From Aspidiotus rigidus (Eukaryota; Arthropoda; Insecta; Hemiptera; Diaspididae), in contig JAVHKY010000001.1 in NCBI GenBank assembly GCA_035079385.1, positions 7,441,501 to 7,505,500 of the forward strand: a DNA stretch of 64,000 nt, read 5' to 3'. Shown here one piece after another: positions 1 to 64,000 of the stretch. The notes beneath the pieces are model-generated. The model was not told the DNA's origin. It was given only the letters and a program-made list of their open reading frames with translations, and did no database searches. The position numbers were made by a program, and so were the translations under genes. Positions within the stretch are counted from its first letter, which is position 1. Every line of letters starts with the position of its first letter.

Positions 1-2241
1 TCGTAGGCATGAGAACTATTTTTACTCCATACTTCGCTGCCCACAATTTATATATAATATAAAATGAAAAAGAAAAAAAAAGTTAAGCAGCCATTTTATC
101 CTCTCCGATAACGTTTATTTCATTTATTAAAGAATGCCAAGAGACAGAATTTTTTTGGAAATTCGGCCGAGGCAGAGAACTTTTATAAAATGTCTACAAT
201 AATAATTCGCTTTTTGTATAATTTCTTGTTGTATCTGTAAGTAGGTAATACTGTAAGAGAGAATGAATTTTTATTTTTTTTTTTTTTCGAAAATAGTTGA
301 TATCTGATGAAAGAGGAATTTCGAATAAAATTTGTTGCGCTTTTTATCAAGGGCGTCGGAAATGCGATAGTTTCACTCGGGAAAATATGCGAGACATAGT
401 TTCAACCTCCTCTCGTCGATAAGTTTATATCTGATAGTGCAGTCTCTATAAGACAAATAATAAATGGAATTGTTTGTAGACTGTCAAATTTAAATCTACT
501 TTAATTACTTTGCGCGAAATTTACCGCTTCGTTTCCCTAATTTGTTAGAAATATGATCCATTCCAAGGAATTGCGTAAATCTTATCACTATTTAAGTTGT
601 GGAATATTTTTGATACTCGGGTTAAAAGTCAAGAACAACGCAATAAGATGCACCTTAAAATGTTCGATAATGAATGAAGAAGGTACGCTTGCCTCTCAAG
701 TAACAATGACGATTTGCAGTTGCACGAATTTTCAAACTTACTTTGAAACTTATTTTGAAAATTGTCAGGCAAGATGCTTCTTACGTATACCGCAAATAAT
801 TTGAAAGAAATTAATTCAAACTTGGTAGTGCATCGAACAATAATATTTTCGGTATCAAATTATAATTTCAGAAGAGCGAGAGAGGATTATCGTATCACAT
901 ATTTTGCCTTAAACTCGTCAAAATTGTGAGACGAACATCTTTCAAACAATTTTGAGCTACAGTGTTCTAAGAATTAAAAGAATTACCGCGAACAAATTTT
1001 AAAGAGAATTTACCCGCGAAATTTAATTTCGTGACTTTTCTACCGCCCTACATTTTGCTAAGGAAGTTTGAGATTTTCTAAAATTTTAAGTGTACTTAAT
1101 TGCATCAAACCCCTTTGATACAAAAAACTTTCACTTTGGTGTTTCATTTTGAGGAACTTGAACTTTCTTTCGCACCACCTCTCAAGAGTATTATTTTACT
1201 TCTTCCTCTTCTTGTCGGGAGTGGTGGCGCGGCTTAAAGAATAGTTCTCTAACCTCAACCCTACTCTGGCGACACCACTGATGGATCGTTTATGTCGCAT
1301 GTGCTTTCGCCCTGTCGAGTGGACGTGGGTTGCTTATACATTATTTTTTCCCCCTCTAACACTGCTATCGACCCTTTTGTATACGGGAGCCCTCGTATTC
1401 AACTTCGGCGATGGAAGAATCTCCTCGACAAGTTGCAGTGTCCCTAGGCTCGTAAACCGTAACACACTCAACATGCACGATGTAAAGCTAAATAGTTGTT
1501 GGAGTCTCTTCTCCTTCTGTCTTCATATTCGTATATGTTTGGTATTCTTCCCGCAGAGTGTTGTCTTTATCTGTATGGTACACAAGTGTTGAGTAGGCCG
1601 TAGCGTGGCCTTGCATTCGCCTATTCCATTTGTGTCCATCTTTTTCTTCATGACTGTAACAGCTGCGGCAAGGTCCACTGCGTCACATTCCGTAAGGATG
1701 ATGTGTCTCGGTATCCTTAGAAAAGAGTAAGGGATGAGGAAAATTTAATGATTGCATAAGAATGAAAATTCGATGGGCGATAGGACTGGTGAAAAGACGG
1801 TCTTGGATTGCTAGTAAAGATAAGAGAGAATCAGATATATAAGGAATTTGCGAGGAAGGAAGAAGGGTGTGAGAAGGGAAAGGCAGGTGAATCTAGCGGT
1901 AAGTTCGGAGGTGAATATAAAATTGGAAATTTTTTTATGCAAAAAAAAAAAAAAGAGTTATAAAGTCTGTTTACAACAAATAAAGACTCCCATTTCTTGA
2001 AAGCTCAATGTGTATAAGATCGATAGGTTTTCCTGTCGACTTTTCTGTTTGCATTATGATTCCACCCTTGCGTACGTATTCGTCTGTTACTTTCATGATG
2101 ATCCATGTAGGTTAAAGAGCAATTCGAGCATAATAATTTACTCGACAGTTATGATTAATTTTCTATTTCCATGAATTTTATCGCGGCACGAACTCTCGTT
2201 CTTATATAGCCAACTCGCCCAAAATGGGAACGTAGAAAGCA
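1..2241. other. Gene-free stretch, nothing recognised
   Basis: AT-rich sequence with short open frames only. The 103-residue frame at 1281-1592 (+) and the 83-residue frame at 553-804 (+) have no domain I recognise and the composition of random translation. A T-run lies near 270-290 and an A-run near 1940. I see no TIR pair, tandem repeat or RNA gene. Confidence 0.6.
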
Positions 2242-2669
2242 CCGAACGAAAATGGATAGCGAAAAAAAGTCTATAAAACATAAATTCGAAAAACGTGCGT
2301 CTTTATTTTCAAGTTCAGAATGGTCTGCAGAGAATTTTTTGCCCGAGAAAATCAGGATGACGATCGGTAGTTTATTGTTGTACTCGAGATACTCACCCAA
2401 CAAAAAGAGAAAATAAAACTGGAGAAGATTCGCTATCGATGAAGTCGAGAGTATAAGGGCGGATAAAAGCGGCAACGAGAGGAAGTAATAAACAAGGGGA
2501 AAAAAAATTGTAAAATTGATCCCACAAGAATGTCGACATACACTTTCTTGGCGGTCGGTTGTTTGACCCAGCTATGATGAACGCCAGACGACGCGTATTA
2601 GGTGTACGAAAATACGAGCCCCGCTTGGTAATCATCCTTTCCAGTGCAAAATGCGTCGCCTCTTTTCGT
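2242..2669 (+). repeat. Dispersed repeat R1, copy 1
   Basis: This block recurs in the same orientation at 11408-11850. Both copies begin near CCGAACGAAAATGGATAGCG and end near GCGTCGCCTCTTTTCG, and share the CTTGGCGGTCGG segment and the GACCCAGCTATGATGAACGC segment. Substitutions and small indels separate them, so the duplication is not recent. I found no terminal inverted repeats and no credible coding frame; overlapping open frames on both strands are interrupted in the other copy. It is probably part of an unrecognised transposable element. Confidence 0.75.
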
Positions 2670-3456
2670 CTATTTGATCAGAATAGAAACAGAAACTATT
2701 TGAAATGTCGTTATGAATATATTTTGTTGTTTTGGTTATTTGTTTATTAATTGTTTTCAATAAGCATGTGGTTATATCGGGTCTTTTGAGTCAATTATAA
2801 CTACCAGCTACTCATTATCTAGAAATTAGTGTCAAGTGATTATTCTCTTGTATTTCAAGTCTTCTTTTAGAGAAATCACCTGTACGTCATTTTCGCCATG
2901 ATAGGTGGTCAGTAAAATTTCATCATCCAAGGTAGGGACTCATATATAGTACATTGATGAAACCCACTCACTTTGATTGTGTAATTAAATATTTGAACTC
3001 TAGGAACGACTTCATAAACGCTTGGGTACCGCAAGCCTGTCTTTTGATAGTAAAAATGAAAAATTAATTACTCATTTATTTTATTCATAATTATGGTAAA
3101 TCAGACGCGAGAGGAAAATCCACCCACGTGTTCGAAGATGGAAAAAGGAATGTTTTTAGACTTTTTAGATAATAATTCTATAGAGTTCATTCAAATTAAT
3201 CATAAGTAGAGTCCGGAAGTTCGTGCAGTATAAACTCACTATTCGTGCAATTAAAAATGGAAAAAATGCAGTAAAAACGTGCAAGAAAAACTGAAAATAT
3301 GCAAAATAATTTTGAAAACGTGCAGTTACAAAAATTAAAAAAAGCGCATCATTTTAAAATATGGGCATTAAAATTTACAATCACGGTTTGTTCTAAATTA
3401 ATAAAAATTTGGCCTTTTATCGGCTAAAATAAACGATTGCTCCACCTCAACTGAAC
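2670..3456. other. Gene-free stretch, nothing recognised
   Basis: AT-rich sequence. A purine-rich passage around 3240-3340 repeats short 'gtgcaa/gaaaa' words and resembles the passage at 9290-9440, where 'cttccggactctaatcataa' recurs. This suggests scraps of one old element at both places. No protein or RNA gene seen. Confidence 0.5.
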
Positions 3457-3693
3457 TTACAGGAGCGTAGTAAAGACAACTAACATTTCTGGACTCATGT
3501 CAGGTGGTATTTCACCTCGATCAATTTGGAGCAGTACTTGCAAACCCACATTTTTTTCTTCGAAAACGGAACGAAACTTTTGGTGTAGAATTCTTCCGCC
3601 CTCTTCCTCTTGCACAGCTTCCAGTTTTTCTTTCACAACTTTCAATAAACAAAGCTGCTCGGCCATGGGCAGGTTCCGACCCTCGAGTGATGT
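3457..3693 (-). pseudogene. CGGBP1/hAT-like C-terminal coding fragment
   Basis: The minus-strand frame from the methionine near 3693 to the stop at 3457 gives about 79 residues beginning MTSLEGRNLPMAEQ. It continues with a charged helical segment containing LLKVVKEKLEAV and a KFRSVFEEKNVGL motif. From memory of the family, the pattern 'LEGRN..(E)Q....V...L......KF..V..KN.G' occurs near the C-terminus of CGGBP1-like and hAT-derived proteins common in arthropod genomes. No N-terminal BED finger or transposase core is present here. Directly upstream the sequence becomes mitochondrial-like and AT-rich, so the longer open frame reaching 3855 is not part of the protein. It is best read as a truncated transposon-derived fragment; assignment to a precise family is uncertain. 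Confidence 0.4.
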
Positions 3694-3709
3694 CATAGCA
3701 TGAATAGTA

Positions 3710-3863
3710 ATGTATCTAAATATATAATTGTATAAATTAATTAATAAAAAAAAAATTATTAATCTCAAATTGTTTATTGTCGATAAAGCTATTAATTTTT
3801 TTATATCGAAAATAAATAATATTAAAATTCTATAATAAAAAATTGAAAATTCCAATTATTAAA
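3710..3863 (+). pseudogene. Nuclear mitochondrial insert, 16S rRNA left part
   Basis: Extremely AT-rich sequence ending exactly at the Helitron insertion point. The words GTCGATAAAGCTATTAA near 3779-3795 resemble the mitochondrial 16S landmark GACGATAAGACCCTATA. If the Helitron (3864-5191) is removed, this landmark lies about 285 nt upstream of the second 16S landmark at 5389, which fits the spacing in short arthropod 16S genes. The copy is diverged and is a pseudogene. Confidence 0.5.
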
Positions 3864-5191
3864 TCTAATATATAAAATAAAACGTTTGTCTGTCTGTCTG
3901 TCTGTATGTTCGTCCATAACTTTCGAACGCCTTATCTTATCGACCTGGAATTTTTTTTGAAAAATTTCGTTTTTTCTGGGTCAGGTTCTTAAATACATTT
4001 CGATGTTTTGACTCCCTGAAGGTGGAGTAGGGGGCGACAAAATTAGGAAAAACGGGCATTATCGAGTACTGAAACTGCTTTGCGCTGTACGTTAGACCTA
4101 CGCGCGTTGAGTGGCGCAGTTTCGAAAATTGAATTATTGTGATAACTCGAGTATAACTCATTTTTATGAAAAATTGAAGAGAACAAAAATTGTAGCCCCT
4201 GTAATTTCCTTTCGAATGAGCCCGGTTCCAGATTTTTAGGAGGAAATTTTGTGACTACAGTATTCGCTGTACTTCCATCCTAAGTAAGTTATTTTAACAG
4301 GGAACCTGTTTTATGGGGGGCTATTTGAGAAATCTTCCGTCCGCCGTCCGCCGTGCGCCGTCCAGCGAAAAACTTAGAAAAATTTCGACTCTCGAGCCAT
4401 ATATGATAGGAGGGGGACTTGGAAAAATTTCGACTCTCGAGCCATATATGATAGGAGGGGGACTTAGAAAATTTTCGACTCTCGAGCTAAGAGTGGAAAT
4501 TTTAACAAGGAACCTGATTTATCCAACTATATTATATTACACTAATAGTTGGTCTAGGCCTTCTTTTTACTACCTTTCTCCAAATCTAGGCTTCCTTGAA
4601 TTTTCAATACCAAATCTCACTCGAATCATAAAACAGGTTCCCTGCGTTCCTCGTTTAACTTCGTTAAGGAAGCCGTAATTTTATTCACAGTTTTAAAAAC
4701 ACCTACATGAAGGATTTTACATCCGGTATCTCATATAAGAACCAATGTCTAGACACGGTGCGCACTGCCTATGGGCTAGCGGAAATGACCCTTTTTTTTA
4801 CCTGTTGTCCGTGTGTTTTCTTAGGGACTGGCAAAATGTCAATGGATTTGTCTGTATTCTGCTGTGATACAGGCTTCACGCGTTAAGTCAGCTCTCAAGT
4901 GAATTAGTGTGTAAAAAATTTAATTTGGTGATTTTATTTTTGTGCGACTCGGAACTTTGATATTTTATAAGTACAGTCGCAGTTTTTGGTGTCTATTTTC
5001 TTATTTTTGAACTGAATAGTTGTGAATTTTGCAAAACTCTTTCCACTGTTTCTTTTTTTAAAATTCATCTGAATTCCAAGATACCTACAAAACACACATA
5101 CCTACAAGATACAGATACCTATAAAACAAAGATATCTACTCAACACACAGCTAGCGGTCAGGCGCGCCGGAGGCGCGTCGCCAACCGCTAG
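3864..5191 (+). mobile_element. Non-autonomous Helitron with both termini
   Basis: The 5' end reads TCTAATATATAAAATAAAAC after an A, followed by the (TGTC)n tract typical of many arthropod Helitron 5' ends. The 3' end has a GC-rich hairpin (stem CGCGCC/GGCGCG, loop GGA, 5164-5178), then about nine bases and CTAG followed by T. These are the defining Helitron features: 5'-TC, a hairpin 10-12 nt before 3'-CTRR, and insertion between A and T without target duplication. An outer stem CTAGCGGT/ACCGCTAG brackets the hairpin. There is no Rep/helicase frame, so mobility would depend on a partner. A hairpin-capped element (4296-4677) is inserted within it; without that insert it is about 950 bp. Confidence 0.8.
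4296..4677 (+). mobile_element. Hairpin-capped minisatellite element (HCM), copy A
   Basis: The 5' hairpin AACAGGGAACCTGTT lies at 4296-4310 (stem AACAGG/CCTGTT, loop GAA). GCCGTSC heptamers follow at about 4340-4362, then two and a half 45-bp monomers containing CTCGAGCCATATATGATAGG. The conserved 3' part ends with CAGG-TTC-CCTG, then TTAAC-TTC-GTTAA, then GGAAGCCGT. Flanks are ATTTT at 4291-4295 and ATTTT at 4678-4682, a candidate 5-bp target duplication. A second, internal 5' end (AACAAGGAACCTGATTTAT at 4498) follows GGAAATTTT, so part of the copy is a nested insertion that later lost its middle. No coding capacity. It is inserted in the Helitron. Confidence 0.85.
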
Positions 5192-5571
5192 TAATAAATA
5201 AACTATTAAAAAATAATTAAATAGAAATAATAATTTAATTAATAAATTAATATTAAAAAAAAATTAATATAAATTGAATGTATAAAACTTAATTTTATTA
5301 TTAATAAATTAATAAAAAATAATATAATAATAACAAATTTATGTTGAATTAATAAAATTACATATATTAAAAGAATTTTTACAAATTGATCTGTTTTAGA
5401 TCGATGTAAATTAGATCGGATTTTACTGATTATTAAGACATAATCATTTTTTATCATTATAATATTTATATTAATAAAATTATTACTTTTAATTTTTTAT
5501 TTATTTGTACAAAAATCTTTATTATGCACAAATTAGTTTTATTCGGGCTATTATATAACAATTTCATTATA
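5192..5571 (+). pseudogene. Nuclear mitochondrial insert, 16S rRNA right part
   Basis: AT content is about 85-90%. Positions 5389-5430 read GATCTGTTTTAGATCGATGT then AAATTAGATCGGATTTTA. This lines up with the universal animal mitochondrial 16S motif GATCTGAGTTCAGACCGG(C/T)GT(A/G)AGCCAGGTCGGTTTCTA near the 3' end of the gene. Upstream, ATGTTGAATTAATA near 5341 matches the ATGTTGGATTAAGATA landmark. The segment continues the block left of the Helitron. Very high AT suggests an insect or other AT-biased arthropod donor. The 72-residue minus-strand frame here is a composition artefact. Confidence 0.6.
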
Positions 5572-6032
5572 CAGGGGTGCGCAAAAGTCGAGCAACAAAT
5601 TTGCACAAAAAAAAAAACGAGAAAAAAATGCGAGAAAAACGGAAAAACATGTACAAAATGAGGTTTATTTTCGCAGGTGCATCTGGAAATCTCTCAGAAA
5701 AATTCATCACAATCGTGGCATAATCGCCGTGTTCGTGAAAGTACTGGCACGACCAAAAAAATGCGTTGCTCCAACGTGTACTTCATTGTTCGTTGTTGCT
5801 ATGGTTAAACTGCTATGGTTACGCAAGGCACCTAACTGTCTGGCATGACGCGACGAGAGAACAGCTGCACTGTCGTTTTTTTTTTTTTTTTTATCCCTAC
5901 CACTCGCTAACGTTTCTTGTTTCATTTTGCCTTCGTTCCACGTAGGATAGACGTATAAAACGCGCGTTAAAACGTGCATGATGCGCGCGCTCGAAAAAAT
6001 TGAGAGCGTTGCCTGACTTTTGCGCACCCCTG
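5572..6032. mobile_element. MITE with 25-bp TIRs and TA duplication
   Basis: The terminal inverted repeats start CAGGGGTGCGCAAAAGTC and extend 25 bp with two mismatches. TA flanks both ends (5570-5571 and 6033-6034), as for Tc1/mariner-superfamily MITEs. The TIR start alone would also suit hAT, but no 8-bp duplication is present. The interior holds a T-run and no transposase. It interrupts the mitochondrial-like block. Confidence 0.75.
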
Positions 6033-6143
6033 TATTATATTTAAAAACAAAATTCATTATTATATTAATTTTATTATTAATATTATTATATAATATAATA
6101 CATTAAAAATAAATTTTAATTCAAAAATTAAATTAGAAAAAAA
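6033..6143 (+). pseudogene. Mitochondrial-like AT-rich block, continuation
   Basis: Between the MITE and the next hairpin-capped element the sequence is almost pure A/T, like the 16S segment to its left. It probably belongs to the same inserted mitochondrial fragment downstream of 16S, but I recognise no specific gene. Confidence 0.35.
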
Positions 6144-6522
6144 AACGACGGGACGGCTTCCTTAACGAAGTTAAACGAGGAACGCAGGGAACCTGTTTTA
6201 TGAGTCAAATGGGATTTGGTATTGAAAATTCAAGGAAGCCTAGACCTAGATAAAACTAGTATAAAGAAGGCCTAGACCTACTGTAAGCCTAGTACAATAT
6301 AGTTTGAGAGTCTAAATTTTTCTCGAATCTCCAGCTATATATGATAGCTCGAGAGTTTAAATTTTTCCAAGTCCCTTTCATATCATATATAGCTCGAGAG
6401 TCGAAATTTTTCCAAGTTCCCCTCCTATCATATATAGCTCGAGAGTCCAAATTTTTCCAAGTTTTTGTAGGACGGCGCACGGCAAATTTCTCAAAAGGCC
6501 CCCATAAAACAGGTTCCCTGTT
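6144..6522 (-). mobile_element. HCM element, copy B
   Basis: A minus-oriented copy. The 3' end lies at 6144 (CGACGG repeated once), followed by the TTAAC-GAA-GTTAA stem. The array has about three 45-bp monomers, followed by heptamers reduced to GGACGGCGCACGG, and the 5' hairpin AACAGGTTCCCTGTT at 6508-6522. It is flanked by A-runs on the left (AAAAAAAA) and AAAA on the right, so it entered an A/T run. The 63- and 73-residue frames across it are translations of the array. Confidence 0.85.
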
Positions 6523-6660
6523 AAAATTTCAAAGTAATTTATTTATAATTAATTTTATTTAATAAATTTATTATTTAATATATTATCATTATATTTATTA
6601 TTTATTTTATTAAATTTATAAATTAGATTAAATATAAAAAATTCTTTAATCTCCCAAATT
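6523..6660 (+). pseudogene. Mitochondrial-like AT-rich block, right end
   Basis: AT-rich tail after the hairpin-capped insert, ending where ordinary composition resumes near 6665. The words CTTTAATCTCCCAAATTAAT resemble mitochondrial sequence, but I cannot assign a gene. Confidence 0.3.
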
Positions 6661-6867
6661 AATATTTTGTTGTTGGTAGGTGACTCGCGTGAGTTTTGAT
6701 GAATGCAAGTTCTTTCACTCTCTTTTTGTTGTGCAGAACACTTTTTACCTAGTTTCGACCTTCAAGAGGGTATTTGTAGCAGTCATTCTTCTTATCTGCA
6801 GACTTTCATGCGTCAAGTATTACGTTCTTGATATGAATCTTCACTTTCATCCTTAATTCTTCTTTTT

Positions 6868-7345
6868 ACCGACTTTTCTAACTAGAAAAGTGAGGTATTA
6901 CACCCGTAGCAAGGTCAACAGGGGGAGTGGGCAATGAACTTTCTCGACGTTTTAGGGGTCTTAGATCACAACTAGCATAAAAAAAATTTCAGGTTTCCTT
7001 ATATATATATAAGATTTTTTTGTCCGCGGAACTCCTCCGAAACTACCCGATGGATTTTTTTGTAACTTGGCCATATTGTAGTAGTATATCTGAAGATGTA
7101 CATCTGCAATTTTTTTGAAAATCGGATGAGTAGTTCTCGAGAAATTTTCAATTTGTTGAGAAATTTTGCAGTATTTCGAGTACCTTTTTGTCCGCGGAAC
7201 TCCTCCGAAACTACCCGATGGATTTTTTTGTAACTCGGCCATATTGTAGTATTATATTTGAAGATGTGCACCTGCATTTTTTGAGGATTGGATGAGTAGT
7301 TCTCGAGAAATTTTTACTTTTGTTGAAAAATTTTTCACTATTACG
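6868..7345. repeat. Two-copy 168-bp tandem repeat in dispersed element
   Basis: Positions 7022 and 7190 begin the same unit (GTCCGCGGAACTCCTCCGAA), a direct repeat with 168-bp period. The unit continues through AACTACCCGATGG and GAGTAGTTCTCGAGAAATTT. The left flank, with TTTTCTAACTAGAAAA and the 'gtgaggtatta' word, recurs at 8470-8500, and TTCAGGTTTCCTTAT recurs near 8975. So this is part of a dispersed element present at least twice in 2 kb. The 92- and 93-residue minus frames are translations of the two repeat units. Confidence 0.7.
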
Positions 7346-9419
7346 AGTAGCTTCTTACGAATAGCTGCGAGTAGCTGCTTACGTTAGGAGAAGCGGATTT
7401 TCCTATACGTTTACCACTTTCGTTATCAGTACGTGTATTGTGAAGAACCTTTCATCATTCGACAGGTTCATTCTTTGTTCATTCTTTACCAAGGGTTCCT
7501 TGGATTTTATTTCCGATGAAACCTTTTCGTTCAAATTTAGTACACTTGTATCTCGCTTCCCACAGCCCCTAGAGCGTTGAATTTTGTTTTGTCAAATTTT
7601 ATTTGTTTTGTTAAATTTATTTTTGAACGGATAGTGGCAATGGCGAGTTGTTCATTTTTCTAGCTATTTTTCATTATTATTAGTCATACTCGATAGTTTT
7701 TTTTTTTTTTTATATTATTATTTTACGAGCATTATAAACTGCACGAGGGTTATTTGCTCGGCGTTACAATCTTATTTTAGAACATTACTTGAATTAGGTT
7801 AAATTAGGTGCGTATTGGTGGAATTGAGTGGCGATCGAACGGAATTTGTTGGTGAATTATATGAAGTTGTAGAATTGAGTGGTGCGTAAATAAGTTAGGG
7901 TTGAGTCGATGGTTTCGGAGTTGTTGTTTAGTGCTGCATTGATATTGGAAGATATATTTAGGGAGGTTCGAGTGGGTTGCAGGACGGGGCATGAGAAAAA
8001 ATGATCAACTGATAAATTTTCTTGGAGACAGTGAGGGCATGATGGAGGAGCGAGATTAGTGAGAAGATAAGTATGAGTAAGACGAGTGTGGCCTATTCCC
8101 AGCCGAGCTAAAATGACCTCCTCTTGCCTTGAATTTCGTTGGGATGAGGACCAAACTGTGGGTTCACGTTTTATTTTTCTTAATTTGTTATTCGACTGAT
8201 TTTAGTGAAAACCTTGAGTTTGAATGATTAAGTACAATTTTTTAATCTTCATCAAGTGTGCTGATGCGAGACTACCTGGGTGATTTCACTCTTAATTAAT
8301 AATTGATTTATTTGTCATTTTTTCATGTATGGGTACATAATTAATAGTGGTTCATAGTTGATTTGAGGTGTCAAAAGAGATGGAAAGATTATTTTCGATT
8401 TGGACTGGCTTTTTTGAGTGAGATTTGAGATTAGACTAACGAGTAAACCGGGCTTGGGTGCTATATATTTTTACCGAATTTTCTAGCTAGAAAAGTGAGG
8501 TATTTTGATTAATACGTTTGGAATGGTTGAAGCGTGAGGGAAGGAATGAGGGGTTGACTATTGGGTGATTGGTTGCTTCTTTCGTTTCGACATCGATTTT
8601 TTTAGTTTTCCGGGATCTCGTTGTAGCTGGATTCCCAGATGAAGAATTTTGGGGTGGAGTGTGCATAGAAAATGGTGATATGATAGCGTGAAGGCAATTT
8701 ATGAGTGCACGAGAGGAATAGCAGCTCGAGATAGCTTTAAGAGATACCAGAAATCGGAAGTGATAAAGAATTGAACCACTCATCCTAATATACAGTATAC
8801 TAGACTAATAATATGCTAAGAATAAGGTATGGGAAAAAATGATTGTAGAGCTCTTTTTTATTAGAAACAACTGTTATAGCCTCGTAGCAGTTTGGACAGG
8901 GGAGGGGGGAGTGGTTTTTCTGAAGACGTTTTGTAGGTTTTAGATGACTCTTAGCCTAAATTATAACAAAATTCAGGTTTCCTTATTGGATTATAGGTAT
9001 TTTTACTCTGTTATCTGTTGATGTGACATCGTAGTGATAGAATTTATAAACTGAGTTTTATTGTTTATTCTACAAATGTTTGACATGATTGACAGGTCAT
9101 TGGTATTTAATTTAAAGAGAGGGAGTGACTCTCTCAATGTTTTTTGTATTGTGGGAAGAAAAGTCGTGTTATGTACTACTCACGCGACTGCGTGAGTGTT
9201 TTTCTTTTTGTTTCTCATGTTCCGTCGGCAGTATTTCTCAAAACTAATGAAATTTTGGAAGGAAATGACGGCATTTTCAAAGAAATGCTAAAACGTGCAA
9301 AAATGTCAAAAAATGCAAAAACTTGCAACTCAAGATTTGGGGAGGGGATCCCTATATGTGAGATCAATCCACATTTATTGTCAAATTGATTTCAACGTTC
9401 ACCAAAAAAAAGATGCAAA
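7346..9419. repeat. Mostly unassigned; second copy of the 6.87-kb repeat at 8470-9000
   Basis: A T-run sits near 7698-7715 and a degenerate 'gtggaattgagtgg' word repeats at 7810-7890. At 8479-8494 is a perfect 16-bp palindrome TTTTCTAGCTAGAAAA followed by GTGAGGTATT, matching 6874. At 8880-8990 the sequence parallels 6905-7000. Small open frames (62-98 residues) show no domain. No RNA gene seen. Confidence 0.5.
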
Positions 9420-9735
9420 ATCATGAACTTCCGGACTCTAATCATAAGGATAAAAAATGAAATTATGAATGCTTTCAAAACTTCTTATATTTTTTTATTC
9501 TAAATGGGTAGAAAATCTAAAATTAAAGTAAGTCTTCAAAAAGATGAAAATCTAATAAATAAAAATGATGATAAATTCCATCAAAAATTAATAATATTAC
9601 GAGATAAATTAATTTCATTTTATAATGAAGAAATCTAAAGAAAAAAATCCCAGAAGGTGAACGTATGTTATGTATTCAAGTATTAGATAAAGAATGGTCT
9701 ACTTTAAACCAATTTTATATTGTTCATAAATTATT
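9420..9735 (+). other. AT-rich region with short lysine-rich frame
   Basis: A plus-strand frame starting near 9504 (MGRKSKIKVSLQKDEN) runs about 43 residues before a stop. It is followed in a shifted frame by a further plausible protein-like stretch near 9650. It adjoins the decayed Polinton-type polymerase at 10.0-10.9 kb and shares its AT-rich codon style, so it may be another broken gene of the same element. I do not recognise the protein. Confidence 0.3.
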
Positions 9736-10019
9736 TAAATGAAAAATTTACCACACCCAATTAAAATTATCAACGAACAAATATAAATAGTGGAAAATAT
9801 CTGGATTATATTGTATGCAATTAAGAGTTGTAAATATATATTAAACTTATTTAACATATTCAATGACTTTGGTTGAACTTTATACTTATAAATTATATCT
9901 AATAAAATGTTTTGATTTGAAATAATTTCTAATGAAAAGTTCAACCTTTTTATATTCCGTCTTTCTTATCTTTAATCATGCGGTAGGATTTCAATTTTAA
10001 ATCATTTTACATATTTTTC

Positions 10020-10930
10020 ACATATCATACGTTGATAATAATTACCTTTGTTTATTTTTCACATATCCAGTCCTTTTTCCATCATAACTACAATTATTAT
10101 GAATTGGCCAGACACTGGCAATTGTTAAATATTGAAAAGGATTCATATTAACTGCTTATTTATAGAAATTCTTCTTTAAATCCCGTTCTCAAAATATGTA
10201 CCTCTGACTCACAATATTTTGGAAGTTCTTTCTTCATATCAAATGAATAATTTTCTTGAACTCTTTGTAAATACCATTCTGAGAAATTTTTCCTAGCATC
10301 TGGTTTCATTTGAATATAACAATAACACTCTTTATTAGGATTGCACTAACAATATTGTCATTTTCCTTAGTATTAAATAAATATGGAAAAGATCACTTTT
10401 TCAATTCAAATGTTCTTGGAAAATCACTCAGAGGTCCATCAATAAAATACTACTATCAATAATTTTCAATCTCATAGCAGGTATTCCCAGTAGCATAAAT
10501 TCTGTCCTATTCTGAATTGTGTAAGTTTGAGAGTATTTTTAACACAATATTTTAAAATAAACTGAGAATTGTAACCTTTTGCATATAATGTGTTACATGT
10601 GTACTTTTTATGCTCTTTTGATATCAACCATTTACAAAATTTATCATTTATTTTAAATTTATAATCATTACCTTTAAAATCATGAGCAATCATAAAATAA
10701 GGTAATATGAATCCCTGTTTCTTGTTGAGCCTCATAATCAAAGAATTTTCAGAATACAAGTACACCAAGGTATTTCTTCTCTTCTTCTTCTGCAAAAATG
10801 TCATTTGCAAAAGGAAATGAATTTAATCTATTTATTGATTCTAGTTTATTTATCTTATCAAAACCTTTTATTATTTCTTCTTTGGCTTTTAGGTACTCTC
10901 AATTCATCATTGTACTGTTCCTATACCCGT
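10020..10930 (-). pseudogene. Protein-primed DNA polymerase B, Polinton/Maverick-type, decayed
   Basis: Read on the minus strand, successive frames give consecutive parts of a family-B, protein-primed DNA polymerase exonuclease region. FFDYEAQQETG near 10740-10700 corresponds to exonuclease motif I (DxE). An AHNxKGYDxQF-like motif appears as YAKGYNSQFILKY near 10560. IPAMRLKIIDS and PLSDFPRTFELKK follow at 10390-10490, FPYLFNTKEN near 10370, then ARKNFSEWY. FDMKKELPKYCESEVHILR at 10190-10230 corresponds to motif III, with the usual catalytic Asp positions partly replaced. At least three frameshifts and two in-frame stops break it, and the palm domain (SLYPS, DTD) is absent. Motif order matches Polinton/Maverick and adintovirus-like polymerases; linear mitochondrial plasmids are the alternative. 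It is a relic of an integrated virus-like element. Confidence 0.65.
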
Positions 10931-11407
10931 GTTGTACAAGCGTGTGATATAAGGGAAGAAGAAATATTGTAACCTTAATACTCGCAGACAAACTCTGCAG
11001 TTTCCAGCATATATACAAAGCATTTGCGTTCCACTGTGTGGTGCCGTGCCACCGTGTAAGGTTGATTTGACATCAGCCCTTAGAATGTAGTCCAGTAGTT
11101 ACCAGTGGTGTGATATTCATAGTGGCCCGTCTTCTAGACGGATGTTGACGCTTATCGGTCGCCTTGCTTCGGTAGTGCGGTATCACCACAAAAATAATAA
11201 AAATTTGACAAATAAGAACCATTGAACTCTTCCGAGTTCTCTGAAGGAATTTCCTTTGAAGCAGAGCTTCTGCGAGTTTTTTGCCTATTTTTTTCTGAAC
11301 GTTTCTGAAACGGTTACTCTAAAAAAATGCTAGTTGAAACAATTCTTTGTTTTTCTGGATAAAGAGGAGCCGGTAGTTATACCTGACCCGGTATAACTAC
11401 TCGGAGA
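10931..11407. other. Gene-free stretch, nothing recognised
   Basis: Mixed-composition sequence between the polymerase relic and repeat R1 copy 2. Short segments such as CCGGTATAACTACTCGG near 11390 form a small palindromic context with 'ggtagttatacctgaccc'. No coding or RNA gene seen. Confidence 0.5.
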
Positions 11408-11850
11408 CCGAACGAAAATGGATAGCGAAAAAAAGTCTGTAAAACATTTTGGAAAACGTGCAACTTTATTTTCAAGTTTGTATGCAGAGAATTTATTGCC
11501 TGAGAAAATCAGGATGACGATCAATAGTTTATTGTTGTACGCAATTTTCACCCAACAAATAGAGAAAATAAAACTGGAGAAGATCCGTCATTGATGAAGT
11601 TGAGAGGAAAGGGCGGATAAAAGCGACGGCCAGAGGAAGTAATAAACAAGGAAGAAGAAAAATTGTAAAATTTATTCGACATTCTTTTATTCAACAAGAA
11701 TGTCAAAATACGCATTCTTGGCGGTCGGTAATGAGGGGGTTGTTTGACCCAGCTATGATGAACGCCCGATGACGTGATTTAGGTGTACAAAAATTCGAGC
11801 CCCGCTTGAAAATCATCCTTTTCAGTGCAAAATGCGTCGCCTCTTTTCGT
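11408..11850 (+). repeat. Dispersed repeat R1, copy 2
   Basis: Same orientation and content as 2242-2669, with several small insertions and deletions (for example an extra segment around 11680-11700). The pair spans about 9.2 kb. No terminal structure was found at either end, so the true element limits may lie outside the shared block. Confidence 0.75.
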
Positions 11851-13347
11851 TGTCTTAGTTAAGCTATACTGTACTGTATTTTTGATGCAAAAAATAACGG
11901 ATGCGTTGTCGCATCGTTAGGTACACGCAGTAGTACTAAAATATGTCATCCCTGTATGCCTGGTATGAACTGACCCCATACGTATTTGTGACATTCTGCT
12001 GCTTCGATTCCGACAGAGAAGTTATGATATACGCGTACTGTTATTAATTTCGCAACGATGTAAATCACATCTGCAACTTTTGGCACACTGAAAACAGTGG
12101 ACCACGTAACGAGCAGAAAAACTTGCATATTCGACTGTACATTTGCGACTAAACGGATTATATGTAACTGAACGAATTCAACGAGCGACGTTAATTGAGA
12201 AAGTCAAATTTTCATAGTACAGCGGACCATAATGTTATTTTACTTTTTGAATTTAAATAACTTACCTTGTAAAAATGACCGCATGATTTCGTTGCAAACC
12301 AAACGAAGCGAACAGGCCTTTATATCACCTGGCAAAGAATCCATGGTAGATTTTATCACATTCCTCCTCCCTCGTGATTATTTTCACATGCACTGTCAAA
12401 AGCTGTCCGTAAAATGTAGTTTGTTGAGCACAAAACTGTGAAATATTGTGAATAATCTTCGATCTGAGCACGACTATTCAGTCAGTCCATGTATATGATT
12501 GTAATATACTGTTGTTCCCTTTTCCTGGGAAAAATGTTCTACGATTAGACTGATGAAAAATGTCTCAAGTTTTACTTAGGCTATTTTCTTCTTCTCTAGC
12601 AAAGTGTTTTACAGAATAGAACAATCACGTTCTCAGTTTTCCGCAATTCTCAAGTCCATCTCGAAAAAATATTCAAGAGCCTCGTTTTCAAAGTCATTGA
12701 ACTGATTGTGAACACAGAGCCATTGCTTCTAAAATACGAGTAATAGCTTATTGTATTCTACAACAAACTAATTACATACAAGTATATTAAATTATTGAAA
12801 AATTGGTTTCGAAGATTATCTTGAAACGGTATTTATGTAAATTTATGATAAATTGCAATTGAGTCGAGTTCGTAAAAATTTTTATCTACGACCATGTAGT
12901 GAGTAATATTGATGAAAATGTGAGTGTCTATAGTCTCGAACAACATTATAAAATTAAATGAAATTTTTCATTTTTATTATAATTTTTTTTGGCATCGATA
13001 AAATAGATACATAGTAAATAAAACAAATGTGGAAGAAAAATTTACGGAAAACCCTTTTTTGTACAACAGTTTTGCTACGAGCCCGCGGCTAGAATGAAAT
13101 TCATAAAGAACTTTGACCGCCAACTATTTGCAATTTTAGTGATGTAAATATACGAGAAAGTAGTTTAAAACCTAAGTTGCACAGTACCGCCCGACAGGTT
13201 TATATCAGTCTAGAACTATTTCATATTTGTAACAGAGGACAGGAAAGTTGGTATGAGATCAGACTTCGAGAATTTTACTAAAGAATGTTTTAAAAACGTT
13301 TTAAATCCATTGGTCAGATTATTCGAAGCTATGAAAATTAATCAATA

Positions 13348-13379
<32 letters not shown>

Positions 13380-15125
13380 AAAAAAACAGTATAGCAGGCT
13401 TCTGACCCGAAAATGAGTTTTTAAAATTGTCTGATAAGCGTTAAAATTTTTTTTAATGAAGTCATTCATTCTAATACAGATTTTTTAATTGTATTAGATT
13501 GATTTTTCGGAAAATTATGTTGATATTGAATTTTTTTTTCTTTTATTGAAAACAATCTTAACGAAAGCTAATTGAAGATTGTGACATTTTCATGGTTCTC
13601 ACGTTTCTTTCCAGAAGAAAGTGCGCCAAAAAATTCTTTGTTATATTCAAATTTGTCGAGAAAAATATGTTTCAACATTATCAATTGAAGTTACAATAAA
13701 TGTAACAAGCTTTACAATTTCAATCGCATGAAAAATCTTCGAGTTCAAGGAAAAGACCAAAATCATTTAGGTCCGAATTGAGTGGCCGAGAGGTGAGCTA
13801 ATCAACTTTGGAATAAAAATAAAATTGAAGTTAATTTTTCACTTTCCAGCAGTAGTGTGCGTAAAAGATGCTTTGAAAGGTTTGAAATAATTTTTTTCAG
13901 TCGACGTAAAATACTATCTGAATACTTGTTTTTTTCTGCATATAAATACATCACACTAATACCTGCGTAGTTAAATTGTTTATGGTATCTATGTGTTACT
14001 TTGATCGAACCCAAAATTAGCTTCGGTTAGCGAGTATTGAGAAAATACTACGGTACCTACGTAAATTCTGGATTCCCTAGACAATCATCTGAAGCAGAAA
14101 TTTATGAAACTAACGGGTGTAATCTCTTTTCTCGTATAGGGATTTTGTCAAGATGATTGCCAACATTTTGGCAAGAATGTGGCAACAAATACGTACCCTT
14201 TATCTTTTTTTTATTAGTCTGCGTCTATTACTTCATGGCCTTGTTTATTTTCTCCGTATCTTATTTCATGGACAATGTCATTCTGTACAGCGTCAGACCA
14301 TTGGTTTGTCTAGATAATAGTTTCTATTTTTCCCCCTCGCCTGAGGCTTTATGAGAGTATAATGTGTAGAAGGCTGGGCGTGTGCAATATGCACGGAATT
14401 CAGAAAAATACTTTTTAGTCGCTAAAATGCATCAGTTTGAAACTTTTGAAGAGCGTTCGCCTCCCTTCTTGTCTCTCGAAAAACTGTAATATATTTGCGT
14501 GCTTAGTAGCTTCTTCAAGGTCAATATGAACCAAAAAAGTAGTAAGTTTGATTTATCTACTCGTACCTTTGTTGTAATCGACTGGATTCTCAAAATATGT
14601 CCATAACTTCAATGCAATAGTCATGAAGAGACTCGGCAAATTCGAGGTTCACATGATGAAAATTGACTGGCTTGTGACTTATATGTTGACGTCGCCACTA
14701 TCAAGTGAACTTGAGGTCGAATTATGTCAACTTTTCAGTCACGTTCATTCATTTCAAATCGATTTCTTGTCGAGCTCTCATAATGTTTGATGGACCTAAA
14801 ATCAATTGCTTCATTGGGTCAATCAACAGTCAATTGGTAGTGCTCTAGAAATGTAAGCCGAGAGACTTTAAATCGACCTTAAATTAATGTCAACATTTTC
14901 AATTTATTCTCTAAAATTCATTTACGGCGACGTTGACTTGTTGACTCCATTTTGATTATCACGTTGATCAGTAATCGATCTACAGTGACTCCCTCCACCC
15001 TCCCTGTGCTGAATGGACTTGTTGCATTATGTCTGTTTTGTGACTTCGCTGACTCTGGTTCTCGGAGACAAAATGAGTAGCAGTGGCTCAGCCAGAAAAA
15101 TGGTACTTTAAATCTGTCTTCTTCT
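11851..15125. other. Gene-free stretch with (GAA)n microsatellite and GTCGA-rich segment
   Basis: No protein recognised. A (GAA)n/(A)n microsatellite lies at about 13348-13387. At 14690-14985 the words ACTTTAAATCGACCTTAAAT, TCAATTGGTAGTG and ATTGCTTCATTGGGTCAATC match a diverged unit of the GTCGA-rich satellite at 28.1-28.7 kb. Small frames of 60-70 residues at 11946, 12232, 13802 and 14157 look like noise. Confidence 0.5.
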
Positions 15126-16070
15126 TCATGAATGTAGCTTTAAAAGCAGACACCTGGTTCTATAATCCTCTCTAACTTGCGCGGTGGCTACCAGACTATT
15201 CGGAGCAAGCGCTTCTTTGACCCCAATCTCTTGAAATGATCGAATAAGCTTGGCCCGCTCACACCTCATACCCAAATGAGGTGTGTTGTGGTCCATCAGA
15301 TGCCCTTGATTGCAATGCAAATACGTTGCCGGCTCAACTTTTCTCAACTTCTCATGACGGTACTTGTTGAAGCAGTCACGGTTGCTCAACACTTGCGTCA
15401 GATGAAGGTTAAGCTCATTATAATCTCGGTTCATCCACTCATAAAGATCGCGTATTAACGCACGGGTCATCCATTTCCCTAGCTCTCGTTGGACAATTCT
15501 CGCTTTCTATTTCTCAAGCAAGGAGCGCCTGGCCTCCTGTTTGATCCCTAGACGTTGCCCTCTTCTTTGCTTTGAACACCACAATTCTCTCTTTAGCAAG
15601 GAATACGCAAAGAGTCTCCGTCAAGACAGTGCGCGGTAGGTACTAACATACCTCAACCCAAAATTTTGTTGGATGTATTCCATTGATTTTTTCCCCTTCT
15701 GTAGTGGCTATCCCCATGAAATCGGCCTCTACTGCGACACCATATTGGAGAATCGACAATGCGATACTCATCATGATCCTTCTTGTTGCTTCCCTCGTCC
15801 CTCCTAGGTTTTCCATGAGGTGGCTTAAGTAAGTCTCTAACCTACCAGCCTTTTTTCCGCTGCCTTTAAGGAATGGTATCTGAAACCAGATACTCAGATA
15901 CTGCGTCATCTTCTTGATCGTGATTTCCATTTTTTTAGGCGAAATGAGAGTGGACTGAAGTTTCGACGGGTTGTGAATAATATGGCCTTCATCTTTCCTA
16001 TTGCGAATTCTATAGTCCGGCTGAATGAACCTAACGCGCCATTGCCTCTTGGGCCGGGTTTACTCTGCTC
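15126..16070 (-). pseudogene. Non-LTR retrotransposon RT C-terminal region, broken
   Basis: Minus-strand frames give the end of a Jockey/R1-type ORF2 protein. Near 15950-16000 is ILFTTRRNFSPLSF, then after a frameshift near 15940 MTQYLSIWFQIPF. These correspond to the 'KTE.VL.T.RR...' and 'KYLGVW(F/I)D' motifs after the RT palm. LMENLGGTREATRR and ALSILQYGVAVEADF follow at 15725-15820 (family pattern LMPN.GGPR...R, S.LLYGAP.WA). Further on, ELGKWMTRALIRDLYEWMNR and NLHLTQVLSNRDCFNKY at 15390-15480 match the C-terminal 'GRWT..LIP....W......V.YYLTQFL.GHGCF' block. The CCHC tail is degraded. The endonuclease and the YADD-bearing RT core are missing, consistent with 5' truncation and decay. At least two frame breaks. 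Confidence 0.7.
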
Positions 16071-16253
16071 TCCGCCACTGATGGATAGTAATAAATACTA
16101 GCAGCACACCTCATATTACTGCACAACAGATGTCTCCGTTCGCGGTACCTATTATTCTCCGAAGAATGAAGAGTAGTTCAATAAGAAGACAGTTACAAAA
16201 TAATGAAAATTGCGAAAATTTATGAAGTCATCATTACGGACCCTCCTTCCATA

Positions 16254-16960
16254 CTACATTTGCAGTTTTATGGCTTCCAGGGAGAATGAGGGAAAGTACC
16301 ATTGCCAATCTGCAGCAGGAATTCTGAGAACTCTTTTTCTCCTGCTTCCGCTCGCTTGTTTCCAGTCAGATTCAGCGTCTTGAATATACGCCATAAAGAG
16401 GAAAACTTGATAGAATTGGCAATTGTAGCAGCTTTTGAACCATGTGGAACTACTGGCAGTACTACAATTTTGCCACAAAGTGACACGTCATTTCCCAAAA
16501 TGTCCTTCAGTGATCTGTTCATACACATCAGAGCGTACATGTTCGCCATTGGAGCTTCATCCGAATAATGATTCCTGCATTCTTGATACTGTTTGGCTTA
16601 GTTGCTGTTGACTTTTGAACCAGATATCAATGAATGCTCGTGGAGATTCAGAGGTAATTTCAAACGGCTATGAGAAGTACATCCTTTTGATAGTAACATT
16701 GCTGCTGTACCGGTCCACGCCACAGAAATAACTTCTAAACCATGCAACATACATGAAGAAATGAGGCATGGATTAACAAACGTTTTCCCGGTTCCAAAGT
16801 ATGCATTGGCTTTGGATGTGTCATTTTTTAGCTTCAATTCCAAAATATGGTCAATGATCACTCGCTGACCTTCATTTGCTCGCGCTACCATTTCTATAAC
16901 CTGGTCTTCATCAATAGAATCAGGCATATGAAAGAGCTTGGCTCCGTTGAGTGTTTTTAG
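16254..16960 (-). pseudogene. PIF1-like helicase of Helitron type, broken
   Basis: On the minus strand, DEDQVIEMVARANEGQRVII (16850-16915) is the region before Walker A. The Walker A loop survives as FGTGKTF with its first residues lost. GLEVISVAWTGTAAMLL and TSHSRLKLPLNL follow (16630-16730), matching PIF1 motifs Ia and II surroundings of Helitron and PIF1-like helicases. After an in-frame TAA near 16597, SDEAPMANMYALMC carries the Walker B DEA. KIVVLPVVPHGS shows that the segment with the conserved FRQ motif has been deleted between VVL and PVVPHGS. The frame then ends after EKEFSEFLLQIGNGTFPH. The C-terminal 2B/SF1 motifs are absent. No Rep domain is seen upstream, so Helitron origin rather than another PIF1-bearing element is inferred. 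Confidence 0.75.
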
Positions 16961-19260
16961 ACTAAGACAAACTTTTTATATTGAGTAGTTTTTGAGTATA
17001 CTTGTTTGTTACTTCATAACTTTACTCAGACTCAATAGATTTGAGTGACCTAAAAAGATTCATAAGGAGCTTCATACACCGAGTGTTTTGAGCCCTTAGT
17101 GAACCTTGTGCGATAATTAGGGCCTGAGATATAAGTAGTTGTTCAACTTTATAGAAGTTAGTCTTGAATTATTTCAAATATTATATAGATATGATGAAGC
17201 CGATCAAAAATTAGGATTATGCGGGACCAATGCAGCAAAGGTTAAGTTGAAGACGTATAATTTTTATCACCACGACCAAAATCCAACTAATCTCAACGAC
17301 GTCGATCATAACGTAAAAGAGAAATCGACTTGATTTTCAGTTGACATTTAAATTTAATGCCAGAATTCGACTCAATAATGCGACATCAATAGTGAGTTAA
17401 TAAAAAAGGACGGGCAGTCGATTGTTAGTCGAATCACGATAATTTTTGCTCAATTTGCAGTCTAAATTGGACGGAACTCATTCGACGAAAAATTTACGTC
17501 AATTAGGGGTCATCGCCCATGAATTTCAGAGAAGGCAGTGCAACAGGTTGAAGCATGAGAGAATATGTTACAGAATGTAGTATATACTTTTTTCAAAATT
17601 TATCAAGTTCGTCTTAGCGCGTTCGCGTAGATCAACTTTTTTTCAAGCAGTGTAACTTTTATACCAATTGTTCGCATCTCTTCAAGTCTGAAATGATAAA
17701 CACTAAGTTTTCCTGATAAAAAACTATTTACGAAATGGGTTTTACATATGAAAAGTTTCATGATGAAACCACTTATAAGAAAGAAGCTTAGAACGTGTTA
17801 TGGAGGGGGGAATTTCGAACTATGTACGTTACATACGGTCAAGTTTTCAATATTTCAACGCCAGACGAAAAAAAGAAATATATTTTTAACTTTCTACATG
17901 GAGGTGATCTTCCAAATTTTTTTCTGCGTGAAGTGCCCCGCACTTCTTGACCCACAAAGTTAAATAGTTAGAAAGTATGAGATTCAAAAAAATATTATAG
18001 ATTTACGAGAAAAGTAGGTATGGAACGATGTTTCGTTAGAATCGTGTATATGCATCTAAGAGAGGCGCAAATGAAAACTATCCAAATGAAGAATTATCGG
18101 ACCACTGAACTCTATTCATTATAAAAATTTAAAGCTAACCACCCTCGAGTTCTATACGATATGAAGAAATTTTTGATTCTTCTCTCGAGAACAATTCCAA
18201 CATCATACGCATCATTAACATAACCCAGCAATTAAAGACACGTATATGCGCGCTTTGAAATCTCATTTCGAAAGCTCGCGTAAATCGGTCTTATCCTCTT
18301 TACGATCAAAACTTGACTCTAGATTTTTTTAATTTTCTATTTTATGTCTAAAACGTGTCATAAGTAGAAGTACGATGTGGTATCTGTGTACCCCTTAAAG
18401 CTGTAAGGAAACCCTTATTACTATCGTACTTTTGAAAATACATCAGCAGTTAATATATTATTCTAGTCTGGTACACCGAAAAATGGTTTACTTAAATGCA
18501 CTTTAAACTGCATTCTTGAGTATATTCAAATCTTGTATACGTTTTAGAAATTTTTTTAAAAAGTTTGCTTGGATTTATATGGACGGAGAAGAACATGGAA
18601 AGATACTCAGCGATTATGATGCACACGATAATTTTATCGAATAAAATGTAAATTTTTAAAAATATTATTGTCATTTCCAAGAATGTTGGAATTTTTGTAA
18701 TATGTGGATGATAATTTTTGAAATATAATTTATTTATATTGCAGATGTATCCTACACAATGTACGGATAAAAGCTGTTTAGGAAGTATTATGTATCCCTG
18801 TCAATTCAAGAATTCGACGCCAAGGTCACAAGAAGATATTTTGTTGTTGGCTTCAGATTTTTTCAACCAGTATTTTACGTCCATAAAAAGGTAATAATTT
18901 TTGAGATTTACTTCAATATACTCGTTCGAAATTAGACAAGAAAAATTACATTACCTGTGTGCAACTGAGTGGAACCTAACCCAAAATCCACTCCATCCCC
19001 TTTTCATTGGTTGATTCAAATTCTAACGATTCTATGGACAAAAAAAAAGTAAAAAGTTCAAAGCGTCGATAACCAATTTTGAGTTTCTGATCTTTGAGCA
19101 CAATAAAAACCATATACACAAACTTGGAAAAATTCAATTTTCAATCATCTTTCACGAACTGATCGTAATAATTGGTTTTGAGGAGCTGATTGGAAAAGGG
19201 AAAAAAGAAATTTGAGACTAAAATAATTTTCTTTTTCTATTAAAAAAGGATGTGAATTAC
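16961..19260. other. Gene-free stretch, GTCGA-rich scrap at 17.29-17.51 kb
   Basis: At 17290-17510 repeated GTCGA/TCGAC words (ACGACGTCGATCATAACG, GGACGGGCAGTCGATTGTTA) suggest a decayed relative of the 28-kb satellite family. The rest is AT-rich with 60-70-residue chance frames at 17139, 17748 and 18492. No gene recognised. Confidence 0.45.
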
Positions 19261-19334
19261 GAATTTAGACCAGAGAGGGAATATCGACGAGTGGATGAAA
19301 GAATTACGGATGCGTAAAAAGGGACGATTTACAC

Positions 19335-19695
19335 TGATGGTTTCGGAACGGTCAACGTTCCATCATCAAAAAATCGCAAATGAAAAAATATCGAACAAAA
19401 AGGGAGAACGAAAATGGAAAAGATACCGTCATCATTCGGATATATCAACTCGAAAGCGAACGTCACGAAACTGCCAGATAGAACACGCTCCGTGTCGTTG
19501 AGTAAGTCGCAATTAATGGAGCTACCTATCTCTCCCAACTCATTGAGAACTTTACCTTTCGGCGAGCTGTGAAGAAGAAATACTTCTTTTTTTGAGGATG
19601 AATCATCTAGCTGTTTGCAATGACAAAAAATCGCATTGGTGACTTTCGCTTTCGAGTTCATGTCCGAACAATGGCGATATCGTTTTGACATTTTC
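19335..19695. repeat. Foldback repeat with hairpin-type end
   Basis: The segment at 19418-19465 (GATACCGTCATCATTCGGAT, ACTCGAAAGCGAACGTCAC) recurs inverted at 19640-19690. The arms are about 50 bp and the spacer about 175 bp. Just outside the left arm, at 19348-19364, is an imperfect hairpin of GGAACG and CGTTCC beside CATCATC. The same motif on the other strand appears at 21915-21931 as GGAACGTTGAACGTTCC. The 159-residue minus frame spanning this region is explained by the inverted arms and is not a protein I can support. Confidence 0.5.
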
Positions 19696-20066
19696 AATGT
19701 CTTTATCGGCACCCCACCTCCCCCCCTCGTTGGTGGCTTAAGAACCCTCGAACTCTCGACCCAATACAGAAAGTGCGAGTCCGAGATCGAGTTTTTCAGG
19801 CCTTGCATTTTATTTATTTATTTAGCGACTCTGATTCAGAGTGTTGCTACAACATGTCATACGACAAAATATTACACAACAGTATAATACAGGCCTTTTA
19901 TTCTAAATCTAGCACTGATTTTCTCTTTCTTCCTCTCGGCGACTTTCCCACTATGACTCCTGAACTGACGACTGCGAATATTCGGTCACTCTTCTTCTTT
20001 TCCTGTATATTAAACTTCTTCTTACACAAAGGCTATCCTAGACTTAAACGAGACCAGCATGCAATA

Positions 20067-20074
20067 TACTAGAC
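20067..20074. repeat. 8-bp target-site duplication, left
   Basis: TACTAGAC immediately before the hAT element; identical to 21131-21138. Confidence 0.95.
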
Positions 20075-21130
20075 CAGCGGTTCCCAAACTTTTTTAGACA
20101 ACAACCCAATTTTTGAGTTGGCCTTTTTCTCACGACCCATTTTCCCTTCTCCAGAAAAAAATGCAGTGAAAGGACATCTATTTTATTTTTGTAATATTAG
20201 CAGACGTACATTAATGTAAAATCATAACTCTAACTTCATATTATTGATAAAGAGGGGTATGAGAGCAGTGACCCTGTTTCCTATACTTATCAATTACTGC
20301 AGCTATATCTATATTAAAGTTGGAAATTTTTAAACGTAGAGATCATTCAACTGTAAACGATTTCGGTATTTGGTTTTCGGACCGACTATGGCTGAAAAGC
20401 CTACCTCACATAAGTATGATGAAGAAAATGGTAATGCAGAGCATCTGTAGCCAAGATCGGGTACTTGTTGCAGAGGGACAACCAGAAATTCATCAAATTC
20501 ATTCTTCTAAAATTGTCCCTTTCTGTTGAATCCCCAGATAAATTGATTGATTGCTCGCCCCCTGGTTTTCTTGGAAAAGGTTAGCTACCCACATCCTACT
20601 TGCACATTTCTCTGTGGAATCTTCGAAATAAGTCTCAAAATTGGAGGTGCAACGCCTGCAGATGGTCCACTATTTCTGTTTGAATTTCTCCACGTACGAT
20701 AACATCATTGTCGCTCAGAAATGTTTCCAATGTTTCGAAGCAATCATACTTCTTAGGTTGTTTCCAAAACTGTAGCTTTCGTTCAAAATTACGAATTTTA
20801 TCATGAACAGAGAAAATATGCGTACCTCCAGATCCTTGAAGAGACGAGTCCGAGACAGACTTCATCATGCACACGATGAAGATAAAGTTCACTGACTCAA
20901 TCGATATTTTTAACAGTCAGGACAGCGTTAGAAGTATAATTTCACGTATATTTGCGCGAAGTAGAAGATTTATTTCGTTCTCTTGACAAAACATGATTTT
21001 ATTTCCCAAATTTTCAAATTTTATTCAAATACAAAAATTTTAGAGTTCCTTTTTCGCGACCCACTTCACATGTTCTCAAAAGTTTTGGCGACCCACAAAA
21101 GGGTCGCGACCCATACTTTGGGAACCGCTG
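20075..21130 (-). mobile_element. hAT element, 1056 bp, ZBED5/FAM200-like lineage
   Basis: The terminal inverted repeats begin CAGCGGTTCCCAAA and are flanked by a perfect 8-bp duplication TACTAGAC, the hAT signature. 'Gcgacccat' and 'cacgacccat' subterminal words follow. On the minus strand inside are pieces of a hAT transposase. SLQGSGGTHIF, then FERKLQFWKQPKKYDCF, then LETFL...NDVIV and IVDHLQALHLQF lie at 20640-20850. These match the region of ZBED5/FAM200-type transposases before the C-terminal dimerisation block. Further on, SYLCEVGFSAI and KTKYRNRLQLN at 20340-20440 match the hAT C-terminal 'STYLCE.GFSA....KTKYRNRL' block. The BED finger and first catalytic Asp region are missing, so it is an internally deleted, non-autonomous copy. 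Confidence 0.9.
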
Positions 21131-21138
21131 TACTAGAC
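21131..21138. repeat. 8-bp target-site duplication, right
   Basis: TACTAGAC immediately after the hAT element. Confidence 0.95.
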
Positions 21139-21425
21139 TATGTTAGCCCTGTGTTAGGCCTGCTGTGGCTTAGCAAAATATACTAGGCTATACTAGGCTA
21201 CCCCGCTGGATACTAGCCCTATACTGAGCGTGTGCTACACTACAATTATTAATGTTAGGGTAAGTTCGAGTGTCTCAGTCCTAGCATATAGTATATTAGG
21301 CTATACTAGCATTAAACCAGGCCTAGCATACACTTATGCTACCCAAACTAATATTGGACTACACTAGGTTAAAGCTAGGCTTAGCATTCGATGTACTATA
21401 AATTATACCGGGCCTCCGTCAAAAA
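21139..21425. repeat. Degenerate TACTAGGCTA minisatellite
   Basis: Words built on 'tactaggct', 'ctagcat' and 'gttaggct' recur irregularly, including upstream of the hAT target site. Similar 'actaggcctagcatg' text appears at 54940-54985. It is low-complexity decayed repeat, not a gene. Confidence 0.5.
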
Positions 21426-21429
21426 AGAG

Positions 21430-21720
21430 AATCGATGACGCCACGGATATTTATGACGTAACAAGCTTACGTTATAGGTGAATTCAAGCTAATGACGTCA
21501 TTGATGGCGATGACGTCACAAGCAGATCTGACGAATGATGATATCACAAAGAGGTTCAACCTCCCCCCCCCCCCTCCCGTTGATCGAATTGGAATCCTCG
21601 ACCTATTCCAGAAATTCGCAAATCCGAGAGAGAAAGAGAGAGAAAGAAGAAATAGTAAGTTATCTGCTAATTTGGTGACGTCGCGGGCCGATAAAAAAGC
21701 TGATGACGTCACAAAAAGGT
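21430..21720. promoter_or_regulatory. Cluster of TGACGTCA (CRE/ATF-type) palindromes
   Basis: Perfect TGACGTCA lies at 21493-21500, 21511-21518 and 21704-21711, with near-matches at 21437 (gatgacgcca), 21452 (tatgacgtaa), 21541 (gatgatatca) and 21675 (ggtgacgtcg). Two of them share the trailing text 'cacaaa(a/g)aggtt(t/c)aa', so the cluster grew by repeat duplication. A C-run sits at 21564-21577. CREB/ATF proteins bind this palindrome, but with no gene nearby the sites may merely belong to a repeat. Confidence 0.4.
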
Positions 21721-22001
21721 TTAAACTGGTTGATATCTTTACTCTGCCTTCATCCGCTTTCGAAAGTTATTTTGTTTTAACTGGTAGCTGAATCTAGCAA
21801 CTATAAAAAGACAATAAAAATGATCATCATTTATTTAGCTCCGCCAGAACATTTTTATTTCATTTTCTTTTTTCCTTTTTGTTCGACTTTTTTTTAGTCG
21901 TAATCACCTAATGATGGAACGTTGAACGTTCCGAGACCAGTCGTAGCTGCTGTTCTTTTTTACGTACCTGTAATTTTTTCATCCACTCGTTGACATGTAA
22001 G

Positions 22002-22440
22002 AAAACAAGCAGCCCGTAGCGGGCTGGAAGAGGTTCGTGCCTTGCAGATTGTCTAACAATGGTAAAAAAATCACATGCTTACTTGAAAACCTATCTCACT
22101 TCTAAGCTGCATTATGAATTGTTATCCTTGTCATAACATGATGCCTGTTTTTATAGCAAAATTGAAAATGTTATTCATGACAAAACAGGAAAGTTTCAAT
22201 TCATTCATTGAATGCAACAAATTGTCTTCCTCTTCATCCACCATATCGTCTATTCGTCTCGTATGATCGTAGACAAAAGTACGCAGTTGCGATAATAACA
22301 ATAGCAAAACCAAAACTTGTAGGAGAAAAAAAAGATTGAACATAAACAATCTGATAGAGAGTGACCGCGTACACGTGAGCGTATGAACAAAACCGTGAGC
22401 GTCATAAAAGTGTTAGCACTGAAAAAAACAAGCAGCCCGT
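22002..22440. repeat. Repeat module B, copy 1, bracketed by hairpin motif
   Basis: The module runs from the hairpin CAGCCCG-TAG-CGGGCTG (22007-22023) through GTAAAAAAATCACATGCTTA and GTACGCAGTTGCGATAATAA to CACGTGAGCGTATGAAC. It ends at a second copy of the hairpin text at 22429 (one stem mismatch). A shorter derivative lies at 24440-24730. The minus frame 22131-22349 begins with a hydrophobic stretch but lies within the part deleted in the other copy, and I do not recognise it. Confidence 0.6.
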
Positions 22441-22608
22441 AGCAGGCTGGAAGAGGTTTGTGCCTTGCAGATTGTCTGTAGTCAATTCAAAATGTATATC
22501 CAAATCAGCAATCAGGCAAACTGTACCTTTTGGACAACTACAAAAGAACTTTTCTTCCTGATAGTGCAAAATTAAATCATGTGTTATTGTTATCGATCCA
22601 TCAGTCCT

Positions 22609-22797
22609 TTTGTGAACATGAAATAGGTTCATAAAGATATCGCGTAAGGAGTATCGATCACACGACTGTAATAATGCCAGAAAATATATAGGTAACTACT
22701 TTTTCAAATGGAAAAAAAAAAAAAATGTAAGAAATTCTGACAGGCCTAACAGGTGTGGAATGAGTTATTTGACGCTACCAAATAATCCCCTTTTATT
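22609..22797. repeat. Repeat module A, copy 1
   Basis: TTTTGTGAACAT, GGTTCATAAAGATAT, ATCACACGACTGTAATAATG and GGAATGAGTTATTTGACGC occur in the same order at 23372-23570. The family-2 hairpin-capped element lies exactly between the two copies. The modules are diverged from each other by substitutions. Confidence 0.65.
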
Positions 22798-22800
22798 TTT

Positions 22801-23332
22801 AGCGGGGAACCCGCTATCCATTTTGTTAGGAGATTACATCCTCAGAAAACGTCCGCGTCCGCGAAGTTAGTAACCTAAGGTTAGGTTAGGTTACAGGACT
22901 GAGAAGAATTTCGAGTCTCGAGCTATATATGATAGGAGGGGGACTTAGAAGAATTTCAAGTCTCGAGCTATATATAATAGGGGGGGGGGGAGGGACCTTT
23001 GAAGAATTTTGACTTTCGAGCTACCGTCCAACCAAAAACTTGGAAAAATTTTGAGACTCGAGCTATATATGATAGGAGGGGGACTTAGAAGAATTTCGAG
23101 TCTTGAGTTATATATGATAGAAGGGGGACTTGGAAGAATTTCAAGTCTCGAGCTATATATGATAGGAGGGGGACTTAGAAGAATTTCGACTCTCGAGCTA
23201 TATATGATAGGAGGGAATGTAGAATGATAATTTCGATTTGAATTATATGACAAGATTATCAACTCAGTTCCACACCACCTGAGAGGTCGAGTTAAGGAAT
23301 TGCGGGTTCCCCGCTGCCATTGCAACGTCTGC
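22801..23332 (+). mobile_element. Hairpin-capped element, family 2, copy 1
   Basis: The 5' hairpin is AGCGGGGAACCCGCT (22801-22815; stem AGCGGG/CCCGCT, loop GAA), after TTTTATTTTT. It is followed by GTCCGCGTCCGCG and three TTAGG-type units (TTAGGTTAGGTTA near 22877), then about six 45-bp monomers of the HCM type with 'gaagaatttcgagtct' variants and a G-run at 22981-22992. The 3' end has stem GCGGG/CCCGC with loop TTC (23302-23314). A 9-bp stem GCCATTGCA / TGCAATGGC, loop ACGTC, follows at 23316-23338. The design mirrors family 1 with different bases. The second copy is at 53375-53764. Confidence 0.75.
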
Positions 23333-23371
23333 AATGGCTTCTAATTTTTTTCTTATACTACAGTTTAAAAT

Positions 23372-23575
23372 TTTGTGAACATACAAAATAGATTCATAGA
23401 GATATTGCATAAAAAATATCTGATCACACAATCGTGACGACACTGAAGAATTCACACCAGAAGATACTGGACTATTTTTTAAATGAAAGAAATACTAAAT
23501 TGTGAAAAATTCCAACGGTTATAACAGGTTCGGAATGAGTTATTTGACGCACCCAAATTTTCCCTTTTAGTCCTT
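23372..23575. repeat. Repeat module A, copy 2
   Basis: See 22609-22797. It starts directly after the family-2 element, about 763 bp from the first copy, in the same orientation. Confidence 0.65.
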
Positions 23576-24439
23576 CTTACACTGTAGTTTCTATTAAGAT
23601 ACACGAAAATTACAGCTGTTTCTCATTCTCAACTAAGACAAAAAGTCCCTTTTAAACGAAAAATAATAATGCGTAGGATATCAAAATGCGACACATGTGT
23701 AAAAATGTCTGAAAAAACTAAAAAAATGCGAGACTAATTGTATAAAAATAAATTCCAATTTAATTATGATTGAATTTTACGATTATTAACAAGGTAATCT
23801 CACCATTTTTAATTGATATCACTTTGATACCAAAATAATAGTACTCCAGTATACTTATAAAATGAATATTTGATTTCACTTTCCTTTGCAAATTGTACAT
23901 TTATAAGCAAACATTGTTCAATTCACTCTTCCGGTTTACACTTTATTTCTCTGCACACTATCTCATGTAGGGTACATAAATAAAATTACTTCGAAATTTA
24001 CTTAAAGGAATGTTTGACGTATCGGTATGTTGACAGTTAATTTAGAAGTCATTATGAACAGAAAATAAAATAAAAAAGAAAGAGATACAAATTCTGTGAG
24101 TAGAACACCCTGTGCGATTGGACAGTGGGTTGATTGAAAATAAATTCACTTTCTTATAATATCACCCAAAGAAGTTTAAAAAGACTAGATGAATTTCTCA
24201 GTTTGGGAATTTTGGTAAAGTACTCAATTTTTGCTGCATTTTGGTCCATAGTGCGATTCAGAAAAGACGTAGAAATTTCAAATATAACTCAAATTAAGGA
24301 TGAAATTAAGATACAAATTTTGTACATTTAAACTATATGTCTAGCAGTTTACATTTACGCGCTCCAGCAGATTTAGCCCAAACTTCCATTCAACTTGGTA
24401 ACATCTTTCTGATCTACACAGTATACTGTATAGGTACCG
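23576..24439. other. Gene-free stretch, nothing recognised
   Basis: AT-rich. The 65-residue frame at 24134-24331 (+) has no recognisable domain. No repeats found against the rest of the window. Confidence 0.5.
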
Positions 24440-24730
24440 GTAACAATGGTAAAAAAATCACGTGCTTACTTGAAAACCTATCTCAATTCTAAGCTGCATT
24501 ATGAATTGTCATCTTTGTCATAACATGATGCCTGTAAGTACGCAGTTGCGATAATAACTATTGTTATTCCAAAACTTGTAGGAGAAAAAAAAGATTGAAC
24601 ATGAACAATCTGATTCAGAGTGATCGCGTACACATGAGCGTTCAACAATCTAATAATAATAAAGAGTGATTGCGTACACGTGAGCGTATGAACAAAACCG
24701 TGAGCGTCTCAAGAGTGTGTGCACTGAAAA
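24440..24730. repeat. Repeat module B, deletion derivative
   Basis: Same order of words as 22055-22425 but lacking about 160 bp between CATGATGCCTG and GTACGCAGTTGCG. It has an extra near-duplicate of the 'gagtgat(c/t)gcgtacac(a/g)tgagcgt' unit. It ends in a run of A residues at 24727-24749. Confidence 0.6.
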
Positions 24731-24940
24731 AAAAAAAAAAAAAAAAAAACTGATTGCAACTGGTTCGTCGCTCGAACGAGCACGAAACCTAAAAAAGACG
24801 GAGCAAGCATTTGGTCTCAGAAGAAATCCGACTTCCGCGTTTCGTGGGAAGCGATTCTTACCCACAAAAATGTGAAAAAATTCCGGCGAGAAATAAGCAA
24901 ATAAAATTCGTCGTCTTTTGATTCTGAAATTTTTCATTTT

Positions 24941-25468
24941 AACAGGGAACCTGTTTTAGGGGGGGCTATTGAGAAATCTACCGTGCCCCGTCCGCCGTGC
25001 GCCGTCCAGCGAAAAACTTGGAAAAATTTCGACTGTCGAGCTATATATGATAGGAGAGGGACTTAGAAAAATTTCGACTCTCGAGCTATATATGATAGAA
25101 GGGGGGGGGGGGACTTGAAAAAAATTCGACTCTCGCGCCATATGTGATAGGAGAGGGACTTAGAAAAATTTCGACTCTCGAGCTATATATGATAGGAGGG
25201 GGACTTGGAAAAATTTCGACTGTCGAGCTATATATGATAGGAGGGGGACTTAGAAAAATTTCGACTGTCGAGCTATCATATATAGCTCGAGATTCGAGAA
25301 AAATTTACACTCTCAAACTATATTATACTACGCTTATAGTAGGTCTATGCCTTCTTCATATAGCTTTATCTAGGTCTAGGCTTCTTTAAATTTTCAATAC
25401 CAAATTCCATTTGACTCATAAAACAGGTTCCCTGCGTTCCTCGTTTAACTTCGTTAAGGAAGCCGTCG
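24941..25468 (+). mobile_element. HCM element, copy C
   Basis: Preceded by CATTTT. The 5' hairpin AACAGGGAACCTGTT lies at 24941-24955 and heptamers at about 24980-25012. Five to six 45-bp monomers follow, one with a G-run. The array orientation flips near 25275 (GAGCTATCATATATAGCTC), then comes the conserved 3' unit with AGGCTTCTTTAAATTTTC and CTTCGTTAAGGAAGCCGTCG ending at 25468, followed by TTTTTT. The open frames on both strands are array translations. Confidence 0.9.
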
Positions 25469-28059
25469 TTTTTTCTACAGTTATCAAATTTCGATGATAG
25501 TGAAGAAGAAGATTTGAAGTTTTTTTTTCTGGGTAGGCGGAGAGATAGTGATTTACGAGAAGTACATTTTTTGGCAAGAAAAAACCGTTTTTACGGCTAA
25601 AATGTATAATCTAGGAAAAATTTTTTTTCCATTTTCAAGAAGAACGCTCAAAGGAGTAGTCTAGATCTCTTCATGATAGGCTGGGGAAAGCCAAATAGTG
25701 TTGCTGTTTGTACTTACTCGTATCTTCCCTTATTTTGACGTAGGTTAGTTTTGGCAAGTGTACGTATTTATCGTATAGCTCGAAAATTCCTATCTTCATA
25801 AAGGGAATACTTAAGGTTTATTGTACGAACGGTACAAAGGTGTTCTGAAAATGAAAGAAAAACGACTGACAAATTTCTCGTTCAAATTATGACTTAAATC
25901 CAACTTATAAATTTATGGTTTCATAGTTGTTAAACTTTTCTCCCTCCGAACTGTTTTCCGTTGCTCGAAAATTTATACTCCTGTTCCTTTTTGTTGCAAT
26001 AATCTTGTCGGCATCAATTTTTTTCTCTCTCTTTTCTTCTTTTCATTCTCTTCACATGGTAACTTCGGAGCGTGCCGTAATTTATAATTACATGATGTTT
26101 ACAACGGTAGTTATTTGTCCGAGTGCTGAGGAGATTACTTGTCAAGTAGAAGGCCTCCCAAGTGTTCTGAATTTCTTGTTTTCGTTTTGTCGCAAATTTT
26201 CTTCCTGATTGTAGTCTATCACATTTCCTTCTTTTTTTTTCCAACCTCATACGCGTAAATCGTTCCAATAGGATGGTATTTTCAAAAATTACGATATTTA
26301 TTTTTTTTTTACGTAGCCGACCCATTTCCACGTTGAAAGACATCGTGGTTTATTCACGAGTTCGTTTTTCCCCCGAGGTGGGTTCTATTTGTATTTTGTC
26401 AGCTGTCTCTTTAAAATACTCGTAAATATAAGACGAGACTTACGATAGCGAATAGGCAGTGCTCCGTAAAATAGTTGCCATTTTTCACAACTAATTTATC
26501 ATCGTCTTAAGAGAGGATTTTAACGCGGAATCGTTCGTGTTTTGTGCAAGCTACTTCTATCGGTTAGATGAAATTGGGGAGACACTGCACGAAGAGTAAT
26601 ATTTTATTCATGGAAACCGAAGTGTGTACGGAACATGTAAACAAGAGAAAAAAAAAAGTATCTAATCATTTCTCCGCTCAAAAAATGATTTGGAAAGTCT
26701 TAATTGACGACGATAAAAAAAATTGCAATAAAAAAAAATCAAATGAATATTCAAAAAGGAAACCGAATTGATAATAATGTAGTAGGGCTTTTTAAAATTA
26801 TGAACAGACACGCAGTTTCCGCTTTCTTTTCGATGAGATTTACTACAGAAAGAATCTGTCTGAAATACGTACTGGACCAAGACATAAGAAAGTACGCCCC
26901 TCCTTTCCACTAAAGGAGAAAAATACTGTAGAGTTTTTTAATTTTTCGAAGACTAGAAAAACCGAAAAACTTCAATTTTTTTAAATTCAAAAATGCTGCT
27001 GCCCAATTTTGGAAAGAAACTGTTAAAAATCTAGTAATCTAATAAGAATTTAATGTAGATAGTCAAAGATTAGATTCTACTCTGGACAATAGTTTGAGAA
27101 ACTTCATTATTCCCTCATCTAGACTTTTCTTTATCTCGTTTTCTACCCGGTGGTAGGGTGGAATCTGCCATGTCTTATGCTGTGAACGTCTTTCTTTCTC
27201 TCTCTCCTTCCCCTATATACGAGGTTTATGACTTGAAATTTTACCTAGTCAATCTTTTCCTCTGTTCTTAAGACGAAATTTTTTGAAACATGCCATTTTC
27301 TCAGGCCGTATTCTCTGCGTATTTTCGCACTAATCTTTTGATAATCTCATCTTTTTATAGCGTTATTTGTTCTGAGAATGTATCCTCTGTGGTACTTTTA
27401 ACAAAAGTAAATAGTTGATGACGTGAAATTCAACCACGTCTGTCATGAGGTCAAGGTCAACTAGATAATAAATCTTTTTACAGTTTCCTTCCTCTATTGA
27501 CGTCTCTCAAAGTCCCTCCTTAATAAAAATTATCCTGGTCTTTTGATGACGTCATAATCTGACGAGAACTTTCCGCAGTTCCTCTCTCATGAGGATTTAG
27601 GTTGAAATTTTTTATTCTAGTCCCTTGATAGTATCATAATCTGAGCCTGTAATTTTGACACGTTCTATATTTTTACTAAACCTTGGTCGTAGTTCCTGGA
27701 TTTGCATTTACACGGGCGTACATCTTTTAATCTAAGCCTAGCTTTGTTAACCGAACTCGTTGGCTTCCTACCCGCAATTCTTGATTGTACGCGTCACGCC
27801 CCTGACCTGGATTGACTTTGACCTGCTTAGGAACAAGCATGGTGACGTCTTGGGCTGAGCAGTTTTCTGTGTAAGCTACCCTAAGAGACCTACAGTGCGT
27901 ATCTGTGCTCAAAGATCTCGAAACCGTTGCCCGATTTCTGGTCAACATCCAGCGACAACCGATAATCGACCTCAAATTGACCGAGAATTTTTGTTTCACA
28001 AAATCTTGGTTTTATTGTGTCAATATATTGTTGAAATCAACCTGACTAAACGTCACCGT
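25469..28059. other. Gene-free stretch
   Basis: No coding similarity recognised. CT-rich tracts near 26020-26050 and 27190-27215, A-runs near 26650 and 26735. Open frames of 67-109 residues around 25927-26913 overlap on opposite strands and look like noise. A TGACGTCA site lies at 27545 and a 'gaggtcaaggtca' word near 27450. Confidence 0.5.
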
Positions 28060-28740
28060 CCATATCAAATCGATTTTAACTCACCTTTTTCAGATTTTTT
28101 ATCGTCCTAAAATTGACTGCTCTGTTGCGTTGATTTGTGGTTGTTTGGTAATGTACGCTGGTCGACTTTAAATCGACCTTACATTGATGTCAATAACGAG
28201 TCAATTGCAATTCGACTTCATCAACGTGAAATTGACTGCTTTGTTGGGTTGATTTCAAGTCGAATTCTTGTCTGGTAATGTGCGCTGGTCGACTTTAAAT
28301 CGACCTCACATCGATGTCGATAACGAGTCAATTGCAAGTCGACTTCATCAACCTGAAATTGACTGCTTTGTTGGGTTGATTTCAAGTCGAATTCTTGTCT
28401 GGTAATGTACGCTGGTCGACTTTAAATCGACCTCACATCGATGTCGATAACGAGTCAATTGCAAGTCGACTTCATCAACCTGAAATTGACTGCTTTGTTG
28501 GGTTGATTTCAAGTCGAATTCTTGTCTGGTAATGTACGGTGGTCGACTTTAAATCGACTTCATATGGAGGTCGATCTGGAGTCAGTTTCAAGTGGACCTC
28601 ACCAAATTTTACTATCAATCTGGAGTCGACTGCTCTGTTTGGTCGATTTAATGTACGCGGGCCGACTTTAAATCGACCTCAAATCATGGTCGATTTGGAG
28701 TTGATGTACAGTCGTTCTGTGTGTTTGTTTGGTGACCTCG
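28060..28740 (+). repeat. 127-bp GTCGA-rich tandem satellite
   Basis: Units begin near 28112, 28231, 28358, 28485 and about 28610. The spacing is 119, 127, 127 and about 125 bp. The middle three are nearly identical and the outer two diverged. Each unit contains an imperfect palindrome around GTCGACTTTAAATCGAC plus several other GTCGA or TCAATTG words (GATGTCGATAACGAGTCAAT). The unit is not a multiple of three and is not open throughout. Diverged relatives lie at 14690-14985 and 17290-17510. Confidence 0.8.
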
Positions 28741-29447
28741 CCACTCGCTGTCAGAATTCATAGTCATAATATTATACAAAGAAGACCATTGAAACTTGAT
28801 TATCCTTGACCAGGATTGATACAATTTCGACGTCAATTTTCTGTCCAAATTAAAATCGAATACCTACTTTTTCTCGACTTATTTTTGACCTCGAATTAAA
28901 TTATGCATTTAAAATCTAAAAAATGTTGACGTCGGTTAAAAATTTTTTGCCAACGAGTGGCGTGAAATCTACCTAAAACCGATAACGATTTTCAGTCTAC
29001 ACCAATCTATAGTATCGGAAGGCGGTTATGGTGAGAAGGAGCGATTAATTTTGATTCGACTTTTAGTCGTTTTTGGTCTATTTGTAATCGACAATCGACA
29101 TTGTGCGGAACTTAATTGACGTCAATTTTTAGTCGACTTCTGGTCGGATTAAGAATCGATTTGAAGTCGATATGATTCATCAGGATGACGTGATATCCTC
29201 GATCCGAAATTACCTTTACCTACTTATGGACTACTCTGATGACCACCTTAGTAGAAGCACTTATAGCATATGCGACCCTCGGAGGTCTGGAATGAGTATC
29301 AAAGAGGCTACGCTCTGCTCCCCTTCACCTAGGCTAGTTTGTCAATGAGACGTTCGTTTGATACCGATAAAAGGTATCTCAAAACCTAATAATTTTGAGA
29401 GGAGTTGGAGTGCGGGGGCCCATCCGAGACTTATTTCCCTTAAATTT
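28741..29447. repeat. Decayed GTCGA-rich sequence
   Basis: Irregular GTCGA/TCGAC words (GTCAATTTTTAGTCGACTTC, GAATCGATTTGAAGTCGA) continue to about 29180, suggesting that the satellite belongs to a larger decayed element. Beyond that no feature is recognised. Confidence 0.4.
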
Positions 29448-30212
29448 TTATTTAAACGGGATCCGACCAGTTCACCGAAAGATTTTTCACCGAGTATAAG
29501 TCTTTTTGAAGGAATGTACAGATCACTGACAGGAAAGTTTACCTATCAGTTTTTTTTTTCACCGTCAATAAAGTTTATCTTCCTTTTTTGAGTTCACCGA
29601 CACCGACGACGAAATTTACCTTTTTCGATCAGCTGTTCGACTTTTATTTGATGCTTTGTTGTACCAAATTTTATTTATAAAATCATTTAAATAAAAATAA
29701 TAATTTAATGAAGAAAATTTATTTAATTAAAATATTAATAGGTATTCACAAATCAAATTAATTTAATTAAATTGATAAATTATATTTTGTCATTTCTAAT
29801 TAGAATTTTTAACTTATTAAATCAACTTATTTTACTTAAAATTTTTATAAATAATTTTTATTTCAATAAAAAATGATTATTCAAAAATTATATTAATTTA
29901 AATTATTTTATTTTATTTTTTTTTTCAAAACCAAATTTAATTAAAATATAAAAATGAATAATTCTTGAAAATATAAAAAATAATATAAAATTATTAAGTT
30001 AATTTTTTGTTATTAATAAACTTGAATTAAACTAATTAATCAACTTCATTAATAAAAATATAATCGAATTTTGTCGGTGAACTTTCGTTACGGTGAACCA
30101 CTACTTCTATCAGGTGAATTATCTGTAGGTGAACTTTCTATAGGTCAATCTTAATCGGTGAATTTTTTTTAGATGAAAAATCTTCCGGTGAAACACCGTA
30201 ATCCCCATTTAA
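29448..30212. mobile_element. AT-rich element with 45-bp imperfect TIRs and TTCACCG words
   Basis: Left TTTAAACGGGATC with AGTTCACCGAAAGATTTTTC pairs inverted with right GAAAAATCTTCCGGTGAAAC and GATCCCCATTTAAA-like text at 30175-30212. Subterminal regions are packed with GTTCACCG/CGGTGAAC words in opposite orientations at the two sides. The core (29650-30065) is over 90% A/T and resembles the mitochondrial-like blocks in composition. No transposase and no clear target duplication. Confidence 0.5.
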
Positions 30213-30543
30213 ACAGGATGAGATATGAAATATGATCCTTTTTTTGGCAGTTCAGAAAGTGTTTTTCTTTTTATTATTGTCATTTAAACAGAAAAATTTG
30301 ACAAGTCTCTAAATCAGGTCAAGGTCACAAAAGTGCTAGTGGGTTTTTCACTGAAAGATATGTTCAATTTTTGCGATAATGTTCATTTAATTTATTGAGA
30401 CCTTGTTTCCACATTTTTGAACAAGTATAACGTCCTTTGGTCAGGGACATGACGATATGTTGATCGATATACGGTTAATCACACCTACTTGGTCGATGGG
30501 TTGGTCGAATGGCAAGTTATTCGATCCCCAGGTACACCCTCTC
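30213..30543. other. Gene-free stretch
   Basis: TCAGGTCAAGGTCACAAAAG at 30315-30334 contains the TCAAGGTCA nuclear-receptor-type half-site seen elsewhere next to CRE palindromes, but here without one. Nothing else recognised. Confidence 0.4.
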
Positions 30544-30551
30544 CGCTCCTC

Positions 30552-30754
30552 CAGGCCCGTAACTACGCGGTGGAATAAACCCCCCCGCCCCCTAGAAAAT
30601 ATCGAGAAAGTATGCTTTTCGGTCATGAAACCAATTCAACAGCTTTAGCTCATGGAAAAATTATTTTAATGACTATAGCCGATGATTCATTGTATATCAT
30701 TTCTTTCTTTCCCCCATCGTACTCCACATAGAAAAATCGCTAGCTACGGGCCTG
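30552..30754. mobile_element. hAT MITE, 203 bp, with perfect 8-bp duplication
   Basis: TIRs start CAGGCCCGTA(A/G)CTA. The flanks CGCTCCTC at 30544-30551 and CGCTCCTC at 30755-30762 are identical. C-rich subterminal text (ACCCCCCCGCCCCC) is common in hAT MITEs with this TIR. No coding. The two 61-63-residue frames crossing it are artefacts. Confidence 0.85.
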
Positions 30755-30762
30755 CGCTCCTC

Positions 30763-32859
30763 TTCCCAAACTAACTTCATATCTTACTTGGTCTTTTTGT
30801 TTTTCTAACTGATTACAGGTCAAGACTTATCAGCTTTTAAAGATATACCAAAGAAGCTTTTTCTTTTATCATTAATTTAAAAAAGTATAGAAACAATAGA
30901 AAAATGATAATTAAACCGAACGCAGTCTACATATCCTTTCTTTTCCAAGTTACGAGAGATACTTTCTTCTTGAAAAAGATATAAATGTTCTGCATTAATA
31001 GGCTATTCTTTTTACTTTGATTTCAAGTAAGTCTAGGCCACAGAGGACTGTTCACACATTAGCGTTAAAAATTTTATTTGAGACTTTTCACAAGATTAGC
31101 TACAGACTATATGTTCACTCTCCACCCGGAGAACTGGGAGTTTTCATTCCGTCCCGAGGGACCATATTCTCGAATGTTTTAAGAATCGTGTTCCATTGAG
31201 AGAAAAAAAAAAAAAAAAAAAAGAGAAAGAACACGATCGAAGAAGGTATTCCTAATTTACTCGTATTTTGAGTTTCGTATTCGTCGTCGAGGATTGAAGG
31301 GTCAACAGTTTATCTAAGCGAGTGTCAATCTGCAGTGAAGAAGCGTATTCAAAGACGGGCAATAAAAACGAGGAAAAGAAAGAAATGTGTTGAAAGAGGG
31401 TGAACGCGAAGAAAAAGAAGAAAAAAATAGAAATATATGGAGGCTGTTCGATAAAGAAGATGAAAAGGAAACGGAGATTCATTTATTTAGCAATATGAGC
31501 GTAATAAAGATATTTTCATGACGTTATATAAGAATTTTACGACCATTAACTTCGCTTACATGGCCCATCGCTATGAAAACAGATTTTGTCGACGAGGAAA
31601 AAGATGATGAAGAGAAAGGGTAATGAAATGTGGCGTGAAGTACGCGTGTTTATTCGTAGCTAGGGTCGTTTTTCTTCACAAAAGAGGTTGACAAATTCTA
31701 GGTACGTCTAGATTGAGTCTTCTGGTAATAATATCATACTTCATTCTTCTTAGATGCGTGATTTTTTCAGTTTTATTCCGCGGATATCGAAAGAGCAATT
31801 TTTTTTATTCGAGATTCGCTGGCTTCTAAGCCTCGAGATTTTCGAACGTTGACGATAGTTTACGTCACCCATCTTTGATTAGACTCATGAACTGCGTAAG
31901 TTCGAGAAAAGTATGTGCTGTTTTAGATGTGTCGTTTTTGCCAAAGTGGTTGCATAGAAGAACGAGACTGACAAATATTACGATACTCTTCCGCTTCACT
32001 CGAAATGTAGGTTCTCGAATTTTTTTTCCTCATTCACCGAGCACGTGCAAGAGGGAATTTTTCTCACACTCTATGGAAATAACTTGATAGTAATTTTTGA
32101 CTTCGACTTCGCTGCCCCCGCGTCAGACATTATAGGTTTAGAAAATTAAATTTTGCAAATCGTTTGTCTCTCACTCCGAGAATGCGAAGACATCGGGCGG
32201 AAAAATACAACACAACATCACGAAATTGAACGAGCGGAAAAAGTATTCTGTAGTACTACTCATCATATCTCAAAACAGTATTGTCGCATAACCCAGAAAA
32301 CGTTCTTTCACGAAATTAGATTCTAAATTAATTTTTCGTATCACACGTACAGTACTTACCGGATGTAGTACGAATGGTTATTATTTCTTCTTTTTTATGA
32401 TGATCGTCTCACCAAGCCCGCCCGCGTGCTTTTAGATGTGCGAAAAGATAGATATACTGATTTCGGAATCAAGGAGATTCTCGACTTAATAATTTAAACA
32501 ATTCACTGCATTTTGACAATCGCGAATCTGGTCGCAAAATCGCGTAAATAAATAAAGTAGGAGAACGTCAGATCGAGGTTGGAAAACATGAAATTAATTT
32601 TTCTTTCTTATCTTCTTCAATATAACTGTATTTGTTCTTTGGGACATTCGTAAACTCATGAAAAATGTGCATCTTTCAATGGAATTAATTCACACAACCT
32701 TTTCCGTATTTTAGAATCATCAATGAAACTCAGAATTTCTCAGAGTACATATGTGAGAATTTACTCCTGATGAATCGTACTTATTATTTTTCTTGGTAGT
32801 CTAACTAGGAAACTTCACAGCAAAATGACCTACATATCAAGTTTCTCATCGTTTGTATG
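30763..32859. other. Gene-free stretch
   Basis: An A-run at 31201-31222 and a purine-rich block at 31270-31480 produce a low-complexity minus frame (31252-31482). No gene, TIR pair or tandem repeat recognised. Confidence 0.5.
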
Positions 32860-32869
32860 TTTCGGAAAA

Positions 32870-33140
32870 CAAGCTAATATACAACGAGATTTCTCGCACA
32901 TTTACCCGGCCTAATTGAATCAGGGGGACTCATCAATCTCTCGCCGCGAGACCACGACAAAAAACAAGCTTTTTAGTAACATTCCCTTTCTTGTCTCAAA
33001 CAGCGAGAATTTCCGCATATTTGCCCACCGGAGGGGCCATAGTCGACCTTTCTAGGGAGTCTATAATAGAAAACGAGCTCCCAGATATAATTTCCTTCAT
33101 GCCTGAAACGACGAGAATGGCCGTAAGTTTGACCTGCTCT
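32870..33140 (+). repeat. ~110-bp diverged satellite, site 1 (about 2.5 units)
   Basis: Unit starts near 32885 (GAGATTTCTCGCACATTTACCC), 33005 (GAGAATTTCCGCATATTTGC) and 33111 (GAGAATGGCCGTAAGTTTGACC). Each is followed by GGGG(A/C)..AT(A/C)(A/G)TC(A/G)A(T/C)CT(C/T)TC text. The same unit is tandem at 45540-46080. An HCM element begins directly after it at 33149. Confidence 0.65.
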
Positions 33141-33148
33141 ATAAAAAA

Positions 33149-35050
33149 CGACGGCTTCCTTAACGAAGTTAAACGAGGAACGCAGGGAACCTGTTTTATG
33201 AGTCAAATAGGATTTGGTATTGAAAATTCAAGGAAGCCTAGACCTAGATAAAGCTAGTATAAAGAAGGCCTAGACGTAAAATAAGCCTAGTATAATGTAG
33301 TGTGAAAGTCCAAGTTTTTCTCAAATCTCGAGCTATTTATGATAGGAGGGAGACTTGGGGAAATTTGTCCCCTATCATATATAGCTCGAGAGTCAAAAGT
33401 TTTCCAAGTCCCTCTTCTATCATATATAGCTTCAGATTCGAAATTTTTTCTAAGTCCCTCTCCTATCATATATGGCGCGAGAGTCGAATTTTTTCTAAGT
33501 CCCCTCTCCTATCATATATGGCTCGAGGGTCGAAATTTTTAACAGGGAACCTAATTTATGGGGGGCTATTTGAGAAATCTGCCGTGCGCCGTCCGCCGTG
33601 CGCCGTGCGCCGTCCAGCGAAAAACTTAGACAAAATTTCGACCCTCGAGCCATAGATGATAGGAGAGGGACTTGGAAAAATTTCGACTCTCGAGCTATAT
33701 ATGATAGGAGGGGGACTTAGAAAAAATTTCGACTCTCGAGCTATAGCTGATAGGAGGGGGACTTAGAAAAAATTTCGACTCTCGAGCTATATATGATAGG
33801 AGAGGGACTTGGAAAAAATTTCGACTCTCGAGCTATAGATGATAGGAGGGGGGACTTAGGAAAAATTTGACTCTCGCGCCATATGTGATAGGAGAGGGAC
33901 TTGGAAAAAATTTCGACCCTCGAGCCATATATGATAGGAGAGGGACATGAAAAAATTTCGACTCTCGAGCTATATATGATAGGAGAGGGGACTTGGAAAA
34001 ATTTCGACTCTCGAGCCATATATGATAGGAGGGGGACTTGGAAAAATTTCCACTCTCGAGCCATATATGATAGGAGAGGGACTTGGAAAAATTTCGACTC
34101 TCGAGAATATATGATAGGAGGGGGACTTAGAAAAATTTTCGACTCTCGAGCTATAGATGATAGGAGGGGGGACTTAGGAAAAATTTGACTCTCGCGCCAT
34201 ATGTGATAGGAGAGGGACTTAGAAAAAATTTCGATCCTCGAGCCATATATGATAGGAGAGGGACATGAAAAAATTTCGACTCTCGAGCTATATATGAAAG
34301 GAGGGGGACTTGGAAAAATTTCCACTCTCGAGCTATATATGATAGGAGAGGGACTTAGAAAAATTTCGACTCTCGAGCTATAGATGATAGGAGGGGGGAC
34401 TTGGAAAGATTTCGACTCTCGAGCTATATATGATAGGAGGGGGGACTTGGAAAAATTTCGATTCTCGAGCTATATATGATAGGAGAGGGACTTGAAAAAA
34501 TTTCGACTCTCGAGCCATATATGATAGGAGAGGGACTTGGAAAAATTTCGACTCTCGAGAATATATGATAGGAGGGGGACTTAGAAAAAATTTCGACTCT
34601 CGAGCTATAGATGATAGGAGGGGGGACTTAGAAAAAATTCGACTCTCGCGCTATATATGATAGGAGAGGGACTTAGAAAAAATTTCTAATCTGAAGCTAT
34701 ATATGATAGAAGAGGGACTTGGAAAACTTTTGACTCTCGAGCTATATATGATAGGGGACAAATTTTCCCAAGTCTCCCTCCTATCATAAATAGCTCGAGA
34801 TTTGAGAAAAACTTGGACTTTCAAACTACATTATACTAGGCTTATTTTACGTCTAGGCCTTCTTTATACTAGCTTTATGTAGGTCTATGCTTCCTTGAAT
34901 TTTCAATACCAAATCCTATTTGACTCATAAAACAGGTTCCCTGCGTTCCTCGTTCAACTTCGTTAAGGAAGCCGTCGTTTTTCTAAGTTTTTCGCTGGAC
35001 GGCGCACGCCAGATTTCTCAAATAGCCCCCCATAAAACAGGTTCCCTGTT
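33149..35050 (-). mobile_element. HCM element, copy E (outer, interrupted)
   Basis: The minus-oriented copy starts CGACGGCTTCCTTAACGAAG at 33149 after ATAAAAAA. Its array is interrupted at 33540 by copy F and resumes at 34978 with CTAAGTTTTTCGCTGGACGG. It ends with the 5' hairpin AACAGGTTCCCTGTT at 35036-35050. Across the insertion the outer text is 'gtcgaaattttt' then 'ctaagtttttcgctgg', so the point of entry is a T-run inside the 45-bp monomer. Degenerate monomers continue for about 70 bp beyond 35050. Confidence 0.85.
33541..34977 (+). mobile_element. HCM element, copy F (inner, longest array)
   Basis: Begins AACAGGGAACCTAATTTATG (two changes weaken the 5' stem). Five GCCGTSC heptamers follow at about 33581-33616, then about 25 copies of the 45-bp monomer. 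The conserved 3' unit ends GGAAGCCGTCG at 34977. T-runs flank both sides (ATTTTT before, TTTTT after). Because 45 bp is 15 codons, frames stay open on both strands for up to 194 residues as 15-residue repeats; these are not credible proteins. Confidence 0.9.
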
Positions 35051-37870
35051 AATACGCCCCTTTCATATTATACCGCTCGGAGGTCAAAAGTTGAAATTTT
35101 CTCAAGTCCAACTCCTGTAGTATAATAAATTCGGAGAAAGACATGGGCCTCATCTTGGAAACACTACATGCAAATATTTTGAGATAATCTCACGTTCGAA
35201 ATCTCGAAATCTTGAAATATTTATGATGAAAATTAATAAAGAAGACTCAATATGCAGGCAGCTATCTTTCAAATTTTTTGTTTCCAGAATTACTAAAGTT
35301 ATTTTGAAGCATAACAGAAACCTCTGAATTGTCGCGTCATTCATCTTTCGTAGATCCGTTTAAGTTGAATAATACTGTCTCGCCTCGTTCTGAGTAAACA
35401 TTTTTCGCTTGGAAAAAAAAAAAAAATAATAATATTAGTAAGTATGTTTGCTCGCGGAGAGAAATCGTTTTAAACAGAGCACGGTTTGTAATGTTACGGC
35501 AAATAAGATCGGCAACTCTACTAACGTTGACTATTGTGGCGAACGCAGCGCACTCCTCTCTATTGTTTGTTGTTGATAACCAATAACAATTGCGTAACGA
35601 AGTGAAAAATTTATCTTTCAGATAAATTTCTGCATTGCTAATCAAACGATAAAAGATATGCGTTAAAATGTAACGAAATAAACATCAGAATTTCTTCAAT
35701 TTGATGGAATTACGCAGAACAGTTTAGAGTGCTGCTGATCTATCCGTGCAGTGCGATCTTGGGGTATACAAAATATGACCTACCCGTGTACAACGAGTCG
35801 CAACATGCACGTATTCCTAGTTATCACTAAGTACTGATCCTAAATTTAGCCACCTCCTAGGTCTCTACACCAAGGCTTTCTTTATAAGTACGTAGGCTGA
35901 ACCGAGGAATAGTGCGGAATTATCTTGTTCCAGCGTTGCGATTTCAAAATGATGCGATTGGAAGGTTCTAACGATCCATATAATAATCAATTAGTGAGTG
36001 CATAAGGATTCCCCTGTTGCATCCATGATGATGGGGTTTGCAGCAAAGCACATTTCATGTCCACAGACACTTTGCCCCGAGGTCTCTCATAAAGGAAATA
36101 TAAACTGAGAAAGACTGATTCTCTTTATTTATAATTGAGGAAGGATTGAAAGAAGGAGTTAGTTTTTTGGTCGCCGCTCAGTTAGTAAGGAACACGAAAA
36201 GTAAAGATGACCTCCATGACTTGAAAGCTGTATGATGAGAACACTGAAGTCGTCAACCAAATGGTGACCAAGGAATGATTATATCATCCTGCATGTGCTA
36301 TTCATTCATTACGATGAAATATCATAGGTTTTTAAAAGCTTATTAAATTTGATCCAGTTCTTTTCATCGCGAGAATATTTGCTATAATAAATATGATTGC
36401 ATTTTCTCGAGCGAATCGGCTAGTATTTTTCCATTCAATCGAGTTAAAAATTCTTACATCAAAATTCCGAATAAAATTGTGTAATTTGAGACATATTTAC
36501 CAGTCAAGGGGATTCGTTGATCACACACGACGTGAGGACGACATATGTAACTTACACACATGAAGAAGCAGACGTAATTCGACGTCAGTCAATACGCACA
36601 CGACTCGTTGTTGTCATAATTTCAGTTTCATCATAACATTTGAAAGTGTAAAATGAAATAAGGGCAGCGCATGACGTTCCTTTTGTTTGCATGCTTGCAT
36701 ATAATATGAGAATGGTGTTACAAGAAGGTTCAGAAAACAGAATGCACAAAAAAAAAAAAAAAAAAACAGAGAAGAAACAGAGAAGAAACAAGTGAATACA
36801 TAAACTTAGGAAAAAAAATGTTGTTGAACCTTATATATGCGATGAATGCTCGTACAGGAAGACATTCGTTTGAAGAAACGATGCGAGCAAAACGAATATT
36901 GGCTGTAATACGAAAATAAAAAGATGAACAGCAAATACATCGAATACTTTCTTGATTTTGCTAGTCTGAACAGTATAAGTGTAGGGTGAATATCACCATG
37001 TGCAGCGCATTAGATAGACGGAAAAGAGAGAGGCTTACTGAAATATCAGAATTCAATGAAAGATTGAAAGTTTTTTTTTTTTTTTTCGCTTCCTTCTCAC
37101 ACTATTCAATATAGTTTAGCCTTAATCGACTGATGATGTTTAGCATTATCTATTTCGGCTAGGATTACTTAGAAATTCGCATGTGTTTGAGAAAAAACTT
37201 GAACACGACATTTTTTACACAACCCAAGTTATCGGCGTTCGAGTGGTCGATTACGTATCAGTTTTTTTTGAGTACCTATCTCGAACATAATTGCGCCCAT
37301 TTCTCTCACATCGTTATCGTTCAGATTCTTATCTCAGTAATATAATTTATTTACGATGAATATAAAAGTTTAATATCCACATTCAGTTTAGATAACTCGC
37401 CTTTCAAAAATTACAGGCGATTAAACGTATTCCTATTTCTTAGAACTCATGGTCAATAATTTCACGATATTATCTTTTCAAGTGAAAAAAAAATTGTGAA
37501 TTTCTTGAAAATATTTTTGAAATGTCCTCATATGAAAGTTACCATCACTTGTGACATTGATGATCGTTCATTTCTGCATGCGTAATAATAATTATTAATT
37601 ATCATAATTTTTATACATTTTCGTCAGTTTTTCGAAAGTATGAACGTTTCAAGATTGAAAAGTAAAAATTTTTATCGCTATAACAATGCTGCTATCACGT
37701 CTTCAATATTTTATATTCCTGGTTTTAAAATATAAGCTTGACTACACTTAAAAAATCATAAGCCTACACTGTGCCTATTCTCTCGTAAATATCAGTTTTA
37801 CTTATGTTCGATATTACTACGATTTGTATTTCCAGAAGAAGGTGAAATTTCTATTGGACTTGGATTCTTT
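35051..37870. other. Gene-free stretch
   Basis: Degenerate monomer remnants to about 35125, an A-run near 35413 and another at 36749-36768. Small minus-strand frames at 35150-35645 and 36585-36791 carry hydrophobic or poly-F runs from A/T tracts and are not supported. No RNA gene seen. Confidence 0.5.
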
Positions 37871-37871
37871 G

Positions 37872-38065
37872 CCAAGAAACCTGTTTTATGGAAGTATTTT
37901 TTCGAAAAACGTCCGCCATCCGCCGTCCTTCTGGAAAATTGTGCTTACCAGGGGGGGGGGGGGCTGTAATTTCATCGAAAATAGCTTTAATACCACCCAA
38001 AAAATATCCTCTTTTCGCAGTCCATTACTCTCATCACTGTTATTTCAGAGACACGTAGTGTAGTA
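37872..38065 (+). mobile_element. HCM 5' end, old and degraded
   Basis: AAGAAACCTGTTTTATGGAAG followed by GTCCGCCATCCGCCGTCC and a G-run resembles the 5' end plus heptamers of the HCM family. The array and 3' end are not recognisable. Low certainty. Confidence 0.35.
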
Positions 38066-38286
38066 TATTTTATCTGCTTGCTCCATTTCGGAGGTTAACT
38101 AACTGACGGGCTCACTCAGTTCACGTAGGTCCTAGCCCCTCCATCATTCTTATCTTTTAAACTAGTACGAAGTATATGCCTAATAAATTGCGTTTTGGGC
38201 TTGCCAGTTGTCAGGCTCGTTCACTCCCCTGCTAACCCGATTAATTTCACTTTTATCGATAAATCGGAAGTCGATTCTGTAGATTG

Positions 38287-38796
38287 TATCAGGGAAGCTC
38301 TGAGATTGGGGCTGCTCAGAAAAATTTACACTTCCGAGCTGTATGCAAAAAACCGACCTTCGTGCTAATTATGATAGGCTTAAAAAAACTTTCAATAATC
38401 AAGAGTCAAATTTTTCCAAGTTCGTTTCATATCATATACGTAACTCAGTCACGTCGTAACTCTACTACTCGTAGAAAAAGTTTGCGGCTGTATGTCATAT
38501 ATAAGGTAGTAGAACGGTTGATGTTATCATTATCATCCGAGCTATCACACGTCAATAGCACACAATCGGAACTGTGAACTTTTTGTTGATTTAGTGTTCG
38601 CACTGCCGTCTCAGAAGTATTGTTGTATTTCTTGAGCTGCATTACGCTACACTTACATAACTATACATAATACCATGAAAGTTCAATTTTTTTCAAATAC
38701 AGGCATAGCTCGAGAGTTCGAATTTCTCAAGCCCCTCCGTTTTTCATAAAACAGGTCTCCTGCGCCCCCTCGTTCAACTCCGTTAAAGAACCCCCG
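38287..38796 (+). mobile_element. Old HCM-related element, subfamily with TGTATCAGGGAA start
   Basis: Starts TGTATCAGGGAAGCTC. Degenerate monomers (GAGTCAAATTTTTCCAAGTT, GCATAGCTCGAGAGTTCG) follow. The 3' end CATAAAACAGGTCTCCTGCG is followed by CTCGTTCAACTCCGTTAAAG at about 38796. It shares the altered start with the next element at 39004. The two open frames here are artefacts. Confidence 0.55.
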
Positions 38797-38888
38797 AGTT
38801 TTATTGATCAATATTGAAACGATTCTACCGATCATGTCAACTTCTATCCATCTCGACTAGGATGAAGTCGATTGACGCAATGAAATCG

Positions 38889-38911
38889 ACCAAGGTCATC
38901 GATGACGTTAT
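38889..38911 (+). promoter_or_regulatory. TCAAGGTCA-like half-site plus CRE, site 1
   Basis: ACCAAGGTCA followed by TCGATGACGTTA, spaced as in the other three sites (43154, 54868, 60471). The half-site type is bound by monomeric nuclear receptors of the FTZ-F1/ERR kind and TGACGT(C/T)A by CREB/ATF. Function here is unknown. Confidence 0.35.
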
Positions 38912-39003
38912 ACAACGCTCTTCGTACTCCTCGGAAAATTTTATGTCTCTTGTCCACCGTCCGGCAAAACGTGATCTACTCTAATCTGCACTGGTGAAAA
39001 ATT

Positions 39004-39470
39004 GTATCAGGGAATCTGTTTCATGGGAGAAGGGGGTCTTTTAGAAGATTTTGGCTTCCCATCCGGTGGAAACCAACCTACCCTTATAAAGGAGTTGGAC
39101 TTGAAAAAATTTTGAATATTCAACAATATAAGAGGGGAACTTCGAAAAATTGGAGGTGGGACTTTAAAAAATCTTACAATCGAACTACATGGGGGAGGGG
39201 AAGGACTTTGATTATATGGTAGGAGGGAGACTTGAAAAACATTCGAGCGTCAAAAGAGTTGGACTTCAAACAATTTTTTAATTTGAAGCTATGCAAGACA
39301 GGAAGGTACTAAAAAAATGTCGATTTTCGAACTATACGCAATAGGAAGGGTACTCACAAAATTTTATTTTTTGGTGACTCTAATTTTGAATTGAATTCTC
39401 AATATCGGAACCAATTCGCCTCATAGAACAGGTTCCTTGCGTTCCTCGTTCAACTTCGTTATAGTACGGC
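39004..39470 (+). mobile_element. Old HCM-related element
   Basis: Starts TGTATCAGGGAATCTGTTTC at 39004 and contains degraded monomers ('ggacttgaaaaaattttgaatattcaa'). It ends ATAGAACAGGTTCCTTGCGT then CTCGTTCAACTTCGTTATAG near 39470. The long inverted repeat begins within 30 bp of its end. Confidence 0.6.
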
Positions 39471-39497
39471 GGCTTGGTGCAAATTAGGAGATCAACC

Positions 39498-41425
39498 TTC
39501 ATTTCATGTTAAAATCATGAAATTTGAAACGAACATTTAGTATGCTTGAATAAAAAATTTGAGCTATGGCGCCACGGTCCAAACCGCATAGGGACCCCGT
39601 AATGACGGGTTGCCTAACTGGAAGTAGTTCTTGCATATAAATTACCGAAATAATCCTTTTGGTTCGCAATTTATGCGGATTCTTATGTAATTCGGACCGC
39701 CAAATTCGAAAAAAATTGTCAAAAAATTCTTCTGACATTTTAGGGGTGCTGAGGGGCTGAGAACCCCCGAAATAGGGGCAAAATTTAAGTGGCATATGTC
39801 AACATATTTTCACGCATATCCTTATGAAATTTTCTGTAGAATTTAAGAAAAATACCAAAGAATTCTTCCGATCGCCCAAAGGGCCAGGGGTCTTCCCCCC
39901 CCCCCATTGAGGAAAAAGTATTTATTTTTTTTGGAGAAATCTTGACGGGTTTCGAAGTGGAATTTAGTGCGATACCCAGGAAAAATGGTGAAAAAATTTA
40001 TGGGGCCCTCGGAGGGGGTTGAGAGGGGCAGAAACCCTGAAAAGTAATGAAAAAATTTTTGCATTTTTTTTTTCAAGTTCAACAAATTTTTCTGTAGAAT
40101 TGACTGTACAATTCGGACAAAATTCCTGGAGGTCTCTGAGAAGGGATAAAAAGACTCAAACCGCCAAAACTGAGAGTAAAAAAAAATGCGCCTTTGAGAA
40201 AATTCGAATGGATTTTTGTGTGAAATTTTCCGTAGAATTCAGAAAGAATCCTGAAAAAAACCACATGGCTCTTCGAGAGAGCTTGGAGGAACATATAAAC
40301 TTCTTCGGGAAAAGTTGTAAAATTGTAGAGTTACATTTTTATAACTCATGTAAACTACGTTTTTTGTTCGTTCGAAAGTGTCTCCATGCGCACTCATCAG
40401 TTTTTCTGATAGTTTCTACTTTTCATTTCGTCATTTCAATTTTCCGTCCTCTTCAAATTTGGCGCCCATTTTATATCAATATTTCGCTAATAGCAATATG
40501 TCGCGTATCAAAGAATAAATGCAACGTAGGCCCAAGATGAAAAGCGAAGCAATTCGACTCGCGTGCCTTGTTCGGCTCGTTCCGCTTGTCTTCGACTCGC
40601 TAGTTCGAACTTGTCGCTCAAAAAGTCATTTTTGCTGCAGTTTCATGACGTATCAACGAGAAAAAAATAAATTATGTAGACAAATTCGTCGCCAAAGTTC
40701 ATTGTACAGTTATAGAAGAAAATACGGTAAATTTCACAAAAGAATCCGTTTGGATTTTCTCAAAAACGTATATTTTTTACTTTGAGTTTTGGGGGTTTGA
40801 GTCCTGAGACCTCCAGGAATTTTGTCCGAATTCTACGGTCAATTCTACAAAAAAATTTGTTGAACTTGAAAAAAAAATGTTCGCATTTTCTCATTACTTT
40901 TCAGGGTTTCTGCCCCTCTCAACCCCCTCCGAAGGCCCCATGAATTTTTTCACTATTTTTCCCGGATTTCGCACTAAATTCTATTTCGAAACCCGTCAAG
41001 ATTTTTCCAAAAAACACCTAATTTTTTTTTCCTCAATTGGGAAGGGGGAAGACCCCTGGCTCATCGGGCGATCGGAAGAATTTTTTAGTATTTTTCTAAA
41101 TTTGCGTGAAAATATGTTGACATATACCACTTTAATTTTACCCCCATTTTGGGGGTCATCAGCCCCTCGGCACCCCTAAAATGTCAGAAGAATTTTTTGA
41201 CAATTTTTTTCGAATTTGGCGGTCCGAATTACATAAGAATCCACATGAATTGCGAACCAAGAGGATTATTTCGGTCATTTATATGCAAGAACTACTTCCA
41301 GTTAGGCAACCCGTCATTACGGGGCCCCTATGCGGTTTGGACCGTGGCGCCATGGCTCAAATTTTTCATTCAAGCATCCTAAAGGTTTGTTCCAAACTTC
41401 ATGATTTTAACAAGGAATGTAAGGT
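39498..41425. repeat. Long inverted repeat, ~700-750-bp arms, ~475-bp spacer
   Basis: The left arm (about 39498-40245) is repeated in reverse complement at about 40722-41425. For example ATGACGGGTTGCCTAACTGG at 39602 pairs with CCAGTTAGGCAACCCGTCAT at 41299, and CCTCGGAGGGGGTTGAGAGG at 40006 with the inverted text near 40920. The arms differ by scattered substitutions and small indels. Within each arm, text such as 'gggttgagaggggcagaaaccc' and 'gtagaatt.agaaaaat' recurs about every 130 bp, so the arms are themselves decayed tandem repeats. Open frames of 68-173 residues mirror one another and have no recognised domain. Confidence 0.8.
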
Positions 41426-42088
41426 CGAATTATCTACCTGCTGGACTATTAGAGGGAGCCGTCGTTCTTGAAAAATTCAGCCTCCCGTCGTCCGCCGTTT
41501 GACAAATTTAAACATTAAGCGTAAATAAAAACCGTGACACACCACAGAAGTTGAAATTTATCCTCCTCAGACACATAAGGTAGCCTTTTATGTACTTGTT
41601 TCCTACACTCCGACGTAATATATCGATTGTATCATTATATCCGTTTTATCGATCATATTGAATTGATTCTACCTATCATATTGACTTTTGATGAGTCGGT
41701 TATAATGACGTGATAGTAACGCCCTTTACCTGTATTTCTTAACTTAGTATAAACCCAGTATAAGCCTTTCACGCCTTGGGTTCTTAATGCAGATAGTATA
41801 AGCGTTTGCCTGATTTGTTACCAAACTTGTACTCAAACAAAAATTCAAGTTTCTATTTTCAAATAATTTTTGTAATTTTGTGGATTATATTTACATTTTA
41901 CCATCCCGTAAAGAAGCAAAAATAAAAATTTGCCCAAAACTTCCAAGAATTTTGTCAATTTTTCAATCTGAATTGTCTCATTTTGATAATATGACTACGT
42001 GTATGATAAGAAAAATGTAAACAAACGCCAAGTGTGAAAGGCTTATTCAGTATGTCAAGCTAACCAGCTAAGGGGCTCACTCTTGGCC
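41426..42088. other. Gene-free stretch with HCM-end scrap
   Basis: At 41455-41510, GGAGCCGTCGTTC and CCGTCGTCCGCCGTTTGAC resemble HCM 3' terminus and heptamers. The remainder is unassigned. Confidence 0.35.
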
Positions 42089-42096
42089 TTGGATAG

Positions 42097-42464
42097 ACGA
42101 GAGGATGTGCAAAGTACTATTCAAAAGCCTCCTCGTGCCTTATCAATTTGTTTCGTTCGCCGTATGCCATACTCGGAGTAAGAGTGATGCCGCGGGACTT
42201 TTTTGTATGTATCATTAGAAAATTAATTTTTCTCCAAATCAAAATTGATGAATAGATTTTTTACTCTCTCGCAACAAATCAAAACTTGCCGTTTTCCCGT
42301 ATAAAAACATACGTAATCACTCAAATATTTGCCTGCGCGCAGAAGGGAGGAGTGATTTTGTAGCGCGCTCTAGTGCAGGTTTAAATCCCAATGGCATACG
42401 GCGAACGAAACGAATTGATAAGGCACGAGGAGACTTTCGATTAATACTTCGCACATCCTCTTGT
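42097..42464. mobile_element. MITE with ~70-bp TIRs and 8-bp duplication TTGGATAG
   Basis: The left ACGAGAGGATGTGC and right (inverted) ACAAGAGGATGTGC begin TIRs that continue through CTCCTCGTGCCTTATCAATT and CGTTTCGTTCGCCGTATGCC for about 70 bp. TTGGATAG at 42089-42096 and 42465-42472 is a perfect duplication. An 8-bp duplication fits hAT or P, but the TIR does not start CA(G), so the superfamily is open. No coding capacity. Confidence 0.85.
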
Positions 42465-42799
42465 TTGGATAGGTTTAGTCTACGGTGTGTTGGGCTGAAT
42501 TGGTCGCTAGCTTACTAGCTCTGCTTGTTCACCTCCACTTCTTTTCCATTCTTAGCCTAGTATTAGAATAAGTTTACAATACTGTCTATTAGGCTGTTAA
42601 GTTCACTCATTCCGTTCGTTCGTCTGAAAAGCTAAGTATAGACTTAGTGTGAGCTTAAAATAGGTCTATACCGTCATACTTCGCCCCGTTTCCTCTCTTC
42701 CTGACCCTAGTTTATTACATATCAGGAGTATGTTGGGCTATGAAGCTGCCTCAAGTTTCGCCTAGTATATTCGAGGTTGACCTATAAAGTAGTAGTTGT

Positions 42800-43135
42800 A
42801 GAAATTTTTTCAAATCCCAAGCGAGAAGACCTTTTTTTGGCAACGGAAGTGGAACTTGGGACAGTTCCGCTCATCAAGCTGCTTATAAGGGGTGGAGACT
42901 CAGAAAAAATTAGACCTGCAAGCTATGTATGATAGCAGAGAGACTCAGTAAAAATTCAATCATAGAAGCATTGTTGGGCTCTGAAAATTTGGAATACCGA
43001 GCATTATACGACAGGAGCGGAACTCAGAAAAATTTCGATTTTTGGGGGCTCAAATTTTGAATTCTATCGTCATTATCGAAACCGAATTTGTGCAGTAGAA
43101 CAGCTCTTTCAACCTAGTCACAGAAACCTTCGTTT
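42800..43135 (+). mobile_element. Old HCM-related remnant
   Basis: Degraded monomers (AGCTATGTATGATAGCAGAG, GAACTCAGAAAAATTTCGAT) precede TTTTGAATTCTATCGTCATT and a weakened 3' end with AGAACAGCTCTTTCAACC. A CRE composite follows at 43154. Confidence 0.45.
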
Positions 43136-43153
43136 TCTTCAAGTTTCTAATTT

Positions 43154-43177
43154 AGGTCAAGGTCATTGATGACGTCT
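43154..43177 (+). promoter_or_regulatory. TCAAGGTCA half-site plus CRE, site 2
   Basis: AGGTCAAGGTCA followed by TTGATGACGTCT, about 20 bp past the 3' end of an old HCM copy. Confidence 0.4.
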
Positions 43178-45134
43178 AGTAACAGAATATGGAAAATCGT
43201 GACAGTTTTTCCGAGAGTAGTCCCCCTCTTTCAAGTATACAAAATGGCTATAGTATTAAAATATCGAATCTTCCACACAGGTTGGTACGTGTTATACTTT
43301 GATTAGGTTTAGTTACGTTCTTTGGAGCTACTCAATCAAATAAGTTCGCGGAAACATTTCTTTTGTTAGATTTTCTTCTATAATCAAAACTTATTTCTTC
43401 ATGAGAGGAAAAAGGTGCGATGCTAATTTTCTGTCAGCAGACGAATCATCGTTTGTTGTTCAGAATACCTTAGCTCATAAATGATAGATTTGCGAGTACA
43501 CAGTGTGTCATGTTTCACAAGACAAGTTAATTTCCGTTTTCAGATGTGTTATAAATATGGTCAAAAAGACCTCCGAAATCTTCGAGAAATGAAGTAGAAG
43601 GTGAACTAATGAGATTTCTTCCATCATTAAAATAACACATATAGAGTGAAAAGAATGATATAAGGTTAGAACGATGAATGAACGAGTGTATTATCACGCA
43701 TAGGCTTGTATTTTGGCGTTGAGTAAGTGAATATACGCTTATCAGACGTGCGCCAATAGATCTCGTTGAATAAATAGTATAACCAGAGGGAGGACAGAGA
43801 CGAATAACTTGAATATTACAGGATACAAGAAGCATATTAACGAGGATTAGGTTTAAGCATCGTGATACGCGAAAACAAGCCTTAATATTATTTTAATCTA
43901 CAGCAACTTGATTCATGAATGCGTTTGAGAAGAGTTGCCAAAACCGCGCGCGCGTTCCGCTGGGTAAAAAGCGAACAAGAAAAAGTTACGTTAACGTAAG
44001 GATGTGGATAGAGCGAAATCATTCTCGTATACTTGTGCACGTACGTCATATTCTTGAGAACACGCTTTCGGGATGTTTACGCCGAAAATTCCAGCAGGAT
44101 TCATTCGGAAAATATGAACTGGCGATGCATTCGTAGAAGTGGCGGAAAGAGTGAAAGGAAGACATTTTAACTTTCTTTTATTGTTCAACATTTTCGCGCC
44201 ATAACACTGCAGCTATTCTAAGTTAATGACACGATAAATTTGATGTTTGTGAGATCGTAAATTTTAGGAAAAAGAGTCGCTGACTTGGCCCGGCTACCGT
44301 TGGGTACTAAATGGAAATGAAAAATATTATTAAAAAAAAACAGTATCCGCACAAGAGGTTGAAGAAGAGATTTTTAAACACAGACTACAGTACGAAGGTA
44401 TCCGCATGTTTGAGTACTGTGAGGAAATAAGTGCTAGTTAAGACCGTGCTCTTGATTTGCATTTTACTGGCGGGAAATGATGACGAGTCGCGGCAGTAAA
44501 ATGACAAAAAAGAAAAGATATCGCGAAGAATTGCTGGTATAATTACGTCTTTTTAGACGCGATCTTTATAACGGAATATGGATCTTGTTTACATTAGGTA
44601 CCTGGAAAATTTACGACTATAAGTTCATTCTTTTTATCGCGTAATTGGTTAGAAAATATTTTCTTCGTAAATATTAGCGCCGCTACAACATCAATAACCG
44701 GAGGAATAAAATAAACTTTCATTCTTAAGAACACGAGGCGACTATTTAGTTTTCCAGTCATTTGATACGTCATGACGTAGGATCTTCAACAGAGGCAATA
44801 CTTCCAATAAAATACAATTTCATATTAAAAAAGAGTTGAGATGGTAATTGGAAAAAAGGGACGAGACGGACCAGCCTAGTTATGTTTTTAGAAGATTGGA
44901 TTAGAAGAGAAATGATGAATCACCTTCACTAAAGCAAAAAGTAAACCAAAATAGATGGTGCCCTCACAAGCCGATAAATCATGTCGACGGTCCATAGGCG
45001 GTTTATTAAAATCTACTCAAAAAAGACTGAAAATTCACAAATCTACCTATCTGAAACTTTTGAAAGGCATCTATTTTCCTTCTTCTCCCTTAAACAGCTG
45101 CTAATATTTTCGTGGTTATAGTGACTTTTTCAAA
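43178..45134. other. Gene-free stretch
   Basis: Only short overlapping frames (66-102 residues) without domains. No repeats shared with the rest of the window were noticed. Confidence 0.5.
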
Positions 45135-46254
45135 AACTCACGGGTTCCTTAACGGTCGGACTTGCTCGGGTACCTAACTGACTTGCGATCTCCAGAAGCC
45201 CGGACAAGGTTATGGACCAGCGAGGGCTCCGTAAAAGGGAAACCTTCGCGTGGGGGCAAGATTTTTAAGTGAAGAAAGACGTTCGATGCCACAATCACCG
45301 GGGGTTCTGAAGTGAGCCAATCCGACTCTGCACTTTACATTCTTTGCTCTAGCACCGGTCAATATCAACGAGACAAAAGATTTTGTGATTGTGATGATTC
45401 ACCTAGAAATTCATTCATTGTAAATTGACGGCAAAAAATCAATCTCGGGCCTGGTTCATCTCAAAAAGAGAGAATGTGTAGCAATTATCGTCGTGCTAGG
45501 CGAGGGAAGTGAATTTTCCGACTTCTCACTACATTCAAATTCTTTTGCCTAAAACAAGGAGAATTTCCGTCTGTTGGGCAAAGCTGGTTTCTTGCCGCGA
45601 GTTCGCAACGGAAAAAGAAGCTTTGTAAATTTACATAGTCTTTTCACGCATCACAAGAATTTCAGCAAGTTCGCCCGGCCCGATGAAACACGGGGTCGGT
45701 CGTAGTCGATCTCTCACCGCAGATACGTAAGAGAAAATTAGACTTTGGCAATATTCCTTTCATCGTCTGAAACGACTAGATTTGCCGCACATCTGCCCGC
45801 CTCGATCATAGCGGGGCCTCAATCGATCTCTCACCGCGAGTCCACAACGGAAGACAAGCTTCTTGGCGTCACTCCCTCCATCACCCTACACAACGAGAGT
45901 TTTCGCGCACTCGCCCGGTCTGATTGAACACGGGGCTCATCATGACTCCACAATAGGAGATAATCTTGGTAACTTTTCGACCACTGCTAAGAACAACGAG
46001 AGTTGCATACATTTGCTCGCTTCAGTCAAACTAGTGGCTCTCACCGATCTTTCACCACGAGACCACAACAGAAACCGATTGCACCTGTTCTATGGCAGAA
46101 ATTTGATTTTAATACTGAGAGTCGAAAGTCGAAATTTTTCCAAGTCTGAACTCCTTTATAAGAGTAGGTCAGTTTTTGCCAAACGGGGCGGGGTGGATAC
46201 TAGAATTTTCAAAAAGACCCCCAAAAGAATAGGTTCTTTGTTAAAACTTGATCG
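45135..46254 (-). mobile_element. Old HCM-related element enclosing 110-bp satellite
   Basis: The left end ACTCACGGGTTCCTTAACGG resembles the inverted 3' end of the 38.8-kb copy. The right end is clearer: degraded monomer GAAATTTTTCCAAGTCTGAA, then TTTTCAAAAAGACCCCCAAA and GGTTCTTTGTTAAAACTT, matching the minus-oriented 5' end. If both ends belong together, the 110-bp array replaces most of the usual 45-bp array. Confidence 0.4.
45540..46080 (+). repeat. ~110-bp diverged satellite, site 2 (five units)
   Basis: Unit starts are near 45559, 45654, 45777, 45894 and 46001. Each begins (C/G)A(G/A)A(G/A)TTT(C/T) and carries a GCCCG(C/G) word, ACGGGGC, GATCTCTCACCGCGAG-type and CCACAACGGAA-type words. 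Units are considerably diverged. The 60- and 161-residue plus frames over it are translations of the repeat. Confidence 0.65.
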
Positions 46255-46749
46255 TACATATAATACAGTACAAACAAATAGACCGATTCACTTGGACATC
46301 AAAATTCTGTCCAAATTGGGGAAGGGGTTAGCCTTCAAAATTGAGTAGAATAAAATATTATGAATGTGTAAAGATGAGAAGGAGAGAGGGTATTTCACTT
46401 CGTGGCAGGCTCCAAAGTATAAAATGTGAGTAATTAGTGAATGATGGGTGATTTTTGACCAAAATTTAAAAAATGAGAGACAGGAAGAGTGCACATTTCT
46501 TTGGACCTCAAAATGTTATTGTGTGCAGCGGCAAAATAACGGGTGAACAAAATCCAATTTTTCCTTAACAAAATGTGAAAAAAATTATGACACCGATTTC
46601 CATCTAAAATTTGTAGGTGGGGGGCTGCTTTTCTCCAGCCCCTCAAATTTAAAATGTCTGGGAAATGTCTGGGAATTTTGGCCAAGATCACGGAATTTTT
46701 TCAAGATTTGTCAAAAAAAGTAAACTAAGTTCAAACTAAAAAATTTTTC
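46255..46749. other. Gene-free stretch
   Basis: No recognisable gene or repeat. Overlapping minus frames of 68-85 residues look like chance. Confidence 0.45.
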
Positions 46750-46898
46750 CTTACTAAACAATAAAGAGTAATACTCCGACGTGGAGTAAAAAAATGCAAA
46801 CCGCAGAAAAATGAAAATACGACGAGCGCTTTCGGTTAAACAACCATCTTCGAGCCTGAAATGAAAGCAACTGACGAACAAAAGAGAAGAACGAGGTA

Positions 46899-47765
46899 TT
46901 AAGATCGTCCAAACGAGAAATCACGGTGTGAGTCATAAACAAGTTCGATCAGGCCATCTTCCGGAATATACGAATTAAGAACAGTGATACCGTCAGTGTT
47001 GAGATGACGAATTATCTCTATATTCTCGAGGGCGATACGCTTACGGTAGGAATTCTCCTTATGGAGGAGCTTTTCGGATCCCTCACGGAAGCTGTGGCCA
47101 CTGTTTATTAAGTGATCGGCGAAAGCTGACTCCCCCAAGTGTCCCTTCTTCCAAGACTTCAGGTGCTCAGCTACTCGAACTTTCATTTGGCGGCTGGTCT
47201 CACCAATATAAAAGCCTCCACAATCCTCACACTCCAACTTATACACACCACTCCTCTCATCAACAGGTATGGGGTCCTTCAGTCTCACAAACAACCTCTT
47301 GACTGTGGTAGGGTTGTAAAACGCGGGTCTGAAGCCAAACGGGCGAAGGGCCCGACCCAATTGCTGGGAGAACTTCCCCAAGAAAGGGAGACTGATCCAA
47401 CGCAAACGGCGATCACGGATCGTGTCTCGGGGGAGGGAGGTGGTGGAATCCAGGAGGCCCCTCGTAACTTTCCTCCGAACCATCACGTCAACATCAACAT
47501 TGACCCCATTCACTCTGGCCAGGTGTTTTATTGTGATTAACTCTTTCTTGAAGGCAGACTGACTCAAAGGAATACGAGTCAGTCTGTGAACTAGGCTATG
47601 AAAAGCAGCCATCTTGTGAGCAACAGGACCGAACGAACCACCGTGGACTAAAACATCGGTCGTAGTATCTTTCCTGTAAATTCCAAACTTATGGATACCG
47701 TCTATTATAGAGATCGATAAATCCAAAAAGTTAATGGAAATACCCCTATTTCCAACGTAAATTTG
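46899..47765 (-). pseudogene. Penelope-like GIY-YIG endonuclease part
   Basis: The frame continuing after the frameshift gives about 285 residues. A linker of about 150 residues with basic clusters (RRKVTRG, RDRRLRW) leads to GVYKLECEDCGGFYIGETSR, which holds the GIY (here GVY) and YIG motifs and a CxxC pair of the kind found in PLE endonucleases. VRVAEHLKSW and SAFADHLINSGHSF follow, supplying the conserved Arg and the H-bearing motif. The C-terminus (IALENIEIIRH) resembles other PLEs. The endonuclease nicks target DNA to prime reverse transcription. The domain looks complete and undamaged. Confidence 0.9.
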
Positions 47766-48610
47766 ATGGAAGGGTACCAGGAATTGAGATACCTCAGAAA
47801 CTCACCAAGGAGATCTGGGTGACCAGTCCAGGTACATAGAACGTCATCAACGTACCTGTGCCAATAATGAATATGATTAAGTAACACCTGGTTCGAGGAA
47901 AAGAGGTCAAGTTCAAACTTAGATATGAAGATTTCGGATATGAGAGAGCCTAGTGGTGATCCAATGGGGATCCCTACTTCGTCAGGGAATTCGAAAAATT
48001 TCCCTTCAAATTTACAATAGTTAGGGGACCAGCAAGTATTAAGAAGATCGAAGAATTCGTGAAGCTCATTATGAGGAATGTTGGCTTTGACGAGTAGCTC
48101 ACCCATACGCTGGATAGTAGCAGCCTTAGGAATATTCGGGAACAAACCAACAACATCAAACGAGCAGATGGTCGTTCCCGGGGGAAGGCTTACATCCTTG
48201 AGGACGTCAGTTAAAGAGGCCGAATTCAAGACCGAATGAGGGGATTCAAAATCAATACGATTTTTGAACCAACGGTCAAAGAATTTAGCAAGGAGGTAGG
48301 TAGGAGAGGAGACGAAAGAAACAACGGGTCGCATCGAGGTATTGTTCTTATGCACTTTAGGCAGCCCGTACAAGAGGGGGGGGGGTGTGGGGTTAGGAAC
48401 GAGGAGGGCTTTTTTCAAAGCAGGAGTTTTGATAACAGCCTCACTCCTGTTGATGACACACCTAACTTCTTTGACGTGCTTGGGAAAGCTGAAATCCTCA
48501 CTCTCTTTAGCACCACACTGCTGTAGGACTTCATGGACCTTAGAAGAATAGGCCGATCTCTCCATCACTACAACAGCGTTGTAACTTTTTCCTTCTTTTT
48601 TCTCTTTTTT
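47705..48610 (-). pseudogene. Penelope-like reverse transcriptase part
   Basis: About 290 residues in one frame from near 48610 to the premature stop at 47705. Motifs in order: VVVMERSAYSSKV at the truncated start, YGLPKVHKNN and MRPVVSFVSSPTY (RT1/2), ICSFDVVGLFPNIP (RT3, motif A with catalytic Asp), EVGIPIGSPLGSLISEIF (RT4, motif B), and HRYVDDVLCTW (RT5, motif C, YVDD). The thumb region begins after it. PLE RTs copy RNA into the target using a 3' end, and their family is related to telomerase RT. The catalytic Asp residues are all intact; the loss is at the N-terminus and at the frameshift after FTLE. A start codon at 48568 is arbitrary because the true start is missing. Confidence 0.9.
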
Positions 48611-48620
48611 TTTTTGCTTT

Positions 48621-50846
48621 TCAGTGGAGATTGCGGTCTGGGCAAACCTAAAAAATTAGGAATTTTATCTTGAGACAAAACTGGTCACCCTGTTAATAAT
48701 CTGTAGCATTCAAAAACAGTTGTCCGATAAGCACGGACAATAGCGATTGAAGCGCGCTCTGACCAAACAACTTCTTCTCGCGCACCCTGCGAAAGGTAAT
48801 CATTGATTGAAACTGGTAAAATGATCGTGCACAATCTCTAAGAATATGTGAAGAACTAACTGGAGGAGTCCCAGTTCGCTACAAAACTAATCTCATTGAG
48901 GGCACGATGGACTACAAGATATGTACTCTCTGACTCATTTCGTGTTATCAATTTTCACATTCGCATCTTTTTCACCTTCACTTCGGGGTAGATACGGGTT
49001 AAGACTAAGAATTCTTCCCCTTTTCAAGGACAAATTTTTTCAAACTATTCGATCTATGTTCACTCACTAATGCGAGGAATGATATGATGTCATTGCGATG
49101 ACGAACTCTACAAGTATTCTTCTCCAAACTGTTTGCCTATGAATGTATTCATCGACGGTCTGAGTATTTATGATGGCAACTGTTGTAAGGAGGAAGAAAA
49201 GAACGACGAATTCATTTATTCAATAGGCAAGCAATTAAAGTTTGTAACTTCAAACATTAGAATTTCCCGTTTTCTTCTATATAATTAATGGGACGAATTC
49301 AGCGTCTACTTTGGCGGACCTTTCAACAAATCAATAGACAATATGAAAGCAGTTTCGAAAAAATCATTATGACGCTAAGCGATTTTGTATAATTGCACGA
49401 AGATGTCTGCGTGTGGGTCGCGTAATTTTTTCTAATTAGTCGAAGTTGTTCAACTATCTATTACGAGAAAGCTTTTCAACAATATTACGTAATGTATGAA
49501 CTGTTGTTATAGAGAAAGAAAGCTTATTGTGTGTAACAGAATTTCTGCCATGAGTTTCCAAAGTGTAATATGTAGGACGATAAGTCCGTCCAAAATTTCA
49601 TTGAACATCATATCACGTACTTATATTAGTAAAACTAACTATATTCATGAGAATCTGGAATATTTTATCTATTAATTGTAAACAGTGATTTTCCAAGTCT
49701 CTTTTCTCATAAAAGTTCATACATCATAATTATTCGAATATGAGAAGCAATATTTAATACTTAATATTAAATGCCCGTCTCGACTGATTCGTTTGATAAA
49801 TTATTATGTATAATTGACACTCTAGCGAAACTACAGAAAAGATTGAGATCAGTGATATCAGCTGAGAGCTGCGTTGCTTTGTTTCTTTCAATTTTCAACC
49901 CGAGTTCATTCACCTGAAAATAGGAAGTTACTTATTCTATGTATGTTGCATCTTGTATCATATATAATAATTATACATGAATAATTTTCGAGCTTATGGA
50001 ATGCACATAAATTATTCAGGGTATTTTGCAAAGTATTTTCAACGCTGCGCCGAGTGCAACGCCATTTTGCTGTTTTTCAATTATTGAGCGATAATCATGT
50101 TTACTTCCCGCGCTTCATCGCGACAGGTATGTATCTTCTCGCGCATTGAAATTTTGTTGCTCGATAAGATATGTTAGGCGTTGCAAACAATAAACGCTGT
50201 AACTAAAAATGAGTATTGCTTACTAATGAGAGGTACAATTAATATCGAAAAACGGCAAGTGACATTGTACACTCAGGTCGAAAATACGTATAGAAATACC
50301 CTCAGTAGTTCATACGCTTTCTAAATTTTCGAAAGTTCGCGAGTGTAATAAAAGAAACCGGTTCATTTAACAAGACGGGCGTGCCAGAGAAGACGATAAT
50401 ATTGAGTGTGTTCTCATTGGTTGATAGAATTGACGGCTAAGGTTCATCATTGGTCGTAGATGGATCAGCCGAAAGGAAGGTGCGATACGTAGAACGACGC
50501 ATGAGACCATGGTCGCTATAAAGGAGGCCGGAACATGTACAGAACGATAACAGTGTACACGAAAGTCACCTTCCAAATGCTTCAGTGTAAAAATAGAGTC
50601 CCTTCTTCAAAATCATTAAGAAATCGGGAATCCTTCGATCATCTTCAAATGCGACCGAAATTTTAGCAACTATCCTCGGGTATCTCTGGCAATGATTTCA
50701 AATTTTTAGGTTTAATAGGTACAGTACTTATACCTTCACAATTTTCTGAATTTCTTCCCAGAAGAATGCACCCTTAACGCCGTTACGCATGTGCGTGGAT
50801 TAACGTAGTGCTATAGTGTGTATTTACAGAACGAACTATTGATAAA
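48621..50846. other. Gene-free stretch
   Basis: No domain in any frame and no repeat shared with the rest of the window. A 69-residue minus frame at 50367-50576 is unsupported. Confidence 0.5.
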
Positions 50847-51277
50847 ATGACGGCTTCCTTACGAAGTTAAACGAGGAACGCAGGGAACCTGCTGTTTTAT
50901 AAGTCAAGTGGAATTTGGTATTGAAAATTCAAGGAAGCCTAGACCTAGATAAAGCTAGTATAAAGAAGGCCTAACCTACTATAAGCCTAGTATAATACAG
51001 TTTGAGAGTCTAAATTTTTCGCGAATCTCCAGCTATATAATATGATAGCTCGATAGTCGAAATTTTTTCAAGTCCCTCTCCTATAGCTAGAGAGTCGGAA
51101 TTTTTTCAAGTTCCTCTCCTATCATATACCTATAGCTCAAGAGTCGAAATTTGTATAAGTCCCTCTCCTATCATATAGAGCTTGAGAATCGAAATTTTAA
51201 CAGGGAACCTGTTTCATGGGGGACTTTTTGAGAAATTTGCCGTGCGCCGTCCGCCGTCCAGCAAAAACTTGGAAAAA

Positions 51278-51701
51278 CGACGGCGCCTAAAAAAAGTTAA
51301 ACGAGGAACGCAGGAAACCTGTTTTATGAGTCAGATGGGATTTGGTATTGAAAATTCAAGGAAGCCTAGACCTAAATAGAGCTATTATGAAGAAGGTCTA
51401 CACCTACTATAAGCCTAGTATAATACAGTTTAAGAGTCTAAATTTTTCTCGAATCCCCAGCCATATATGATAGCTCGAGAGTTGAAATTTTTCCAAGTCC
51501 TTTTCATCCCATATATAGCTCGAGAGTCGAAATTTTTTTCAAGTCCCCATCCTATCATATATGTATAGCTCGAAAGTCGACATTTTTTCCAAGTCCCTCT
51601 CCTATCATACATAACTCGAGAGTCGAAATTTTTCCAAGTTTTTTGCTGGACGGCGCACGGCAAATTTCTCAAAAAGCCCCCCATAAAACAGGTTCCCTGT
51701 T
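51278..51701 (-). mobile_element. HCM element, copy I (inner)
   Basis: Starts CGACGGCGCC with part of the 3' stem lost (AAAAAAAGTTAAACGAGG), contains four to five monomers and the 5' hairpin AACAGGTTCCCTGTT ending at 51701. It sits after 'cttggaaaaa' of the host monomer region. Confidence 0.8.
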
Positions 51702-53065
51702 AAAATTTCGACTCTCGAGCCATATATGATAGGGGAGGGACTTGGAAAAAAACGACGGCTTCCTTAACGAAGTTAAACGAGGAACGCAGGGAACCTGTTT
51801 TATGAGTCGAATGGGATTTGGTATTGAAAATTCAAGGAAGCCTAGACCTAGATAAAGATAGTATAAAGAAGGCCTAGACATACTATAAGCCTATCATAAT
51901 ATAGTTTGAGAATCTACATTTTTCTCGCTCGAGAGACGAAATTTTTCCAAGTCCCCCTGCTATCATATATAGCTCGAGAGTCGAAATTTTTCCAAGTCCC
52001 CCTTTTATCATATATAGGTCGAGAGTCGAAATTTTTCTAAGTCCCCCTCCTATCATATATGGCTCGAGATTCGAAATTTTTCCAAGTCCCCCTTCTATCA
52101 TATATAGCTCGAGAGTCGAAATTTTTCCAAGTCCCTCTCCTATCATATATGGCTCGAGAGAATTTTTCTAAGTCCCTTTCGTATCATATATGACTCGAGG
52201 GTCCAAATTTTTCTAAGTCCCCCTCCTATAATATATGGCTCGAGAGTCGAAATTTTTCCAAGTCCCCCTTCTATCATATATACCTCGAGAGTCGAAATTT
52301 TTTTCAAGTCCCCATCCTATCATATATGTATAGCTCGAAAGTCGACATTTTTTCCAAGTCCCTCTCCTATCATACATAACTCGAGAGTCGAAATTTTTCC
52401 AAGTTTTTTGCTGGACGGCGCACGGCAAATTTCTCAAAAAGCCCCCCATAAAACAGGTTCCCTGTTAAAATTTCGACTCTCGAGCCATATATGATAGGGG
52501 AGGGACTTGGAAAAAAACGACGGCTTCCTTAACGAAGTTAAACGAGGAACGCAGGGAACCTGTTTTATGAGTCGAATGGGATTTGGTATTGAAAATTCAA
52601 GGAAGCCTAGACCTAGATAAAGATAGTATAAAGAAGGCCTAGACATACTATAAGCCTATCATAATATAGTTTGAGAATCTACATTTTTCTCGCTCGAGAG
52701 ACGAAATTTTTCCAAGTCCCCCTGCTATCATATATAGCTCGAGAGTCGAAATTTTTCCAAGTCCCCCTTTTATCATATATAGGTCGAGAGTCGAAATTTT
52801 TCTAAGTCCCCCTCCTATCATATATGGCTCGAGAGTCGAAATTTTTCCAAGTCCCCCTTCTATCATATATAGCTCGAGAGTCGAAATTTTTCCAAGTCCC
52901 TCTCCTATCATATATGGCTCGAGAGAATTTTTCTAAGTCCCTTTCGTATCATATATGACTCGAGGGTCCAAATTTTTCTAAGTCCCCCTCCTATAATATA
53001 TGGCTCGAGAGTCGAAATTTTTCCAAGTCCCCCTTCTATCATATATACCTCGAGAGTCGAAATTT
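51521..53065. repeat. 765-bp tandem duplication
   Basis: Sequence 51521 to about 52300 repeats from 52286 to about 53065 with almost no differences (one clear substitution near 52067/52832). The offset is 765 bp throughout, which is exactly 17 x 45. Each copy contains the same junction: a minus 5' hairpin, then GACTTGGAAAAAA and a new minus 3' end. It is a recent unequal exchange inside the stack. Confidence 0.85.
51753..52466 (-). mobile_element. HCM element, copy J (inner)
   Basis: Complete termini: CGACGGCTTCCTTAACGAAG at 51753 and AACAGGTTCCCTGTT at 52452-52466, with about ten monomers between. Entered after CTTGGAAAAAA of the enclosing monomer, and the enclosing array resumes with AAAATTTCGACTCTCGAG. 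Confidence 0.85.
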
Positions 53066-53329
53066 TTTCAAGTCCCCCTTCTATCATATATAGCTCGAGA
53101 GTCGAAATTTTTCCAAGTCCCTCTCCTATCATATATAGCTCGAGAGTCGAAATTTTTCCAAGTCCCCCTCCTATCATATATAGCTCGAGAGTCGAAATTT
53201 TTCTAAGTCCCTCTCCTATCATATACGGCTCGAGGGTCCAAATTTTTCTAAGTTTTTCGCTGGACGGCGTACGGCGCACGGCGTACGCCAGATTTCTCAA
53301 ATAGCCCCCCATAAAACAGGTTCCCTGTT
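52518..53329 (-). mobile_element. HCM element, copy K (inner)
   Basis: Left end identical to copy J 765 bp earlier, through duplication. The array is longer (about 12-13 monomers), and heptamers are better preserved (GGACGGCGTACGGCGCACGG). The 5' hairpin ends at 53329. The 134-residue minus frame at 52908-53312 is the 15-residue array translation. Confidence 0.85.
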
Positions 53330-53374
53330 AAAATTTCGACTCTCGAGCTATGTATGATAGAGGGGGACTTAGAA

Positions 53375-53764
53375 ATGCAGACGTTGCAATGGCAGCGGGG
53401 AACCCGCAATTCCTTAACTCGACCTCTCAGGTGGTGTGGAACTGAGTTGATAATCTTGTCATATAATTCAAATCGAAATTATCATTCTACATTCCCTCCT
53501 ATCATATATAGCTCGAAAGTCACGATTCTTCCAAGTCCCCCTCCTATCATATATAGCTCGAGTCTCAAAAATTTTTCTAAGTTTTTGGTTGGACGGCGGA
53601 CGGTAGCTCGAAAGTCAAAATTCTTTCAAGTCTCCCCCCCCCCCCTATCATATATAGCTCGAGACTCGAAATTCTTTCAAGTCCCGTAACCTAACCTAAC
53701 CTGCGAACGCGGACGTTTTCTGGGGATGTAATCTCCTAACAAAATGGATAGCGGGTTCCCCGCC
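53375..53764 (-). mobile_element. Hairpin-capped element, family 2, copy 2
   Basis: Minus-oriented copy of 22801-23332, inserted in an HCM array after GACTTAGAAA. It shares TGCAGACGTTGCAATGGCAG, CCTCTCAGGTGGTGTGGAAC, four to five monomers, a C-run, TAACCTAACCTAACCTGCG and AAAATGGATAGCGGGTTCCC. The 5' stem here is GCGGG/CCCGC with loop GAA. It is shorter than copy 1 because it has fewer monomers. Confidence 0.8.
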
Positions 53765-54515
53765 TAAAATGTCAACTCTCGAGCTATACAGTATATGAGA
53801 AGAGAGGGACTTGGAAAAATTTCAACTCTCGAGCTATCATATATAGCTGGAGATTCGAGAAAAATGTAGACTCTCAAACTATATTATACTGGGCTTATAG
53901 TAGGTCCAGGCCTTCTTTATACTAGCTTTATCTAGGTCTAGGCTTCCTTGAATTTTCAATACCAAATCCTGACTCATGAAACAGGTTCCCTGCGTTCCTC
54001 GTTTAACTTCGTTAAGGAGGCCGTCGTTTTTCCAAGTCCCCCTCCTATCATATATAGCTCGAGAGTCCAAATTTTTTCATGTTTTTTGCTGGACGGCGCA
54101 CGGCGCATGGCATATTTCTCAATAAGCCCCTCATAAAACAGGTTCCCCGTTAAAATTTCGACTCTTGAGCCGTGTATGATAGGAGAGGGACTTAAAAAAA
54201 ATTTCGACTCTCGATCTATATATGATAGGGGGGGGGGGGGAACTTGGATATATTTCGACTCTCGAGCAATGTGTGATAGGAGGGAGACTTAGAAAAAATT
54301 TCGACTCTCGAGCTATCATATATAGCTGGGGATTCGAGGTCTAGGCTTCCTTGAATTTTCAATACCAAATCCCATTTGACTCATAAAACAGGTTCCCTGC
54401 GTTCCTCATTCAACTTCGTTATAAGAGAGCCGTCGTTTTTCTAAGTTATTTGCTGGACGGCGGACGGCGCACGGCCAATTTCTCAAAAAGCCCCCCAGAA
54501 AACAGATTCCCTGTT

Positions 54516-54866
54516 AACAACCTTTCTGATCATTGCCAAATACGCAGGTTTCGGCCTTCTTTCGAGGTGGCCTTGGGCAGACGCTAGTTTCTATTTACTC
54601 AAGTTTACAAACAGAGCGACTCCCCGCCAATAGTACTTTTTACTTCTTTTGTAAACCCGAATTAGGCTTGTGCTAGGATAGACGTAAGACTTTTCACAAA
54701 ATCCTCCCGTGAAACAGTCTTCCCGTTCAAGTGAGTTTTAGCATTTTAAGATTGGAACTACTCTTGGAAAACCCTTCACGGTTCGTTTACGGTTTTCCGA
54801 AGGTGTTTTGATTAGGGCTGCTCCTGGGAAAATCGTCACAAAAAACTGTCGTGGTTTTTTGTCACA
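54516..54866. other. Gene-free spacer
   Basis: Starts in the nested stack's right flank. 'Aaacagtcttcccgttcaagtga' and 'gaaaatcgtcacaaaaaactgtc' words precede the CRE composite; the latter recurs inverted near 60515. No gene seen. Confidence 0.4.
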
Positions 54867-54867
54867 C

Positions 54868-54894
54868 TTGATGACGTCATCAATGACCTTGACC
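54868..54894 (-). promoter_or_regulatory. CRE palindrome plus TGACCTTGA half-site, site 3
   Basis: TGATGACGTCATCA is a perfect 14-bp palindrome, followed after one base by TGACCTTGACCT (TCAAGGTCA on the minus strand). Flanking text (CACAAAAAACTGTCGTGG and AAAGGCTTGAAG) is shared, inverted, with the site at 60455-60530. The composite is therefore part of a dispersed repeat of at least 100 bp. Confidence 0.45.
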
Positions 54895-57800
54895 TATTTG
54901 AAAGGCTTGAAGAAAATTCGACCTTCGCTAGTTCCATTGTACTAGGCCTAGCATGCAGTTTACTAGTCTATACTAGGCCAGGTCAAGAATAGGAGCTAAC
55001 AAGCGGAGTGAGTGAGGCCATGAGCTACTCAGCCTAATATACAGGTATAGAATGAGCCCGTCAACTAAGTAGCCCAACATACAGAATAGTAGAAATATTG
55101 ATGCAGAGGGACCTCACTATGATGTCAATGTACAACCTATAAGATACCACTGGACTAACCACTCTTTCGCACGCTTCACCGTGCCCCCAGGTTAGTCTCA
55201 CTCTTCATCTTCTACCCTGATGATCCTAGACACGTGATAACCGAAAAGGTTCTTTAGGGTCAGAATTAACCTATAGTGGACGCTGTCCGCGTCTTCTCAA
55301 GTGGTTGTACGTGAGAAAGATATAAAACACGATTGTGTCCGCTGATATAGACTATATTTATGTCTTCTTACAAATCGTCAAGATTTATCCATTTTTTAAA
55401 TATTCGAATTTATATCTTCTAATAGCCTTGCCAGACGACGCAGACGGCTGTAAAGTGCTATCCTATAATTGTGATAGTAAATTTTGATTGCGTTCATGAC
55501 GTAGTATTTTGGTGAAAACAATCAAGTTTGATTCTTGTTTATATCGTCGTTCTCACGATTACAAAGCTTTAAAGCTTTGTAAAAAGTCGGTACGATAAAA
55601 GACTACAATATTAGAATGATTGATGATGAGAATGAGCTGGCATCAAAAAGCGAACGCCAAATTTCAGCGTATAGCCTGTTGCATTAATAAATTCGTCGCT
55701 CACCAGACTTACGGTCGGTACGTACATCGAACACGAGTTCGTAAAATTTACTTTAGAATATCTCGATGCTTCTACTCGGAAGGATTCATTCACTCATCTT
55801 CTGATTCACGTTCTGTACGCGTGCGTATAATAAAATACGCCAGTTTTTATTATTCGCGAGCGTGAAAATTTTATCGTCTTTTAACCGACTGACTATTTCG
55901 TGATTTGAATGCGTAAGTCAACAAGTCGCATTTACTTTTTGAAACTTTTTGTATCCGTTGCACTCTTTTCGCATACACCGAGAAATGCCCTAGGTTACCA
56001 TCGTGTTTGCAACTTTTGAACAAACTTCTCGTTCAAAACTACTATACTTTTATCTTTCTTTTCCTTATATTATCTCCTCCTCGCACTCGTTCATATGCAT
56101 ACTCGGGTGTACATTCTATCCTTCTACACAACTCTGCCGATAAAGTTTGAAAGTACTCTCATTGGGGAATTCCTAAATGCATCACGCTTTAACGTTGTAA
56201 ATGACACTGCTACAAAGATTGGAACTTCGCGATCGTATCTCGACACGCAACGCTATTTGATTGCTCTTAAATATACGGTTTCAACAGAATTGTTAGCGCG
56301 GTTAGCGAGTGATAATTGTCGAATAAATCGAGAATTCTTACCTCAAAATTGACAGTCATGAGATTCTTATAGCAAAAACTATACTAGATTCCCATCTCGT
56401 TGCTGTCGAGGAATTCGAACAGTCTATGAAGAAGAAACTTGCTGGCTCGTGCGAGTATTCAAGAATTTAAATAATCGCAATTTTGTTCTGGTTAACAAGA
56501 TCCGTAATTATGCCGTCACTCGTAGACTATATTCGTAATTTTCTGACGCGAAGTTGCAATATTCCAACAAAAAATCGCTCAGGGCCAATCTAATCTTCGT
56601 CTCGCATCGTATGTTCCAAATTTGAAGCGTCAGATGATGGCAAAATTTTTGTTGAATGCAAAAAGCTTGAAGCCAACATTTGACTTGAAAAGAACTACCT
56701 AACAGATGGAAGAGTGATCACGATTATCAACCAGTTCAAGGCCAGTCTATTGATACTTTGAATGTAAGAAGAAAATGGAATATTATTATCATTTAAAAAA
56801 AAAATATGGATTTTATAATTATTTTCTACTATCAGAGTATTTATTTTTTAGAATAGAGAGCCATTTGGGAAAACTGGGATTGACTTTTGTACGATGTCTA
56901 GGTTGGATGATAGGAAAGTTTATACCAAGCGAGAGAGATTTGAGAAATTTCGTGAGGGGTGAGGGCTTTGACCCGTTTTAGGGACTTGAAAGAAATCTCA
57001 AGAGAGCTCTATGGGTATCCCAGTAACTAACGGCTGGGAGAGGACTTGATAAAATTTCAACTTTCAAGATATATGATATGAAGAGGGAGGGAAATTGGGA
57101 GCAACTTCGACCATATATTGCATGAATCCGCGAAGGCACGGAAAATTTGAGGCGTTTATATTGAGAACCCCTGACCAACTGGGATGTGTTTTGTTGTTGT
57201 GTGTTTCAGCACGAATCGTTTTTGCTTCATGTTTAATGTACAGTGCTTATGAAGCGGTCCATGTTGGTATAGTCAGAGAGGAGCGAAATCCGCCAAATTT
57301 TTTGTCTTTAACAAAAGAAGGAGGAAAATAATATAATTCTTAAGCTGGTTTTGCTTTCATATTTCTTGTCGGCAACCGTTTCACTCCTCACAGTGTATCA
57401 TTTTTTAACCATTCTCTAAAAAATTTATCTTGTCCGAATATTTAGCCATGGTCGAGCAAGTGGCTCATTAAGTAGTATTTTTCCTGAAATTAAATTTATT
57501 TCTCTCTCTTTCTTCTGATCTCAGCAATCTGACAATATAAAACGTCCAGGCGCTAGGGGCAAGCAAAGCAAGCAGCTGCAATTGGAACGCTGGATTTGAA
57601 GGGCGCCAACTTCAAAAAATATTAATATTTCTGTTCTATAACATTTGAGATAAACTCTGTAAAACACCAAGTGAAACAGTGGTGGAAACAGACCAAAAAT
57701 TTTGAGTGTTTCAGCCCTCAAAAGCAAAACAAAAAAGTATTTTGTACATTTTCCCCCAGATTTTATAAGTAAAAAATATATAATGAATTGGATTTTTTTT

Positions 57801-59192
57801 TTGTGAGGTTAATTTTAAGTTTGGAGAACTTGACCTCCCAGGCCCCACATTTCCGCCACTGTATAAAAAAGCTCAAAAAGACGTTGAAGTTTTTGTTGTT
57901 TAAGGGAAAGGATTTCTAAAAGCATAGCCAACATAAAAAAATGTCATCAAGGGTGCTAGAGAAATATTCCCTGTTGAAATCAAAGACTGTGGCTCAGAAG
58001 AATTTCGACTGGCGTATTTTATATTCGGGGAGTGGCACTCGGAGAAAGGTAAATATTGACTCTTAGCATCTTTTGCTCTCTAATCCATTTTTCCTGTTCC
58101 GGCTCTCCGCTCAAATTAATTTTTAGGTTTCTTATGGCCGTATTTTCAACTTATATGAAATAATTAGTAAAATTATGAAATAATATTTTTAATATTCTTG
58201 ATCTTATTGCTGATTATATCAACTATTACCTATGAAAATGACCATCTATCAATAATAGAATTATTGATTTAATTGACCATGTTTACAGTGGAGTAGTCAG
58301 GGAGACTTAAATGTGCAGTAGAAGTGTAGAAGCTTCGGATTAGTAAATGGAAGGAGTCATTCACTTGCATATAAATATAATAAATTAATGATGTATGATA
58401 ACAATAGTGTTACAACTAATATATTAAATCAATGTTCCTTCTTTACTTCCTTTTTTGAACTTTATCTGGCCATTGGAGGTTTTGGATCTAAGGACAGAAA
58501 GAAATCTACACTCAGTTTTTGTCTCAATGAGTAATAATAAAGATGATCAAACTTTGGTAAGAGGAGAATATGATATAGAAAATTAAGTGACTCTACAATG
58601 TCCAGGTGGACGATTGAATGTTGAAGGCAGTGCAGTGTTCAGAAATTATACGGAGCCTGTTTGTAGATATTTCCTCGAAAATGATGACGTCATTAAAGCC
58701 AGACGCGCTTGTGCTTGCAGAAATGTCGTGAGAATGTCCTCCAACAAAAGAGATGGTTTTCCGCAAACAAAATGGCGTAATGCAAAGCTCGTAGATCCGA
58801 ATATTAATTTTAACAATGGCCATATTTCCCATCTCAGTTGAATGAATACAATTCATGTAAGAATAAAAATTAAGGAAACATTAGTCCATCAAATTTTTGA
58901 ATTTTTAAGATCAAAGAACAATCGAAACTTGGGAGCTCGTTAACTCCACAAACCCACTGAACAAATTTTATACATTAATAGGAAAAATTTGACCGAGAAA
59001 AAGAAACGATCGAATCTTATTGGTTAACTACAATTTTTATTAGATATAATTAAATTATTAATTAAAAAACATTTATATTTTTATTGAATACAAATATTAA
59101 AGAAAATTGTATTCTATTTTATTTTAATTTTAATAATTAATTTATATTTTCGAATATTAATAAATTTTAAGTACTGTATTGATTATTAGGAA
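54895..59192. other. Gene-free stretch with scattered HCM scraps
   Basis: Degraded monomer text at 57035-57110 (GGACTTGATAAAATTTCAAC, GATATATGATATGAAGAGGG) and a possible 5'-end scrap at 57968. 58587-58856 has overlapping 84- and 87-residue frames on opposite strands around AATGATGACGTCATT; I cannot assign either. 59035-59175 is an AT-rich block of mitochondrial-like composition. Confidence 0.4.
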
Positions 59193-60446
59193 AGCTATAT
59201 ATGATATGGGGGGGGGGGAGAAATTTCGACTCTCATAGCAGAGGGACTTGAAAAATTTCGACTCTCGAGTTATATAGGAGGGGGACTTGGAAAAATTAGC
59301 GATATTGGAAAAACGACGGCTTCCTTAGGCCGTCGTTTTTCCAAGTCGCAAAGTTCCTGGATAAATGGTTCAAAGCTCGTGTGGAGGTGGAGTCTCCCTA
59401 TTCAGTTAAGAATTCGAGCGCCCTGGCTGAAAAATTGAAGGACACATACCTTCCTCCGGGTTCAATTTTGTGCTCGTTTGATATCGTTGGGATTTTTCCC
59501 AATATTCCCAAGGCTACCACTATGCAACAAATAGGCAAATTGCGCGTGGAATGTGGTACCCCTCACAATGAATTTGGCGAATTTTTCGACCTATTGAACG
59601 CCTGTTGGTCACCTAATTTTTGCAAGTTTGATGATAAATATTTCGAGTTCCCTGAGGAGGCAGGGATATAGCTCGAAAGTCGACATTTTTCTTAGTCCCC
59701 CTCCTGTCATATTATAGCTCGAGAGTCGACATTTTTTCCAAGTCCCTCTCCTGTCATATATAGCTCGAGAGTCGACATTTTTCTAAGTCCCCCTCCTATC
59801 ATATATAGCTTGAAAGTCGAAATCTTTCCAAGTCCCCCTCCCATCATATATAGCTCGAGAGACGAAATTTTTCCAAGTTTTTTGCCGGACGGCGGACGGC
59901 GCACGGCAAATTTCTGAAAAAGCCCCCATAGAACAGGTTCCCTGTTAAAATTCTGACTCTCGAGCTATATGATAGAAGGGGGACTTGGATAAATTCGTAC
60001 CATATGTGGCTGGAGAGTCGAAAGTTTTCTAAGTCTCCTTCCTATCATATATGTCTGGAGATTCGAAATTTTTTCAAGTCCCCCCTCCTATCATATATAA
60101 CTCGATAGTCGAAATTTTTCCAAGTCCCCTTCTTATCATATATGGCTTGAAAGTCGAAATTTTTCCAAGTTTTTTGTTGGATGGTGTACGGCCAATTTTT
60201 CAAAAAGCCCCCCGTAAAACTGGTTCCTGATAAAATTTCAACTCACGAGCTATCATATATAGCTCAAGATTCGAGAAAAATTTAGACTCTCAAACTATAT
60301 TATACTAGGCTTATAGTAGGTCTAGGCCTTCTTTATACTAGCTTTATCTAGGTCTAGGCTTCCTTGAATTTTCAATACCAAATCCCATTTGACTCATAAA
60401 ACAGGTTCCCTGCGTTCCTTGTTTAACTTCGTTAAGGAAGCCGTCG
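59193..60446. mobile_element. HCM stack with captured Penelope-like fragment
   Basis: Degenerate monomers start at 59193. A minus 3' terminus at 59314 and a plus 3' terminus ending 59335 are fused back to back. A PLE RT fragment follows (59343-59671), then minus monomers, heptamers and the 5' hairpin ending at 59946. More monomers and a weaker minus 5' end (AAACTGGTTCCTGAT near 60231) precede a plus-oriented 3' unit ending GGAAGCCGTCG at 60446. At least three copies are involved. Confidence 0.8.
59343..59671 (+). pseudogene. Second Penelope-like RT fragment
   Basis: About 108 residues open without interruption: KFLDKWFKARV, then LPPGSILCSFDIVGIFPNIP (RT3, motif A) and GEFFDLLNACWSPNFCKFDD, ending at YFEFPEEAGI just before motif B. 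It is collinear with the RT of the element at 48.6 kb but only about 60% identical by eye, so it derives from another PLE lineage. Both ends stop abruptly at HCM sequence (TTTTTCCAAGTC on the left, ATAGCTCGAAAGTCGAC on the right). No YVDD, endonuclease or PLE terminus is present. Confidence 0.85.
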
Positions 60447-60470
60447 TTTTTTTCAAGCCTCTCAAATAGG

Positions 60471-60494
60471 TCAAGGTCAGTGATTACGTCATCA
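60471..60494 (+). promoter_or_regulatory. TCAAGGTCA half-site plus CRE-like palindrome, site 4
   Basis: TCAAGGTCAG then TGATTACGTCATCA, 24 bp past the HCM 3' end. Matches site 3 inverted. Confidence 0.45.
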
Positions 60495-60529
60495 AACGTG
60501 ATAAAAAGCCGTGACAGTTTTTCGTGACA

Positions 60530-62850
60530 ATTTTACAAAAGCAATCCCAATCTTAAAAGTATATAAAAATAATGCTTAAACTGTAGTGGAGGAATATAAT
60601 CCTTCCCATCCTTTCTACCCTTGCTTACGCCGCCATTGGTATTTAAACAAAAAATTGACGTTGCATTGTACTCAATACTCTTTACAGTCGTTTTATGCAT
60701 AACTTGACTTCCTTGGACTTTACTAATTTTAGCTATTCTATAAGGGGCCATTCAGCTTGACGTCGTAGGAGTAGGGAATGATTAGATGTGCGGTAGGAGT
60801 TTTACTTCGGATAAGCGTTGTCTAGTTGTGATAAGGAGTTATGTACTGCTTCAGTGAGTAGACGGGCGATGTGTAAGGTGGATAGATGTAGTGTATGAGT
60901 AGGTGGCTAGAGGTGACACGAGTATGTGTTGTCGGGTTAATATTTTCATACAGACTTGAATTGTTCATTCTCTAATGATCATATTTGTAATATTCGCTCG
61001 AAGTTATATGAAATAACTAGGAAGAAATTACGAAATTGAAAATGTCTTCTATTTTCGATTTCACCTTATTAGAATGAGTAGCAAATAGGACCCATTTCTC
61101 CTACAAAATGCATTGAAGCTCTCCGAACTACAACTTTTTTTACCCCCTTCAATTTTACGTTTTCGCTGGAAATTTTTCGAGATAACGAAGACTGAGCGAA
61201 AGACTCTGTAAAGCTTAATGTGAAATTTCTACTATGTAAAATATCGTTTTATCTCTGCGAACAGAAAAGCGTGACGCGACGTCATTGTTGTTAGCACAAC
61301 AATATCCTCACAAAATTCACTTTCATAATAAATTTTTCTCTTTGGAAGATTTGGAGGGGTACAAATTTCAAGTTGTTTTTTTTTTTTCTTCTTTTTTCAT
61401 CTGACGTAAAGAGTCGTAGTCTTTGTAGGTTCACAATAAAAACCGTTTATATTTCGCAAACAAGATACTGACACAGTTTAGCCTTTTGTAAATTACTACT
61501 CTGTTGGTAGAAATAGTCGAAATGCTTTCTTCTTTTCTTTTCGCTACTTCATCATTAAGTACACAGTTTCTTTCTTTCTCTTCTAAATTTTTTAAAATTA
61601 ATAATCATTTTGCCTTCAGCCAAAGAGATTTCGATAATAGCTTAGGTCCTTAACGACTTCTAAATATCACGGCGTGAATTACCGAATATTTTCAGACCTA
61701 TTATACTCGCGAAGATGTTATCGTTAGCTCGTACTCGTTAGGTACTTAAAAGTTGTCGTTATGCAAAATACGTTTTTACATATTTTAAAAATTAGCTTAA
61801 TGAATGTAGTAGTTTGTATAAGGTACGATTCTCTGTTCATCAGAAAAGAAAAAAAGAAGTTGTTTTATAGCGTCCAAAAAGATAACAAATGATATACATA
61901 CAAATAGTTTCAAAACCATTGTAAAATGATAAGGCAATTTCATAATGTTGTAGTTCTAAGAATATTTTATTCCCGTTTTCTATTCTCCAAATCGATGTAT
62001 TAATTTTTTGTGCACGTCATCATTCTCTCGTCGCACTCTTTTATATATTCTTCCTTTCTTGAGAGTATTAGGTATAGACATCGAGATGAAAGTTCGTTCA
62101 ATTTGTAATTGGAATTTCCTTAAAAGTACAACGACATTGCGTACGACGTATGTTGGATTATACGTACACGTAAAGTGGTGTTTTCCCGTAAACTTAGCGA
62201 TCAGTGGTGTAGGTATACTGAAAATGACATGTGACGAAACAATAAAATGAACCATGGATCCAATCTCGATTCTTTTTTTTGGTCTTTACTTTTAAACAAG
62301 GATACAACATGCCATAAATCATCATTAAATTCAATAATTCAATTTTTTGATGATATAGAATTATCAAATCATCTCCAAAACTATCACGAGGTGATGAAAT
62401 GTTTTGAATTAGTAGACGCTGGAACGAAATAATATTTTATTAGGATCTCTTAGTCCACTAATGGTTTTGTAAGAATGAATGTCTAACTATAAACAAAACC
62501 TGATTCTATGGGTTTTCGAACAGTGAGAAAAAAATTTTGCTGCCATTGCATCTTCTGCAGAGACAGCGAAGAACTCGCAATCTCCGCTGTTTTCAACCAT
62601 CTGTTAAGAATTACTCCGCTCTTTCCTCTTTACGTAACTGAAATCGTTAAAAGTCTTGAATGTCCCATCCCGTTCCTAAAAGTTACTGTTCTAATTTTTC
62701 TTTACATCACACTCTGATTGTTGTAAGTCCAACTTCTGAAAGAATTTGAGGCAAAAATCGTAATACTTTCAACCATCGATCGCTGTACATATATATGAGG
62801 AAGAACTTGAGAACAAGACTTGGGAATGACGTCATCAACCAGTTAGAAGA
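60530..62850. other. Gene-free stretch
   Basis: No recognised gene. The plus frames at 62247-62432 and 62508-62717 have plausible composition (TTCHKSSLNSIIQFFDDIEL) but no family I can name. A T-run lies near 61378. Confidence 0.45.
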
Positions 62851-63440
62851 ATTTGTCTAAGCTAGATATTATAAAAATTTTTCTATGCCAGATCAAGTCA
62901 GGCCCATTAAAAGCTTCAGTCGGGTCCGGGGCAAGGAACACAGAGAGCCCCCAAAAAATATTTTCTTCGAGCCGAGCCCGGGGACGAAATCCTCAGTTGC
63001 CCCCCCCCCTCTCGTCAGACGTGGATCAAGTTCAGAGAGAGGCTTCGTTCCGTATCTAGTGTAGGCAAATAAGGAAAAAAAAAACATTTTTCTGGAGCAA
63101 ACGTTTCTTTGCTGAAAATGGTTCAGGATGTGGTCCTGAACAACATACTAAAAATCCCGTATTTTCGCCACAGAGCTTCTTTTTGACGTGGAACACGTCT
63201 TGTATATCGAGGGGGTATTTCTGAAAAATCGAGCATAATCGAGCGACAGATAAAACGACAGATTTAAAAACGACAGATTTTCCATAGCATCCCATCTTAG
63301 GTAGCAACAGATTTTAGGTAGCTAAAAAGGTAGGCCCCCTGACGAGGGGCATAGACCTTTCCAATTCTAAAGATAATCTCACTTTCTTTGAGTTTCTCCT
63401 TCACCTTCCTTCAAAGAGGTGGGGTAAGGGGAATAAATGA
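62851..63440. other. Unassigned GC-richer segment
   Basis: Contains a C-run at 63000-63010 and GGGTCCGGGGCAAGG-type text. Two opposite frames are open over it, with no recognised domain. Possibly part of an unrecognised transposon. Confidence 0.35.
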
Positions 63441-63479
63441 GAAATTTTATAACTCGTTCAACAGAACATGATCAGTGCG

Positions 63480-63715
63480 AACGTGCGCTCGCGTCCGTGC
63501 ACATCTCTACCCTGTGGGTGATTCAGAAATTTGCGAGTACACCCCGCATGGTGAATTCAAAATTTGCGTGCGTCCGTGCAAATGACCTTGGGATAATTTC
63601 GAAATCCTCACCCCTACCCTGATTTCATAATTTGCGTGCGTCCGAGGTGTGTGCGTCCGTGCAAATGACCTTGGGACTTGGAAAAATTTCGAGATATACA
63701 GCAAGGAAGGGGTCG
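63480..63715 (+). repeat. Short tandem repeat of GTGCGTCCGTGCAAATGACC units
   Basis: GTCCGTGCAAATGACCTTGG occurs at about 63569 and 63654, and a diverged GTCCGTGCACATCTCTACCC near 63494, giving a period near 80 bp. An HCM monomer scrap (GGACTTGGAAAAATTTCGAG) is attached at 63674. Confidence 0.55.
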
Positions 63716-63739
63716 ACAGACGGAAGCCCAAAATATTTT

Positions 63740-63905
63740 ATATCGGACTTATGCTAAACCGAGAACGAGGGCGAACGAAAGTCGATACCTCAAAATATTT
63801 CTCATAAAGGCGATACCTCACATTTCTCATAGAAGACCTGAATTTTCTCATACCATTGAATACAATAGGTGATACCTCAAAATATTTCTCATACAAGACT
63901 TATAC
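63740..63905 (+). repeat. GATACCTCAAAATATTTCTC repeats
   Basis: The word GATACCTCA(AAATA)TTTCTCATA recurs near 63783, 63812 and 63871 with irregular spacing, followed by 'agac(c/t)t'. Not coding. Confidence 0.55.
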
Positions 63906-64000
63906 GACGCCAAGGTAGGTAACAGGGTAAACGAGTAATATCTCACGAACACTTGACCTAGTAGAAGCCTAGACTAAAATATTTCAAGATCACTGATAAA

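Follow-up and report, generated by a model that had tools for sequence, protein, structure and literature searches.

Results and discussion

Architecture and copies of the family

A single non-coding family, family 1, is represented in the 64-kb stretch of DNA analyzed here (the window) by 12 complete 5' ends and 13 3' ends, as found by a profile scan with the 5' module, the monomer and the 3' module together with a listing of flanks. The counts refer to this one 64-kb window; the 13 3' ends include several with altered or reduced termini (those of copies A, B, E3 and J, and the end at 50849), and kept apart from the counts are older 5'-like ends (37873, 39008 and 46242), older 3'-like ends (38630-38793 and 39307-39466), partial matches to the 5' module (53586-53634, 54681-54726 and 60179-60227) and a mutated 5'-hairpin-like 15-mer in copy A (4504-4518), which is joined straight to the 3' module and is maybe the scar of a nested copy.

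The reference is copy C (24941-25468, plus strand), a full-length element of 528 bp in non-satellite flanks (joined, these score 27.5 against the monomer). Read along the plus strand, it begins with its 5' subterminal inverted repeat, the hairpin AACAGG-GAA-CCTGTT (24941-24955; the fold of 24937-24970 has -3.9 kcal/mol, z -2.76), followed by a microsatellite of GCCGTSC heptamers (24980-25007) and a central array of about six 45-bp satellite monomers (25016-25285; 5.8 copies by TRF, and recovered by the profile scan). A palindrome made from an inverted half-monomer marks the junction of array and 3' module (25268-25287; the fold of 25260-25310 has -11.7 kcal/mol, z -5.0), and the 3' module carries the 3' subterminal inverted repeat AACAGG-TTC-CCTGCG, an inverted copy of the 5' end (25422-25436), and the palindrome TTAAC-TTC-GTTAA (25445-25457), 11 nt before the end; both are read from the sequence, and folding alone gives the palindrome no support. 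The 3' terminus is GGAAGCCGTCG. An earlier, sequence-only reading had described at least a dozen copies of this one architecture (5' hairpin, heptamers, 45-bp array, two TTC-loop stems and this terminus) with variable monomer and heptamer numbers, and our counts agree with it: array size ranges from 2.6 to 24.9 monomers by TRF, and the seven family-1 copies counted have 2 to 5 exact heptamers each.

The ends recur far beyond expectation. With up to two mismatches, the 5' 15-mer AACAGGGAACCTGTT matches the window 24 times, a figure that includes the inverted 3' copies; 0.14 matches are expected, and none of 100 shuffles gave as many. The 3' terminus, with at most one mismatch, has 11 matches where 0.37 are expected. 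The 20-mer of the junction palindrome is found with 0 or 1 mismatch at 6 of 12 3' modules, and twice more (3 mismatches) within the arrays of copies E1 and E2. A sample of ten open reading frames (ORFs) of at least 90 amino acids inside the copies, the longest of 242, gave no Pfam match (E 0.01). An RNA gene was also considered and set aside, since Rfam gave no match at gathering score and ARAGORN no tRNA.

Outside the largest cluster, copies A (4296-4676, plus strand) and B (6146-6522, minus strand) were placed by profile scan, flanks and an inverted-repeat test. Copy D-outer (33149-35050, minus strand; profile scan and flanks) is interrupted at 33541-34977 by D-nested (33541-34977, plus strand; TRF, profile scan, flanks and joins), which has about 25 monomers and lies within a monomer T-run of its host; the 3' modules of the two are 98% identical, and each is at most 94% identical to any of the other 12 modules compared, a similarity that would fit insertion into a parent or sister copy. 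Copy J (59314-59946, minus strand; profile scan, flanks and joins) is nested in the monomers of copy K (59193-60446, plus strand; profile scan and flanks), whose 5' end is missing and whose start is approximate. Between its monomers, J holds a reverse transcriptase (RT) fragment at about 59351-59665 (about 315 bp), 63% identical over 105 amino acids to an RT element elsewhere in the window (47705-48655) and perhaps a captured gene fragment; the 3' module of J is cut down to a short palindromic end. Older, diverged relatives of family 1 lie at 37873-38793, 39008-39466 and 46121-46242, and two of the older 3' modules are 57-65% identical to those of young copies.

A second family, X, has the anatomy and the 45-bp monomer of family 1 between different ends. 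X copy 1 (22802-23338, plus strand; sequence, fold and inverted-repeat test) has GCGGG-GAA-CCCGC subterminal repeats, a TTAGG-like microsatellite, 45-bp monomers and a 9-bp 3' palindrome, the palindromes at its 3' end giving z -6.2 (9-bp arms). X copy 2 (53376-53764, minus strand; sequence, joins and inverted-repeat test) sits in the family-1 copy beta and has partly lost one arm of its 3' palindrome. The inverted repeat measures 13 bp in both X copies, and its inverse stands 19 nt before the 3' end in one of them and 24 nt in the other. The end modules of the two copies are nearly identical and their arrays very different; both arrays hold a scrap, ccgtccaaccaaaaactt, that resembles the 5' module of family 1 (a profile match in copy 2 has E 0.001), which suggests that X may have taken its monomers from family 1.

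Copies A, B, C and D-outer have constant ends in unrelated flanks, and the sequence-only reading was right to see a real mobile family and in where it placed the ends. Satellite arrays do make up much of the length of the element, and monomer number varies, as it would in a plain satellite with accidental hairpin edges that spreads by recombination or as extrachromosomal circles. Such a satellite is very improbable here, given these constant ends, the presence of the same monomer in X between quite different ends, and insertions that break a monomer whose phase picks up again afterwards.

Terminal repeats and probable classification

The hairpin at the 5' end (AACAGG-GAA-CCTGTT) and the stem in the 3' module (AACAGG-TTC-CCTGCG) are one sequence in inverted orientation. 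The sequence-only reading took the two stems as unrelated and therefore overlooked the inverted repeat. In all seven family-1 copies tested, the longest exact asymmetric inverted repeat measures 10-18 bp (just 10 bp in D-nested), and in six of the seven this repeat begins 2 nt inside the 5' end, the exception being E3, whose 3' copy is mutated. The 3' repeat of these seven copies lies 32-39 nt from the 3' end, not counting the T-string, beside a published range of 38-60 for HINEs, the non-autonomous Helentrons. The 3' palindrome of family 1 has 5-bp arms and folds no better than shuffles (z +0.85 alone, z -0.95 with context). All 12 5' ends are preceded by 2-5 T, in keeping with the insertion in T-runs already proposed from the sequence, and 10 of the 13 3' ends are directly followed by 5-7 T, the remaining three being altered ends.

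We considered several other classes of element and rejected them. Canonical Helitrons (Helitron1) begin with TC, end with CTRR and insert between A and T; family 1 has AACAGG at its 5' end and GCCGTCG at its 3' end and a T-run as target instead, so the absence of the TC/CTRR signature, previously remarked upon, holds. Miniature and other cut-and-paste DNA transposons carry an inverted repeat at each terminus and duplicate a target site of fixed length, and in family 1 the 3' inverted repeat is internal and there is no fixed duplication beyond the Ts. Foldback elements of the Tetris type have long terminal inverted repeats; the longest exact inverted repeat here is 18 bp and is asymmetric.

The published description of HINEs, in the portions of text available, gives palindromic subterminal inverted repeats of 12-15 bp that lie 2-4 nt in from the 5' end and, for the 3' copy, about 38-60 bp short of the 3' end, together with a 3' palindrome 8-35 bp from that end (PMC4067079). 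It adds insertion at T|T or in T-rich sequence, boundary T-strings, and both microsatellites and tandem repeats (PMC4067079, PMC7492417). Family 1 has the palindromic subterminal repeat near its 5' end as described (12-15 bp, 2-4 nt), inserts in T-rich sequence with T-strings at its boundaries, and carries both a microsatellite and central tandem repeats. Asymmetric repeats, 3' palindrome, T-run insertion, T-strings, microsatellite and satellite together match published HINEs, so family 1 is of a known kind, and as far as our searches reached it is new as a sequence. The match is imperfect in two respects, the 3' repeat lying slightly closer to the end than the published range and the family-1 3' palindrome failing to stand out on folding. 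The earlier view that no named family shows this combination is overtaken by the descriptions we could consult (PMC4067079, PMC7492417). We judge, with a probability of roughly 0.88, that family 1 is built as a HINE and likely mobilised by the rolling-circle Rep/helicase/endonuclease of an autonomous Helentron, supplied in trans.

Since the element is built like members of the HINE group, rolling-circle transfer by a Helentron protein is likely the way in which it spreads, a mechanism that we infer from group membership. The 5' hairpin would then mark the nick, the 3' palindrome would terminate strand transfer, and an autonomous Helentron elsewhere in the genome would supply the Rep/helicase/endonuclease. 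The single-strand or hairpin-recognising mobilisation suggested by the sequence-only reading was a fair guess. A derivation from Helitron2-type elements, whose partner lacks an endonuclease, or from a proto-Helentron rather than from a Helentron proper, would also account for terminal inverted repeats that are asymmetric and for a hairpin at each terminus, and the Fusarium Helitron2-like elements have hairpins with GAA loops (PMC5148889, as far as the available text describes them). This origin we consider improbable: central tandem repeats, a microsatellite and T|T insertion are the HINE description in the accessible parts of PMC4067079 and PMC7492417, and the host is probably an animal.

The search for a partner covered 28 of the 69 stop-to-stop ORFs of at least 90 amino acids in the window with Pfam, and among these 28 no source of Rep/helicase/endonuclease sharing the ends of family 1 was seen. 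Pfam did find a remnant of a PIF1-type helicase in two neighbouring ORFs and an RT domain (RVT_1), with sub-threshold matches to GIY-YIG, AAA_30, Temptin_C and Proton_antipo_M. The helicase remnant (16268-16975, minus strand) is in two pieces, is possibly Helitron-derived and has no HINE ends adjacent. The RT domain (E 7.5e-9) and the sub-threshold GIY-YIG match lie in overlapping frames of a probable Penelope-like element (46899-48655, minus strand), the pairing being one that we take to be of Penelope type. Searched against protein collections, the RT and the helicase piece matched mostly metagenome proteins; the few organism-assigned matches were all to the RT, from animals, at 31-34% identity, and were not the closest ones. 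These matches and the Penelope-type pairing are the grounds for taking the host as probably an animal. A separate tandem array occupies 28141-28605 (127-bp unit, 3.7 copies, 93% matches). We found no relatives of family 1 in phage records (distant blastn) or in IMG/VR (four patterns, no mismatches), viral collections with little bearing on animals, nor in GTDB genomes (one pattern), a prokaryote collection of equally little bearing.

Insertion into the element's own monomer

The 5' ends of family 1 are not scattered evenly over the window: 7 of the 12 abut an antisense 45-bp monomer at one T-run (cgaaatttt| or a close variant), and if copy E2, which resembles a duplication product, is merged, 6 of 11 lie at the monomer T-run, always antisense. 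Beyond the insert the monomer continues in phase, and element ends flank both sides. For the 11 copies with both flanks, we joined the flanks and compared them with the monomer; scores were 76-140.5 for the seven nested copies, of which six are family-1 and one is X, and 14-37.5 for the four non-nested copies. The joins of E3 and J contain about 30 gap columns each, and those of D-nested and E3 have one short monomer side because these copies are located in the first monomer beside the 5' module of the host.

A nested stack occupies 50849-54515, in which the order of modules in the profile scan is delta (minus) > gamma (plus) > alpha (minus) > beta (plus) > E3, E2, E1 and X (all minus). It can be read as at most five levels, one inside the next, that alternate in orientation. 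Gamma lacks its 5' half and a 3' half on the minus strand is absent, which leaves the two outer levels with half copies and makes them less sure than the inner ones; the lost halves may have been deleted by recombination between like halves. Copy beta (51199-54026, plus strand), itself in an antisense monomer of alpha, is host to E3 (51278-51701), E2 (51753-52466), E1 (52518-53329) and X copy 2, all on the minus strand; beta, E3 and E1 were established by profile scan, flanks and joins, and E2 by profile scan, identity windows and joins.

The 3' part of E2 is that of E1 and its 5' part is that of E3. When 51550-52299 is compared at a 765-bp offset in 15 windows of 50 bp, 14 match at 50 of 50 positions and the other at 49 of 50; the duplication spans 51510-53100 and makes E2 an E3/E1 hybrid. 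Unequal crossover between nested copies would produce such a hybrid, and an assembly error is possible in its place. E3 and E1 share just 88% identity in their 3' modules and are therefore likely separate arrivals.

How unusual the concentration in monomers is depends on the target assumed. Taking T-runs of at least four, of which antisense monomers supply 86 of the 1,625 in the window (about 5%), the enrichment has P 7e-7 for 7 of 12 ends and 8e-6 for 6 of 11. Under other motifs, P for 6 of 11 is 4e-5 (TTTT), 0.004 (AATTTT), 0.08 (AAATTTT) and 0.77 (GAAATTTT). The enrichment fades with longer motifs because many such sites are monomer-borne (in the window, 70 of 231 AAATTTT sites and 60 of 99 GAAATTTT sites), and its fading at AAATTTT or longer means that the target of the element may just be part of every monomer. 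A long target motif is not required, as the varied ends of the five non-satellite 5' flanks indicate (GTTATTTT, GAAATTTT, TTCATTTT, GCGTATT and GTTGTT). It is a fair statement that each monomer bears a site of the kind that the element uses.

The orientation of nested copies follows from the same rule: of 97 monomers, 84 have a run of at least four T on their antisense strand and 7 have one on their sense strand, so that insertion after T places copies antisense. Beside the nested inserts there are 4-5 T on the left and, on the right, 5-7 in family 1 and 3 in X. Occupied monomers thus total 9-11 T in the six family-1 joins and 7 in X, whereas 55 of 57 intact monomers have 5-7 T. The surplus of about four T fits the T-strings published for Helentrons and fits equally a short duplication of T.

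We tentatively read these observations, giving the reading somewhat less than an even chance, as those of a self-targeting transposon, in which the array serves as a landing pad for family 1 and X, insertion is forced to be antisense, copies stack in alternating orientation and unequal exchange converts the stacks into complex satellite, so that a Helentron would feed forward into satellite DNA. The T-run AAATTTTT in each monomer would act as a favoured landing site, so that expansion of the array would add targets and insertion would add arrays, and unequal exchange between nested copies, as may have occurred in E3/E2/E1, would lengthen them into tandem arrays. Nesting could also be passive, every T-run being equal and the stacks arising by chance together with segmental duplication and array recombination, a possibility that we place on the unlikely side. 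The hybrid E2, the 5 of 12 5' ends in unrelated sequence and the loss of enrichment under a longer motif all suit passive nesting, as does the fact that antisense monomers account for a share, 86 of 1,625, of the available T-runs, but that share of about 5% received 6 of 11 5' ends (P 8e-6). Moreover, an identity of 88% between the E3 and E1 3' modules is hardly that of one duplicated insertion, and at the junctions element ends lie on both sides and the monomer resumes in phase.

Comparison with known elements

All comparisons with published elements are made by description, from the available portions of the papers cited. HINE-Mo-1 to -7 of Metaseiulus occidentalis and the Culex HINEs (Thomas et al. 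2014, PMC4067079) resemble family 1 in subterminal repeats, 3' palindrome, T-rich target, T-strings and, in some, tandem repeats; their 3' repeat is 38-60 from the end, whereas that of family 1 is at 32-39 nt without the T-string, and recurrent landing in the monomer is, on that description, a trait of family 1. Cg_HINE of Crassostrea gigas (PMC7492417) is likewise composed of a left subterminal repeat with a microsatellite, a central satellite-like array and a right subterminal repeat with a palindrome, and, as in family 1 and X, related arrays occur in different elements and insertion is T-rich. Its described insertions are into other repeats, whereas those of family 1 recur at a position in its own monomer, and monomers of the Cg_HINE group measure 160-180 bp (PMC8268682) as against 45 bp. 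Oyster loci also show elements inserted within elements, with arrays in different directions (reviewed in PMC12628747). DINE-1/INE-1 of Drosophila (PMC4067079) shares subterminal repeats, a 3' stem-loop, a TT target, a microsatellite and central repeats with family 1, but its subterminal repeats are non-palindromic and it has an extra inverted repeat and a core sequence.

Nesting has precedents among other Helitron-like elements. FoHeli1 and FoHeli2, Helitron2-like elements of Fusarium oxysporum (PMC5148889), have 5' hairpins with GAA loops, as do family 1 and X, and self-insertion is discussed there as the origin of composite copies; these elements differ in having autonomous members, a TNAT-type site and one nested example, compared with the stacks in satellite of family 1. 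Maize Helitrons have been found within or near Helitrons, with multiple termini (PMC3288121), and are canonical Helitrons with no satellite target in the available description, unlike family 1. Across the accessible parts of this Helitron and Helentron literature (PMC4067079, PMC7492417, PMC12628747, PMC5148889, PMC8268682 and PMC3288121), self-insertion and nesting are described, but repeated landing at a single position in an element's own monomer is not. A tandem repeat is reported as a recurrent target elsewhere too. Work attributed to Coates in 2010 reportedly places Lepidopteran helitron-like elements in (GAAA)n microsatellites, a repeat not said there to be the element's own.

Conclusion

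Satellite-carrying elements of the Helentron type have already been proposed as a source of satellite DNA (PMC7492417, PMC12628747, in the text available). The window adds a dissected case, in which the array doubles as a landing site, the ends of nested copies are kept and one likely product of exchange can still be read. If self-targeting holds genome-wide, the step from transposon to satellite would become countable and testable.
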